Source: Punctularia strigosozonata HHB-11173 SS5
Lineage: Eukaryota; Basidiomycota; Agaricomycetes; Corticiales; Punctulariaceae
Direction: 5' to 3'
Assembly: GCF_000264995.1 (NCBI RefSeq)
Contig: NW_006767439.1
Coordinates: 1-64,000, forward strand
DNA length: 64,000 nucleotides
The notes under the pieces were generated by a model. That model was given only the letters and a program-made list of their open reading frames with translations. It was not told the DNA's origin and ran no database searches. Each line of letters starts with the position of its first letter. The stretch's first letter is position 1. The position numbers were made by a program, and so were the translations under genes. Positions 1-64,000 of the stretch are shown one piece after another.

Positions 1-429
1 TATCGCTGATCCTACGATGCTCTCCCTTCGTTCCATCTGATATCCAGAGTGATCGGCTTGTTTTGATTTTCTATGTCGATCAGATCAAGTATAGTCCACC
101 TCATATATGCGTCGAGGGTGCTTTCTGATGTCGATGTGATGTTCAAAGATCCTAAATGTATGTCTCCCAGCCATTTCCCTTTCGATAAGCATCAGATATT
201 ACTTTGGCGATTTATTTCGATTTATGTCCCCAAACTATGCTCATGTGGCTATACACCTCGACCTGGGATGTGTCATACCATGCTAGTACTATAGCCACGT
301 TGAACGGCGATTTTTTGAGCTATAGAACGCCCTATTAACTTCAACAATGCTCCTGCGCTGAGCCCAAGTAAGGGTGTGAATGGCTGACTCAGACGCTTAC
401 TTAACGTTTACTTAACGCTTACCTCAGGC
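1..429. other. gene-free stretch
   Basis: Mixed-composition DNA without a convincing exon. Short open frames lack codon bias and splice structure. It leads into the GC-rich repeat array. No feature is called. Confidence 0.4.
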
Positions 430-850
430 ATGATGTTTCCACGCCCCGTGGCGGCAGTGTCACGGCGCGGCCGAGCCTCAGCGGCACATTTCCACGCCAC
501 GATGTGGCAGTGTCACGACGCGCGCGGCCGCCACATGGCTGACCGTGGCAGTGCTCTGCCGCGCGTCTCGCCGAACAGACTGGGACCCACGGTCACCGTG
601 GCAGTGTCGCGACGCGCGTGGCTCACCGTGGCAGTGTCGCGACGCGCGTGGCCCACCGTGGCGATGCGGTACGTGCCTCGCATGGCTCACCGTGGCGGTG
701 TAACGACGCGCGTCCCGCCAAACAGACCGGGTCCCACGTTCACCGTGGCAGTGTCACGACGCGCGTCGCTCACCGTGGCAGTGCCTTGCCGCGCGTGGCG
801 CCGAACACATCCGGTCCCACGATCACCGTGGCAGTGTCACGACGCGCATC
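430..850. repeat. GC-rich minisatellite array, left part
   Basis: A core close to CACCGTGGCAGTGTCACGAC followed by GCGCG recurs, with near-complete copies at 594-618, 624-648, 741-765 and 824-848 and degenerate copies between and before them. Cores are joined either directly or by a longer spacer of the type CGCCGAACAGACTGGGACCC. The open frames here, on both strands, come from the repeat and are not genes. The array resumes at 1534 on the far side of an inserted element. Confidence 0.8.
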
Positions 851-1533
851 CAGTTGGGGACAAGCAAAGTCAACCAAAAACATGACCGAGTTTTTACGAC
901 CCAAAATATGCTCGGTTTTCTTTTCTTTTGCTTCAGGCATGATACTATACACATTAGTTCAAGGATTGCACGAGCAGATTGCCCAGAAAAGCCAAAATAA
1001 GAAAAATTGACCCCAAAAAATTGGCACACCCCCAAAAATGACCCTAAAATCTCCGAAAAGTGCTCATTCGCTTCCTTTTTGTATTCTGTGTATGATTCTG
1101 ATGGCAATTGATATTTCTAACGAGCCGAAACGCCACAAACAATTAGGAACTTCAATCATGTGACTGAATTGCGTGAAAACCAATGTGGCTGTCCGCCAAA
1201 ATAGGCAGTCGAAACATCCCTATTTTGGCAAGAACCGGCTTAGACACCAAATACAGGTGGGTTCCGGGACTTGGCAGCCTGAAGCTAGTGGTCAAGGGGT
1301 CCAGTCCTCGGCCCTCCGGGGGCATCTGCGGCCTTCTGATCCGGGTGCAGCACCCTACATGTAGCGGTGAAACTCGGCCAAAAATTGGCACTCCCGATTT
1401 CTCGTGGGAAAATTCAAAAGAGTGCAGATTTGGATGTTTCCAGGTGCGCTGATTCTGAATCCAAAGTCAGAAATGTGATAGGAAATGCGTGTGAGCCGCT
1501 ACATGATTGGTTGACTTTGCTTGTCCCCGACTG
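851..1533. mobile_element. 683 bp TIR element (non-autonomous DNA transposon-like)
   Basis: The ends are inverted repeats. Positions 851-877 begin CAGTTGGGGACAAGC and match the reverse complement of 1507-1533 with one mismatch over 27 bp. The element thus starts CAGT and ends ACTG, as many Tc1/mariner- and pogo-like elements do. No transposase can be read inside, so it would be non-autonomous. It sits inside one unit of the minisatellite: repeat core at 824-848, then element, then spacer plus core at 1534-1585. A dinucleotide TC lies at both outer edges and may be the target duplication; TA would be expected for classical mariner, so the superfamily is open. The internal sequence includes a hairpin at 1195-1229. 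Confidence 0.65.
1195..1229. repeat. 11 bp inverted repeat (hairpin) inside the TIR element
   Basis: GCCAAAATAGG at 1195-1205 is the exact reverse complement of CCTATTTTGGC at 1219-1229, with a 13-base loop. The function is unknown. Confidence 0.7.
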
Positions 1534-1640
1534 TCCGCCGAGCAGGCCGGGACCCACGGTCACCGTGGCAGTGTCACGACGCGCGTTCAGACCCCCTGCC
1601 GAGCTCGCCGGAGTCCCACGGTCACGGTGGCGGCGAGCAA
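1534..1640. repeat. minisatellite array, right part
   Basis: Spacer-type sequence (1534-1560) and a full core copy (1561-1585) continue the array that stops at 850. A more divergent half-unit runs to about 1640. This shows that 851-1533 interrupts a once continuous array. Confidence 0.7.
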
Positions 1641-3619
1641 TCCTCCCGGCGACATCCCCACCAAAATATTGGTGGCGTAATGCCCACAGCGCGTTAAATC
1701 GCGAAAATATTCAGCGAGGTACCCATCACACTTACGAAGAGGCGTTGTCAGACGGTGAGTAGCGACTCACTTGGGAACAGTCGAGAAAAACGGACGGTGA
1801 ATTATGAGCATCATTTCTTTCGATTTAAAAAACCGATTGTTCGATGAATACTGCAATATATGAAGCTTCTAAAATCTTGAAAAAATGGCCAGTGGGAGGG
1901 GATTGGTGAACATGATTTTTTGACATACTAACCGTGGGAATTTGATCGCTGGATGATCCTCCAGGCCCTTCTCACCGTTTTAGGAGGATATGATGAATTA
2001 CGGAACGACTGCCAATATAAAGTGAGTTGCGAGAACAGTTCTGGATTCAGTACTTCTGGGGCTATACACTGACACCCCAAACATCCAAAACTGAGACGCC
2101 CGGAGGTCAGCCTGACCTCCTGGCTGGGACAGGGCTAGGGGACAGACTTAAGGTCACAAAACAATATGTAAGCATGTATATTTATCGTATAGTAACCATG
2201 TTGATACTAGACAGCTTTCAAAATCAATATATAGCGAGATTTCATATTCAAATCGCTGTATTTGGTGCACGTTTTGGCCACGGGATATCAAAATCTCAAT
2301 ATATATCAAAAATGAAAGCTCTCTACTCAGCAAGGTTGCACGTAGAATTCATGATATATATTTGGCATTTATCAGGGCATGCACCCGGACTCCATTGTCA
2401 CCCGCATCTGGCCAAACACCTGACTTGTTATGGGAGGATTGTTCCCTGCTCATGCAGCCCTGTGGACCATCACTTCTCCTAGGCCACCCGAGCTCACCTT
2501 AAAGTCAAAACGGTGGTTACGGGTCTGGCAATCCCGCTGACCCTGATTTGAGCCATTGCGTGGCCCGAGGCCCACACCCCTGGGCCCTGTGTATTTTCAG
2601 ACAATTATTGGATGATTTGCAATAGCATCTCCATCATTATCTCGAGGGATCCGCTACCGGCTCCTGATGTCTCCGGAGCATACCCTGACAGTCATGGACC
2701 CCTGACACCCTGTCATCTACACCCAATGACAATGGGATGGTTCCATATCCATATCAGGAATGTGGAATGTGGAAGGTATGTGATTCATACCCATAGCAAT
2801 CATATATTAAATGATATTGCAAGCACAGCATACAGATTATGCGAGGAATTATACCTTGGAGTAGAGCCAGCTAAGAGATGAAGCCATATTGCATAACCTG
2901 AATATAATACGTGCACACCCAGAGAGTGTGGGAGCATCCATGCACCAGCACCCATGGGATATGGAACTGAACACATGGCTACCCCCTCATAGGTCCAAAA
3001 AAATAGGGTCTAAATACCCCTAAGAGGTCATGACTTGGAGGGTGACTGAGGTGCCCGCGGAACGTAGCGTCGTATGCAGTAACCAGGGGGACCGTCGGTT
3101 CCGGATGTGTCCACCAATGTAACGGTTTCGCGTATCTTGCGCCGCCGTTATGTAGTTCTTGAACCGCGTCCAGGTCCTGGCGAGTTCCGGGTTCGGTAGT
3201 AGTCGTAGTCTTGTTGGTCGTAGCCAGGTGTCGGATATACCGTGCGCGTCAGTCCGCGCGGCTTTACACTGACGGGGGGTCTTTCCTTGAAAGCCCCAAG
3301 AACTCCCCCGTAAGAGGGAGTCGCGTACTTCGCAGTTCGTCCACACTAAAGGGGACGAGCGAAGGCCGCGAGAGTAAGAGTAAGATGATTATGTACAATA
3401 CAGCCGCGCGTTGCAGTACTACGCGCTACTTCTATATTAGGTAGCCCGGCGTCGGGGCGGGGAAGTACGTGCAGGGTTACGCAGAGCCGTCACACAGCTT
3501 CGGTCCAGCCAAATGAGGGAATAGTTGAGATGACAATAGTGATGGATTGCGTAACGACAAAAACATGAGGGACAACAAAAAGATCCTTCTGATTGTACGG
3601 CGACTGCGCGTCCTGGCTA
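1641..3619. other. gene-free stretch with a change of base composition
   Basis: An AT-rich part (about 1780-3000) has no recognisable exon and includes a 19 nt palindrome at 2102-2120 (arms GGAGGTCAG/CTGACCTCC). At about 3020 it turns into a GC-rich block to about 3480. That block has a 108-codon open minus frame (3020-3346) rich in Arg and Thr, which I cannot assign to a family. It could be a remnant of a mobile element or chance. Confidence 0.4.
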
Positions 3620-5235
3620 TCACTCGTCGCCAATCTTAGGCGCGAGGTAGTATCGGATATGGCCTTGACCGAAGTGGTATTGTACCTGCGCGGACGATTA
3701 GCATCTTCTCACCACAACTACCAGATCATCTCACCAGTAGGGGAACGTCGTTGCTCATCATGAGCTGCACTACATCAGTCAAGCTGGAGCTCTTCGCGAA
3801 GTTGACGAGATACTGTGAGTTGAAGAAGCGAAACTATGTCAGAGGCGCACTGCGTTAACGGTGTAGAAAAGAAAGCAGCCTACCTTCAGAGAGAACGTAA
3901 GATTGACAGTCTGGTTCATCTCGATCAGCACACCCGTCCGGCCGCTGCCATCGTCGTCGTCGTCACTATCATCATCGCGGCTCTTCTTCGACTTCCGAGC
4001 CTTCTTCGCTGGTGAGGGCTAGAGGGGCAACCCGGTTGAGTGGACGGCAATCAATCGTAGGGCTTGATGCTACCTTAGACGACGACTTCTTCCTCTTCTT
4101 GCTGTCGCCACCGTCCTCTTCTTGTTCATCCTCACCATCCTCGTCCGATTTGACCTACGATCGTCCCATGATCAGTCCAGTAATGATAATAGGACCTGGA
4201 GATAGATGTTACCTCTTCGCCGTTCATCTTGACATCGCCGTCTTCTTCCGCCTCCTTCTTCACGTTGGCTTTGCTGTCCTCTTCCTCCTCCTTTTCTTCC
4301 TCTATAAGCCCGGCGTGATTCATCAACCGCAGTCAGGAAGCGGTCGCACATGTAACGAACCATCGAACTCCTCGATCTTTTTCTGGAAGTATTTTCGACT
4401 GGCGTCTGTCTGCTTCAGGAGCACAGAGCCGTTGGCAGCCTCGCCGTCCGAATTGAACCGGACGCCTTCCTTGGTCACATCGATGCGGACGGACTCGCCG
4501 AGCTGCCAAGACCGACATTGAAGCTTGGACGGAGCGGGAAAGGGCAGGGCGTACGAACCTGGATGAGGTCACGGACTATCCTTGCGAGTTCGCTACTCGG
4601 CATGGTAATCCTGAGCGAAGGAGTCAGGGATTCCAGGTAAGCGAGGGCAGCCTTCATGTGCGTACCGTGCATCGTAGTCGGTGTCTGGTATACCGAGCGT
4701 ATCCGAGTCGATATCCATCAACTTCATGTCATATTCCGCCAACCGATCCTGATCTGTCGAAATATCAGTCGACTACATCGGTTATTTTGAACCGGCGCGC
4801 GTACTTCTGCTCTCGAACTTGAGGTTGAGGACATCGGCGTCGTCGGTGGCCGTTAGGGTGCAGATATCATCATCCTTGGCGCATTTGAGGACCTTTGCGA
4901 GCGCGCCGAGGTTGACACCGAGCGGCATTGGACGGTCGCATCGGTACTTTTGGAAGCTGGAGGCATCTAGCTTGACGGCGACAAGCGCGACGTGCGAGTT
5001 GTCCATGGCTTGAAGAGTCTGTAAGCCGTCAGGAGACCGCAACCACAAACGCATTGGAAGTAAATAAGCGTACTATGCCCTCCTCGTTGCACTCGAAGTT
5101 CGCGTCCGTGACTAGCTCCTTGATAGCTGGAACGAAGAACGCGTTAATGGTGTAGCGAGCGATCAACACGCGGGCGGACTCACCGTCAAGGAGCTTCTTG
5201 AGAGTTCCCGCCTGTTGCAGCCGAGCTTCGAGCAT
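3620..5235 (-). CDS. PCNA: PCNA (DNA sliding clamp) with a charged insert
   Basis: Proliferating cell nuclear antigen, the trimeric DNA clamp of nuclear replication and repair. The start (ATG at 5235) gives [17 protein letters not shown]. Nine introns follow. Diagnostic core segments are [71 protein letters not shown] and the C-terminal [13 protein letters not shown] just before the stop at 3620-3622. Splicing gives about 350 residues, against about 260 in yeast or human. The extra length is one block of about 85 residues in the second domain, after KKIEEFD and before [16 protein letters not shown]. There the usual short loop is replaced by Glu/Asp runs and two Lys/Arg clusters ([19 protein letters not shown]). 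The insert is spread over three exons. Everything needed for the clamp fold is otherwise present. The identity is secure; the exact insert depends on the splice sites chosen. Confidence 0.93.
4074..4154 (-). other. 81 nt phase-0 exon inside the PCNA insert
   Basis: This exon encodes 27 residues of the insert ([11 protein letters not shown] at its start, KKRKKSSSK at its end). It is bounded by an acceptor ending GATCGTAG and a donor beginning GTAGCATC. Both borders are phase 0 and the length is a multiple of three, so skipping it would shorten the acidic loop without changing frame. Whether it is skipped cannot be seen here. Confidence 0.6.
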
Positions 5236-5875
5236 GATTAGTGGAGTTAGTGGGAATAGCTGGTGAGCGGGCGAGCAGACGCGGCGTAGACGAACGTGGA
5301 GGAGAGAAAGGTGAGACGCGTCCGTGGCGCAAGGACGCGACTGTAAAACATGAGCAAACACGCCTCCCACGCCGCACTGGTTCCGCTTTAAGTTTCAACG
5401 CTCGGCGTTCAACCGTCACTCAACCGCCAATCGGACAACCGTTACATGTGCAGCACAAGCTCATTGATACCATGAAATTAGGTGCTGGATCGAAAGCGTG
5501 TCATATAACTTGGGACTTGTACGACTGCAGATACCAGTTACCTGCTTCCGAGCACTAGGACAACGTATCACTACCGCCAGTCGCTTGCTAGATTCTGACG
5601 CACCCGACATGGCGCTGGGCAAGTGCTAAGTGTACATCCCTGTCACGGATTGATACGCCCATACAGTACTACTACTCAGCGCGATCGCGTCCACAGGCCA
5701 TAATCGCGGATCGTGGTGGCCCTTGCAAGGACGGCGCCGTACACATGTTCCAACCCTAGCCAAAACTGCTCGCTTGGGTATTTTGTCTTTGTTGGCCTTG
5801 GCTCTGGTAATCAGTCTGGCGCTCTTCGAATGACGTCGTAAAAAATTCCTGCACTGAGTATGACCGACCCGAAAC
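5236..5875. other. upstream region of PCNA
   Basis: No supported exon. It contains the PCNA promoter and 5' untranslated region. I see no clear TATA box or MluI-type cell-cycle element that I would defend. Confidence 0.35.
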
Positions 5876-6560
5876 TCAAGTCATGCTGATGCCGCCTTTC
5901 CGGAAGTACATGATGAACACGAAGATCGCCAGGCTCATCTGCCTCGAATGAACGTTTTATGCCCTTTCATCCAAGCCGCAATCTGGGGTAAATGATACCG
6001 CACGCCTTGCGCGGGTCCATCCGCCATTCGTGGCGTTTCAAAGTCAAATACGGCTCCAGAAGCCGACACGTGTTCACCTCAGAAGGCTTCGGTGAGACTT
6101 TGTACACCATATTCATTGGCTTCCACATGATCCGTATCTCCTCGTTGCTAAATCATCCCTCAGAATGTCCAGGGAACGAAGAAGGTCGCATATCCAGGAT
6201 ACCAGAAGTCAGAACACGTTTCAGCCGGATGGCATCGACCTTGATCATTCCGTACGTGGAGCGGTCATGACTGTGAGCATGGACGCTGGTCGTGTACGAC
6301 ACCGACGATGCAAGTCATCAGGTGGCATGCGCTTCCGACGGCTAGCATTGACCTGTCGCCAGCGTTAATGGCGCCAATATTTTGGCCTGTCAGCTATCGA
6401 TCATGAATATGGAGCCGTTGCAAGATGGCGCGCTTTGCACAAGCGCTGTGCCTGCGGAAGCTAATAGGCAGGCCATTCTATCAAAACATGAAACGTCAAT
6501 CATTATCTTGACTTTCTTCTCCGACCTACAGATCTGCTCGATGTAGCCGCGGAATCACTT
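5876..6560 (-). pseudogene. possible remnant of a membrane-protein gene
   Basis: Several minus-strand segments read like exons of a membrane protein but do not join into one clean model. A last exon after an acceptor (CGAGGCAG) reads MSLAIFVFIMYFRKGGISMT and stops at 5876. Upstream segments read NEEIRIMWKPMNMVYKVSP (near 6110-6170) and FWYPGYATFFVPWTF (near 6180-6230), the latter followed at once by a stop. Aromatic and hydrophobic content suggests transmembrane helices. I do not recognise the family. It could be an intact gene with splice sites I misjudged, or a decayed copy. Confidence 0.3.
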
Positions 6561-7652
6561 GCGGGACGAAGCGAGAGCGGTCGTTGGAGCGACATTGTCT
6601 CTTGTCCGAGAGAGGAAAGCGTTGTATTCGGCGTCGCGCAGGTGATGCATGCTAGCTCTTTCCACACCGCATCTCTGAACTCTGAAAGGAAAGGTCAACA
6701 ACATAGCACGTTTGCGACGGCTAGCTGCAGGTATGCCGAGGGTATGTGGTCATATCAACTGTAATCAATCATCAGAGGCGGGAGTCCTCGACAGGCCTCG
6801 TTGCCAGTACGATGGGAACGGAACGCTGATAGGCGGATCGATCGCGCTAGAATCGACGGTAGCGACATAGCTTATGAGCGTGTGCATCGTTTCAAACCAC
6901 CTGCTGGACGATGGAGTGGACGAGATGAACGAAGGAATATCGGCGGCGACCACGGACGTCGAGGCTGCGATTGGTGGGCCCGTATTTGTGCGTTGTTTGG
7001 ACCCGGTATTTACGGGATCCGGGATGTAATCAGGTGGAGATAAGAGAAAGTGGGAGGGGATCCGCTCCTCATTTGGGAAGGTTCGAAATGCAGGCGTGAT
7101 CAGATGTGGTCCAGAGCTTGGTACGTACTGGCAGAAATACGTCGTCCGTCGATGATTGATGGATGGCATGCGATCGCTCGCTTGCGACGCCGCGAGTATG
7201 GCTGGACGCTCGCAGGACGCTCACAGAAGTGAGATATCGTCCCTATGTCGCCCGAAGTGGCGCGCAGGGCGGGGGCGTGAGAAGGCGTGAGGGCACGCGG
7301 AAGCAGAATCGGGAGAGATAAGCGAGGCGTCGACCGGTGGGCAGGGTCGTGCCTTCCTTCCCCAGATCGTTCTTCTCGCCTGCCGCGTGCGCCGATTGCC
7401 GAAAACATCCAGGGGCCCGGGATATTAATGTCCGAATCCGGTAACCGAACACGTTCCCTTCGCGGAGTTACGCTGCCCAAGACGTCCGCGTCTGTGGGAA
7501 GCGGCAAGTATAAACATATGTAAGGTTCCCCATCGCGCACAGCGCCCTCCTCCATTTGCGGTACCCCCCCGACCCTCCACTTGCGCGCCTCGAGGCCGAC
7601 GTGCGCGCTCCCTCCTTCCTTTCTCTGCTCCCCCGCCTGCCAGGTCGATAAG
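6561..7652. other. intergenic and 5' region of the HMG-box gene
   Basis: No supported gene. The right half is the promoter of the HMG-box gene: a TATA box at 7509-7514, then a pyrimidine-rich leader up to the start codon at 7653. The short open frames on both strands around 6800-7550 show no splice structure. Confidence 0.4.
7509..7514 (+). promoter_or_regulatory. TATA box of the HMG-box gene
   Basis: TATAAA lies 139 bp upstream of the chosen ATG at 7653, followed by a C/T-rich leader. Spacing fits a leader of about 110 nt. Confidence 0.5.
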
Positions 7653-9485
7653 ATGCCTGCTGCAAGGACGAGGGACAGGCGCGCAGACGGTCAGATCAAC
7701 GACGATCAACGCCGAACGCAGTCGTATACTGACGCCACATTGTTCTCAGATGGCCAGCTCACTTGGGCTCCCGTTCTCGAGCCCAAGCCACCCACCACCA
7801 TCGCCTTCGCCACCAACATCACCCCGGGCACCTTCAACGATCCACCCAGTCCCTCGCTCGAAGAGCCCGCCGAGTCCCTCCTCTTCCCCCCCTCCGACAC
7901 CCCGTCTACCCCCAAGAAGGCGGCCCACAGCAAAAAGAAGGCACCGGATCACATCCCCCGTCCTCCCAACGCCTTCATCCTCTTTCGCTCCTCGTTTATC
8001 AAGTCGCAGCACGTCCGCTCGGAGGTCGAGACCAACCACTCCACCTTATCCAAGATCATCGGCATCACCTGGCAGAATCTCCCTGCCGACGAGCGTCGCA
8101 TTTGGCAGGCCAAGGCGAGGGCCGCTCTCGACGAGCACAAGCGCAAATGGCCCAGCTACGCCTTCCGTCCCTTGCACCCGAAGCACAAGGGCCGCGAGCC
8201 GGACTCCCCCTCTGCCGACGGCCGAAAGCCGACCGCGCCCAAGGAGAAGCGGAAGGTGAAGGAGATCGGACAGAAAGACCTCACCCGATGTGCGAAGATC
8301 GCCGAGCTGCTCGTCGAGGGCAAGAAGGGCGAGGAGTTGAATGCGGCTATGGCCGAGTTCGACAAGCATCATGTACCGCCCACTATCGTTCCGCGGTTCG
8401 AGGAGCCCCTCACGGTCCGCGCGTATCGACGGTCTTCGTCTGCCCCCATTCCAGAGACTGAGCACGTCCGCAAATCGCAGTCGTTCCGTCCTTCGACGCC
8501 TGCTCGATCGTCGGCTCGCAAGCGGTCGTCTAGTAGCGAGCCGGAACCCGCCAACCCTCGCGATGATCAACACGAGATCGATCCTTCGATGCCACCCTTG
8601 GTTGACAATCCACACCCTTGGTGTTACGACGTGCCCCAGTTCTCCCTTCCTTGGGCACCATCGCAGGGGATGCAGCTATGTGAATTCGCCGCAGATCCAC
8701 ATCCGTCTTTCGTGAGTTGTACGGTCCTCGTCAACCTGTGCAATGATCTGATCTTGTATCCGCAGTCTTTTGAGCATTATACAGTCAACCAGTCTCTATC
8801 GACGTCATCGTCACCTGCAGGACCCTCGTATGCGTCAATGCCCCCTTGCGATCCGTTGGCTCCACTCACACCCGAGGTCCACGGATCTATGAACATGCAT
8901 CGCGCACGGCCAGGCGACGACTCGTCGGATTATGGCCAAGGAAGCACGACATTGTATACCCCGAGACCGCTTGCCATCAACACGTCGTTCCTCGATTATC
9001 GCGATTACCGACATCCCTCACCTTATTCCAGCACACCGGGTAGTCCTGGGGCTTTCAGTCCTGGCACACCGTTATCCTACGACGCTCCCGGGACACCCAG
9101 CTCATTCGTACTGTCCCCTCCTGCGTCGGGTGCCATGCTGACCGGTTTCCTGGGTTGCGATACCTTGCAGACGACGCCTGTGGACGGCGCATTCGATCAC
9201 AATGCGCTGCGGAATCCCTGCCCATCGGTGTCCGGAGATTCTGTGATCGGTGGGGACGATCCCTCGCCTTCCTCTCCCGACCCTTCAGAGTCGGAGTACG
9301 GGCACATGTTCGGCGTTTTCGAGCTCCGGACGTCCTCTCATTACCCTCCCGCTAAGGTTGACTTCTCGCGATACGATCTAGATCCCCAGCTGCAGGCCAT
9401 TCTTGATGGCAAACCGTCGACACTGGCTCACCTTGATTCGGCCCTCAGCAGCTTCATATCCGGCGCTTCTTCGCTTCCTCTATAA
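7653..9485 (+). CDS. HMG-box transcription factor
   Basis: A sequence-specific DNA-binding protein of the MATA-HMG/Sox-like type. The ATG at 7653 gives MPAARTRDRRADGQ; the frame is open further upstream, but that part is pyrimidine-leader sequence. The HMG box spans residues 101-172: it opens with IPRPPNAFILFR, continues with TLSKIIGITWQNLP and ends with the basic EHKRKWPSYAFRPLHPKHK. A Ser/Pro-rich tail fills the rest. A 54-nt in-frame intron (8712-8765, GTGAGT to CCGCAG) is removed, giving about 592 residues. Related proteins in this group regulate mating, dikaryon formation or fruiting. The sequence does not show which, and the gene is not next to a pheromone or homeodomain mating locus. 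Confidence 0.88.
   Translation: MPAARTRDRRADGQINDDQRRTQSYTDATLFSDGQLTWAPVLEPKPPTTIAFATNITPGTFNDPPSPSLEEPAESLLFPPSDTPSTPKKAAHSKKKAPDHIPRPPNAFILFRSSFIKSQHVRSEVETNHSTLSKIIGITWQNLPADERRIWQAKARAALDEHKRKWPSYAFRPLHPKHKGREPDSPSADGRKPTAPKEKRKVKEIGQKDLTRCAKIAELLVEGKKGEELNAAMAEFDKHHVPPTIVPRFEEPLTVRAYRRSSSAPIPETEHVRKSQSFRPSTPARSSARKRSSSSEPEPANPRDDQHEIDPSMPPLVDNPHPWCYDVPQFSLPWAPSQGMQLCEFAADPHPSFVSCTVLVNLCNDLILYPQSFEHYTVNQSLSTSSSPAGPSYASMPPCDPLAPLTPEVHGSMNMHRARPGDDSSDYGQGSTTLYTPRPLAINTSFLDYRDYRHPSPYSSTPGSPGAFSPGTPLSYDAPGTPSSFVLSPPASGAMLTGFLGCDTLQTTPVDGAFDHNALRNPCPSVSGDSVIGGDDPSPSSPDPSESEYGHMFGVFELRTSSHYPPAKVDFSRYDLDPQLQAILDGKPSTLAHLDSALSSFISGASSLPL
8712..8765 (+). other. 54 nt in-frame intron of the HMG-box gene
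   Basis: It starts GTGAGTTGTACGG and ends TATCCGCAG. It is phase 0, a multiple of three and free of stops, so both spliced and unspliced messages keep the frame; retention adds 18 residues between HPSF and SFEHYTVNQ. The clear consensus ends argue that it is normally spliced. Confidence 0.7.
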
Positions 9486-11793
9486 TCCGGTCCGCGTCGA
9501 CGACGCTACCTACCACCTTCCGTTCGCGCTGCCTTCATCACCCCCAACACCGCTCACACCATCTTGGATACACGATCTTTCGTCACCTTCCTTTACCCTC
9601 GTCCAACACCCCATCTCTTACCGAGCTGTATTTTTAAGCTGTCATCGCTGTGCTGTCGTTGTCGTGTAAGCTTGTATTACTACCCACCACGCCCCGGCCC
9701 GCAGGATCCCCTTCGTCACCGCGGGCTGCCACTCAGATTTATTATATCTATTGCCACACACCTCTGTTCCGGCTCGCCCAATTGTTTATTCCCTATCTTG
9801 TATATACGCTGACCTTCTTGCTTCTGTCTTCGCTCGCTAGAGACTTTGTTGGATTACATACTTATCTGTTGACGGAATGCTTAATTCCCATGAAGATTCT
9901 GGATACATCGGTGTTCGTTTTGAAACCCGCATTGAGCATGTAACACCGAGTGCGAAGACTTGTACGTGTTTTCGGTTCCTTACTCGGCTGGTCCACATGA
10001 AGAAGCACGTCAGATGAACATGCCGTATACAATCAGATGGAGTCGTGTGGAAACCCGAGGAGAATTCATGACGGACCTGTAGCGTCGTCGCGGACTGGTG
10101 ACGACGGGCTAGCACACGTATGCACGACCGTCATTAGTGAGTATCGCGACTCGCCATGTTGCCCAGACGCGTTGATGAGTGCCGTTCATCAGCGCAAGCT
10201 CCTGCCCGCGGTGTTATTGCGGCGCCGCAGGTGTTGCGCAGCAACATGATTTAGACTCCGTGTACGAGAACATTACGGCAGCCTTGGTCTTCGGCAGGTC
10301 CGTTCCGCCGATGGGCTAGGTGGCTTATGTACCGGGCGCGAGAGTCCATGGAATTCGAAAACAGACTCGCAGGACTTGCATATCGTGAAGTCCGGTAGGA
10401 ATAAACCCGTTCAGCAAAACTCGAAAAGAAACCCGCGCGCCACGCGATGGCCGAAACTGGGCGGTATGCACGACCGAAAGGTGATGGCAGCAGGCCGCAT
10501 TACGACAAACAGTCGTATTAGCCGTTGGATGGCCGAAGACAGTACGTCAATGTGCAAGCACTATCCAAGCGCGGTGCGGGAGACAAAGCAGATGTTAGGA
10601 GGGTGAAGAACGGTTGCTCTCCCTTATACCAGCCTTGCTTGAGGCCCACGCAGAACCAGCAGAATCAGGATATAACCGATCTATCTGACTCGCAGTGTGC
10701 TGATGTTGTGCTACATATAGACCGATGAGAGCCTCAAGGTGCGATATACCCACGACTTACGCTAGTTTGAATGTCTGCCAGTTCGGGACCGAAAAGTGAT
10801 GATTCGTCGCGGTAGTAACGCACAGCTGGCCGTTGGTTCGCGAATTCCTCCTTGAGACCATAAGAGGAGTGTCGTAGGCGATCGATATCGAGCAGTTGAT
10901 AGCAGATATCTGTCCGCAAGCGATCATTATAAGCACGATTACTAGAACGTGACAAGTGGCCTGAAATGACGAGATCAGCAAATACGAACTTCCAAATCTC
11001 TTTCGCAGCGCTGACTATTCACTTCACTCAAGCTCTCGAGGTTGAGTCAAGATCAAGTCAATTTTCTGTATCAATAGATGATAGGTTCATGTTAGCGGTA
11101 GTAACCTCACGGGACTGTTCGTTTACCGCTCATTCGAGCTCAAAGTAGCACCGATATAGTTTGAACGTGGTTCCGTCCGCGTAGAAGTCTGCCGCATCAT
11201 AGCGCTCCGGAGCAGAGCGTCCACTAGAGCCTATGTATGCTGCACTCGGCCCCGTCGTCCCGACTCCTGCGTCATACGGGCTTCCGGCGGTGGATTACCC
11301 ATAATCGTGATTAACCGCATAGGCACGGTATTGTCGGCCCGGTTCACTATCTACTTGCTTGAGATTGAGGCTCACATGGATGTGATCAATCGCAGACACA
11401 GTATAGAGACCGTTTTCATGAAAGGGAGCAACGTCCACACGATAAAAGTTGGTGAAAATCGGTTTCATTCGATTATTCGTCGCAGCATGACTTGGGACTC
11501 GCCGTCGAGGTCGGTCGTCCTCGAAATATGGAGTGACCGGATTGACTCGGGAACGGCCTCCCGAGGCTAGAAGTCGAAAATCACAACCAAGGTCAAGTAT
11601 CTGTGAGTCTCGAGCCTGCCGGAGAGACCCGAGCGCTCCGTGGCGTCTTTCCGCGTCCTGGCGCCAAACGTGGGAATTCTAGCCGGCCCGTCACAGCTAT
11701 ACATAACCGCAACTGATACACCTCCCGCATACCCATCGACTTCCATCCACGAGTCGCGGATCCTCTCACTTGCTCGCATCCATCACAGTCACT
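9486..11793. other. long intergenic stretch
   Basis: The first 350 bp are the T/C-rich 3' region of the HMG-box gene. From about 10,730 to 11,580 the minus strand has short exon-like pieces, for example one reading ERYDAADFYADGTTFKLYRC near 11,150-11,220, that do not join into a model. This may be a decayed gene. The final 200 bp are the aldolase promoter. Confidence 0.35.
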
Positions 11794-13585
11794 ATGGGTG
11801 TCCTCGACATTGTACCTGTACGTGAATTCAGCCTCAGGAACCACAGATCTCCAACGATATTCACTGTACCATCTAGGCCGGAGTTTTGACCGGCGAAAAC
11901 GTTCGCAAGCTGTTCGATTACGCTAAAGAACACAACGTTGGTTTCCAATCCACTCCCCGAACGATGTGACACTGACCCGTCGCTTCATTCGACATCCGAT
12001 AGTTCGCGATCCCCGTAAGTAACGTCATCGATGAATCGGTGCACCCGATCTAACATCCACTCTAGGCTATTGTACGACGCTTCAACCATACCATGGCTTG
12101 CGGACTGACTGTCGTACAACCTACAGAATTGCACTTCGTCTTCGACGGTCAATGCAGTCCTCGAAGCTGCTCGGTACGTGAACCGATAGAACAGCGCCCA
12201 CCCTCACCTGAAAACCTCATCGGCGAGAATCTGATACACTGCGTACTTGGTAATTAGTGACATCAAGTCGCCGATCATAATACAAGTTTCCCAAGGCGGA
12301 GCTGCCTACTTCGCTGGCAAGGGGCTATCCAATACGAACCAAGAGGCGTCCATCCTCGGCGCTGTAGCGGCTGCCCACCATGTTCGCACTGTCGCGAAGG
12401 CATATGGCGTGTAAGCATCATATTCTACTCACATCATTCACACGTATTTCCAATACCTCGACTCATTGCCGATGTTTGACAGACCCGTCATCCTCCACTC
12501 CGATCACTGCGCACACAAGTTGCTTCCCTGGTTCGACGGCATGCTCGCTGAGGACAAGAAGTACTTCGATCAGCACGGCGAGCCCCTGTTCTCTAGCCAC
12601 ATGCTCGACCTCAGCGAAGAGCCCAAGGATGAGAATATCAAGACGTGTGTCGAATACTTCACCAAGATGGCCCCTCTCGGTACGTTGTCCTGCGAATACC
12701 TGCATCCTGGCTTACGTTCCACCTCAGGTCTCTGGCTCGAGATGGAGATCGGTATCACTGGTGGCGAGGAAGACGGTGTCGACAACACCAACGTGGACAA
12801 CAACAAGCTGTACACTCAACCGGAGGATGTCTACGACGTTTACGACGCCTTGATCAAGGTTAGTCAAGTGTTTATGGGTTAGTATCACGTTCTTATCGTC
12901 GCCACCGGCTTTTGGCTACAGATCAGCCCCAACTTCAGCATCGCCGCCGCGTTCGGTAACGTCCACGGCGTCTACAAGCCCGGGAACGTTCGCCTCCACC
13001 CCGAACTTCTCCACAAGCACCAGATCTTCACCGAGCAGAAGACCCAACAGAAAAAGCCTCTGTTCGTCACAAACTGCTCTGCGTCTTCATACGGATGCTG
13101 ACCTAAGAATCCAGCTACCTCGTTTTCCACGGCGGATCTGGTTCAACCAAGGACGACATCAAGACCGCCGTCGAGAATGGTGTCGTGAAGATGAACGTCG
13201 ATACCGGTCAGCATCCTACTCTCGTGTCGTTGTTCTACGCCGCTAACTGCCTCGCCTCAGACACTCAATTTGCGTACCTCTCCGGTATCCGCGATTTCGT
13301 CCTCAACAAAAAGGACTACTTGCTTTCGCAAGTCGGCAACCCCGATGGCGCTGACAAGCCCAACAAGAAGGTATGCACTGTTCATATGACGTCTGTTACT
13401 TGTGACTAAACTGCGACGTACACAGTACTACGATCCTCGTGTCTGGGTGCGCGAAGGCGAGAAGACCCTTTCGCAGAGGGTCAAAGAGGCCTGTGCTGAC
13501 CTAGGCAACGTCGGTAAGTCTTCCCCTGTGATTGGCAGGACGATGTGATGGGTCTCAACCTTCCTATATCATAGACCGCCTTTGA
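11794..13585 (+). CDS. FBA1: fructose-bisphosphate aldolase, class II
   Basis: The zinc-dependent aldolase of glycolysis and gluconeogenesis in the cytosol, which splits fructose 1,6-bisphosphate into dihydroxyacetone phosphate and glyceraldehyde 3-phosphate. The start is MGVLDIVP at 11794; the last exon ends LGNVDRL with the stop at 13583-13585. About a dozen introns give roughly 360 residues, the normal fungal length. Diagnostic stretches are FAIPAIN, VILHSDHCAHKLLPWFDGML (first zinc histidines), LEMEIGITGGEEDG, AAAFGNVHGVYKPGN and LVFHGGSGSTKDD (further zinc histidines), then KMNVDTDTQFAYL and the C-terminal DPRVWVREGEKTL. One intron has the weaker donor GTTGGT (after KEHN) but restores the family sequence exactly. 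It is expected to be highly expressed. Identity is secure. Confidence 0.96.
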
Positions 13586-14100
13586 ACGGGCGCGAGGATA
13601 CGAGAGACGATTATTGGCGACGATGTCGAAGCTGTAACTCACAAATGATGTACAGGTATTAGGTTAGCGCATATAGATACGTAAAACGAACAATGTTGTT
13701 ATACATCAAGAATAGTATAGACTGACGTGTGAGAGCGTGTGAGACGCGTTCTGGAGACGCAGTCAAAGAACACGCATCCGTCCAATTTGAATGGTGCTCT
13801 ACATCCCTGATCATGTGATGACCGACTAACCAGAAGTTGTGCAATCTTGCCGTTACTGACACTACAGCCGCTACGTACTTGCTATGTACCAAGGTTCCGA
13901 TGCATTTGGTTTGCTCTGCGACCCCGTTCTAGTCGGGGCGTCGCACGCCGGCTTTGACTCTCACAGTGGCATATTTGAATACGCCGGCCCTGGATAGATG
14001 ATCCGCTTTGTGTCCGAAGCATGAATACTAGACTGGTCTGCCGTATCCCTCGTCGTCCTCGGTTGCCCTACCCCTCTCGATTGTGTTCTTCTGTACCACC
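13586..14100. other. intergenic stretch
   Basis: 3' region of the aldolase gene and promoter of the next gene. No supported exon or RNA gene. Confidence 0.4.
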
Positions 14101-16177
14101 ATGCTCAGGAGGCTGATTTGGGCTTCCCTCCTTATTATCCTGGTTGCGCTTTACACCCTTTTCGGGCAGCTGGAATATGCCAATAACCTCGGATGGTGCA
14201 GCAGCAGTAAACGACTTGCTGATGAGGACCACGGACGAGAGTTCAACAACCAAACGAGCTATGTTCTTGGTGCGGCAGGATTGACTTTCCGAGGTAATGT
14301 CACCGCAACCCGCAGATCATCTGTTAGCGCTCAAGGTCTAAACCCATCCTTGACACCCCCAGACAATCTGAGGAACGACACGAAGTACATGACATCGTTC
14401 TTTGGTGGTGGAATGAGTAGGTGCTGTGGTACCGATCAAGTATGAAAAAGGGCGCTAATCCCTGCGGCGGCCCAGCGAACGATATAATGACCATTGTGAG
14501 CTTGTATTCATATCATGATGCATATATGCTTACGGAAGGTAGGGTAACATGGTATACCTTGCCACGTTGACAGACCGTGTTCCTATCATTCCTCCATGGA
14601 TGCCAAACCGTTTACTCGATGCCAACGTGCAGAAACCTCTACCGTTTGGCGAGGTACGAAGGCTCAGCTCGTAGTGTCCGTTGAGCGTGGACTTACTATA
14701 CGACTGAAGGTGTTCGACGTTCCGCGACTCGCACGCAAACTACGACGCCCAGTGTTGGAATGGCACCAGGTAAGTTCGGAAAGTACCTTCGACTGGTCTA
14801 CACAGTTTCAAGCTGTACTTAGGTGAAGGACTATTCCGCCGGTGATTCTGTGTTGGAGACTATTGGATGCTACACCGTCTGGGGGAGCGTGAAGCCTGGA
14901 GAATCCAGGGATCCAAGTCCAAGTTCGCTAATCCCATTACTGAATTTGGGTGCGTATACGGGTCTCCTCAGAGATGTCCTATGTCAACTAATAGTCATTC
15001 TCAAAGATATCTCATGGAATAACATGCCATCCTCGATCAGCCTTGGTTATGATACTGCCTCCATTTGGCGTCTTGCCTCGCTCTTATATCCAAGTGCACG
15101 GCAACGAGCTATAGACGCCGGTATTTCTATAGCCCGTATGCGTGATTGCTTGCGTGATAATCTGTAGCCTATTAGGCGAGATCAAGCCGTCACCATCAGG
15201 ATTCAAGGGTGAACTAGTGCTACCGGATGATCAATTCACGTGTTACGACCTCTTGTATTATGCTGCCACCGTAGAGGTGAGAGCATTCGCTCCAACAGTA
15301 CTACTGGTTGTCTGACTTATGCAAAGCCATTTGAATACTTCCAAGATTACTCGCCAGCGTGGCGCTTTGTGGTGTCGAACTTTCATTGGACTCAACAAGT
15401 GGAACGTATAGGCCACTCGTACGTGAGGAGGATTCTGGGAGTGGAAGACGGAGGTCCGAACGTGAACGAGGTGCGTGGAATGGCGCTCAGTGGAGTAGCC
15501 TTGACGACTTCCCATGCTCAGTACATAGCAATTCACGCTCGTCGTGGAGACTTTCAAGGATGGTGTGACTCGGAGAGTCAATCGAGAGACGATTGCCTGG
15601 TCAACATCGGAGCCTTACAAATCCGAGTCAAGGAGGTGTGTATTGTATCTGCTCCGTATCCTAGAACGCACCTCGATCTCTGCAGATTCAAGACGAGCTC
15701 CTTGTTACCAGGGGCATCAACTTGCGCGACACGTCGGTGACAACTTCGACGCTCATTAACGCTATCGTTGAAGTCTGATTTTGCAGAGATGTCATCCTTC
15801 TGAGCGACGAAAAGGACCCGCAGTGGTGGCTCGAAGTTCGGGACCTCGGGTGGAAGACTGTTGATCATGTCGCCCTTGAGACCGTCGACATACACGGTCC
15901 TTGGTATGTGCAATCCTCGTTATATATTGTCGATTGCAATTGATGAGTACTATTCTCAAGGTATCCCCTCATAGTTGACGTTTACATCATGTCTAGCGGG
16001 ATTGGATTCGTTGGTACAGCACGATCAACTAGTGAGAGATGTATTCTGAACCGAACTTGCTATATACTGACCAGCATGGTATCAGTGAGCTTGTTGGCGA
16101 AACGTCGAACAGAAGAATGGAGAAACGGGATCACTAGAACGGTTGAATGGGGCTGGCCAGGGGCAGATAATCATTAG
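14101..16177 (+). CDS. O-fucosyltransferase-like type II membrane protein
   Basis: A probable Golgi glycosyltransferase of the GDP-fucose protein O-fucosyltransferase-like superfamily. The first true ATG (14101) gives MLRRLIWASLLIILVALYTL, a short basic tip and one membrane helix, so a type II anchor. After a stem come DNLRNDTKYMTSFFGG, LATLTDRVPIIPPWMPNRLL and the hallmark IAIHARRGDF (near 15,530), the HxRRGDF motif that binds the sugar nucleotide in this superfamily. Near the C-terminus are DVILLSDEKDPQWW and, across an intron, GIGFVGTARST joined to MSLLAKRRTEEWRNG. The last residues are GWPGADNH. Six or more short introns. The acceptor substrate and even the transferred sugar are inferred from family only. 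It lies 3' of the aldolase gene, in the same direction but with its own promoter. Confidence 0.72.
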
Positions 16178-16528
16178 CGGCGGGGGCGATCATTTGAGTG
16201 TTGTGTCTACGAGCTTTGCGGTGAGATATTGACTTCACGATCATGACTTCGGAGTATACCGTTTCTATGCTTTGTACATCTGCATTTCTGAGCTCGGGGC
16301 ACTATGTGGAAGACAGGCGGCAGGCGGTAGCGCTGCTGAAATTTGAAATTGACGCTCATACCTTCAACGCTGAGGCCAACCAGAGAACGGAGTTTGCCGT
16401 TGGCTCGGTCACCTGATCTGTGGGTATAACCATATTTTGCGCTTAGCCTTCAGTCCGCTCTGGGTTCAAGCCTACTTATACAGCGTACCGCACTTGATAA
16501 CACTCATTCACGCGTTCTCCACATCAGA
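16178..16528. other. intergenic stretch
   Basis: Promoter region of the RRP46 gene. No exon seen. Confidence 0.4.
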
Positions 16529-17487
16529 ATGTCCAGGACTGGCGGGCGTCAGAACAGCGACATGCGAGAGATCGTTGTAATATGCGAGGGTCTTGATAGG
16601 GCTGATGGTTCCGCACGTTTCGCCTTCGGTAAGAATCGAATCCCGCTTCATTGACGAATACCATTCCTCGTCCACTGTCTTCATGAATTTTGGCCTCTGA
16701 AAACGTGTGCTGACTACTCATAGGACTTACAAAATGCCTTGCATCTGTCTCAGGTCCGATCGAAGTCCGCCCTCAAAATGAGCTCCCCACCCAGGCGGCA
16801 TTCGAGGTTATCGTACGGCCTCTTTCCGGAGTTGCTGGCACTCGCGCGAAATCAATTGGAACTACATTACAGTTTCTTCTCGCCCCTTCTATCATTCTCA
16901 CCGCGCATCCGCGCACTCTCCTACAACTCGTTGTACAGGCTCTGAACGAGGACTCGCCACCTACTCCCTCCCTTTGCCGGATGACCTTTCTTCCCGATAC
17001 GATGTCTGGCTTAGCTGCTATGATCAATGCATCCACAATTGCGCTCTTAAATGCTGGATCGATACAGATGCGCGGAGTGGTATGCGCTGTGGCCGTTGGC
17101 GTGGACACGTCCGGGAGTCTTCTCGTAGATCCTGCTCCAAGCGAATTGCCACACCTCGCTGCCTGCGGTTGTTTCGCCTTTATTATACGCGCAACTTCAG
17201 CTTCGACGGAACGGCATCTGCAATGCGAACCTGTATGGACGAACTGGCAAACGCGTACAAGCTCCTCTGCCGTACACCCCAACGCGCTCGCACGGGCGAG
17301 AGAAGCTGCTGAGAAGGCTTCGCTGACCGTATGGGAGCATCTCAAATCGAGCATGGCGCGTTCCGAACCACGTTCAACCAAGCAAGCTGTCATCGATCAG
17401 GAGCGTCTTGACGAGTCGGCAAGTGAAAGCAAGAGCGTGGACCAGGACCAAGGGGCAAGTAGTGAAGACGACGATGTGGAAGAATGA
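16529..17487 (+). CDS. RRP46: exosome complex subunit RRP46 (RNase PH-like)
   Basis: A non-catalytic ring subunit of the RNA exosome, which processes and degrades RNA in nucleus and cytoplasm. The start at 16529 gives MSRTGGRQNSDMREIVV. One intron (16629-16723) joins ARFAFG to LTKCLASVSGPIEVRPQNE, the RNase PH strand pattern. Further on are KSIGTTLQFLLAPSIIL, the highly typical GLAAMINASTIALLNAGSIQMRGV and a short VDPAPSELPHLA segment. About 287 residues, somewhat longer than yeast Rrp46. The extra length is a C-terminal tail rich in Ser, Glu and Asp ending SSEDDDVEE. The arginines used for phosphate binding in bacterial RNase PH are not conserved in the usual places, as expected for a structural subunit. 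Assignment to RRP46 rather than MTR3 or RRP41 rests on the NASTIALLNAG region and is an inference. Confidence 0.8.
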
Positions 17488-18053
17488 TGATCATGCTCGA
17501 ACGGCTCGCACGGGCTGCATCGCTCATCTATGTCGGTCGTGCAACATCGGGTTCGTATGCATGAATCACCTTGAAATATTGACGTTGCTCACCGTATTGT
17601 TACAGCATCGTGGACGCTTACCCGCCGCAGGGAATACCACCGGGATGCGCGGGGCTATGGCCCTTCGTCGGTCTATCGCCACGAAACTCGCCGTGCCCGG
17701 AGTCAGGAGGTCGCGGTTTACTGTTGAGTGCGCTTACGCCAATGCTAGCTCAGGAGGATGGCAACATTTCTTTCGCGATCTAATCTCTGTATCTGATATG
17801 AAATCAGGAACCACATACTACTTGTCGCGTTAAAACTGTTTTAGCACGTCTGGCTGCGAAACCGTTGTTCAATCCGTGATCATAATAATACAAAGGTGTA
17901 ATCCCGAGATCAGGTTGATACTTCATCGACTGTCAATACCCCGCGCCGCCCCGAAGACTATACGATTCCTGTTCTATGCAGGCCGTTAGGATTGGTCTCG
18001 GCGCCAAACATAGCCGGATGCATCGCTTACAGAGGGCGTCAGCTGAGTTTTGG
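17488..18053. other. intergenic stretch
   Basis: The plus frame stays open for a while beyond the RRP46 stop, but nothing in it looks like a domain or is bordered by splice sites. No call. Confidence 0.35.
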
Positions 18054-18407
18054 TTATATTCTCGTTGCCATGACGGCCTGCCAGTCTCGTTTCCCGGCGA
18101 GTCGCAGGTCAACAGCGGGTTTTGTCTTTTTCGTTGAACCTTCGGTGCTCCCGGGCTCCGAGTCGGCACTGCGCGAGCGTCGGGGCGTGAAGAAACCCTT
18201 GAGACCGAGGCATTTTTTGAGGGAAGGTCGCCCTGATGACGAGCTTCCCTGTGATGACTCCCGGGCGGAATCCACGCCTTTCTTTGTGGATGAATGGGAG
18301 GTAGCCATAGAACTTCTCGTGGATCTACAGCACTCCGTCAGGGCAGATGTCCACGGTGTTGGTGACGAGAGGCGCGCGTAAGGCCCCGAGCTCTGGGGTA
18401 TGGTCAT
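18054..18407 (-). CDS. small Ser/Lys-rich hypothetical protein (doubtful)
   Basis: A 117-codon frame starting MTIPQSSGPYARLSSPTP, with a Ser-rich middle (SSQGSSSSGRPSLKKCLG) and a basic stretch GFFTPRRSRSADSEPG. No signal peptide, membrane segment or known domain. An overlapping frame on the other strand is just as long, so coding is not certain. It could also be one exon of a longer gene. I do not recognise it. Confidence 0.3.
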   Translation of the reverse strand: MTIPQSSGPYARLSSPTPWTSALTECCRSTRSSMATSHSSTKKGVDSARESSQGSSSSGRPSLKKCLGLKGFFTPRRSRSADSEPGSTEGSTKKTKPAVDLRLAGKRDWQAVMATRI

Positions 18408-18974
18408 GTCATGGGCAAAATGCGAAGCGGGCGCGGTAGAGCGGTTGGTTGAGTATGGCGAACCGCTTGGTGGGACAAGCCACTGAATATCGCTGTAGAA
18501 GACACGTCTGCGAATAAGCCATACATATATTAAACCATGGACGAGTCATTGGCCAATATCGCGAAGGTACTCACTACTAAGCAACGGCCTTCATTGAGGT
18601 GACTCGCGTGAATATGAAATGGGTAAGAAGGTTTCATGGCTGTCCCAAGTTCATCGAGCAGTACGTATACTTATGCAATATGGCCTCCCTGCCTTCGCTG
18701 AGTCATGCGGCGACAGCGGCGCAGTCGTTGAAGACCATGCTGTCCGGGCAGAACCCGGTAGTGTCGGGATATTGCAACGCATACTTATAGGATGGATGTC
18801 GTGCTAGCGGAACAGTGAGGGATCGTATGGTGAGACATCGCAGCACCGCGCAGCGTGGACCGTACATACAATAAGTTCGTGCCTGCTTCAGTGCTTCTAT
18901 GTACCAACATGCCACGTGGGATGGCTGCGTGACTGTAGTACTGTCACGTACATACTCGACCTCTAGTAGACGAC
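18408..18974. other. intergenic stretch
   Basis: Promoter region of the HAD phosphatase gene. Only short open frames without exon character. Confidence 0.4.
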
Positions 18975-20083
18975 ATGGTCATCATCAAAGGCAGCAGGCC
19001 GCTTCCTCAGCCTCGAGACATCAAACTCATTGTCTCTGATGTCGACGGTTCGTGGTCCTTGGATGTGCAACACTCTGGTCCCCTGATCGTATTGACGCTC
19101 AGGTACACTTCTTGACTCCCACCATGAACTACCGGTGACGAACCCCACCCATAAGGTTATCCGCCGAATCCGAGCGGATCATCCGACACTCCCTATTGTC
19201 ATCTCGACGGGCAAGCAGTACACGGCGACTGCCTCGTTGCGTGAACAACTAGATCTGCATCCTTTCAATGCCTGCCATCTGAACGGCAACGTCATCTATA
19301 ATCCGGATGGGTCCGTGATCATGGACTCTGGGCTCGATATCGGCGTCGTGAACGAGGTGTACGCTGACATGAAAAATCGCGGTGTGAGCCTCTTCCTGTA
19401 TGACTATGAGAGGGTTCATCAGGTGTTGTACGGGGCGAACGACGATCACCCAGGAATCTGGGCCCAGAAGCTGCGCGGATATGGCGAAACCGTTCTTGAA
19501 TATACAGAAGCGGAGAGCATGGAGATCATGGACAAGGTGACGAAGGGTGCTATAAAGGTGATCAAGATGGCCGTCTGCCAGGATGAGGAAGCGTTACCGG
19601 GTACGTTTTACCATCTGTATTTCTGAATCAGGCTGACCCGCGAAATCCATAGCTACCCGCAATGTACTCGGCAACTTCCCCTCAGACTCCTTCGCCCTGA
19701 CTCAAGCCCTCACGTTTTGCTGCGAGCTTATCCCTTCTAGTCACAACAAAGGCACCGCTTTAACCGCTCTGGTACGGCATCTGAACGAGGTTCATGCCCT
19801 AGGTATTGAGCCGGAAAATGTCATTACTTTCGGTGACGGCGAGAACGACGTGAGCATGTTCAAAGTCGCGGGCATGAGCGTCGCGATGGGTATGTGATTC
19901 TGTTGTGGTTTGTTCAGCATTCTGTCATTGACCGCCTCCACAACTCATCTAGGTAACGCAATGGCGAGTGCAAAGGCTGAGGCGGTTTGGGAGACAGCCA
20001 CAAACGATGAAGGGGGTGTGGGTCTGTTCCTTGAGAAGGTGTTTTATCCCAACGAAGCGCAGCATTGGGCACACTATGCTTGA
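18975..20083 (+). CDS. HAD-superfamily phosphatase, Cof type
   Basis: A cytosolic phosphatase of the haloacid dehalogenase superfamily, Cof/YbiV-like (type IIB cap); such enzymes act on sugar phosphates or related small molecules. The start at 18975 gives MVIIKGSRPLPQPRDIKLIV. Motif I, DVDGTLLDSHHEL, is created by splicing out intron 19048-19102. Motif II is IVISTGKQ, a cap domain follows, then the lysine of motif III and motif IV, VITFGDGENDVSMFKVAG, with its GDxxND acidic pair. The C-terminal part reads AMGNAMASAKAEAVWET and GVGLFLEKVF, the usual Cof ending. Three introns, about 310 residues; all catalytic residues are present. The substrate cannot be told from sequence. Confidence 0.85.
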
Positions 20084-20242
20084 CCAATAAGCGACGTGCT
20101 GAGGATGCGCCGTACTTCGTTATATGGAATCTAGATGCGTAACTTGAAATTAAATAGAGCGTGCTCCTAGACATCCTTGTGACACAGCGCAGGAATCTTT
20201 ACTTTGTTCACCAGAGATCATGCGAGGGCAACTTCAACGTCG

Positions 20243-20659
20243 TCAACACTGAAACGTGCCAGACGAGGCGGACGGGCATAAAGAAGATCCCGATATCAAG
20301 GCACCCCCAGAAAACTGCCAGATTTCGTGAGCTGGACGCTCGAATATCAACCATAGTATGGCACACCGGATAGAAGCAGTCGAAGTCGAATGTCCCGCTG
20401 GTGGAGCCTTCATGCGCGTATCTGGAACGTAGTTCAATTGTGGCATCCTACTCGAGTCTTTCCGTACGCACGCGCAGAACGTTGGTTCTCCCAAACCCCC
20501 GCTCTGACCGAAGAGGTCGTACGTGTTACCATCAGCGGCTTCGTAAGTCGGTCCGTCGCATGCTGCACAGGTTGACCTCTTCAGGAGACTAGCTGCTGCC
20601 GTCACTGTGAAAGGCCAGGCGAGAACGAGCGCCGAAAATAACCGGATGGTGATGCGCAT
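20243..20659 (-). CDS. possible small secreted protein
   Basis: The frame opens MRITIRLFSALVLAWPFTVT, a good signal peptide, followed by a dibasic site (LLKRSTC) and CAACDGPTYEAADG. Read without introns it is 138 residues and ends in a Cys-containing tail. A GTAACACG donor after EAADG and an acceptor near 20,500 suggest that the true message may be spliced differently, reading SGTFDFDCFYPVC further on. Small secreted cysteine proteins of this size are common in wood- and litter-decay fungi. The start and signal peptide are the solid part; the rest of the model is not. Confidence 0.4.
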   Translation of the reverse strand: MRITIRLFSALVLAWPFTVTAAASLLKRSTCAACDGPTYEAADGNTYDLFGQSGGLGEPTFCACVRKDSSRMPQLNYVPDTRMKAPPAGHSTSTASIRCAILWLIFERPAHEIWQFSGGALISGSSLCPSASSGTFQC

Positions 20660-21284
20660 GGTGTTTGCTGAGAAAGCGCGACCGCTGCTAGCTGTTGGGC
20701 ATCGACAATCCTATTGTACTTTATACCCTTCCGTTCGGTAGACTGCATCCTGCTAAATGTTCGTAAGCATATGCAGGACTGAGAATGAAATCTGCGGTAC
20801 CTCGGCGATGAAACCACAGAAAAATGCGTAGAACCTTCTGCTTTTCGATGTCTTGGTGGACTGCCATCATCTCCTGTGAGGAAGCGAAGGTGATTCAATT
20901 CACTGAACACTGGCCAGTAATAGCAGTTAAGGACGTACGTGAACTTATAGACACCCTGGAAAGATCTTGTGTTTCAGGAATGTAGTAGACAAGTCAGAGC
21001 ACCGCGCAATACGGACCCTGCGACAGCATTGAGCAATACATATTCCGGGCGACGGGTGTGCGCGAGAACCGCCGGGTTGGGTTGCCATCAAGAGGGTAAG
21101 GGGAGGGGAGGTCATCACCGACGGGCAATGTATTCAATGTTCATGCGAAGCAACGTGAACACAATCCCAGTAAAAAGTTGCCCCTCATTAACCCAGCACT
21201 AACATTATACCGACGCATTGTAAGCCAAAAAGCGAAAAGAGGGCCAGCCCCCAGTGCATACAGGAATACGGTGGGCGCCACCTT
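20660..21284. other. intergenic stretch
   Basis: Between two minus-strand genes. Includes a short purine-rich segment near 21,090-21,120. No exon seen. Confidence 0.4.
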
Positions 21285-22487
21285 CTAAAAGCTACCGGTG
21301 CTACCCGTGCCGTCCTCCTGCTCGGATTCCTCCGACCATGGGTCAAGGTCGAAGTCCCGCCTCCCCTCCCAGCAGCCTTCGCCACCAGATAAACCGTCAA
21401 CCCAGTCTCCCTTCGCGTCCGCGAAGGTGTAGAGGTCCCTCGCCGCAGGGAGGTACAAGAAGGCGGTGCTCCTCCTGCCCTTGCCTTCGTGCATGTGCTC
21501 GGATTCGCCTTCCGACGACGAGTCTGATGCGTTACCCTGCGCTTTCCCGATCTCCCGAAGTACATGCGTCACCCATTCCGTCGCGGCATATCCCGAGCAA
21601 CACCGGCATTCTGTAGTTGGCGGCATTCTCATCGGTTGCGTCACTAGGAGCTCCAACGCTGCGGGCAGGATCGCGGGCCAGTCTACATCGCGAGCCACGA
21701 TCGAATCCTCGCCCTGCAGCCTGCGTCGGAAGGAAGACTTCACACCCTCCAATGAGGATGGCGCAAGCCCACGCTCGTGTAGTTCGGCATACAGCTTGGT
21801 GGTGAAGCCGAGATCTCTCGAGATGCCGGTCAACCGGAGGTGCGAGATGATTGGCGAACGAATGGCGAGTTGACGAATGACGCGCTGGAAGGAGCCGGTG
21901 CCAACAAGGTGAATCTTGCGGAGGGAGGGCAGATCAACATTTGCGTGATCGGTCTCCGGGGTCATATCGTCCGCGAATCGTGGTTCCCAGGCACTTCCTC
22001 TGATCGTGAGCTCTTCGAGAACTGGATACGAAAAGTTCAGCGCGTCTTGAATATACCAGGAACTCTGGTAAGGGTCGTGGAAGAGGGCAGTGAGCGTCTT
22101 CAAGGTGGACGCAGCGTAGGAAAGGATACGGTTCTGCACTTCTCTCCATTCCGCGCGTTCGTGGTTCCATTCGCGAAGCCTGAGAGCGTCTTCTTCGTCC
22201 CTGGGAGCACGGTGACGGTACCAATCAACAACCGCATATTCCTCCACGCGGTCGGAGAGTAGGAGGTGGGCAATGACCTTTCGGCGTGAATGATTGCTAG
22301 AGTCGAGGACCGTAAGGAGCGCACGAGCTTGCTTGAGCCCACTGACGGCCACATTGCGCCATTGCAGTGGTTGAGAGACGTCGTGAAGGTAGGTCGATAC
22401 AAGTGATAATGAGCGCGCCGTGGTGCCGTCGTCCATGCACGCATATTCGCATATGCGAAATGCGATTTCGGGAGGGCAGTGATCCAT
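21285..22487 (-). CDS. F-box-like domain protein
   Basis: A single-exon gene of about 400 residues. The frame is open for 85 codons further upstream, but the ATG at 22487 (MDHCPPEIAFRICEYACMDD) is the natural start because the F-box-like motif begins directly there: LPxE-like CPPEIAFRICEY, then SLSLVSTYLHDVSQPLQWRN. A leucine-rich region follows (VLEELTIRG, LPSLRKIHLVG, ISHLRLTGIS). The tail is acidic and Ser-rich (EESEQEDGTGSTGSF). F-box proteins link substrates to SCF ubiquitin ligases through Skp1; these large families in Agaricomycetes are fast evolving and mostly without known targets. Confidence 0.7.
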   Translation of the reverse strand: MDHCPPEIAFRICEYACMDDGTTARSLSLVSTYLHDVSQPLQWRNVAVSGLKQARALLTVLDSSNHSRRKVIAHLLLSDRVEEYAVVDWYRHRAPRDEEDALRLREWNHERAEWREVQNRILSYAASTLKTLTALFHDPYQSSWYIQDALNFSYPVLEELTIRGSAWEPRFADDMTPETDHANVDLPSLRKIHLVGTGSFQRVIRQLAIRSPIISHLRLTGISRDLGFTTKLYAELHERGLAPSSLEGVKSSFRRRLQGEDSIVARDVDWPAILPAALELLVTQPMRMPPTTECRCCSGYAATEWVTHVLREIGKAQGNASDSSSEGESEHMHEGKGRRSTAFLYLPAARDLYTFADAKGDWVDGLSGGEGCWEGRRDFDLDPWSEESEQEDGTGSTGSF

Positions 22488-23877
22488 CTTCGCGGTGAAC
22501 AAAGGAATGGGGACTGTCGTCGTGGTGCGGACAGAGCGTGGACGGAGATAGGGGTGCGCTGGCAAATGATTTGAGAACAGTGCGAGTCGGCGATAAGCTC
22601 GGAACGCACCACGGACATCGGCACTGGGCCATGGGAACAAGGACCCCCGCCTTTGATCAGCCCGTAGGCGAACGGCCGCGACGCTCCCAGACAACATCAC
22701 TGCATTGCGGACCCAGGGCTCATCCGTTGACGTACGAACCACTTGGCACAGGACCTAAGTATGGACCAGCCCACAAGCCTCGTACGACGTTCTGGACTGC
22801 TCAACCTACAACCACCGTACGACGTTCTGGACGATGTTCGTCCGGCGTGAGCAGATGCGCAGTATCGGACACCATCGGCCGAAGCGGAGCACATCGATCA
22901 CTCGACGCCCGTGACAATTTGCGACGCCGGATGCAGGACGGAGATCGTTTGAAGGCAGCGGCGATGGATTCTTCGTGTGGGCAGTCCATTCCGCGGTTCC
23001 CAGCCCCGGTAGACGTCTTGCGATGCGCCAGGACGATCTGCATTCCAATAGCTGAACGGGTGCTGAGCGTTGAGCCTTGCAAGGGAGAACGGTGGATGAG
23101 TGAATTGCCTAACCGATCAAAACCTCCTAAGTCCACTGACCCTTCTAGCTTCAAGCTTCACCTCTGAAGTTCAGATGTATCGTAGCTCGGAGATCGAACT
23201 AGGGATAACATGGTTGAGTGCGCTGGACGGATCTCGGTAAATTAATTCTGTCACGGGGAGGCGCTGGTGGTGGTAGAGCACAAACAACAAGCGAGACGCG
23301 ACGGTTGCCTTCAACAGAATTGACGAGCGCTGGGGACGCGTCCTCGCATGACGTCATGGGTCTGGAGTCTGGACCTCAGGCCTCAGGGTAGGCACAGTGA
23401 ATGCAGTTGCTGACCGCAAATCGAAGTCGACCATTCAAGTAATCTTTCGTTCATCTTTCACATGCAATTCGTTGAACGAGCTTCTCAGTCGTGACGGGCA
23501 TAGCTACGGTAGACAACGATGACAAAACGAGATATTAACTAGAGGATGCGCGTTCGTAGTATAAGGATGTTCAATGCAAGAGGAAGTCCGTGGAAGAGTC
23601 CTTAGCAGCTGAGAAACCATCAACACCACAAATACGGTCATGTCCGTACGCAGGTACAAAACTTCGAATGGAAAACGAACAAAGTCAAGGAGATCCACGT
23701 GTCATCGATCACGGAGCAGCTTGTTTAGCATGTCCAGGAACTCTGGATGTGGTAAAAAGTCGTCAGCGCGCTACACCATACAGGGCGTTCAAAGTACACT
23801 CACGTCGCGAGTGCCTGGTGTGTTGTAGGCTGACATCGATAGCATAAGCGCCTACGACGACGTCGAGGATCAGATCA
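22488..23877. other. intergenic stretch with a short direct repeat
   Basis: Upstream part of the F-box gene and 3' side of the chitin deacetylase gene. The motif CGTACGACGTTCTGGAC occurs twice near 22,780-22,830, about 36 bp apart. Open frames exist on both strands in 22,800-23,160, without splice or domain support. Confidence 0.4.
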
Positions 23878-25239
23878 CTACGCACAGTGGTATGGCGCGA
23901 GGCCGCCAAGGCACTCAGCAACAGTGCCGAACGTGTAACCAGCGGCTTTCAGCTTCTGGATCGCGAAAGGCAAGACCTGATCGCTGGATACGTCGAAAGC
24001 GGAGACACATAAGACGCCTGCTGTGAGAAAGGATGTATCGCTTACGCGGTGGTCTCGTAAGTTTCGTGGTTGAGGGCTAGGATGTTTGCCGGGTGTTGCT
24101 TGATCGCGTTCGTATATAGTTGCTCCGACTGCGCGACGGTAGCCCCTATGGAATCCTGCGAATCGAAGTCCCAGAGCACCACTGTTTCGATGAGGGTAAA
24201 TCCATTCAGTGGTGATAGATGAAATGTGTATGTGGTACACGTACAGCTTTGATTACGCTCGCCTGCAACCTGGACGACGAGGTCGTTGTAGTTCCCATAC
24301 GGGGGACGCATGAAAGCGGGCTTAGCACCCAATATGTTCTTCATCGCCACTGTACCAAGAAGACGGTCGTCGGTGATCATTCGCGGCGATAGACGCGACA
24401 GGCCCACTCACGTTCAACCCTGCGGATGCGAATAGTCAGAAAGAACTCTTGCACAGACTATCAAAGAGACTGAGCGCACTTCCACATTTGATCGTGAACT
24501 TGCCAAACACCAGGTCAATGAAGACACCCAGGCTAATCGCAGATACTCACTTTCGTCGAATGTCAGCTGTAAGACATTAGATTAGATATTGGTGTGAACT
24601 CAGTCCACCGAACTCGCGTACTGTGGTCAAATCTGGATGCGACCAAGTATGGCTGCCAATCAGATGCCCAGCTGCAAAGACCAGTCAGTAAGCGCAAGAC
24701 GTGGCACCTTGAAAGCGCACCATTGTATGTGTGCTGCAGGCTCTGGACGACGGATTCGTCGTAAATGCAGTCATCTATAGTGAAGGTTGATGAAATCTGT
24801 TCCTGCGCAATAGAATTCAGGCGAACTCACAGTTGTCTCCGTTACTATAGCCAGAAGAGCATGTGAGCGTGTACAGGAGAAGCGCGTCGTAGACGAAACT
24901 GACACGAAGAAGGTGCCCTTGATACCAGCTTTGGTGAGAGTGTCGGAAATGCTCGTCTCTGTGCCACACATGAATCACACTCTGGTACTATCAGCCGCTA
25001 GTCAGGCATACCGTAGATGTCTGCAAGTCTGCGTCAGAAACAAAGCAGAAAGATCAAAAATTGAACTCACAGGGTCCGTCGTCGAAAGTAAGGGCAACCA
25101 TATTCTTCACGGAACAGCCGGTGTAGACCTTCGCAGGACCTGCACGACCGACAAGGTGCATACTAGGCTGCTCTGTACCAGGAGTCGGCGACGTCTTGGC
25201 GACCAAAGCGAGAGCGAGGGGGACGAGTGCTGTAAACAT
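23878..25239 (-). CDS. chitin deacetylase (polysaccharide deacetylase, CE4)
   Basis: A secreted enzyme that removes acetyl groups from chitin to give chitosan in the cell wall. The start at 25239 gives MFTALVPLALALVAKTSP, a signal peptide. The CE4 motifs appear in order across many short introns: VALTFDDGPC (motif 1, catalytic base and metal Asp), AGIKGTFFV, GHLIGSHTWSHPDLT (motif 2, metal histidines), KPAFMRPPYGNYND (motif 3), VVLWDFDSQDS (motif 4) and ILALNHETYE (motif 5, catalytic His). The end is ECLGGLAPYHCA at 23878, with no obvious GPI signal or chitin-binding module, so the mature protein is likely soluble or loosely wall-bound. Length about 250-260 residues, usual for the catalytic domain. 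One exon region (near 24,380-24,560) has uncertain borders. Confidence 0.9.
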
Positions 25240-26600
25240 TTTTCTCCTGCGGCTGGACTGTGTCGTAGAGAGGTTGTGGATAGTAGACAAGAACAGACAC
25301 CGAAGACGCGGGGAGAGAGGATACTCTGTCACTTTTCGTCATACAATCCAACCGACATTTTATACAGATGTGCATCGATCTCGATCATCCCCGAGTCGTA
25401 CGTTCTTTTCAAGCTCCGCGCGAAGGAACGAAGTGAGTTGACGTTTACGTTCTGGCATGCTTGGCAGGCGCGCCTCCCGTTCCGAGGATGTCAACGACGG
25501 CGAGTGGCGCCGGACCGAGCCAAGGAGGGAAAAGTGGGAAGGGTAGCCAGGGGTCAGGGCACGTAAGTTCACGGGGAAAGGCGGGCTTCAACGTATCCTG
25601 ATCGAAAGCGGTCATGCGCCCTCTACCAGCACCCACGTACGCCGTCTACGCCGTGACGGCCAAGCCTCGTGCAGCGGCGAAGACACTCCGCAATGATCTA
25701 GGTGGCAGGACTGATGCCCGCGTACCTCCATGTGATCCCTCGACGACCCTCGACGTCGCGTACGGCCGTCGTGTGATGCAAATGACGCGACCGGGATGTT
25801 GTCGGTCCATGCAATAGGCGCCAGATTGTTTCGCGGACCAGCTCAAGAGAAATTCTGTATTCGTGCTGGTGGTGTTCGGCTGTGAGATGCCCAAGTACGC
25901 GTCGAAGACGGAGGAAGAGCCTCGAGGAGGTGGCTGTTTCGGAAGTGCTATTTTAAGCAATCCTTTTTGCGACCGCCAGCGGCGGCGAGCCTGCCATCGA
26001 CTTGCGATTCTTCACATTCTGGACGGCAGCCTTCCCATATGGTCTGCGACCTAGGGGAGGCGTCAAGACTCTAGGCTACAACGCTGCTACATATTCAATG
26101 CATGCGCAAAGATAGGCTCCATATATATATAGCAAGAGCCCTCATCAACATCTCTGCTAATCGTGCACGGAAGACGCTCCTCGTTCATTAGGCCTCTTTT
26201 GTCAGTGGTCCTCGTATGGAAATCTTTCGAGGGCAGCACAAGGCTTGCGATTGGCTAGAGCTTGAACGTTGAAGCTTATCGCGAAGTCCCTATACTTATA
26301 CTTATGAAACTCGTTCGTCGGGCTGCCCGGCATCGCATCGTTGGAAAGTGCTTCACCTGTAATGGACCGACGGAGGCAGCCCCACTTGGAGAACTATAGC
26401 CATATCTCCAGGCTTGTCAGACTGCGTCCGACGAGTTGATCAGACCCGAAATGAGATCATGCAAGAACGGACATGGATGGATTGCTCCTATCCACCTCGC
26501 ACACTCATGGCTAGCGATGATAAGTCTACAGGTTGCATGATTGAAGTATCTATAAATACACCCGTTGCACTGTCGTGGTACATGGATCGAGGGATCCGCA
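25240..26600. other. intergenic stretch
   Basis: Upstream region of chitin deacetylase, then unassigned DNA up to the 3' end of the DUF6533 gene. Short open frames only. Confidence 0.4.
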
Positions 26601-28276
26601 TCAAGGTCCAGGCAGTTTATGCATGTCCTTCAGGGGTATAATCGTCGACACGGGCTCGTTCCTACGATACCGCGACGGCGCGCGTTCGCGACGAGTTATC
26701 TGCGAGTCCATGTAGTACTCCTCGTCTAGTTCGTCAATCACCGGCTCGCCAAGATTGCCTACGACACGCCTCCAGTCTGTAAACTGGTGACTGGTGTAGA
26801 GACCTGTGGCATCCGCCGTATGGGCGAAGGCGAGCGATGCGTGCTGAGACGCGACCGGTTGCATGAACGTATCATCGTCTGCTGACCGAGGAGTATACCC
26901 TCGTAAGTTGAGTACAATCCTGTAGAGGAAGTTGTAGGTCGTCAAATCATCAACATCAGTAAGCTGTCACGCACCGCGAGATCATGATTGAGGTCATCAG
27001 CTCTGAGAATGGGGCAAAGAAAGGTTTCAAGGATTCGTCTTTGACGCTCTGAGGGCTCGTTATCGGCAAAATGACCTGCGTTCAGAATTCGGAACGCACG
27101 AAATAGACCACAACGTTTAATAAGTTCACTGAAAAAATGACGAAAAAGTACGCAATCCCATCCTGATAGAAAGATTAGAGCAACCATTGGCAACATGGCG
27201 AAGAATCGCCGTACTCGGAGGAATAGTCTGAAGGTACTGGAGGAATCTCCTTGAGTACCATCCTATCCGGTGAGATAATTTCACTCACGGCATGCTAGCA
27301 CCTCGTTGTAGGTACTCCTTTGATCGCCAAAGGGTAAGCAGAAAAATGCAGCTATCGGTGACGAGTGGTCCAATCCAAAGGCCAGCATAGACTGATGTTC
27401 TGCCGATAAGGATACATCCCGTAGGAATTGGAACTTGCAGGGCTGTGGGGGCGATCAGAGTTTCATATAGGGATTGCGCTTCGGAGACTCACGAATGCCT
27501 TCTGCGAGAACTGCAGCCTGAACGCCGATTTGCGCCAGAAATACCAGGACAAGCACGAGCAGAACCAGCTTATTGCCTCCGTACAGCGCGTAAACTCGAA
27601 GTATCATGACGACTATCCCGGATAAGCGTCATGAGGCGCACGAAGGTTTCGGGCAAGTGGAACCTACTCTGACATATCCCAGTAACCGTAACAGAACCGG
27701 CACCTTCGTATTTCACGAATCGTCGGCATCTAGCCTATATTGAGTGATGACGACACTGAAGGACGAGAAGGAGCTTACACCTAGCATGTGGTTGTCAGCG
27801 AGCAAGCTAATCTCCGTCCTCAGCGGATGTCCTTACCTCCGCAGGCCACTCCGACTGGAACGCGGTCATCACCACGATGAATTCCAGTGGCGTCAGATAC
27901 CGATTCAATACGAACAAAATGGATGCACCGGTCCATGGTTTCTTCCAGATTCTCTCGACCTAGAGAAAGAAAATAGCGTCACATATACATGGACTCAACT
28001 CCGCTCTGCATGAGCGCACCTCCTCTCCGAAATTCAACACTATCATACACGTGCCAATTAGTGGTTTGAGCGAGTATGCTCTGTACGGAGGAGCACGTAC
28101 AATGGTCATATATCAGCAGGCTGAAGAGACCGGTCTGGAACATATTCTGCATCTGCCTGTTTCCCAATATTCATTACCATAATCTGAGTACATGCGCGGG
28201 GTACGTACAAGTCATTCTTGAAGGTAACCAGTGCAGGTGGTAGAGGGGCGCCATCCATCGCGACTCCGAAAGCCAT
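26601..28276 (-). CDS. DUF6533-type multi-pass membrane protein (copy 1)
   Basis: A basidiomycete membrane protein of about seven helices with no known function. The first in-frame ATG is at 28276 (MAFGVAMDGAPLPPALV); an alternative is at 28258. Spliced exons give MFQTGLFSLLIYDHLLNFGEE joined to VERIWKKPWTGASILFVLNR and then YLTPLEFIVVMTAFQSEW, the defining YDH...E...W...NRY signature. Later exons read VPIPTGCILIGRTSVYAGLW and DSCIFLLTLWRSKEYLQRG. The last exon, after a helix, reads YRIVLNLRGYTPRSADDDTF, followed by a hydrophilic tail ending DMHKLPGP at 26601. Eight or more short introns. It is the paralogue of the gene at 55,000-56,537. Exon borders in the middle (27,000-27,700) are approximate. 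Confidence 0.78.
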
Positions 28277-31200
28277 CAGGCTCGTCCGGGTGAATCGTAG
28301 AGGTAGGAACAGCGCAAGGGTACTCCCAAATGCATCGTCTACTTATGTACTCAGAGTCAAATGAGATGATCGCGAAGTTAAAGCCTCCAAAACGATCTTG
28401 CTGCGAACGTCAAGCACTTCCAGGACGCAAGAAGTGATGGCAAGCCATGTTGGTAGTCTTAGCTCTCATGAACTCCCGAACAGGGATAGCCGCTTCGGTA
28501 ATGCCGATTGGCTCGGCCGGTGGCATGGTGCATGCCGAAGCCTACCATCTGCAAGATACAGATAAACAGTCCACCAGCACACGTGCAAATCCGAATCTTT
28601 CGCAGACCTGTGCCAGGTTCCTCAACTCCGTTTGCCCAGCGCTACGGTACATCCCACCTCACCCACTCCGACTACGGGACGACGATCCACCCCATTCCCG
28701 ACGAAGAGCTTGTAGACAGCTGATTCGGACCTGGGTCTCCACGCGACGGTCTGGCACGTCTCAGAGACAGGATATCGATCCTCCGATGGCTTCCTGTTAT
28801 AGCTTCGACGAGTGGCATTGATGATAGCCCAACCTATCGGTAGGAAAAGTGATCGCCAGCGATCCTCCGATCAGAATCCGACGGTGTGAGGCGGATGTTA
28901 TCGCGGGCGGTCTCGGTGAACATGGCTTTGCCATGGCTGTCAGGTGCAGAGCGTTGATATGATAAGATGCGCAAATGTTGAGCCTAACGTGCTCCCAAAG
29001 TCAATGGAACTTGCAGCTGAGCACTCGGGCATGTCGCGATACTCGTGGAAGCTGCAGTTAGGTAATCATCACCAGTGAGATCAGGAAGCGGCGTCTTTGG
29101 GATACTACTTGCTCCTTGAGTAGGTTACAACGACACGGGCCCCACATACCAGGGTCTGGCCGTGTTAACAACAGCTCAGCGCTCAGATTTCACACATGTT
29201 CCCCAAGAGATTGATATTCTACCTGGTGCGCCGGTTACGGTTGCGAGCGGGGTCAGGTCACTGAAAAATAAATTTGCGCGCGTTCGACCCGGGCCGGAGG
29301 AGATTGCTTGCCTATCGGGGTCAGCTCTACTTGCCCTGGTTAAAGGACCCCTATAGACCTAAATCTAGTGAACTACTCCTTCGCCCATCCTTCGCCTAAT
29401 ACACAACGAAACTGTACATTATACTGGTACTCGCCGGAGTGCCTGCTATTTTGTGATCCGTTTTACCTCCTTCTAGTCGCACTTGTGCCTTAGTACAATT
29501 GCGTGGAGGGTGAATGAGACGGCTCTCCAGGCCTTTTACATCAGGGGGAGTGGAAAGACCATCCCGTGCTCAAAGCTATACATCAGGCTCACAAAGAAGC
29601 AGGCAAGCAAGACGTGGTATCATCCTTTTATATGTGACCGTGGGAATTATAAATGTGATGCGCTTCACTTCAAGATGGTCGGGACCAGTGAGAATAAGAT
29701 TCCCACGAGTATTTGAGGTAACCTGTTCAAGTGATGGAAAAAATTTCTCCGACTTACCTACCTACCACGTCCAAGCTCAGATCAAGCTAAAACCTTAAAA
29801 AATATATTAATTGTACCATACGTACTCATACGAGACGCATATGCTGCATGCCCCGGAGTCGAACACGCGCAACTTGACCCCGCTCGGCAACCGTAGCCGG
29901 TGCCGCAGGATTTCAGTAGTACAATGCTTCCGTCAAAGGCCGTAGAAGTATTAACTGGAATATTTACCCGTGTTTATCGTTGTTGGTGGTTCACCGAATC
30001 AGAAAGGCTTCATTCTACGATAGTAAACATGGCTACATCCTGAGTCACCCGTGAATCGTGGAAAGGTAATGCAAGGATACCGCACACTCGTAGATGACAT
30101 TCCAGTGACCGTCTATTCTCAGATATCAGGGACATGGAACGATAAAACACAGGTCGCAAGCGCCTACGTGCCATGACAAGCTGAGGCCGGCATGGCTCGA
30201 AGACTTCCGCGAGCCTCGACTGCGCAGCTTCTAGAATGAGCGGATCGCAGGTTGGGTGCCAAGAAAACCGGCGCGCCGTCGTTGTTTGCGCCATCATGGC
30301 AAGCGGCGAGCTTGGGCAAGCATCATCATGACGGGCACACGGAACCTACAGTGATCTCATGCAGATGTCATTAACCGTTGAGTGACAAGAACCTCTTAGT
30401 AGCAATGTCATGAAAGCATCTAAACCCGCATGGGATGTCGCATCATACGACCTAGAGCGCGCCTCGTTAGCACATAACGGCAGGACACTCCACGGCACCT
30501 TCGTAAATCGACGACGAGTCCGGGCCTCTGGCTGCGGCTACAAAAGGCGCGAGATGGGCATGTTTGAGTCGGCTTCGGATGGGAGGAAACATAGTAACCT
30601 GGCACACATGATTGGTCCGGCTGGGTGGTCTGGTGACCACCTGACTGCGATGAAACGTCATCAGTGCGAAGTCGACGGGAAGATCTGCCATGACGCTCTC
30701 GTCGAGCGAACAGGTCCACGAACTCGACACCTGATAGAACGAAGAGACATTCAATGCCAAGATGTGCCACTCTAGCCTAGGCCATGGAGCGAGAGGATAG
30801 TCTTTCATCAGGGAAGGCGATCGACTGCGAAATCGGCGCCAACTTGTCGAACGCGTCTCACCACACATCATGCAAACCTAGTGCTGTTGGCTAATACGCA
30901 ACGACCACCGGGAGAAGAAGAACGCCGGTGAGAGTCGAGTAGCCCGCTGCATTGGCGGCCGCTATCTCAAACCGATCTTGAACACATACGATGTCCAGAT
31001 TGAAGCAGGTCTGTCTATGTCTACTGCATCTTTGAGCGTCTATCAGAAGCAATTTTAGCGTCACGGGGTTAACACTCTCACTTTCCACGGTCCTTTGCAG
31101 TTGAGGGGTTCGCACGGACGAATGGCTCGCCATACAATAGACAGAGATGCTGTCCAAGCCAATACGAGTACAAAGTGATTGTGCTTCGCGAACCCCTCCC

Positions 31201-31399
31201 TTGAATGGCGAAGCCAACCTTGGTGGTGGGCAGTGGGCGCTGAGGGTATGCAGTTGAGAAGACGTGACGGTACCGGTCTCCATTTCCGCCTCACGGATGT
31301 AACACATGCATGTGTCCCCCTCACAGTAGCAAGGCTGCGGAGACAGCATAGAAGAAGCAGCGACAAGGCATTTCCATCCATGCAAGGAGCAAGAGGCTA
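28277..31399. other. long gene-poor stretch
   Basis: Three kilobases without a model I would defend. Open frames on both strands at 28,450-28,820 and 30,410-30,870 overlap each other and lack splice signals. An AT-rich part lies at about 29,600-29,830. This is the kind of region where decayed mobile elements would be expected, but I could not identify one. Confidence 0.35.
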
Positions 31400-31645
31400 G
31401 ATCTGATCCTGATGAGCGAACTGACTGTCGGAGGACACGCGAACTCTTCATATCGCTGTTACCGATCGGTAGGAGATGCAGAACGTGTTGTCGAGATGAG
31501 TTTCAGCGCGAGACCATAACTTGATCTGATCCTGATGAGCGAACTGACTGTCGGAGGACACGCGAACTCTTCATATCGCTGTTACCGATCGGTAGGAGAT
31601 GCAGAACGTGTTGTCGAGATGAGTTTCAGCGCGAGACCATAACTT
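31400..31645. repeat. perfect tandem duplication, 2 x 123 bp
   Basis: The unit starting GATCTGATCCTGATGAGCG occupies 31400-31522 and is repeated directly from 31523 to about 31645, ending CATAACTTG in both copies. I see no difference between the copies. It is either very recent or an assembly artefact. Confidence 0.9.
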
Positions 31646-32442
31646 GGATCGCGAGTCGATGGAGTACACAGCTGCCAGCCCATCGCCGCCGGCCGGTCCC
31701 GTCCGAAGTTGACAAAGTTGGGACAAAGAGAGCAAGTAGCGATGACACAGCCACGGATTGCGCCGCCATCATTGTCCCGGGCTCTGCAACGGCGGGTCTT
31801 CCTCGCAATTGTACAACAACAGCCTGCTGGCGGTACGGACAGCACCTCACGGATATAAGACCGGGCAGGATATGTCGGTTCGCTCTCAACCAACACGGTG
31901 CCCCACTCTCCCAACGGCTGTCGTCATTACGCGGTTCTCGCGCTGTTCCGGTACGCCTCGTTGCAAGAAGGTCCCGCGTTTCTCTCCAACAACTCGCAAC
32001 CGAAATACTAGACCTGCGCACGCATCACCTGAGTTGTCTGCGCATTCAGTCCCGGTCTTGGGCCCCGTAGGACCTCGACCCGACCCCTCCCCCCACAAAG
32101 AGCGCATATAAACCGGCAAGAGATTTCTCGTCTCGGCACCTTCGCCCACCCCGTGTCAATCACCTCGAGGCTTTGATCCACGTAAAGCCCCTCGGACTCT
32201 CGGACGTCAACCAGTAAAAGCGTAATCCGCTTGCACATTTTGCATAATCCACTGGGTAGGCCGCAACACGCCCCGGGACGGTCCTCCGAGCTTCATGTCG
32301 TTGACGGTTCTCCCCTTCCTTCCGTAGGACTACAAAACCCCCAGCTGCTTCTCCGCCTCCTGCCTATTCTCTCGCATTCCCCACATCGCCAATCCCGGAC
32401 GCCCCGCACTGTTCCTCCCGCTCCCTGTGACGGATCCGCGAT
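31646..32442. other. promoter region of the first MTEYDYSP gene
   Basis: No exon supported. It contains a TATA box at 32107-32112 and then a C/T-rich leader of about 300 nt before the ATG at 32443. Confidence 0.4.
32107..32112 (+). promoter_or_regulatory. TATA box of MTEYDYSP gene 1
   Basis: TATAAA in GCATATAAACCGG, 336 bp upstream of the start codon. The downstream leader is pyrimidine-rich, as in many strongly expressed fungal genes. Confidence 0.5.
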
Positions 32443-33280
32443 ATGACCGAATACGACTACTCCCCCGACGCCTACGAGAAGTACCTCGCCAGGCAGCAGC
32501 GCATCGCCGACTGGGTCGACTCCACCAACTCCCAAGCGCACCGATACAAGAACCCCTTCGTGCACGCGCCGTCGTCCATCGCGCCGTCTACCTCGTCGGA
32601 TTCGTCGCATTTTTCCCGCCGCCCCTCCTCGCGGCACGACCGAGACCTGCGGAGGTCCAAGACGCTGAGCCCGACCCGCTCCGCAACGCGGGCGCTCTCG
32701 CCGTCCAGCCCCCGTTCTTCCCATTCGCACGCCTCCCCTACATCGTCACATCAATCCCATGCGGGCTACGTATACAGTCCCCCGGCGACATACACGTATC
32801 CGGCGGCAAGCCATGCCACCGCCCAACACGTGGTCTACTCTCCGCAGGCGCAGTTCGCGTACTCGTCGTCGCCGCCTGGACAATACTACACGACCTTCCA
32901 ACCGTCGAGCTCTCATGCACCCCCCGGCTCCACGTCCTACTCGTCCACCAACCCGAATGTGCGATATGTTACCTACGATGCCTCCGCGCGGCGCGTGGAG
33001 ATCCCGGCACCCCGACCAGGACAAACCTATATCGTGTATCCTCCCCCCGGCGGTCGCGTTGAAGTCATGGTGAGTCTGCTTCCTCGTCATTTCGTAACAC
33101 GCGCTTACGTTTCGTCTTGTTTTCCTTCTCTAGTCGAGCTCTTCGCGGACGTCCTCGTCGCCAACCTCTCCCATCTCGCCCACTTCCTCGTCAAGGTTGA
33201 CAAAGAAGAAGGATCAACCCATCATCGGTTTCTTCAAGAACCGTATATCGCGCGACCCATCCAAGGGTCGTCGCACGTAA
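32443..33280 (+). CDS. MTEYDYSP-family protein, paralogue 1 (unknown function)
   Basis: Two exons with a 64 nt phase-0 intron (33070-33133); 257 residues. The N-terminus reads MTEYDYSPDAYEKYLARQQR and continues IADWVDSTNSQAHRYKNPF, a charged, probably helical block. The middle is low complexity, rich in Ser, Pro, Tyr and His. Before the intron comes a conserved-looking segment, RRVEIPAPRPGQTYIVYPPP. The second exon is Ser/Thr-Pro-rich and ends in a basic tail, TKKKDQPIIGFFKNRISRDP then SKGRRT. No signal peptide, membrane segment or known domain. Two relatives in this window (42,032-43,064 and 52,989-53,991) share the same plan. Function unknown; it is probably a mostly disordered intracellular protein. 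Confidence 0.82.
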
Positions 33281-34985
33281 TCGCCGTGATGAGCGCCCAC
33301 GTTCGCACATCGCCGACAGCGTCGACGGTGTCGATCATTTTTTGATGGGCAGGCAGGACACGACCTTTGTCATTCCTTTCACTTGCTCCAGGTTGCTCCG
33401 TGTCTGGCCTTCGCCGCCTTTCGGAGAGCAGATGGATATCCCGTCACGAATACCTTGCATATAATGAAGATACCTCCCGGGTACCGAAAAGAGCAGCTTC
33501 TGTGTATAATAAGGAACACGGTTTGTAGATGATGTAGAACATAAGGAATTGTACTTTTAGTTAGAACGTTACGATAGGATCATAATGAATCTCACGAACG
33601 GAACGCCGGTTTGCCCAACACGAACACATTCTGATCATCGATTTCCGTACGTGTATCGCCCAATGCCGCCCAATCAGTGCCTCCTCTAGGTGTACGACAA
33701 ATTTGATCCGCTGCCGAACATAAGCAAGTTTCATCTTTCTGCGCCGTGTGACAAACTGCAAGAGAGTTTAATGGTTTCAGCTTGCGAATTTGCAGTGCTA
33801 CTACGGACTCGGTTGCGGCACGCTGTATTGAGTACTTACGCCATGTTCTTGAGACTGGACATGCCAAACTTGTACTAACACAATGTAGTACCGGTACCTT
33901 GCTCTGAGTCCCGAAAGCGATACCGTAAACTTGCCTTATCCCTTTCAGTTGCCTAAGCCACCTCGCGGGGTTGCGGGTGCACCGGCATGACGATGTTCAC
34001 AGTTACCAAGTTCCCGTGCACATGCGTCCCATTCCGGGTTCCTTACTTATGCCGTCGTCGTCGTCGAAATCACGGTGAATGGAGGGATCGCGCACAGACC
34101 GCAGCTAGGACTGGTGTACTCGCCTCTACCGTATCATTCAGACGATCACGGACGTCACTGGCGTTCTCACTGCCGGCAGCTCCCATACGCACCTCATATA
34201 ACTTTTCCTGGCCGCCATGGCAGGCATCGATGTTGCCGACCGAGGCCAAGTATAGCGTCGGTCAAGTTGCGCTCACCACGTCGCCAAGCGCTAGCTTCGA
34301 CCTTCGAAGGACCGCGGTCTACCGGTGCGCCAACGGTACACGCAAAATTTCGGCGTTGCTTGCAAGCTGCAGCCCGGGTCGCAGCGAAGGGCCGGACCGT
34401 CAGTGCATGAGATGCATCGGTGATGGGCGTCGCCACGGTGGTTTCCCCTGGAGGCTGTGTTCCGACTCCGGGCAACCGCTCTCGGCGGTGCCTCGGCGAC
34501 GGTGCGGGGGCCTGTGCACGCCGACTCGAGGAGATCTCCTCCACTTCCTCTCCCAGCCCAATTGGATCTGCGTGGACGTCCTGCTCGTTAGGCTTTGATC
34601 GGTAGGTGCGCTCACTCACATAGCCCGCGCCTTGACATGTTCCCGTCGCGACGCCGGGGTCTTCGATCGCTGATCTGGAATTCACCGAAAGGCTCGGAAA
34701 TCATCGATACTGGGTGCAATCAACCGTTAGGCGCCCGCGGGATGTATAAGACATAACGCTGGCAGATACCCAAAGCAAAAAGGCTCAGATTATTCTCTGC
34801 CCCTTCGTCGGCTCCACCTTTACTTGTTTTCTGCTCCTCGCAAAGCCGGGACCTCGCACAGCAAAGTGCGGGCCTGTGCGCTCTCTCTACTCGTTGCACA
34901 CAGCCTCAGGAGGCGCAAACGCATCCCTTTTGAGACACCAGCGTCGGGGGCGGGATAGAAATTCCTGGCGATCAGCCCATCCGCG
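33281..34985. other. intergenic stretch
   Basis: 3' region of MTEYDYSP gene 1, then unassigned DNA with overlapping open frames on both strands (34,000-34,690). The last 240 bp are the promoter and leader of the DUF6699 gene (TATA-like TGTATAAGAC near 34,743). Confidence 0.4.
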
Positions 34986-36075
34986 ATGTCTGGCCCATTC
35001 GTGTACAATCCCCCCGCGTACGTTCCAAGCCCGTACCTAGTGCCGTACTTCAACCAGGCCCCGCCGTCGCCTTTCATCCCGCCCCAGTTCGCGCCGGCAC
35101 CACCGTCTACCGGGAGTTCGCGTCGCGTGCGCTTCGAGGATGACGACGACGTCCCGCCCCTGACGTCCCGGCCGCGATCATGGCACGCGCCCCCGATGCA
35201 GGTTCCTTCCTTCGCGACGCCTCCTCAGACCTTTGTGCCCCTGCCCCAGGCCGGGTATCTTCACCCCCAGGCCGCGTTCGCACCGGGGCATCACAGGAGC
35301 CGGTCGTTCGGGGGATCCACGGCCACACCACCCATGTTCACTCAGCCATGGTACCTCTGCACACCCACCATGCAGCCGGTGATGCAGCCTATTTCACCCA
35401 TGCCGGTATCCCCCATGCTGCTGCCGGCCGCAACACCCCCGCCTCCTCCTATGCAGATTCACCCGTACCTGAATGGCGCATCACCCCGCCCGGACTTTGT
35501 CTTCGACCTCAGCGCGAGCACCTTTCGTCCCATGAAGATCCGCCACGACGGCGAAGCGGTTCCCCTCGCGGTAGCGGACTTTGACCAACCCGCAACCCAT
35601 CCGCCGGTTTACCGCATGCGCATCACCTGCGACGCCATACCGCAATGGCCGATCGACCTCGAATACTCGCGTTCTCCGAGATCCGTGCTTCTAGAGATCC
35701 CGAGCCCGAGTGGCGGTTCTATGGTTCCTATCACCCTGCGTGATGTGCTTCTCGCTGTCTATCAGCATCTGCAAACTCAAATCACCCATCTCGAGTATGT
35801 TCCGTCCTTTATCGATATGAGGACACGTGTTGATAACTTCTCTACGCAGTTGGGCACGCTTGTCGTACTCGGAGGAGGTAGCCATATCTCGCGCCTACAC
35901 TCGCCGATGCCGTGCGGCATCTAATCGGGCTGTAATGGCTGAGCAGGCGGAAGCGAGCCAAGGAGTTAAGAGGATCGACTATTTATTGGACCGTTACATG
36001 TTCAAGGGTTTGGTTCGCGCGGGAGCGGCACACGAAGGATTCGAAAACGTGAAGCTGATGGTGGGACCGCGCTGA
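34986..36075 (+). CDS. DUF6699-domain protein
   Basis: Two exons around a 55 nt intron (35795-35849); 344 residues. The N-terminal half is Pro/Tyr-rich and disordered (MSGPFVYNPPAYVPSPYLVP). An acidic-basic patch, RRVRFEDDDDVPPL, lies near residue 45. The C-terminal domain runs from FVFDLSASTFRPMKIRHDG through HPPVYRMRITCDAIPQWPID to ITLRDVLLAVYQHLQTQITH; splicing then gives LDWARLSYSEEVAISRAYTR and the very typical VKRIDYLLDRYMFKGLVRAG and a final ENVKLMVGPR. This order is that of DUF6699, a basidiomycete domain without known function. It lies 1.7 kb downstream of MTEYDYSP gene 1 on the same strand, with its own promoter. Confidence 0.82.
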
Positions 36076-36240
36076 CGATCTTGGACGACGACTATGTGCA
36101 TGACAAAATCTATATATATCACTTCCATTGCTCTCCTTCGTACGTATGATCTAGATTGGAAAGGACAGTACATTACCATCGCTACGACTATGTTTATATG
36201 TACAATATGTAGGACGATGTCGATGTGAACTGGATGACGT

Positions 36241-38084
36241 TCAACAGTAGTACTGGCAAAAATCTGCCTTTGCTTGGTCGATCCCTTGTTTGACGCCGTG
36301 CTCTGAGAGAACATCATCAACTGACGGCCAGATTTCATAAGATGTTTTGACCCACCCAACTCCCAAGCACTCTTTTCGCCGCCTTTCTCGTTCACATGCG
36401 CAGAGAGGCGCAGTTTCACCCAAGCGCCCTTGAGCCCGATCTCAGGAACCGGTATGCCCGGAGACACTGAGGTGAAGAATCTGTACGCGTCGTCCCACCC
36501 AGTGACAAAACCTTCTCCGAAACGCCAGTGTTCATAATGGCCCGGATATTGAGACCACCAATTAGAATGGTCCGCTATCATGGTCTGATGAGCATAGGAG
36601 CCAAGGCGGCTAAGTTTTCGTCAGCGTACCCAACGACTTATCCCGCGCGGCGTCCCGCCTTTCCTGGATTTCGTTCGGGTCGTCGACGGTACGAGAAGCT
36701 CGTAGACCTATCCAGGGAGGAAACACGCCTTGCTCCACCGCCGTCCGCCAGCTCCATCCCGTATCGCCCCCATGTTCCTTCTTGTACGTCCAGAAGAACC
36801 ATCCTGAGCATAGGCGCTCGAAGAGATCGAGCTCTGCTTTGACGTAATCCCTTTTCGCCGCCGACTCGTTGGACCCGAGCCCTTCGAGCGACTTCGGATT
36901 CAGCGCTCCTGACCATTCTCCGACGATCAGGCCACCGCCGGCGCTTTCGAGTTTCTCCACGGCCGTAGCGAACTGTTTCGGCGTCCCCGCGTTGGTATCC
37001 GACAAGTTCTGTATGTGTTGCGAGACGGGCGTTGCCGCATCCCCAGATGTGAAACAGCGGTAAAGATGATGGTCGATCACGAGTAGAGGCGTCTTCGCGC
37101 TTGCGACGTAGTTGACATAGTTCTCCGTCCACCAGCAATCGCTGAGGACGATGGGAATCGTGCTATCGATCGAGCGTAGCGCTCGGGTAGCGTCGGTGTA
37201 CCAGTTTTCCAGAGCCTTGTGGTTGCCGTTCGGCTGCGGCTCGTTGAGGAGCTCGATGCCCACCACATTAGGTAACGGGGGAGACCTGGAATTGCAGAAG
37301 GCCTTGACTTGAGAGAGTAGGACCTCAAGAACGTGCACGGCGTGATGCATGTGCTTTTTATTGGAGAAGAACTTTGGATTGTTCGAGGTACCGGCATGCG
37401 AATCGTGGTTCTGTTTACCGGGAGCGGCGTGGAGATCTAGCAAGGGAATTAGTGGGGAAGGTTGCGCGAATGTGCAACAGAATACCTAAGAGTACGCCAA
37501 TACCATGTCGGTAAGCGCTCTCGATTGCAGCAGTGATACGAGGCCATGCTCCCTCAAATACGTGCTGGAAGTCCGCGAAGTCGGTCCCAGGTAGCACAGA
37601 AGGGTCCGCTCCGCAGAGGTGATAATAACCAATCTGCCCATGCGATCAATGAAGACGAGAATGAACGACGAGAAGCTACGTACGGGGATTCGGACGGTAT
37701 TGATGCCCTTACTTGCGACATAAGCCCAGTCCACATCTGTGATCCAGGTGTCCCAGTGGTGCTCGAGGATAGCCCTTGCATTCTCGCCACGGGCGACGTC
37801 GAGGTCGCTTGAGCCTGGAGAAGCCGCTGACCGGAAGGGGCTGTCTGCTATCCACTTCTCGAGAACAAACCATGAACCTGATACAGATTACGCCATCAGG
37901 TGAGAGACTTGAGTTGCGATTCATGTTCACAATACTGACCGAGGTTAACACCGCGCTGCTTGCGGTATCGGTATATATCCTGTTCTTGGGGAAACGCATC
38001 ATTTGCTAGATGAACTTGCGCGGAGACATCTCCTTGAGACTGAGATCTGACATGTCCTTTGATGAATTTCGATATCTTCTGCAT
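36241..38084 (-). CDS. GH5 family glucanase (exo-beta-1,3-glucanase-like)
   Basis: A glycoside hydrolase of family 5 resembling fungal exo-1,3-beta-glucanases, which trim beta-glucan. The start at 38084 gives MQKISKFIKGHVRSQSQGDV, without a signal peptide. Then come RGVNLGSWFVLEKWI (spliced), ITDVDWAYVASKGINTVRIP, LLDLHAAPGKQNHDS, VVGIELLNEPQPNG (catalytic acid Glu in NEP), VIDHHLYRCF and LIVGEWSGALNP (nucleophile Glu in GEWS). The 3' exons read SQYPGHYEHWRFGEGFVTGW and GLKGAWVKLRLSAH. A 53 nt intron restores WELEHGVKQGIDQAKADF before the stop at 36241. Both catalytic glutamates are present. Lack of a signal peptide suggests an intracellular form, or an upstream exon that I did not find. Confidence 0.88.
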
Positions 38085-38503
38085 GGCGAACGAGATGGTC
38101 AACGAGGAGTCCTGAACACAACCTGCCCGGCGTACCGTCGCAGTACATATAGCACGTAGCCATGATGACGTTGAGTGTAAGCCAAGGTGGGACCGGTTGG
38201 GGTTAGGGTCACTGCGAATTCGGACTTGGGCGCTTTGCATTCTACCGCATTGCCGCTGCATTGCCGCGATGATCACAGCTCTGTCCTGGCGGTCACTACG
38301 ACTGCCTTCGTCGAACAACGTCGGCTCCTTGGGACCGAATACAGGTAGCGTGAGCACCATATCATACCCGCCAAGTTTCACCCTAGATGCTCGGCAGGTT
38401 GTGCAACGTTGACTGAACCGGTAGCGTTTCCCTCAGCGAGAAATCGTTCGTACTGGATCTGCGCTGGTAACTGATCCTGGGCGTGTCATCTCTCCTACTC
38501 ACA
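38085..38503. other. divergent promoter region, GH5 (-) and MYND (+)
   Basis: About 420 bp between two divergent start codons. The minus frame continues open upstream of the GH5 start but has no signal-peptide character. No clear TATA box on either side. Confidence 0.4.
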
Positions 38504-40527
38504 ATGTCTGGACGAGTTCGCGCTCATGGAGAAGGCCTCCTTCAGATCAATCGCCGGGAATACGAGGTGGATGCCGCTCATGAATAGTCGATAGGCGCAC
38601 TGAACGAACGATACGCAGAGACTATCAAAAGCTGCTCGACCGCCATACGCGACGATCACCGACTTGCGACGATTTGTAACATTCGTTGACCTTCATCCGG
38701 AGTTCCGATCCGATGCTACTCCAATTTTCTGTCTTCACCTAGACTCTAAATCGGTGCCTTCTGTCGGCCCTGATGGGCGTACCGACAATACGTCGCGTCT
38801 GCAACCTGCATTTGCTCTAACAGCGCTCATGGGACTCTCTGGAATTGCTGTCGTCGATGAAGCTGAAGCCAGGATCCTACTTCCTCACATCGCAGACATC
38901 TCTGCCTGGATCGTCTTCATCATCAGGCAATGCATACTCCCCAAGGAAGCACACAGACGCCCGTCCGTCAAGCGCTCCCTCCGCCCCATTTCCGACGTCT
39001 TCAGGCCACTTTGCGCCATCGGTGCGGAGATGGACCTCCTAGGTTTAAACCTCGTTCGGCCTGTCGCGGATCTGTGGATCTTGGCTGCGCAAAGATCCAA
39101 AATCAATGCCGTGTGCCGCCAGGGCTGGGAATACAGTGCTATCAATGCCTTCTGGGCATCTGCCATAGCTAGCCACGATCCACCTCTTAGATCGTTCCTA
39201 TCCGCTCTCGTCGACTCTGATGTCCCGTCCTTTGTTTCGTCCGCGCTCTGCCATCTTTCGCGGACGATCAACAACATGGACGGAAAACTCACTTCGCACT
39301 ACGACTTGACGAATGACATGGATGTTGTTTACTTTTTGTCCCTATACGGAGAGCCCACGCTGTCTGATATAGTCCAGTCTCTCTTGGAGAAGGGTGCAAT
39401 GACGCTCATGTCTAAAGGAGCTGGCTTGTTGGCCAAGGCGGTTCACTCTCCGATCCATGCACACCATGTTCTGGCGGGCATCACAAAATCCGCCGGTTTC
39501 TTCACTATAATGTCGTGCGTGGCGCCGGGTCGCCCATGGGTGATCCAAGCCGTCAAGAACGGCATCATCCAAGCCTTGGTACAGGCGGCATATCTAATCC
39601 AGTTCGTGAAAATAGAGACGGCCGTTGAGGATTATGTCCGCGGCGTCCAAGAGGCGCTGCATCGTCTGTGCGCGTACTTGGTGTACAGGTCGGTGCTGCG
39701 GGTGGTATTGAAAGCGGTGGAGACGATAGACGAGAGCCGCTTATTTAGGTCGGATCCCAGGATGAATGCCGTCTGGGACTTGTGGGAGACGTTTATGGTG
39801 CTGGTGATGGAACGCGACATCCTTTACACCGCAGCGAAACCGCGCGTCGTCGTCGTCTGCAAATCGGTTCGTTCTCTCCACTATGGCAAGCGAGAGGTCC
39901 ACGCTGAATACGCCGTGCCAGTGCGGACTGAAGGACTCTGGAGACACGTTCATGCGATGCTCTGGATGCGTCCATACCTGGTACTGCTCGTCGGCATGCC
40001 AGGAGAATGATTGGAAAGCCGATCACCGGGAGTTTTGTACCGACTTCAAGCTGAGATCTCGACGTGAGCCCGAAGCCCGGTTCTCCTACTTGCTTTCGCT
40101 CATCGCACGCCCGACTTTTTTTCCAGTGGGCGACTTGCACACGCTGAGCTTTCGAGACTACGAGATGGTCAAGGCCGTGACGCGGTACGACCTGTCCCGA
40201 CGAAACGACGAGATCAAGGCGCAGCTGCGCCTGCCCGACCGCTTCTTCCCGCCCGTGATCGAGCTCAGCTACATGATGCACCCGGTCCAGCTCAAGGTGA
40301 TGACCGTCGCGGAGCACGCCGCGTACCGCGCGATCGACCCGGACAACCCGTCGTACGACGCCGCGCTGGAGAAGGTAAGGAAGGGCAAGGGCCTGTTTGC
40401 GCTCGCGCGCACGCTGCTGCCGCTCGGAAACCGGTGGTTCGACGCGAACTTTTGGGCGCAGATTGTGGTGAGGGAGGCGGAGACGCCGGAGGAAGAGGAG
40501 ATTTTGCGCGAGGTGTTGTCGTGGTGA
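38504..40527 (+). CDS. MYND zinc-finger protein
   Basis: About 640 residues in three exons. The first exon (38504-38566) gives MSGRVRAHGEGLLQINRREY. Intron 38567-38618 joins it to RLSKAARPPYATITDLRRFV. A long helical, leucine-rich region follows, without known domain, as in many Agaricomycete MYND proteins. A second intron of about 49 nt (near 39846-39894; several GT donors in a GTC run fit) restores the frame into STLNTPCQCGLKDSGDTFMR and CSGCVHTWYCSSACQENDWK, the Cys/His zinc-binding MYND finger (ending HREFC). After it comes a domain with PTFFPVGDLHTLSFRDYEM and a C-terminus ending EILREVLSW at 40527. MYND fingers mediate protein-protein contacts; no SET domain is present. Confidence 0.8.
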
Positions 40528-42031
40528 TCTCAGTCTGTTTGCCGTCGATCGGTTGGGTTGTCGTCCGCGGCGATGCATTTGTTGTTGTACGTTACATGCA
40601 CTTAGATAGGCGTCCCTGTCGTGTCCGAGGATCAATTATCTGGTGATGAGACTTCTCTTCCTCGATCAAAGGCGTAACGATCGTTGGCATTGCATCTCGT
40701 CTCGTCTATTACTCTATGAAGAGTGGGGTATATTCTACTTTCTACAGAGCCGACCGCGCTCGCCCTCGGCCGCAGGCCAAAGGGTTCGTCAGGCTTAGCC
40801 GACTCGCGGGGCAAGTATGGCGAAGTCGGGAAAAGGGTGAAGAGGAAATGTACACGGAAGCTGTTGCTACATATGAAAACAATGGGTGGTCGTGGGGTGT
40901 CTCTTTGCATGAACCGAGTCATAAGATAACGGATCCGTGAAGGGTCAAAAGGTCCGAGGCGATGTACAAATAACGATTAAGGGAGGGGAGGCTCTATATG
41001 CCGCCGTGTTTTGGATGGACGTGGTGGAGGAGACGTGGAGATGACCTCATGAACGGGTAGAGGGCACATGGTGTCTATGAGATGGGTTGGATGCATGCAA
41101 ACCAGGTAAGAGGGCCATGCACGTTCGAGTGAAGGAGAGGGAGCTCATGACGCGGGTGGAGTGCATGTCGTCTTGACCGAAAGCTCAGGATGCGAGAGCC
41201 GTCCGAGCGTTGACGAGAGCACGTCAGGCGTCATGATGACGAGTTGGCGTCCTGAGATACCCGCGGGAAAGCGCCGGGATGACCGCGGGCAAATCCGTGC
41301 GGCATCGCATGGCTGCCCGGATCAGGGCAGAGGGCAACGATCCACGAGAGGCGGGACAAATCTTGACGAAACTGATCCAGCACGTCCATCGTGAAGACGA
41401 GGAGAGGAGTAAAACCGCGTGGCCCGACACGGGTTTTTTGCCGACGCACGATCGCAATGACGACAGCCTCGCGCTTGTCGTCGGCTGTTCGTCGGTATGC
41501 TAGCGCCGGAGTAGGCAAGCGTTGCGTCGCAAGATGCCGGAGAGATCTCGAGGAAGCTTCGGTAGCAGTCTGGCGTGCGGCTTGCAGCAGGCCAACCCGC
41601 GCCCATACGGAAGCCTCTCGGGCTTGCGCAATACGGATATCGCTGAGGATATCGCTGAGGGTGGTGCCAAGTGCGGGTACCGATGCGATGTTTCTCGAGC
41701 TCGTTCCCCGATCCCTCCCGATCCACGCAGGATCAAGGTCTTTTCTTCCCCGTGTGGGCTAGTAGCCTGGACGATACGGATTCCGCTGAGGATATAGGTG
41801 TTGTTGCGGTGGTGCCGGATACGGTTGCGGCTGGCGATGCAGCGTCGTCCCCGTCGCCCTTCCTCGATCGTTGGCGATCCACGCGCCCGCCGAAGCTCCT
41901 CTCCTCCCCGTGTTCGGGTTCGAAATCACGTTCGAAGCCGCTGGTGTCGGCACCTTCCGCGTCGCCTTCCGCCCACGTTCCTGATCCTTCCTACCCTCTC
42001 CCGCGCCGCCTGCCGCGGCAGCCTGCACATC
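40528..42031. other. intergenic stretch
   Basis: 3' regions of two convergent genes and about 1 kb of GC-rich DNA with open frames on both strands (41,160-42,030). Short tandem motifs of the type CGCTGAGGATATCGCTGAGG occur at 41,640-41,660, with a similar one near 41,785. No exon with domain support. Confidence 0.35.
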
Positions 42032-43064
42032 CTAGTAGCTCCTCCTCCGCGCGGGCCTCCAGAAACCACCGCTGGAGGTGCCGTTGGTCTCGACGCGGGT
42101 CTGCTCGCGCCCGCGACGGTCCCAGCCGCCGATATGGTTCGTGAGCAGCCGTTTCAGCAGCGGCTGCGACTTTTTGCTCTTGGCGGGCGATATGGGCGCG
42201 GGCGATTGAGACGAGCGCGAGGACGAGCGGGTGCGAGACGAGTGGGTCTGTCCAAAAAAAAAACCCATTCGACGAACGTGTTAGCTACGCGAGGGCGAAA
42301 GAGAAGCGAGCGGGAGAGGGACGCACGGCGAGCTCGGCGCGGTGGCCGCGGGGCGGGATGACGACGTACTGCTGGCCCGGCGCGGGCGCGGGGAGGCGGA
42401 CCTCGCGCCCCGAGCGCGGATCGTAGGTCTGGTACTGCACCGCGGGCACGCTCGCCCCGCGCGCGTGGCCGTGTTGGTGGGCGTACGCGGCCGTCGGCGG
42501 GTACGGGTACGTCGTCGTCGCGGAGGTCTGGGCGCGCCGGGAGGTGGACGAGGTGTGCTTGGGCGGCTGGCCGGCGTAGACGACCGGGACCGGGGCGGGC
42601 GCATGGTGGTGCGGCTTGGGATACGGGCCGTACATGGTCTGTTGCTGGGGGACGGTGGTGTAGGCGGCGGCGTAGGTCGGCCCTGGCGGCGGTTTGACCG
42701 GCGTCGGGGCGTAGATATGCTGCTGCTGTTGCGGATATTGATGCGGCGTGGTCATGGACCGCGTCGGGCCGGGCCTCGAAGTGGACGGGCCGCGGGAGGG
42801 GCTGACGGTCTTGCTCCGGGTGCTCGTCCGGTAGGGGACCTGAGCGGGCGCGTTGGATATCCGGCGCTCGCGCGTCGTGGGGCGGTACTCCCTCGGTGCG
42901 GGCGTTGGAGGACCCGAAGAGGAGGAGGAAGAGGAGGAGGAGCGGACGAAGGGGTTGGCATACTGGCGGGCGTGGGCGTTGGTGTTGTTGACCCAGTTGG
43001 CGATGCGGGCCTGGGTGGCCATGTACTTTTCGTACGCCTCCGGGGAGTAGTCGTACTCGGTCAT
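42032..43064 (-). CDS. MTEYDYSP-family protein, paralogue 2 (unknown function)
   Basis: Two exons with a 79 nt phase-0 intron (42248-42326); 317 residues. The N-terminus is MTEYDYSPEAYEKYMATQAR followed by IANWVNNTNAHARQYANPF, nearly the same as paralogue 1. A Ser run, then a Pro/Tyr/His-rich linker with Arg-Ser patches. The segment before the intron, GREVRLPAPAPGQQYVVIPP, matches RRVEIPAPRPGQTYIVYPPP of paralogue 1. The second exon is SSRTRSSSRSSQSPAPISPA, then KSKKSQPLLKRLLTNHIGGW and a basic end, RPARRRSY. The intron has a run of ten T just before its acceptor. Very GC-rich, so antisense frames are open too; these are shadows. A TATA box precedes it at 43,294. Confidence 0.83.
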
Positions 43065-44349
43065 GGTGGGCGAGAGGAGGAGGGATGGAGAGAGGCAGGG
43101 CCGGCGAGGGAAGGCGTGCTGGGTAGCTTATGTACCTCCCTGCGAAAGGTGAGGGAGGATAAAGAGATGGTGAGGAGTGGTGCCGGTGCACAGCGTAACG
43201 GCTACTGACCGGGTTTGGGAGATGGAGATGAGACCTGGCGGTGGCGGCGGGGCGTGGCTGTCCGGGTGGCCCGCGGGTGCTGGGACGCGGGTCTTATATA
43301 TCTGTATCTCGCTGGCCGAAGAAGGGATGGGATCGACCCTTGAAGTTGTGCTGCGCGGGACGGCACGAAGCTTAATCTCGCAGGAGAAGCGGCGGAGGTG
43401 GGCTTAGCGAGCGTGCGGAAGGGTGAGTAGGTAAGCGGCGGACGGCTGGGATGCAGAGAGGGATGATCCGGGTGAGCGACGAGGTTGATAACGATCGAGG
43501 GATGGGGCGCGCGGCCGACTCACGGTGGATTGGGGGGACGTGCGTGCGCTGCGTGATTCGCTGGAGCGGTTGGCTGGCTCGCTTGGCTGGCTGGAAGTGC
43601 TCGCGGGCCTTCCTGCGAGTTAAATACGAACCGTTGCGGCAACTTGAACGGGAGGACGAGCCCAGACCGCGACTATTGTGTGCTGGTCCTGCTGGCCACC
43701 TTCGCATGTGAGCAGATCTGATCAGGGGGGACGCGGGACACGCGTGGACGACGCACCGGAGAGGCGTGTTTTCTGTCGGGCGATGACGAACCGCTGGTGC
43801 GTCTGAGACTGGCTCGTCTGTGTTTTTCTGGTTTATAGCAGCTGGTACAGCCCGTGTACCACCGCTCGTGTCGCTCGTAGAGGAGAAACACTCCACCCGG
43901 GCGGAAACAGAACAAGGGCCACCGACAAGGTTTGGGTTTGGGGGTTGGCTCTCGGAGGCAAACTGGCGGTGGCGGTGCTCCTCCTATTCTCTCTTTCCCT
44001 TTTCGGGACGCACCGGCCGAAGTACCTGCTCGACTGTCCTGGACGGGGAGGCGACGACGACGAAGGGGCGACGGCTGTTCGACGCGGGGAAACACGATGC
44101 TACCAGACTCTCAGCTGCCCGCTATATATTTCTGCGTGCTCGCTGTGCCAACCGCGCCGCCATCTGTTACGGTGATATTCCTGGCGTAACTGGACAGTGC
44201 CTCCTTTCCTGCTCTTGTTCCCCCATTCGGCCGGCGGCTCCTGCTCCCGAACGACCTTGCCTGCCGCCCCACGGCCTTCAGCGTCCCAGAGCTAGGCCGC
44301 AGTCCCCCCGTGAGGGTCAGCTGTGCAGCATCCGACCGCGTTCGTTGGA
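43065..44349. other. divergent promoter region
   Basis: Holds the promoter of MTEYDYSP gene 2 on the minus strand (TATATAAGAC, 43291-43300) and a TATATAT on the plus strand at 44123-44129 that would serve the decayed gene downstream. No exon seen. Confidence 0.4.
43294..43300 (-). promoter_or_regulatory. TATA box of MTEYDYSP gene 2
   Basis: TATATAA on the minus strand, 230 bp upstream of the start codon; it is followed by a leader of about 200 nt. Confidence 0.5.
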
Positions 44350-47300
44350 ATGGACGTCATGACGCCGTCTACGAAAAGCTCTCGAAACACGCGCCCAACA
44401 AAGCAACGCCACATCTCCAGCCGTGGAGCGACCTGCGCGTTTTCTCCGTTCATCCTTGCGCACCCGTGAGTCAATCCGCATCTTGTCACCATCCTTACGA
44501 ACGCCGTCTGACCCCTTCGAAGACGGCCGTGAGCAAACGCACAAGAATAACCTACCCTCCCTGCAGAGCTGAAACGCTCGTTCGCAATCGATACCAGAAT
44601 AGACGAGAGCGGAGCGCCATACATACTACGGCTAATCAGCCTCGTCTTCTGCAACGCCGGGCTTACAGCCCGGTCTGACCGTATCGCTCGAATCCTCGTT
44701 CGGACCCGATCCGCGTTATGGTCGCGGGAGCATCGTCGGCGCCTTCCAACTCAAACTTCTACGCATCATAGGAGGTGGTCCCATGATATCCCAACCCGTC
44801 AGCGGACTTTACGATTAGGAACCCGTCCTTTCCGTTCAGTACGTCACGCCATCGACACCTCTGCATTTCACCTGACCTAACCTTCCCTTCGTTCCTCCAG
44901 ATACGCACGTTGTGTAACCTGACGTGTCGGCTGCGAGCGCCACGAAGCCACGAAGGTCCAGCGACCTTGCTGATGATGTCTCCCCGATCGTCATCCACTC
45001 GGATATGAATTCGTCCGCAGCCACCTCGGCTTGCTGATCGAGCGCCGTACGACCTCTCGACCGGACCCTCTTGTCCTCTCAGTCAGATCCACAGCGGCGG
45101 TATGTCTCATCTTTCCGCGGCCCGCAGCCCTATCCGACTCTGGTTGCTGACGGTCCTGTTGCAATAGACCCCCGGATCTCCCCTTCCTCCCTTCAAAGCC
45201 TGCGCAAGGAGGATCGTCCAAGCAATCCGTCGCTCTCACGCGACAAGGCGCATCACACGACCCCGATGTCATCGTCATCCCAGCGCCAGAACATCGTTCG
45301 ATCGCCCTCGCCTGGACCCGAGAACTCCCACTGGCCCCCATCATCTGTACGTCCTTTGCTTTCTCCCCAACACATCTACGTTCGCTCAATTCATTGGCCA
45401 GCGTTCTGCCCCAGCACCGGCAACCCAACGCGCGACTCGTACACGCGACCAGCACGTTCACCCTCTCCCCCATGACCCCTCCCGAGCGCCACGAAGTCTC
45501 CAGCGATACCAAGTCTGGACGGATTGTTCAATGAGGATCGCACACCGGCTGGCTGGACCTACAGCGGGCGCGGGACGTGGCGTTCTTCTCGTTTTCTCGA
45601 CAGAGCAGTCTCCTCTGACGTCCGCTCAGATCACGTCCCCACACCGGTATCACAAGACCTCATCTCGCCCTTGCCCATCCAGAGGCCTCAGCGCCGCCTT
45701 TTCCCGGTTCCCCCCGTCTGGCGGGTATCGCGAGTCGATGCATTCCGTACATGAATCGCATATTGCATCATCGCCTGCTTGCCGCCCGTCGGTCCGATGA
45801 CCCAGGAACGCCGTGTCAGAAGGACAGGATGAGAGGAGAACGACCGCTTTGCCCTCGGTATTCCCACGCGACACGTGAACCAGCGGCTCCGCAACCCGCT
45901 ACTGAACAGAGCCAACCTCCAACGTTCATATATTGAAACCCTTGCGCGACAGCCGCCTCTCCCTCTCCGCTCTTAACACCTCGGAGCGCCGCCCACTCAC
46001 ATACCCTTTGCCCCTCTCTGCCCAGTCCAGAACGCAACCTCTGGCCGGTTTCTGATCGAGCTCAGCAACCGCGCGTTCAGCACGTTTCTACGTACCTCTT
46101 CTTCCCACACTCCTCTCGTACTCGTACCCCACGAGAAGCTACCCGCGGAGTGCGGAGAGCGGGGGACTGTTGCGGGGGTTGAGCGGAGCTCCCTTCGCGA
46201 AGGTTGCGGGTCAACGGGCCGTCCCGTGCTCGTCGGACGAAAGACGTTTCCAGACCAAGATATGAAACCTGGGTGAAGCCGTCTTACATGAAGCTGCGGT
46301 CTCGTATGTATTCCGCATCACAAGACCTCCACCGTCATCCAGCGCCCAGATACGTGCGTCGGCTCTGTCGCCCTAACCTGAACCCGGAGCCGGAGCACTC
46401 TCCCAGGCCCATCGCTGGTCCCGTGGCCTATCGACGCCCAACGGGTCCCAGAGCCGACCTCGCGAAACGATATCCTTCCCTCCGTTCAAGCCGCCCGGTC
46501 TTCGTCGATCAAGACACGTCCTTTTGACGCGTCCTTGGACCTCAACGTGCATGCCCGACCATCGAATACAGATTACAATAGGTCCCTTGCACGGCCAGGT
46601 TGAAATCAGAGGCTGCACCCACCCGGCGAGAGTCACGCCTCGTGAAGTCTCAAGTCAGACGCACCTCATACCTCGCGGCCCGCAAGTCTCACCGCGAGCG
46701 GTCCGATGAAACTCGATCTTGGACTGGCAGCTCTCGCCCTGTATTACCACCTCGTCGTTAGGAATAGTCTGCACTCCTCTGAAGACGCTGGTCGGTGGCC
46801 CAGCGAACATCGCCACTCGCACATCATCGTCGTTCGAGGATCTGCTATTCACCAGCAATGTCGAACTCTTGGCCCATGGAACCGCGCCAACTCGACCGAA
46901 AACCAGAGGAGACCCTTCTATGAATCGCCCCTGGGACTCTCCGTTGATGTTTCCCCGTGAACACCTCGGACTGTCCGCCCGCCAGCTGCAACCATTTACG
47001 GCCCGATGGATCATCCTTGCCTGCACGCCACTTTCCAATCGGCTTTTCCTGCCGCAACTTACGGCCTGCACGCGTTGCATCCCGTCTCGCCGCTCTCTCC
47101 CGGGCATTACCCAACGAGAAGTCATCAAGTGCGGGAACTGCGTACGCACCGGGACGTCCTTCACAAGTTTCGCGGATGACGCTCGTTCCGTGTCCGTCGA
47201 CCCTTCGGATACGTGGTCCTGGATGGTCGAGGACGCAGGGTTTGGCCCTCGACGCCTTGTCGCATCAACAGGAGGCTGTTGTGACTTGCTCTCTAACTCC

Positions 47301-47372
47301 GGACGAGGCGCAGTTTAAATCCTACGGCCTGCTTATTCCGGCTATGGGATTGGAAAGGCTGTCGTTCATATG
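44350..47372 (+). pseudogene. decayed gene, possibly a homeobox transcription factor
   Basis: A plus-strand region with exon-like sequence in shifting frames. A TATATAT at 44,123 and an ATG at 44350 give MDVMTPSTKSSRNTRPTKQR. A good GTGAGT donor (44466) and CTGCAG acceptor (near 44,564) follow. After splicing the text reads LVRNRYQNRRERSAI, close to helix 3 of a homeodomain (usual form WFQNRR), but a stop comes soon after. The next 2.7 kb is Ser/Pro/Arg-rich in all three frames (for example RSPSPGPENSHWPPSS) with repeated interruptions, like the disordered tail of a transcription factor gone out of frame. No complete reading exists. The homeobox assignment is an inference from about 15 residues plus context. 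Alternatives are a heavily spliced live gene or simply stop-poor GC-rich DNA. Confidence 0.35.
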
Positions 47373-48452
47373 AACGGTAGCTCAACTTTTAGAGCGGGAC
47401 CGGCAATGGCTCCTTGCTTATGTTATTCCACCGCGACGCATGGGGCCACTGATGGAATGCATCGGCGAGGATTGTGTCCTTTCACGCATTATTGCTCCTG
47501 CGGTCTAGCGCGCCTTTCGTGGGTTTCTGGGGGCCTTCCCGCGCGCAATAGCTTCAACGTGCCATTTTTGGCAGCAGGCCGTATCCAACTCTATTCTCAA
47601 CGATAAGAACGCGTACCCAGCAATAAGGACGCATACTCTGAGGAACACACATTCGCAAGCTCATGTGTATCAAAGTAGGCTGTTCACGTGGACAGTATAG
47701 ACGAGGCGCTGACGATGATGGCACACTCCCCACCAGGGTACGACATATATGTCCTTGCATTGCCCGTTACCTCGCTGCGATGTAGTCGTACGAGCGTCGT
47801 CAGCAATCCCAACCTTTTTGCCCGTGCTCTGATAACATTGAGGATGGCGCGATTGTATGCATCGAGCAACGTGCAATGCATCTCCGCGGTTACTCCGGCT
47901 TTTTGGTACCTCATATCCCTGCCTCGTTCTCCCAACCTCACAAACGTCCTCCAATCCATGTGGTGTATGTGCGAGAATTCTGTTCAAGCCACCGCCATAG
48001 CAAACAGCCTCCTCCTCATTTGCATTCCGGGGTACGATACGAAGTTACGCACTACGACGTGTACGCTTGTCCTCCACGAACGTGCAGCGAAGTGACTACT
48101 GGGATGAAAACACCCTTCGGCGAACATTTGTCCTTAGCCTCTCCTGGCCGTGGTAACAGATTGCGGATCGTGCAGTTGGCGTCGTCGACAATAGGTCAGG
48201 ACGACTTGCCTTGCGGAGACCCTCGCAGACTGCCGTGTTGACCGTGAATCGTTGTCGCACATCTATCATTGCAAATTCAACCTGTCGAGTGAGAACGCGA
48301 TTGAACACCGATTCGATGAGGCTGCAAAGTGAGAGAGCGCCTACTATACATCGTGCGTGTATCGGTACATGGATGTAGCCCCAAAGCTGAGCCGTACATA
48401 ACCCCTCAAGCAAAAAAACAAATCGGACAAGATCGGTGGTGGTGTGGTGGAC
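47373..48452. other. intergenic stretch
   Basis: Plus-strand open frames continue (for example VYVREFCSSHRHSKQPPPHL near 47,960-48,020) and may be the tail of the decayed gene. The 3' end of the next minus-strand gene follows. No model can be supported. Confidence 0.35.
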
Positions 48453-49865
48453 TCATGGTACCACCACTATGTGCTCAATGCCATAGAAACGCCTCATAGC
48501 GCGACGCATGTCCTCCGACTCCAGTTCCACGACGGCTTCATGCGATCCCCTGACTCGCCCTGGAATCCGTCGAGCGCGGTATGAGCTGGCCGATATCTCC
48601 CGACCAGATCTCGTCCAAAGGAGTTCGATACGTTCGATCGGCCTTATCAAGTCGGCAACGAAGGTGCAGAACGCAGAATGCTCCTGTACCGCTCCTATGG
48701 ATATGACAGGATGGTGACAGTCGAATTCGAGGCAGAAGTACTTGATTGGTAATCCAGATATGCATGGCTAGCAGACGCTGTAAGTAAATGGATCTTGAGC
48801 GAGAGAATATAGACGTACCAGAACCGTCCGCAAGATGGCCATATCCGTGTCCACCAAAAGCGTCAGATGCAGGACCTCCAGCCTTGGCGCACAAATTGCG
48901 ACGCGCAGCCAAAACTCGGACTCCTCCGATAGGATGGGCATCGACAAATTCATGGGCCCAGATGCCGCCAGACCGGAGAAGAAACTCTCACGAAGGCGAT
49001 CCTGCTGAGCGTGATACAACGCGGTCGATCCAAAACTGGTCACCTCCAAGCGCCTGACATTCGAGTATAACGGGTAATGATACATGCTGAGGAGATCCAC
49101 GGTGGCGGCGTCAAGATGTGGCCATGCAAGACGCACGTCGCATGTGTTCTGTGCATGTAGGTCTTCAACGACTGCCATGTCCTCCAGGTGCAACTGGCGT
49201 AAATTCGGGAATGCGACGTAGAGCAAGGCGCGCTTCACTCGAGGAGCGAACAGAGCAAGGTGGGTCAACTGGGTCCAGCGAGCTTGGAGAGGAATACTCG
49301 TTGCCGCGAAGTCCGAAAGTTTCAGGCGCCTCAGGGTCGATCGCCACGGAAGGATCATCTCGAAGTTTGGGGCAGGGGCCATCCGTCTCCCAATGATGAG
49401 AGAGGAAAGAGGCGACGTCAAAGACCGTAGCATCGCGTCCGCTAGTTTACCTGCGCCTTCTCCCAGAACCAGGCGGACCATGCTTGTGCGAGATGCAATG
49501 GCCGCCCGTATTCGGGGATCATTGAACATCATCCGCTCGGAGTCCCACAAAAGGACTTCCTCCAGCCCCGTTGCTTGCGTCAGGAGGTCCGCGAGCAGGC
49601 CGACATCCATTGGAAACTTGAGCGCGCTGCCCGAGAGATCGAGAGTCCGCAGAAAACGAGGGATGTGCTTGGCTGCGCGCGAAAGGGCAAAGTGACAGAA
49701 GCTGGAGAGCTGAAGAGGCGTACGAAGAATCACAGATGACGCGAGGATGGGCAAACCCAGGTCATACGCGGTATGGTTGGTGACCATAAACTGACGCAGG
49801 GTTGGTTTGTCGAATTCCGCTATGATTTGCACCAGGACGTCATAATTCAAGTCAAGTAGGCCCAT
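48453..49865 (-). CDS. F-box-like / leucine-rich repeat protein
   Basis: The start at 49865 gives MGLLDLNYDVLVQIIAEFDK followed by TLRQFMVTNHTAYDLGLPIL, an F-box-like opening. A long leucine-rich region follows (FLRTLDLSGSALKFPMDVG, LRRLKLSDFAATSIPLQA, FPNLRQLHLEDMAVVEDLH, RRLEVTSFGSTALYH). One intron of about 51 nt after MAILRTVL joins the second exon, which reads IKYFCLEFDCHHPVISIGAV and later LIRPIERIELLWTRSGREI, and ends RFYGIEHIVVVP at 48453. About 450 residues. Likely a substrate adaptor of an SCF-type ubiquitin ligase or a degenerate relative; the target is unknown. The acceptor choice rests on frame and could be a few bases off. Confidence 0.7.
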
Positions 49866-51720
49866 CCTCCGTGATCTCCTCCGGGTATTTCCTGTAATAA
49901 CGTGTAAGCTCTCAGGATCTGCTGATACGCATGGCCGCGAGAGACTGACTAAGGATCATCCGCTGCATTTTATAGGATAATGATGCGCTTGAGGAGGCCC
50001 ATTTACTAGAGACAGTCGCCTAATTGTCCTCTTGCTCAAAGGAGAGTTCGAGCCTCGCTAAGAATCGGAAATTGGTCGTGCAACTGCTCTGAAATATATG
50101 CCTCGCTAGCCCCGACCGTTTTCCTCCTAAGCAAGATACTGTTAACCATGAAGGCTCGAATGATTATGGATGTTGAGGAATGATACCTTTCCGGCTGTGC
50201 TAAGGCAACCCCAAATACGGGATGCGGCCTGCGAACGTCGTGCGATGATCCCTCCAGTATTTTTCTCCCTTCCTTCAAGGAATTCGCCTGAATTCATCGT
50301 AGGGTTGTCAGCAAAGGGTCCGCGAGCATCAGCCACGCGTTGGCGAGAGACAATGCGCACGGTATCAATATATCGAGCTATGACTGGCTCGGCAGGCTAT
50401 GAATGTCCTTTGATCGACGCGCTAGCCAAGAAGGGTTGTCCTGTGCTGACGTTCGATCCTTGCTTGATCAATGGCGGCGCCAATTCCGTCGAAAGCGACC
50501 CACTTCTTGGTGGGGTCGTGCTTATATGGCATCGATATAAGAGGTGATGACCACCATGATAAGAGACCCGCTGGGAGTTTTGTCGAACGGCGCTTTCTCG
50601 GTGACGGGGGAAGATCATGCCGTCGCTCGCACAGAGGTGGCTGAACGAGGTTGATCGGTATTGAGAAGAGATTCCTCCGAGACTCGATATGGGCGAAGCT
50701 TAATGACAAAACGGGTCAACAGTAAATGTCCATCCGAAACAGCCGCATTCGTGGTGCAGAAGCATAGATAATGGGGCCAGCAGGCGTTCCCCTGAATCAT
50801 AGGATGGGCATTTGGTTGTTGCATAACTAATGCGTGTGTAAGGCCGAAGTAAGTCGTCCACCGTCCGAATTCGGATCGACTTTGGTGTGAGTAATACCAT
50901 GTGACCTGTGACCACGACGCGTGCGCGTCGCGTCTTAGTCGACACCGCGAACCTACTGCTGCCTCCTCCGTGGTCAGTAGTCTGTGCTGGGTCAGCTATT
51001 CTCAGATTCTGGAGTATGTCTCCCACTCGATATGCACATTCTGCCCTTCGCTTGGTAATACACCATGACCTAGGTGCGGCAATTATGATCTACATCTTCT
51101 GAGTACGCACAGTTTCACTACCGGTCGCATCATGCGCCCGTACGGCTGCCTTGGCCCGATAACGTGTCGTATCTCTTACTACCGTCGCCCAGAACCTAGC
51201 ACAAAGTCGCCGTTGCATTCTCAACACGTCACGCTACACACATCATCTTACGCTGCTCCCTGACTTCTCCGACCTTTCCCCGAGAACATGGTTGGCCGCC
51301 TCTCTAAGATGTGGTATGAGTTGCTTAGCGTGCTCAAGAATGTAATCACCGTTGGTTACAACCCCAATTCCTCTTCGGAGGATTATTCGAGGATTATCCG
51401 CGTTACTGACAGTATAATGCCTATCTCGCTTTATAGCTCTGCCTAGCATTGATCTCTTCATATACGTTCATTTTGTTTTTAGTATCGCCCGATGTGAGAT
51501 AACTGTGTCCTGGTGCCTACTTGATCGGATGCTAATACAACGTTTGATGCGGCTTACGGGGTGAACTATAATAAATTAGTGTGGGCGAAAGCAACCGTAT
51601 CAATTTTTTGTAGGTTGCCTAATTCAAAAATATCTGTGATGTCGGAATATGCAGGTGGCTGTATCCCTCCAGTGCGACCGAGCACGACGCACACCGACAC
51701 ACCTCCACCTGGACTCTGTA
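49866..51720. other. long intergenic stretch
   Basis: No exon with support. Overlapping open frames at 50,170-50,550 and 50,420-50,710 on opposite strands. The last 150 bp are the promoter of the uS7m gene. Confidence 0.4.
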
Positions 51721-52383
51721 ATGCTCGCGGCTCTTCGCCCAGCTGCGTCAAAAGCAGCTCTGGCGGCTGCATGTCGTCGAGCCGTCTCTACCCTCCCAAC
51801 CTCTCCCGATGCTCCCGTTAATCTCGGAGCCTACATCGAATCCCTGCCGCCCAAGAGCGAAGAACGACCTGCCTTCACTCGCGCAACACGGGAGAAACAC
51901 GAATGGCTCAACATACCTCCCGCAGAGGACCCTTTACTGCACTTCCTTACGAACCTGATTATGAAGCACGGAGAACGCGCGAAAGCGGCTCGCGCCACGA
52001 GCAGCATATTGCTATGGATCCATACCTTCACCCGCGCTCCGCCGCTGCCCATTCTGCGGCAGGCCGTGCTCAACGCCTCGCCCGCAGTGCGCGTCAAGTC
52101 AATCAAAGTGGGAGGAAAGACGGTGCACACGCCCGTAGCGTTGAGCGAGAGGCAGAGGACACACTATGGATTGAAGTGGATGCTGAAGGGTAGCGACCAT
52201 AGACCGGGGATGTACGTGGGCGAGAGGTTTGCAAGGGAAGTCATTGCGGTGCTTCAAGGCGACAGCACGGCTCTAGCGAAGAAGCTTGAAATACACAAGA
52301 CTGCAATGACCAACAGGTACGTCGGCTGGTCTTACTGCTCGTCGTACTGGCGCTGATGATCATTCAGAGGAAAGAAAACTTGA
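51721..52383 (+). CDS. RSM7: mitochondrial ribosomal protein uS7m
   Basis: Small-subunit ribosomal protein S7 of the mitochondrial ribosome, which organises the head of the small subunit. The start at 51721 gives MLAALRPAASKAALAAACRR, an Arg/Ala-rich mitochondrial presequence. The S7 core follows: DPLLHFLTNLIMKHGERAKA (helix 1), PPLPILRQAVLNASPAVRVK with SIKVGGKTVHTPVALSERQR (the beta-arm) and AREVIAVLQGDSTALAKKLE with IHKTAMTNR (C-terminal helix). The 51 nt intron 52317-52367 separates a last exon of only 16 nt, which adds GKKT and the stop. Total 203 residues, normal for the family. Confidence 0.92.
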
Positions 52384-52988
52384 GCTTCTTCTCCCGCCAC
52401 CGTATCAACCCTGCTGTCAAGTACATTATGTTAATGCTTTTAATCGACGGCGTTCCATCGATCAACTTGTCCCGTCTTCGGCTCAGAAACTATCTATGAA
52501 ATTGTGGGATGATCAATGATACGTCCACTAGGTCAAGTCGGGTTGAGGGCGTGAACTCGCATGTTCTTCAACGTTTTCAACCACTGGCATACATTTGCCA
52601 CCATGGCTGTCGCCCGCCACTCCAGTGGTGTCAGGCACTAAGTCGGCCTATTGCTTAGACACTCTGGAATCGCCTTGGAGGATGCAGGTAGGGCCCGCGT
52701 TGACCTACAAATTGATGTGTACCAAGTATTTCACTGATCACACGAGTGTCCTTACCGTATTACATTCCAGGTCAATTTCTGACGTTTTCATATTCATAAA
52801 CATGACGTTCATAATAGGGATAAAGTACCACATCAGGGAAGGAGAGAAGGTGAGCGGAAGGGAGAAAGAAGGGATGCAACAACAGAATGCCATCTAGTCC
52901 AAAGCAAGGCTGATATCTGTAAGTTCGCCCATGTATTCGCCATCTCCGCCAACTGCCCTTTAGCTCCGATCGAGTACACAACGATTCA
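52384..52988. other. intergenic stretch between convergent genes
   Basis: 3' regions of uS7m (+) and MTEYDYSP gene 3 (-). No exon seen. Confidence 0.4.
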
Positions 52989-53991
52989 TTACAGCGAAGA
53001 CATCTTATCCCTGATCTTATCGACGAAAGACCGTTTCTTCTTCAGGGCTCTCTTGTCGGCAGGAGACAGGGGGGAAAGATTTGCCGAAGATGCATGGGAA
53101 GGGGCTGGGGACTGTACCGGAGACGGAGCCAGCGAGTGCGGGGAAGGATGGCGAAGATGTGTAGGCGGCGTGTTCGGATGGTTCAAATACTGTGGGACAA
53201 AGGAAGTGAGCAAAACGAAGCCAGCGAGAGGAAATTTGAGAACTCACGAAGACTGTCGTCCCATCGGGAACTGTCAGAACTCCCGGCGTGTTGAGCACGA
53301 CCACCGAATTGGCGGGAGCAACGACGCTCCTGACCTCGTTTATGGGGGTGCCATGAACCACGGGCGGGGCAACGCGACTCGGGGATACATTTGCTGAGCG
53401 GCACGGTGGCGGGGAACCCGGTAGCGAGGTACCGACGAACGGCGCTGGGTCAGCGTGATGCTGAGGGGACGCCGCAAGTAATCGAGGCGTTGATTTAGAG
53501 TTCCGTAATGTCTTCCGTGGTGTAGCCAGCGCCATGTCGATTTGCGGAACAGGGAATGGTGGTGGATTGCTGTCCGTTTGTTTGTCATATCGAGGTTTCC
53601 TCTTCGGAGGTGACGAAGCCGGCGACGCGATACTGGAAACAGGTGACTGCGCGTACTCTGGGTAGAAACCACCGATTAAGGGAGGAGTCTGAACGCGGGC
53701 CGTGGCGGAATCCTCAAGTCCGAAACTTCCATGGGCTACACGAGGCGACCTGTGTGATAGACCGGAGGTTAGGCCGTGGACATCAACCAGGTCGTCCGCC
53801 GCTCGATGAGACGCCTGCGATGTAGAGAAGCAGGACGGAACAGCCGTGGGAGGAGGGACGATGTGTTCTGGCGGATATCTGGCCTTGGACGCCGAGATGT
53901 CAGGCCGAATGCCTTCGGCCCACCGCTTGATGTCGGCGTTCTTTTCCTTCTGCCTCTTGTAAGCTTCGGGAGAATAGTCGTACTCGGTCAT
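52989..53991 (-). CDS. MTEYDYSP-family protein, paralogue 3 (divergent)
   Basis: Two exons with a 58 nt phase-0 intron (53190-53247); 314 residues. It begins MTEYDYSPEAYKRQKEKNAD then IKRWAEGIRPDISASKARYP, so the first 11 residues match paralogue 2 exactly and the rest of the block is related in plan. A Pro/Ser-rich linker of about 180 residues follows. Before the intron comes a hydrophobic segment, ANSVVVLNTPGVLTVPDGTT, at the place of the GQxYxVxPP segment of the other two. The second exon is Pro/Ser-rich and ends in a basic, amphipathic tail, ADKRALKKKRSFVDKIRDKM then SSL. The frame upstream of the start is open but has no conservation. Function unknown. Confidence 0.8.
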
Positions 53992-54999
53992 AGTGGACTG
54001 GAAAGGACGATGGCGCGAATGGAAGACAATACAGACTGCACGGAAATCTGAGCTCAGGAAACTTGTCAGCACTAAGGCGACATAACAAGGGGGGGTTAGC
54101 TGCTAACCTTGCTGAGCGTTTGCCGTCGTGACAAGGGGCGCGCTGGTCCGAAGGGGAGATGGCCGTTTATATTCCCAAGCCAATCGCAAGGCCACCGGAA
54201 GGCTCGCTTCTTGGCCCGTACATTATGGGGTGGCCACGCAATATTTTGTAGATTGGTTCACGGGTGGCAAGGGTTTGCCGAGGCATTGCAAGCCATCGCG
54301 AGTGGAACGAGGCATTCGATGCGGCTCGCCCTGGCGTCGACGCGGTTGAAGAGTTGCAGCGTTAGTGTACGATCGCCGACAATGCACGAGAGGTGGTGAT
54401 GGTGGTCGAAGACAATGGAGGTGCGCAGCAGACGATGACCAATTCACCGGTGGACGTTCTGGCCCGCCGTGATGCCGGCAACGTAAGGGGTATGGACTTC
54501 GGCGGGAGAACCATGGCGGTGCAACTTCAAGCTTGAACGTTCGAACCACGATATGCCTGCATACTGTCTACGGCGTCAGATCGCGCTCAGGACTTCGCCA
54601 CTGATACCGCAGCATCAGCAACTAATGCTATTCCCAAGTACTCGCTGGACTCGAGCTTGAGGCATCGCCTCAGATGCCAGTAATGCGGCTACAGCTGAAA
54701 GTGGCTAACATTCGCCCGTGAAACCTGCGCAATAGACTTGAATTGGTGAGGTAGTCTTGTCTTCGTTCATCATATCTGCTTCTCTGCCTGATGATCGCTG
54801 GTCCTGCTACGAGAGCCCCGTAAACGGCTTCGTACTTACCTCTGCTAGCACGTCTTCCGCGTTCATTCGTCACACCGCGCACAGTCGTTGTCGATGGATC
54901 AATATATAACCCTGAAACGCTGGTGCCCTTTGCTGTCCAACCAGTGGCCAGTGCCTTGCCGCTCTCACTTGATATTCACAGTGCACGTCGATTTCCACC
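53992..54999. other. divergent promoter region
   Basis: About 1 kb between MTEYDYSP gene 3 (-) and the DUF6533 gene (+). Short open frames on both strands, none convincing. Confidence 0.4.
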
Positions 55000-56537
55000 A
55001 TGAACGGAGTGCTTTCGACGCACGCGCTCAGGAGTACCAACCAAGACATGTGTGTACTGTCGATCTGATACTCACTTGTTTGGGCTGATCGGGAGTTAGT
55101 CAGGCGCAGGGCATGTTTCAGAGTAGCCTTCTCAGCATATTGCTATATGATCATGGTATGTAGTTGTGCTATAAACACGCTACAGGTTGATTCAAGAATC
55201 GCAGCACTCACCCTAGGAGACGAGGTGTGGTACGATGTTTCGTGTCTGATTAAACCATGACACCGGTGCAGGTCGATAAGATATGGAACCTGCCGTTCGC
55301 CAGCGTATCGGTGCTATTTGTTCTGAACCGCTATTTGACTCCTCTGGTATTCATGGTCACTCTGGTTGCATACCAGTCGGAGTGGTCTGCAGAGGTAAGC
55401 AGATATAAGCGGAAGTGAATGATAATCGATTGATCTGGCGGGGACTAGATGTAAGCATACTGAATGGATGGTGTATTGTCTACTAAGCACGAATCGTCAT
55501 TAGATGCCAACGGTTTGTGAAGTACGAAGGTGCTGGTTGTGCAGTAGTCATGGCAATATGTCAGAGTACGTGCTGTCTCTGGAGGATTATGCGTTGTTCA
55601 CGATATTTGGAATGCTAGTCGTTATGATCCTTCGCGTCAACGCGCTTTACGCAGGCAATCGACTGGTTCTACTCCTTCTCGTTACACTTTTCATGGCACA
55701 GGTTGGAATACATGCCGCCGTTATTACCGAAGGCATACAAGCGTCTCGATATTGAGATTTCTGTACAAGTTCTAACACATACTGCAGCTCTACAAAAACC
55801 AATAGCCATCGGATGTGTTCTCGCCGCTCGATCCTCCATATACGAAGGCATATGGATCGTGCCGCTCGTGGCTGATAGTCTGATCATCATCCTGACACTC
55901 TGGAAGCTGAGGAAATACTCACAAGGAGGAGGTAGAATGCCGTATGTGCAGTACAAAAGTAACATGGCGTTAGAACTCATAAATACACCCAGGACTATGC
56001 ATAGATTCCTACGAGTAGGTTGCATACAGCCAAGGGTTCTTGTCTACGGCTGACTGCGCCTTATCTCTTAGGACGGGATCGCCCATTTCGTCGTTATTTT
56101 CTCAGTCAATCTATTGAACGTCGTCGTCTACTTCGTGAGTCTGGGTTCACTACTGATTTCGTTCGTTCCGACTCAGACCGAGACTTCTCAGAGTGTCGAA
56201 GATGAGTCCACAAAAAACCTATTCGGCTCATTCTCGGAGGTGTTGACGTCGATGACAGTTTCCCGGTACTTATACACCTCATCTTTCGCACAACGATCCC
56301 TGTTACTAAATCCTCTTACATGCAAGCATCATCCTGAGTCTACGAGGGTACAGACCCCATGGGGCGGGAGCAACAACCTTTGCCGACGCTTTAGACGTCT
56401 CCGACCAATCACTCGCATTCGCCGATCCTTGGGACATGGCAATTCTCTACCAAGATCAAGAACCCGCCATGGACAGGGATAGATCGGCGGGTAGCGATTG
56501 CAACGAGCATGATTGGCATACGACTAACAATGCCTAG
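55000..56537 (+). CDS. DUF6533-type multi-pass membrane protein (copy 2)
   Basis: Paralogue of the gene at 26,601-28,276. The start at 55000 gives MNGVLSTHALRSTNQDMC, spliced to AQGMFQSSLLSILLYDH, then ALTLGDE and VDKIWNLPFASVSVLFVLNR with YLTPLVFMVTLVAYQSEW: the same YDH...E...W...NRY signature. Further exons give YVLSLEDYALFTIFGMLVVM, ILRVNALYAGNRLVLLLLVT, AIGCVLAARSSIYEGIWIVP, DSLIIILTLWKLRKYSQGG and, after DGIAHFVVIFSVNLLNVVVY, the last exon IILSLRGYRPHGAGATTFAD with a hydrophilic tail ending WHTTNNA at 56537. Intron positions in the 5' half match copy 1. It is likely a plasma-membrane or endomembrane protein with a cytosolic tail. No ligand or transport activity is known for the family. 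Confidence 0.8.
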
Positions 56538-56725
56538 TGAATAACTAGCATGCCCTTATCTGGTCTGACGCGATAACAAGTAGGCTTTGGTACTGCATAG
56601 CCGTATTGATATGCAACAACCTCACAATACACCTGCGATTGAGTCCATAAGGATAGATATGAATAAGACAAATATTTATCACAAGACGGGTATCAGAAGT
56701 AGCCGATGGGTATCATCCTACCGCC

Positions 56726-58099
56726 TTAATATGGCTTCAAGTATTTTGGTTCCTCGGAAATGTGTCCAGGCGAGGGGAATGGAATACGTTCCGAAGGATC
56801 GTAAGGATCGACGAAGGACATTGGCGGAGGCGGGGGATCGAGGCTCGCATAATGTTCTCGGCCATTCCTAGTCATTTGTGCCGCCGCAGGAAGTTCAGCG
56901 GCCTTGTATTGTTTCTGTGCAGCCCTTTTCGCTATGAAGTTCCTGCAAGCTCCGTAGATTTTGACTACCACGTAGGTCAAAAATATCAAACCCAAGAGTG
57001 CACCGATGACTATGCCTGCAATTGCCGCCTGCGAGAGGTGCTTTTTGTGGGCCGGGTCGATCAGAGGAAGACTAGCAGCGATGGTGGTATTGAGACAGGC
57101 TAGGAAAGTCGTGTTGACAGAAGCAGGTAGAGGGGTGACAGATATGTTGGGTGGGGCAGTTGTATTCGAGGGCGGCATATTCGATGGTAAAGCGGCCGTG
57201 TTGTTGTATCCATCAAGAGAGAGCCCGAAGGACGAGGCGCGGTACCACTGCACGAACTGCTCTGGTTTCGGAAGCGACGAGTTTGATTCGTTGTCAAACC
57301 CGGTGAAAGGAGTGATAGACGAGGTGGAGTTGCTTGCGCCACATTGGGCGATTATGGCCTCCAAAACGGTAGTCACAGACGACTTGTCGCCGATGAGACG
57401 GTACGTCTGGGTTGTGGTGGTCACATTGGAGGTGACTGTGGCAGTCGTCGTGTTCCCCCCTGGCCGTTGATCTTCGTGTTCGTGATACTTCGAGATGCAG
57501 ACATGTGAGCTTGCAACGAGTGTCAATATTGATGCGAATACGCACTTCATCGCATCCATAGTAATGCTGGTGCACCGGAACGGGCCAAAAGACATACGGA
57601 AACGGCCGCTCTTCTACCCAGTAGCCACCACCACCGTACGTGTAGCCGCTACCGTAGCGCGACGTGCCATAGATATCGTTCTGCGAGTAAGGTACTGAGA
57701 TAGAGTTCTTATCGGAATCAAGGTTCGTACCCTGGTTCCACCGCCTGCACGGCGTCCCGCGAATGGATTTCCGCTCGGTAGCTTGAAGGGTTTGCCACCG
57801 CCACTCGATAAGGACGACGCTTTGCGCCCTCCGCTCGACGATCCTAGGGAAAGGCTGCCGATGCGCGAGCCACTGGACTTCGAGCCGCTGCTGGACGACT
57901 TTCCACTGGACGAAGAGGACTTGCCCCCAGACGAAGATGATTTACCACCAGATGACGAAGACTTCCCGCCATGTCCACCGCCATGCCCTCCACCGCCGTG
58001 ACCGCCACCTCCTTTGCGAGGAAACAAACCTAGTGAGCGGAGGAGCGAGTGGACGTGGGAGGACCGGTCAAAGGGTTCGGGGCGCAGAATTGCAACCAT
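56726..58099 (-). CDS. Gly/Ser-rich single-pass membrane protein
   Basis: Three exons, all phase 0: 57731-58099, 57546-57680 and 56726-57487, with introns of 50 and 58 nt; 421 residues. Exon 1 begins MVAILRPEPFDRSSHVHSLL, then LFPRKGGGGHGGGGHGGGHG and four to five GGKSSSS-like repeats. Splicing joins GRRAGGGTR to NDIYGTSRYGSGYTYGGGGY and FPYVFWPVPVHQHYYG. The third exon is an Asn/Thr-rich ectodomain (many NxT/NxS sites) ending before HLSQAAIAGIVIGALLGLIF, the single membrane helix, and a cytosolic tail with Pro runs ending EEPKYLKPY. The exon 3 frame alone has an ATG at 57595, but that reads through an intron. A TATA box at 58172-58179 favours the ATG at 58099 over one at 58161. I know similar plans from other Agaricomycetes; the function is unknown. 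Confidence 0.72.
57846..58010 (-). repeat. Gly/Ser/Lys codon repeat in the membrane-protein gene
   Basis: Tandem codon repeats encoding GGGGHGGGGHGG then units of GGKSSSS and variants (SSSGK, GSKSSGS). Units are near 18-21 nt and slightly diverged, so length variation between strains is likely. Confidence 0.7.
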
Positions 58100-59770
58100 G
58101 GGAGGGTCTCGCGAGTGAAGCGGCGGAGAAGTTGGACGGGAAAGATGGAGAGAAGTAGCATGTAGCGGGCGCTTTTATACAAAACTTGCACAATGCAAGT
58201 CCGGACAGAAGAGAACAGATGGTGGCGATGATGACATGTACAGCCTGTATAGGCGCTGATGCGACCGGCCACGCGGCGCGCACTGCCGGACATGCAGCCC
58301 TTGAGAACAGCCAGTTACAGCTAAACAGCAGTGATCTGACGTAGATCGCCTTCGCTGGATAGACCGGAGCACACGAGCATTCAATCACCGCATATTGCTG
58401 AGACCGAGAGACAATCGGATTATACTGTTACCAGGTTGCCGAGCGACATAACTTCTTTCACTCTATGTGGACTCACATGCAGTGGCCTTGTTCGATCGAG
58501 CGGCGATCGTACCTACTACACAACACTGTGCTGATAACAGAACAACGCCGGATACAATAAGTAGGAGAGACAGGTGGAAGTAGCACTATGGCAATATTGT
58601 TTTGCGGTGTGGCTCAAGGGATTCTGAGACGCTACCGTGGACAATCCGCTATGTCAGGAAAGAGCCGTCAGCGGGACAACGAATATGGCTTCGGTGGCAG
58701 CAACCGGTAGGCCGAGCAGAATCGTCCCACGGCGTACAAGAACGCTGTATCTTGTACGTATAGGGCTTCGGAGACTCGCCTGTAAATCCAACAGTTAGCC
58801 AATCCTGGTCATCGCAACGATGTGGGTTTCGCGTTCCATGAGAGCATGGCAAAACGAGAATCAACTAATATCACCAACAAATGTTCGCTGCGTACGCCCC
58901 ACGAACTTGCCGTTGGCACAGGTGCTCTCTGGTTACACGGACGCGTTCCTCATGAGACGTGTATGCGCAATGTCGGGGGACCCACCCATCGAAGTTGTCG
59001 GGCTCGAGTTAGTTGTTGCCCCGAGCAGTGCGCAGTTTGCAGCAACCTGCCGCGTTAAATAGCGTCGCGTGCATTCCAGGCCGTGGCACACGGAGTTGAG
59101 GAGGCTGAGCGCGATGCGGTATTGGCACAGATTGACGTTGGCTGATACACCGTCCCAGGCGGATGAATGGTGCGTGGTCCCAACGCACCGAGGGTTCTAT
59201 CAGACTGCAGAAGGCGAGCTGCGCTGCGGCAGTGAATGGAGAACGTCGGTGATCGGAAGCCCTCTGCCCACCTTGCCCAGCTCGGCCGGAAAACTTCGCA
59301 CATACATGTTCATAATAGGCGGAAGCGCGATAAACGATCGTGTGTTCGACATGCTCAAGACACGCGGTTATCAAGGTTGGGCTGCGATAATCTTCGGCAT
59401 TCAAGAAGGACGAGTTCATAGATGCGAGCCTGATAGACTCCAGAGCTCCAGTCACGCTGACGTGCCGTCACTGTCGATCGTAGGATCGTGCATGAGGTTC
59501 CTGGAGGCGATTCCGACGAAGAAGTCGTCGTTCAAGATGAAGGAGAGCTGGAAAATGCCGTACGTGTACTGATACCCGCTCGTTTCACGTGACGGACTTT
59601 TGGCTGTATCGGCGTTGACTCCTCTGTTCCGTTATACGCGGTCCCTCGTCTCCATCGAGGGAGGTTGACGCGGACGATCCACGCGATTGCCGTGAAACTG
59701 AACGCGACCGGGAGGCTTGACCGCTCCTCTGACAAGATTGCTCGTACACTGCTGTTTCATTGCGGAGACT
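58100..59770. other. intergenic stretch
   Basis: Begins with the promoter of the Gly/Ser-rich gene (TATAAAAG on the minus strand at 58172-58179). At 58,820-59,570 long open frames overlap on both strands; neither shows a domain or a consistent splice pattern. The promoter of the BUB2-like gene is at the right end. Confidence 0.35.
58172..58179 (-). promoter_or_regulatory. TATA box of the Gly/Ser-rich membrane-protein gene
   Basis: TATAAAAG on the minus strand. A transcript starting about 30 bp downstream would begin after the ATG at 58161, so the next ATG, 58099, is taken as start. Confidence 0.45.
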
Positions 59771-61068
59771 ATGTCGTCGGCGGCGGCTACCGCCCACTCG
59801 TTCAATAAAATACTCGCTCTCCCAAAGCTAGCCTCTAAGCACAGGACTACCGCAGACATCGACGAGGCTATCAAGAAACTCAGACGCTTGATTCTAGTGG
59901 AAGGCATCCCTTCAGCCATAGTGCGTAGGCAATGAGTATAGCCAACCATGCACAGCTTGACGATGCTCCATAGGATCCTACACTACGGCCGCGGATATGG
60001 AAGATCCTACTGGGGCTAGGCCCCGATGATATACCCGCAGACCTCTTCCTGTACTACGTTGGTCGCGGACCATGTGAAGTACGCGAGAAAATCAGGAACG
60101 ACACGTTCAGGTGAGTATCTTGTCGTGGCCACGGAAATGTCTGCCGGTATGCTTGCGTACATGCCAGTTTACGGATGTCATATTCGTTACAGGACGTTGG
60201 CCACGGACCGCGGCTTCAAGGAACGTGTGCGTGAAGACATGCTGGTTCGGCTCCTTGATGCCTTCGTTTGGCGCTCGCAAGGTGAGATCAGGCCTTTGCG
60301 TCGCGAAATGTCCGCCTGAGTTGCTACCCAGATCGTCCTGAACAAGCCCTTGGTTTCACTTACGTCCAAGGCATGAACGTCCTCGCCGCACCTTTCTTGT
60401 ACACCTTGCCGTCCGAAGTCGAGGCATTCTTCTGCTTTGCCAAGTTCATAGAGGAATCATGTCCCTTGTATGTTCAACCGACGCTAGAGGGTGTCCATCG
60501 CGGCTTGAAGGTGCGTGGGATGCGCATGCGTAGTTTAGCGCGTTGCTGACGGGGAGTGCACAGTTACTGGATCGTTGCCTGAAGATCGTCGACCCTGAGC
60601 TGTATGCATACCTTCGGTCTAAAAGGCTTTCTGCTGAGATCTATGCCTTCCCATGTGAGATCGCCGCAAAGTGTTGTGGAACGGATGCTGACCTCCATTC
60701 CCTTTCCATCAGCTGTACTGACCCTATGCGCTTGCACTCCTCCCCTCGATCAAGTCCTTCAGCTATGGGACTTCCTGCTCGCATTCGGCGTCCACCTGAA
60801 CATACTCTGTGTGATCGCGCAGTTACTTCTCATCCGAGATGATGTGATGGCGTGCCCATCGTGGGTGTTTCAGCCTTACCACCGCTCTTAGATTGCTAAG
60901 AATATCACATTGATCAGGCCTATGCGAATGCTCCGGACATTCCCCCCGTTAGATGCTCAGCCGGTTATAGGCATCGCGGTGACCCTTGTGCGGGATCTCC
61001 CTCCAGAGTTGTATGACGAGCTCGTTAGGCATCCATACGAGCTTCGCGGGAACGAAGGGGGACGCTAG
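59771..61068 (+). CDS. BUB2: BUB2/Cdc16-type TBC-domain GTPase-activating protein
   Basis: The Rab-GAP-like catalytic partner in the two-component GAP (Bub2-Bfa1 in budding yeast, Cdc16-Byr4 in fission yeast) that restrains the mitotic exit or septation GTPase at spindle pole bodies. The start at 59771 gives MSSAAATAHSFNKILALPKL. The protein continues KKLRRLILVEGIPSAI, then, across an intron, DPTLRPRIWKILLGLGPDDI. The TBC dual fingers are both present: IRNDTFR (IxxDxxR, arginine finger, completed by splicing to TLATDRGFKERV) and TYVQGMNVLAAPFLYT (YxQGM, glutamine finger). Then EAFFCFAKFIEESCPLY, LKIVDPELYAYLRSKRL, LDQVLQLWDFLLAFGVHLNI and the C-terminal DLPPELYDELVRHPYELRG. About 330 residues, a bare TBC domain as in BUB2. 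All key residues are intact. The BUB2 label against other small TBC proteins is by size and motif wording. Confidence 0.85.
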
Positions 61069-64000
61069 TTCGCTGTCTCGTGTGGATCGCTCAAGAAAGT
61101 TGTCGATACTCTACTGCTATCTCGCTGTCAGGTCAGTCGCTCCCTGACCCGCATTGACTGCCGAACTGACTCGATAAATTTGTACTAGTCGCTGTCGTTT
61201 CCGGAATCATGTATTCATAGCCGTGGTCATGTTGTGTATTCCCTAGCCGTTTCTCTTGGTATTGGATCATCTGATGTTATTCACGAGCGACACCCTTACG
61301 ATAGCGAGTAAGTCGACCCCCTCTCTGTGCTACGCCGGCACTCTGCTCATTCGCACATCAGGACTCGTGCAAATACTCCGCGAAACCGCTTCAACGAAAA
61401 CGCGCTGGGCGAATGTCATCAGGCATGGCGAAGTCCACTTTGCTCCTCATGTATATCAACGAGCACCGGACTGGCCAAAGCGGCGACTCCATCGCCCCAG
61501 ACGTCGAGAAATTGTGAGTTCGAGTGGTGCCATTCGTCTATTCTGTGATCTAGGGTCCAAAGAGCGAGGGCGTTCCCTTCGTGCCCCAATTAGCGTCGTG
61601 GCGCGCAGAGCGTTCTCGGCCCTCCACTTTACCCGACCGAGCGCATATCTTGCTTCGTGCGTCCGACTCGCCTTGTGGCGCCGTTCCGACGTTCGAGCGT
61701 TCACACATCCTTCTCAGGGTTTGGGCGAGGTCGTTACCCCTTCGGGCCAGAAGCGTGGCCACAGCTCTGAAGCGGATGGGCGCGCCAATGCCTCGTTTGG
61801 TACCAATGGCGGTCTTGCCTTACGTCGTTGAGCGCAGCTGCGCCGCCGGCTGGGCCACGAGCTGGCACAGTTAACCCGGCTTTTGGCGCACGCCTCTGCA
61901 TCTGGCATGCGTACATCTCGTTGGACGTTACCTTGTCTCGCAACAGCGGTATTAGGCATCAAGTTGCGGATACTCGAGCACTCACGCGCCCCGATGGCGT
62001 TCCGGGACGTTCCTCACGCGACTGATTTTGCTCACAACATCCGGTAGCTAGCGTTGGCATGTCCCGTTCAGAAAGCGGAAGGACGCCAGTCCGAAGTCGC
62101 CATCAAGCTCTACCATCTCCAGCTTCTGGTCTATGTCGGACAAGTGGGCCCGAGACCTCGGGTGCGCGATGGCGTCTCGGATCTCGAGAGGAGGAGGTTT
62201 GTATGCCGAGCTCGCATCGACATCCGACATGACCTGGAGCGATCCCGACCACCAACCAGGGAGCGCCCTTCTCTTCGATATGCCTTGGGTTTGAACGAAA
62301 ACGTCGTCTGGAGAGGAGATAACCTACGTTGGCGTCGGTGCGACCAGTGAGACGCTCCTCGGACTAGTCTTTCTTGGCTGTCGGGCTGGCAGTAAGGTTA
62401 GGATGATTGTGACAAATCCTATCCACAACCGAAACGCACCTTTGTTCGCAGTCACACTCGCGCTTTGTGTGCTGTGGAGCTGGAGTGCGGCAAATCAAGG
62501 AAGGGAAATCATCTCCGCGTACGCTGCTGTGCTCCACGCTGGATCACACACCTTCTCCCAGCGAGCCTGAAAGGCGTCCGTACCATCAAGTGGTACCCTG
62601 TCGCGGGAGCGCGAATTGCCTTGCTCGATCATCACCTGAAACGGCTTCGTCGAAGAAAATAGACAAAGCACAGCTCACGAAGGATGATTATCGACGAATG
62701 TGTAGTCTCTTATGCCAACCGGACCCATTAGCCATCGACGAGGCGGGCACTGCCTCACGCGACAGCCGTTCGTGATGGGCATGTTCGCTGGCTCTTGCAG
62801 GCGGGTGGAGGCGAGTGGATTGTTTCGTACGTCAAACAAGGGCCGGCGACGCTCATGAGAGAAACAGGTCTCCATTGCCAGCGGCTTGCGTTTTAACGCA
62901 TGAAAGTACGGGTCCAGAGGTTCAGGAAGATGAAGACCCCGTCCGCCCGTTAACGCCGTGGAGCAACGCACTGGGGCGAGGTCGCCGGTGGGATATTTCT
63001 TCCAAGGGGACGAGGGTCGCAGACTGCTGCGGGCAAGTTTCGCCAGGGTTTCACGCATGATTACGGCCCATCTCCCTTCCCGTCATCCGGAGCAATTTTT
63101 CTCGTTCGCCTGTGCGTCACCCTGCGCTATGAATTCTCGTGCAGGCCAGGTCCCGACGTTTCGGCGCTCGTAGCAATGGGTGTGCAATGCCGGCAATGTG
63201 CAACGGTCGAAGCGCTGGCGAGCGCGCGGCCGCATCGCCGGCATCGTCTTCTCGAAGCGCTTTCGAGGCGCGCGATTACTCGTTGCCATCGTTGTCTAGA
63301 ACCTGCGGCGGGAGGTCTGGACCGCCGCGGTGTGGGGTACCCGTCCATGCTCCCCCGCCCCGCCTCGAGGCAAAGCGACCTCGACTTGATTTGCCTCGAC
63401 GTCACACGCCCAATTGTATGGTGCAGAGGTTTTATGCGATCGCGACGGTCCACGCGCTCACGGGTGGACGTCTGCTCGGTTCAATGGCAAGGCGGGGTAC
63501 GTGATATAGCACCACCGCGCCGTACGCGCGCTCCCTTTTGATCACAGATCCGGGTCCAAAATGAAAATCTCTGCTCGGATACGTTGGACCAAAATTGCCG
63601 ACGGTGCCGCGATCGCCCGGGCACCCCAATTTGCAAACCAGGCAGGGCCTTTTACGCAGCGTCACCGCGTCCGCGCGCGAGAGCACGAGCAAGACGAGGT
63701 CCGTCCGGTCAACAGCAGGGCCTTCCTGATGGCCTATGTTAGCGCCTTGATGTATACCGTACGCTTGCGACCTATCCATGTCACGAAACGAGACGTGATG
63801 GCGCGGGTCGTGGAGGATAAAACCCCCATTTTTGTTAGTCGTTACTCTATAAGGCGAGGAGTCGTGGCAGGTTTCTGATCGCGCGAAGGGGACGACGATC
63901 TCGAGAACCGCTGGCATCTCCAGGAACCACGCCCGTTATGGGAGCGTCATCGTCTTTCGGTCGGACTGACCGGCATCTTAGATCCCCTCGGTAGAATGGG
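61069..64000. other. gene-poor right end of the window
   Basis: About 3 kb of GC-rich DNA with many overlapping open frames on both strands (for example 61,256-61,831 plus and 63,432-63,917 minus). None shows a domain, codon bias or consistent splice pattern. It could be intergenic DNA, old decayed repeats or the edge of a gene that continues beyond 64,000. No call. Confidence 0.35.

Follow-up and report, generated by a model that had tools for sequence, protein, structure and literature searches.

Among conserved fungal proteins that fall outside the usual annotations, a useful point of comparison is Snowball/SNB1, a seven-TM protein whose published description records both DUF6533 and disordered regions. 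The same source describes DUF6533 as basidiomycete-specific (PMC10949477). The locus considered here lies in a window of 64,000 nucleotides, the whole stretch of DNA that was analysed, at positions 1 to 64,000 of contig NW_006767439.1 of the basidiomycete Punctularia strigosozonata HHB-11173 SS5. It contains three genes, here called A, B, and C, whose products all begin with MTEYDYSP[DE]AY at the initiator methionine (3/3), as the original prediction had it. A search by the tip sequence and close variants returned no description of an MTEYDYSP family in the papers covered, and nothing was found there for DUF6699 or for the EH domain and NPF motif in basidiomycetes. The suggestion that no named domain accounts for these proteins also holds in the libraries searched, namely Pfam (exon 1 only), NCBIfam, and PDB. 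In Pfam-A, exon 1 of A matched only Sororin_middle, at 10.3 bits against a cut-off of 23, and exon 1 of B and C gave no match. NCBIfam returned one match (E 0.051) at 12.9 bits against a cut-off of 500, and the best result of the PDB profile search (E = 0.11) was a nine-residue match to a fucoxanthin chlorophyll-binding protein that is not meaningful; the tip of A alone had no PDB match at E <= 1. The MTEYDYSP family is real, ordinary in kind, and unnamed in these libraries.

The gene models, A at 32443-33280 (+), B at 42032-43064 (-), and C at 52989-53991 (-), are all ATG-started and bear out the positions first proposed (Table 1). Each gene has a single phase-0 GT..AG intron placed late in the gene, again as expected, with splicing predicted in all three, and each intron contains one CTNAY branch-like site at 30 (A), 37 (B), or 21 (C) nt before its end. 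After removal of the predicted intron the proteins are 257, 317, and 314 aa long for A, B, and C. They are rich in serine (21.0, 12.0, and 13.1%) and proline (11.7, 14.2, and 15.6%), in agreement with the Pro/Ser richness noted earlier, and exon 2 starts Ser/Pro-rich in all three genes. Using a codon table trained on four other window ORFs with Pfam matches, the annotated frame had the best score in 6/6 exons, with a near tie between frames in exon 2 of A (0.085 annotated vs 0.073). A longer gene B, extended through the 90 in-frame open codons past its stop (41759-42031, -), was rejected, as the in-frame codon score there is -0.011 and the best-scoring frame lies on the other strand. This open stretch has a Pro/Gln/Tyr-rich end.

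Table 1. Positions in the window of the features of genes A, B, and C
Feature	Position	Strand	Basis
Gene A exon 1, residues 1-209	32443..33069	+	
Gene A conserved tip, residues 1-45	32443..32577	+	alignment, shuffles
Gene A NPF, residues 37-39	32551..32559	+	
Gene A RSKTLSPTR, residues 71-79, suggestive motif common to B	32653..32679	+	
Gene A pre-intron block common to B	32953..33069	+	0/2000 shuffles
Gene A predicted intron, phase 0, 64 nt	33070..33133	+	
Gene A exon 2, basic tail including stop	33134..33280	+	
Gene B exon 1, residues 1-246	42327..43064	-	
Gene B conserved tip, residues 1-45	42930..43064	-	alignment, shuffles
Gene B pre-intron block common to A	42327..42446	-	0/2000 shuffles
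Gene B predicted intron, phase 0, 79 nt	42248..42326	-	
Gene B exon 2, basic tail including stop	42032..42247	-	
Gene C exon 1, residues 1-248	53248..53991	-	
Gene C conserved tip, residues 1-26	53914..53991	-	shuffles, genome query
Gene C predicted intron, phase 0, 58 nt	53190..53247	-	
Gene C exon 2, basic tail including stop	52989..53189	-	

Relatedness was assessed segment by segment (tip, linker, pre-intron region, and exon 2) by comparing pairwise local alignment scores with those of 2000 shuffles. For residues 1-45, 0/2000 shuffles reach the A-B, A-C, or B-C score, and the convincing match of C to A and B is limited to residues 1-26. Over the 45-residue tip alignment, identity to A is 67% for B and 35% for C, with M1 to P8, A10, Y11, I21, W24, A32, and P38 invariant. 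Past codon 11 C drifts fast, and at residues 12-25 the pairs share 10/14 (A-B), 2/14 (A-C), and 3/14 (B-C) identical residues. The linker carries no signal, as 285 (A-B), 984 (A-C), and 620 (B-C) of the 2000 shuffles reach the score. A block of the GQxYxVxPP type, or an equivalent, had been proposed ahead of the intron in all three genes; over the last 45 residues before the intron it is common to A and B (0/2000), but no equivalent in C can be demonstrated (911 shuffles for A-C and 1194 for B-C). The proposed tail in exon 2 is likewise shared by A and B (2/2000) and, weakly, by A and C (4/2000), but B-C is not above shuffles (235/2000). A further candidate common to A and B, RSKT[LV]SP[TS]R, is only suggestive, with 56/2000 shuffles reaching the A-B score. 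Taken together, A and B are paralogues whose homology covers residues 1-45, exon 2, and the block ahead of the intron and leaves the linker free, which upholds the paralogy originally proposed. The links of C to this pair are residues 1-26, the overall layout of the gene and, more weakly, the resemblance of its tail to that of A. At the DNA level, likeness among the copies is confined to the 5' coding end (68 nt at 71% for B-C; 134 nt, inverted, at 75% for A-B), which fits an old duplication.

It is somewhat unlikely that C is not a full-length paralogue and acquired only the tip, by partial duplication, which would make the family a pair plus one tip-bearing protein. Beyond residue 26, C is at chance level in the linker and the pre-intron segment, and so is the B-C comparison in exon 2, as such a history would lead one to expect. 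However, C has the same layout as the pair, with a late phase-0 intron, a Ser/Pro-rich start to exon 2, and a basic tail, and the rarity of shuffles matching A-C in exon 2 also speaks against it. The DNA match between B and C stops 5 nt before the ATG, and there is thus no sign of a recent partial copy.

The strongest constraint had been placed on the N-terminal tip, and the codons bear this out, since differences in codons 1-11 are nearly all synonymous. The pairs A-B, A-C, and B-C differ at 4, 5, and 5 of these codons, of which 3, 4, and all 5, respectively, are synonymous. A parsimony count by hand over the three sequences gives 8 changes, 7 of them synonymous. With 20% expected for random single changes, the probability of at least 6/8 being synonymous is 0.0012, a generous figure considering the small sample and that the family was noticed through this very stretch. 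That nearly all differences are synonymous argues that the tip has been kept as protein.

A DNA pattern encoding YD[YF]SP-x-AY, with 2 mismatches at most allowed, occurs 8 times in the wider genome, searched over 33.57 Mb in 32 contigs. The 3 exact matches are A, B, and C, and as the only three in the genome they all lie within 22 kb, in accord with the local grouping first described. The 5 inexact matches have no tip behind a start codon, and because a reversed control pattern also gave 4 genome matches, they are regarded as background. The match at C5:1936576 (YDFSPVAY, one mismatch) was rejected as a member, being inside a frame and not at a start, and L021, L023, L024, L029, and L030, read in one frame, have no start tip. 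At E <= 10 the only matches to the first 28 residues of C are C itself, B (E 0.0025), and A (E 0.028). As genome queries, exon 1 of A matched A and B and not C; exon 1 of B matched B, A, and two weak stretches (E 0.44 and 0.71), again not C; and exon 1 of C matched only itself. Since the exon-1 queries fail to link C with A and B, a member as diverged as C can escape them, as could any copy whose tip has altered. Queries with exon 2 do not connect the tails of A, B, and C to each other in the genome. Candidate relatives of the tails elsewhere were set aside as weak, comprising beyond the queries themselves one match for A (0.49), three for C (0.95, 1.04, and 4.74), and three for B (0.03 with an internal stop, 0.125, and 0.71). 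A pattern search also matched 17 stretches in a viral collection and 15 in a bacterial and archaeal collection, none confirmed as a relative, an unsurprising absence if the family is fungal and one that is uninformative as regards fungi.

Two related genes of the DUF6533 type bracket the cluster, at about 26600-28280 (-) and 55000-56540 (+), and both are oriented away from the family gene next to them (A and C, respectively). The two are 51-66% identical in 5 aligned pieces; the 27-kb gene scores above the DUF6533 cut-off, and the 55-kb gene just below it (21.5 vs 24.1 bits). The pair was rejected as proof of a duplicated unit because DUF6533 has at least 38 genome matches, and a copy on contig C9 slightly outscores the second copy of the window (63.8 vs 60.4 bits). 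Between A and B lie a DUF6699 gene of unknown function at 34986-35924 (+; 55.3 bits) and a GH5 stretch like fungal exo-1,3-beta-glucanases at 36610-37485 (-). Elsewhere in the window are an HMG-box protein at 7524-9485 (+), a ribosomal S7-type protein at 51649-52356 (+), a nearly perfect tandem duplication of a 123-bp unit at 31400-31646 (99-100% identical), and, near the left end at 388-1710, several mutually similar open frames that suggest a short repetitive stretch. A TATA[AT]A motif occurs within 400 nt upstream of 3/3 family starts and in 283/2544 random 400-nt stretches of the window. A shared TATA box was rejected as evidence of co-regulation, since 2/5 other window gene starts checked have one too.

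Structure prediction with AlphaFold, run on exon 1 of A only and with a three-row alignment, gave a best model of mean pLDDT 53.8 and pTM 0.20, with the other four models at 42-48. Of the 209 residues, 111 fall at pLDDT < 50. There is one confident element, a predicted helix at residues 8-34, in which the two blocks of residues 11-30 average 93 and 89 and residues 31-40 average 63, and the sequence S7-P8-[DE]9 is a typical helix start. Short strands are predicted between residues 166 and 208, with block means of 50-66. The tip helix is not notably amphipathic, as 367 (A), 214 (B), and 572 (C) of 2000 shuffles reach its moment.

Our preferred reading, held tentatively, is that a single fungal gene, duplicated locally and long ago, gave rise to A, B, and C, which encode disordered proteins with a short N-terminal docking tip. 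Each copy would be a mostly disordered, positively charged protein, with the disorder of B and C presumed. The tip, MTEYDYSP[DE]AY followed by a helix with the conserved I21 and W24, would have been kept as a docking element, in which the extended acidic and tyrosine-containing peptide and the helix starting at S7-P8 may bind a single partner shared by all copies. The basic tail and the Ser/Pro linker, which may be open to proline-directed phosphorylation, vary between copies and could give each copy a different reach, regulation, or second contact, which for the tail could be membrane, nucleic acid, or importin. This reading is favored because the tip is beyond chance in all three pairs and kept as protein, because the predicted helix of A sits in a chain mostly of low pLDDT, because the linkers resemble each other no better than shuffled sequences do, as a free tether would, and because the genome has just three occurrences of the start pattern, all inside 22 kb. 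Against it, the helix comes from a three-row alignment and from A only and is not notably amphipathic, C keeps few helix residues (at 12-25, 2/14 with A and 3/14 with B), and exon 1 of A or B does not retrieve C, while exon 1 of C retrieves neither. What has been shown of this reading is the homology of the tip, the constraint on it, and a predicted helix in A, and binding, phosphorylation, and the role of the tail are inferred. The docking peptide envisaged at the outset fits the helix predicted at residues 8-34 of A, a fit that lends plausibility and is not a test.

Other roles can be drawn from the tails and from short motifs. The basic tail that had been claimed is present in all three proteins, with exon-2 net charges of +9 (A), +13 (B), and +7 (C) and runs of KK or KKK. 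Its supposed amphipathic character was not borne out, for the hydrophobic pieces that had been picked are ordinary (1184, 531, and 353 of 2000 self-shuffles reach the moment for A, B, and C), with some tail windows among the eight highest helical moments of their own protein in all three. It is possible but unlikely that these are nuclear regulators, in which the Lys/Arg-rich tail serves as a nuclear localisation signal, the Ser/Pro middle as a regulated region, and the tip as a cofactor contact. The net charge of the tails (+7 to +13) and their KK/KKK runs would suit this role, as would the [ST]-P-x-[KR] sites found in all three (1 in A, 3 in B, and 3 in C). However, basic runs and S-P sites are expected from such composition, the sites of C are not aligned with those of A and B, and exon 1 has no DNA-binding or other domain in Pfam.

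A role as endocytic or membrane-traffic adaptors, with the NPF at residues 37-39 binding EH-domain proteins and the basic tail contacting membrane, is quite improbable: A and B do carry the motif at matching positions amid different neighbouring residues, and the genome has EH-domain (PF12763) exon matches, 5 on contig C8 in two places, but EH proteins are general in fungi, so such exons say little for the idea, and A and B have a single NPF each, which sits in a block common to them anyway, while C has none (2/3 members carry it). The NPF would suggest EH-domain contact for A and B only.

Returning to old duplicates with a docking tip, the three genes are best read as a small, probably basidiomycete-restricted family of disordered adaptor-like proteins. 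The original prediction stands as regards paralogy, local grouping, and tip constraint, but not as a system, since no evidence was obtained for a partner, for co-expression, or for shared regulation. A bolder proposal, which we consider doubtful, is that MTEYDYSP[DE]AY-x9-I-x2-W at the start of a protein is a docking motif, so far undescribed, that extends across a whole basidiomycete clade, and that several clustered, fast-evolving disordered proteins use it to vie for a single conserved partner or to come together on it. Should docking by the tip prove real, the tip would give short, testable access to a set of fungal proteins overlooked by domain libraries because almost their whole length seems disordered. 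For now, the family adds one to the apparently lineage-restricted families that lack a function; it deserves a name but is no surprise.

In comparison with known systems, the family is similar in kind to unannotated basidiomycete families such as Snowball/SNB1, which in its published description is likewise a conserved fungal protein of an unannotated kind, with disordered regions and an unknown biochemical function (PMC10949477). Snowball/SNB1, however, is a seven-TM protein with DUF6533, whereas DUF6533 was not matched at E <= 1 by exon 1 of any of the three genes, and the likeness is of kind only, with no homology. With EH-domain ligands, A and B share one NPF each, and C differs in having none. 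The PDB searches gave no match to a solved docking peptide. The tip helix predicted in A and the long linkers that differ between the copies resemble the class of N-terminal helical docking motifs carried on a disordered tether.
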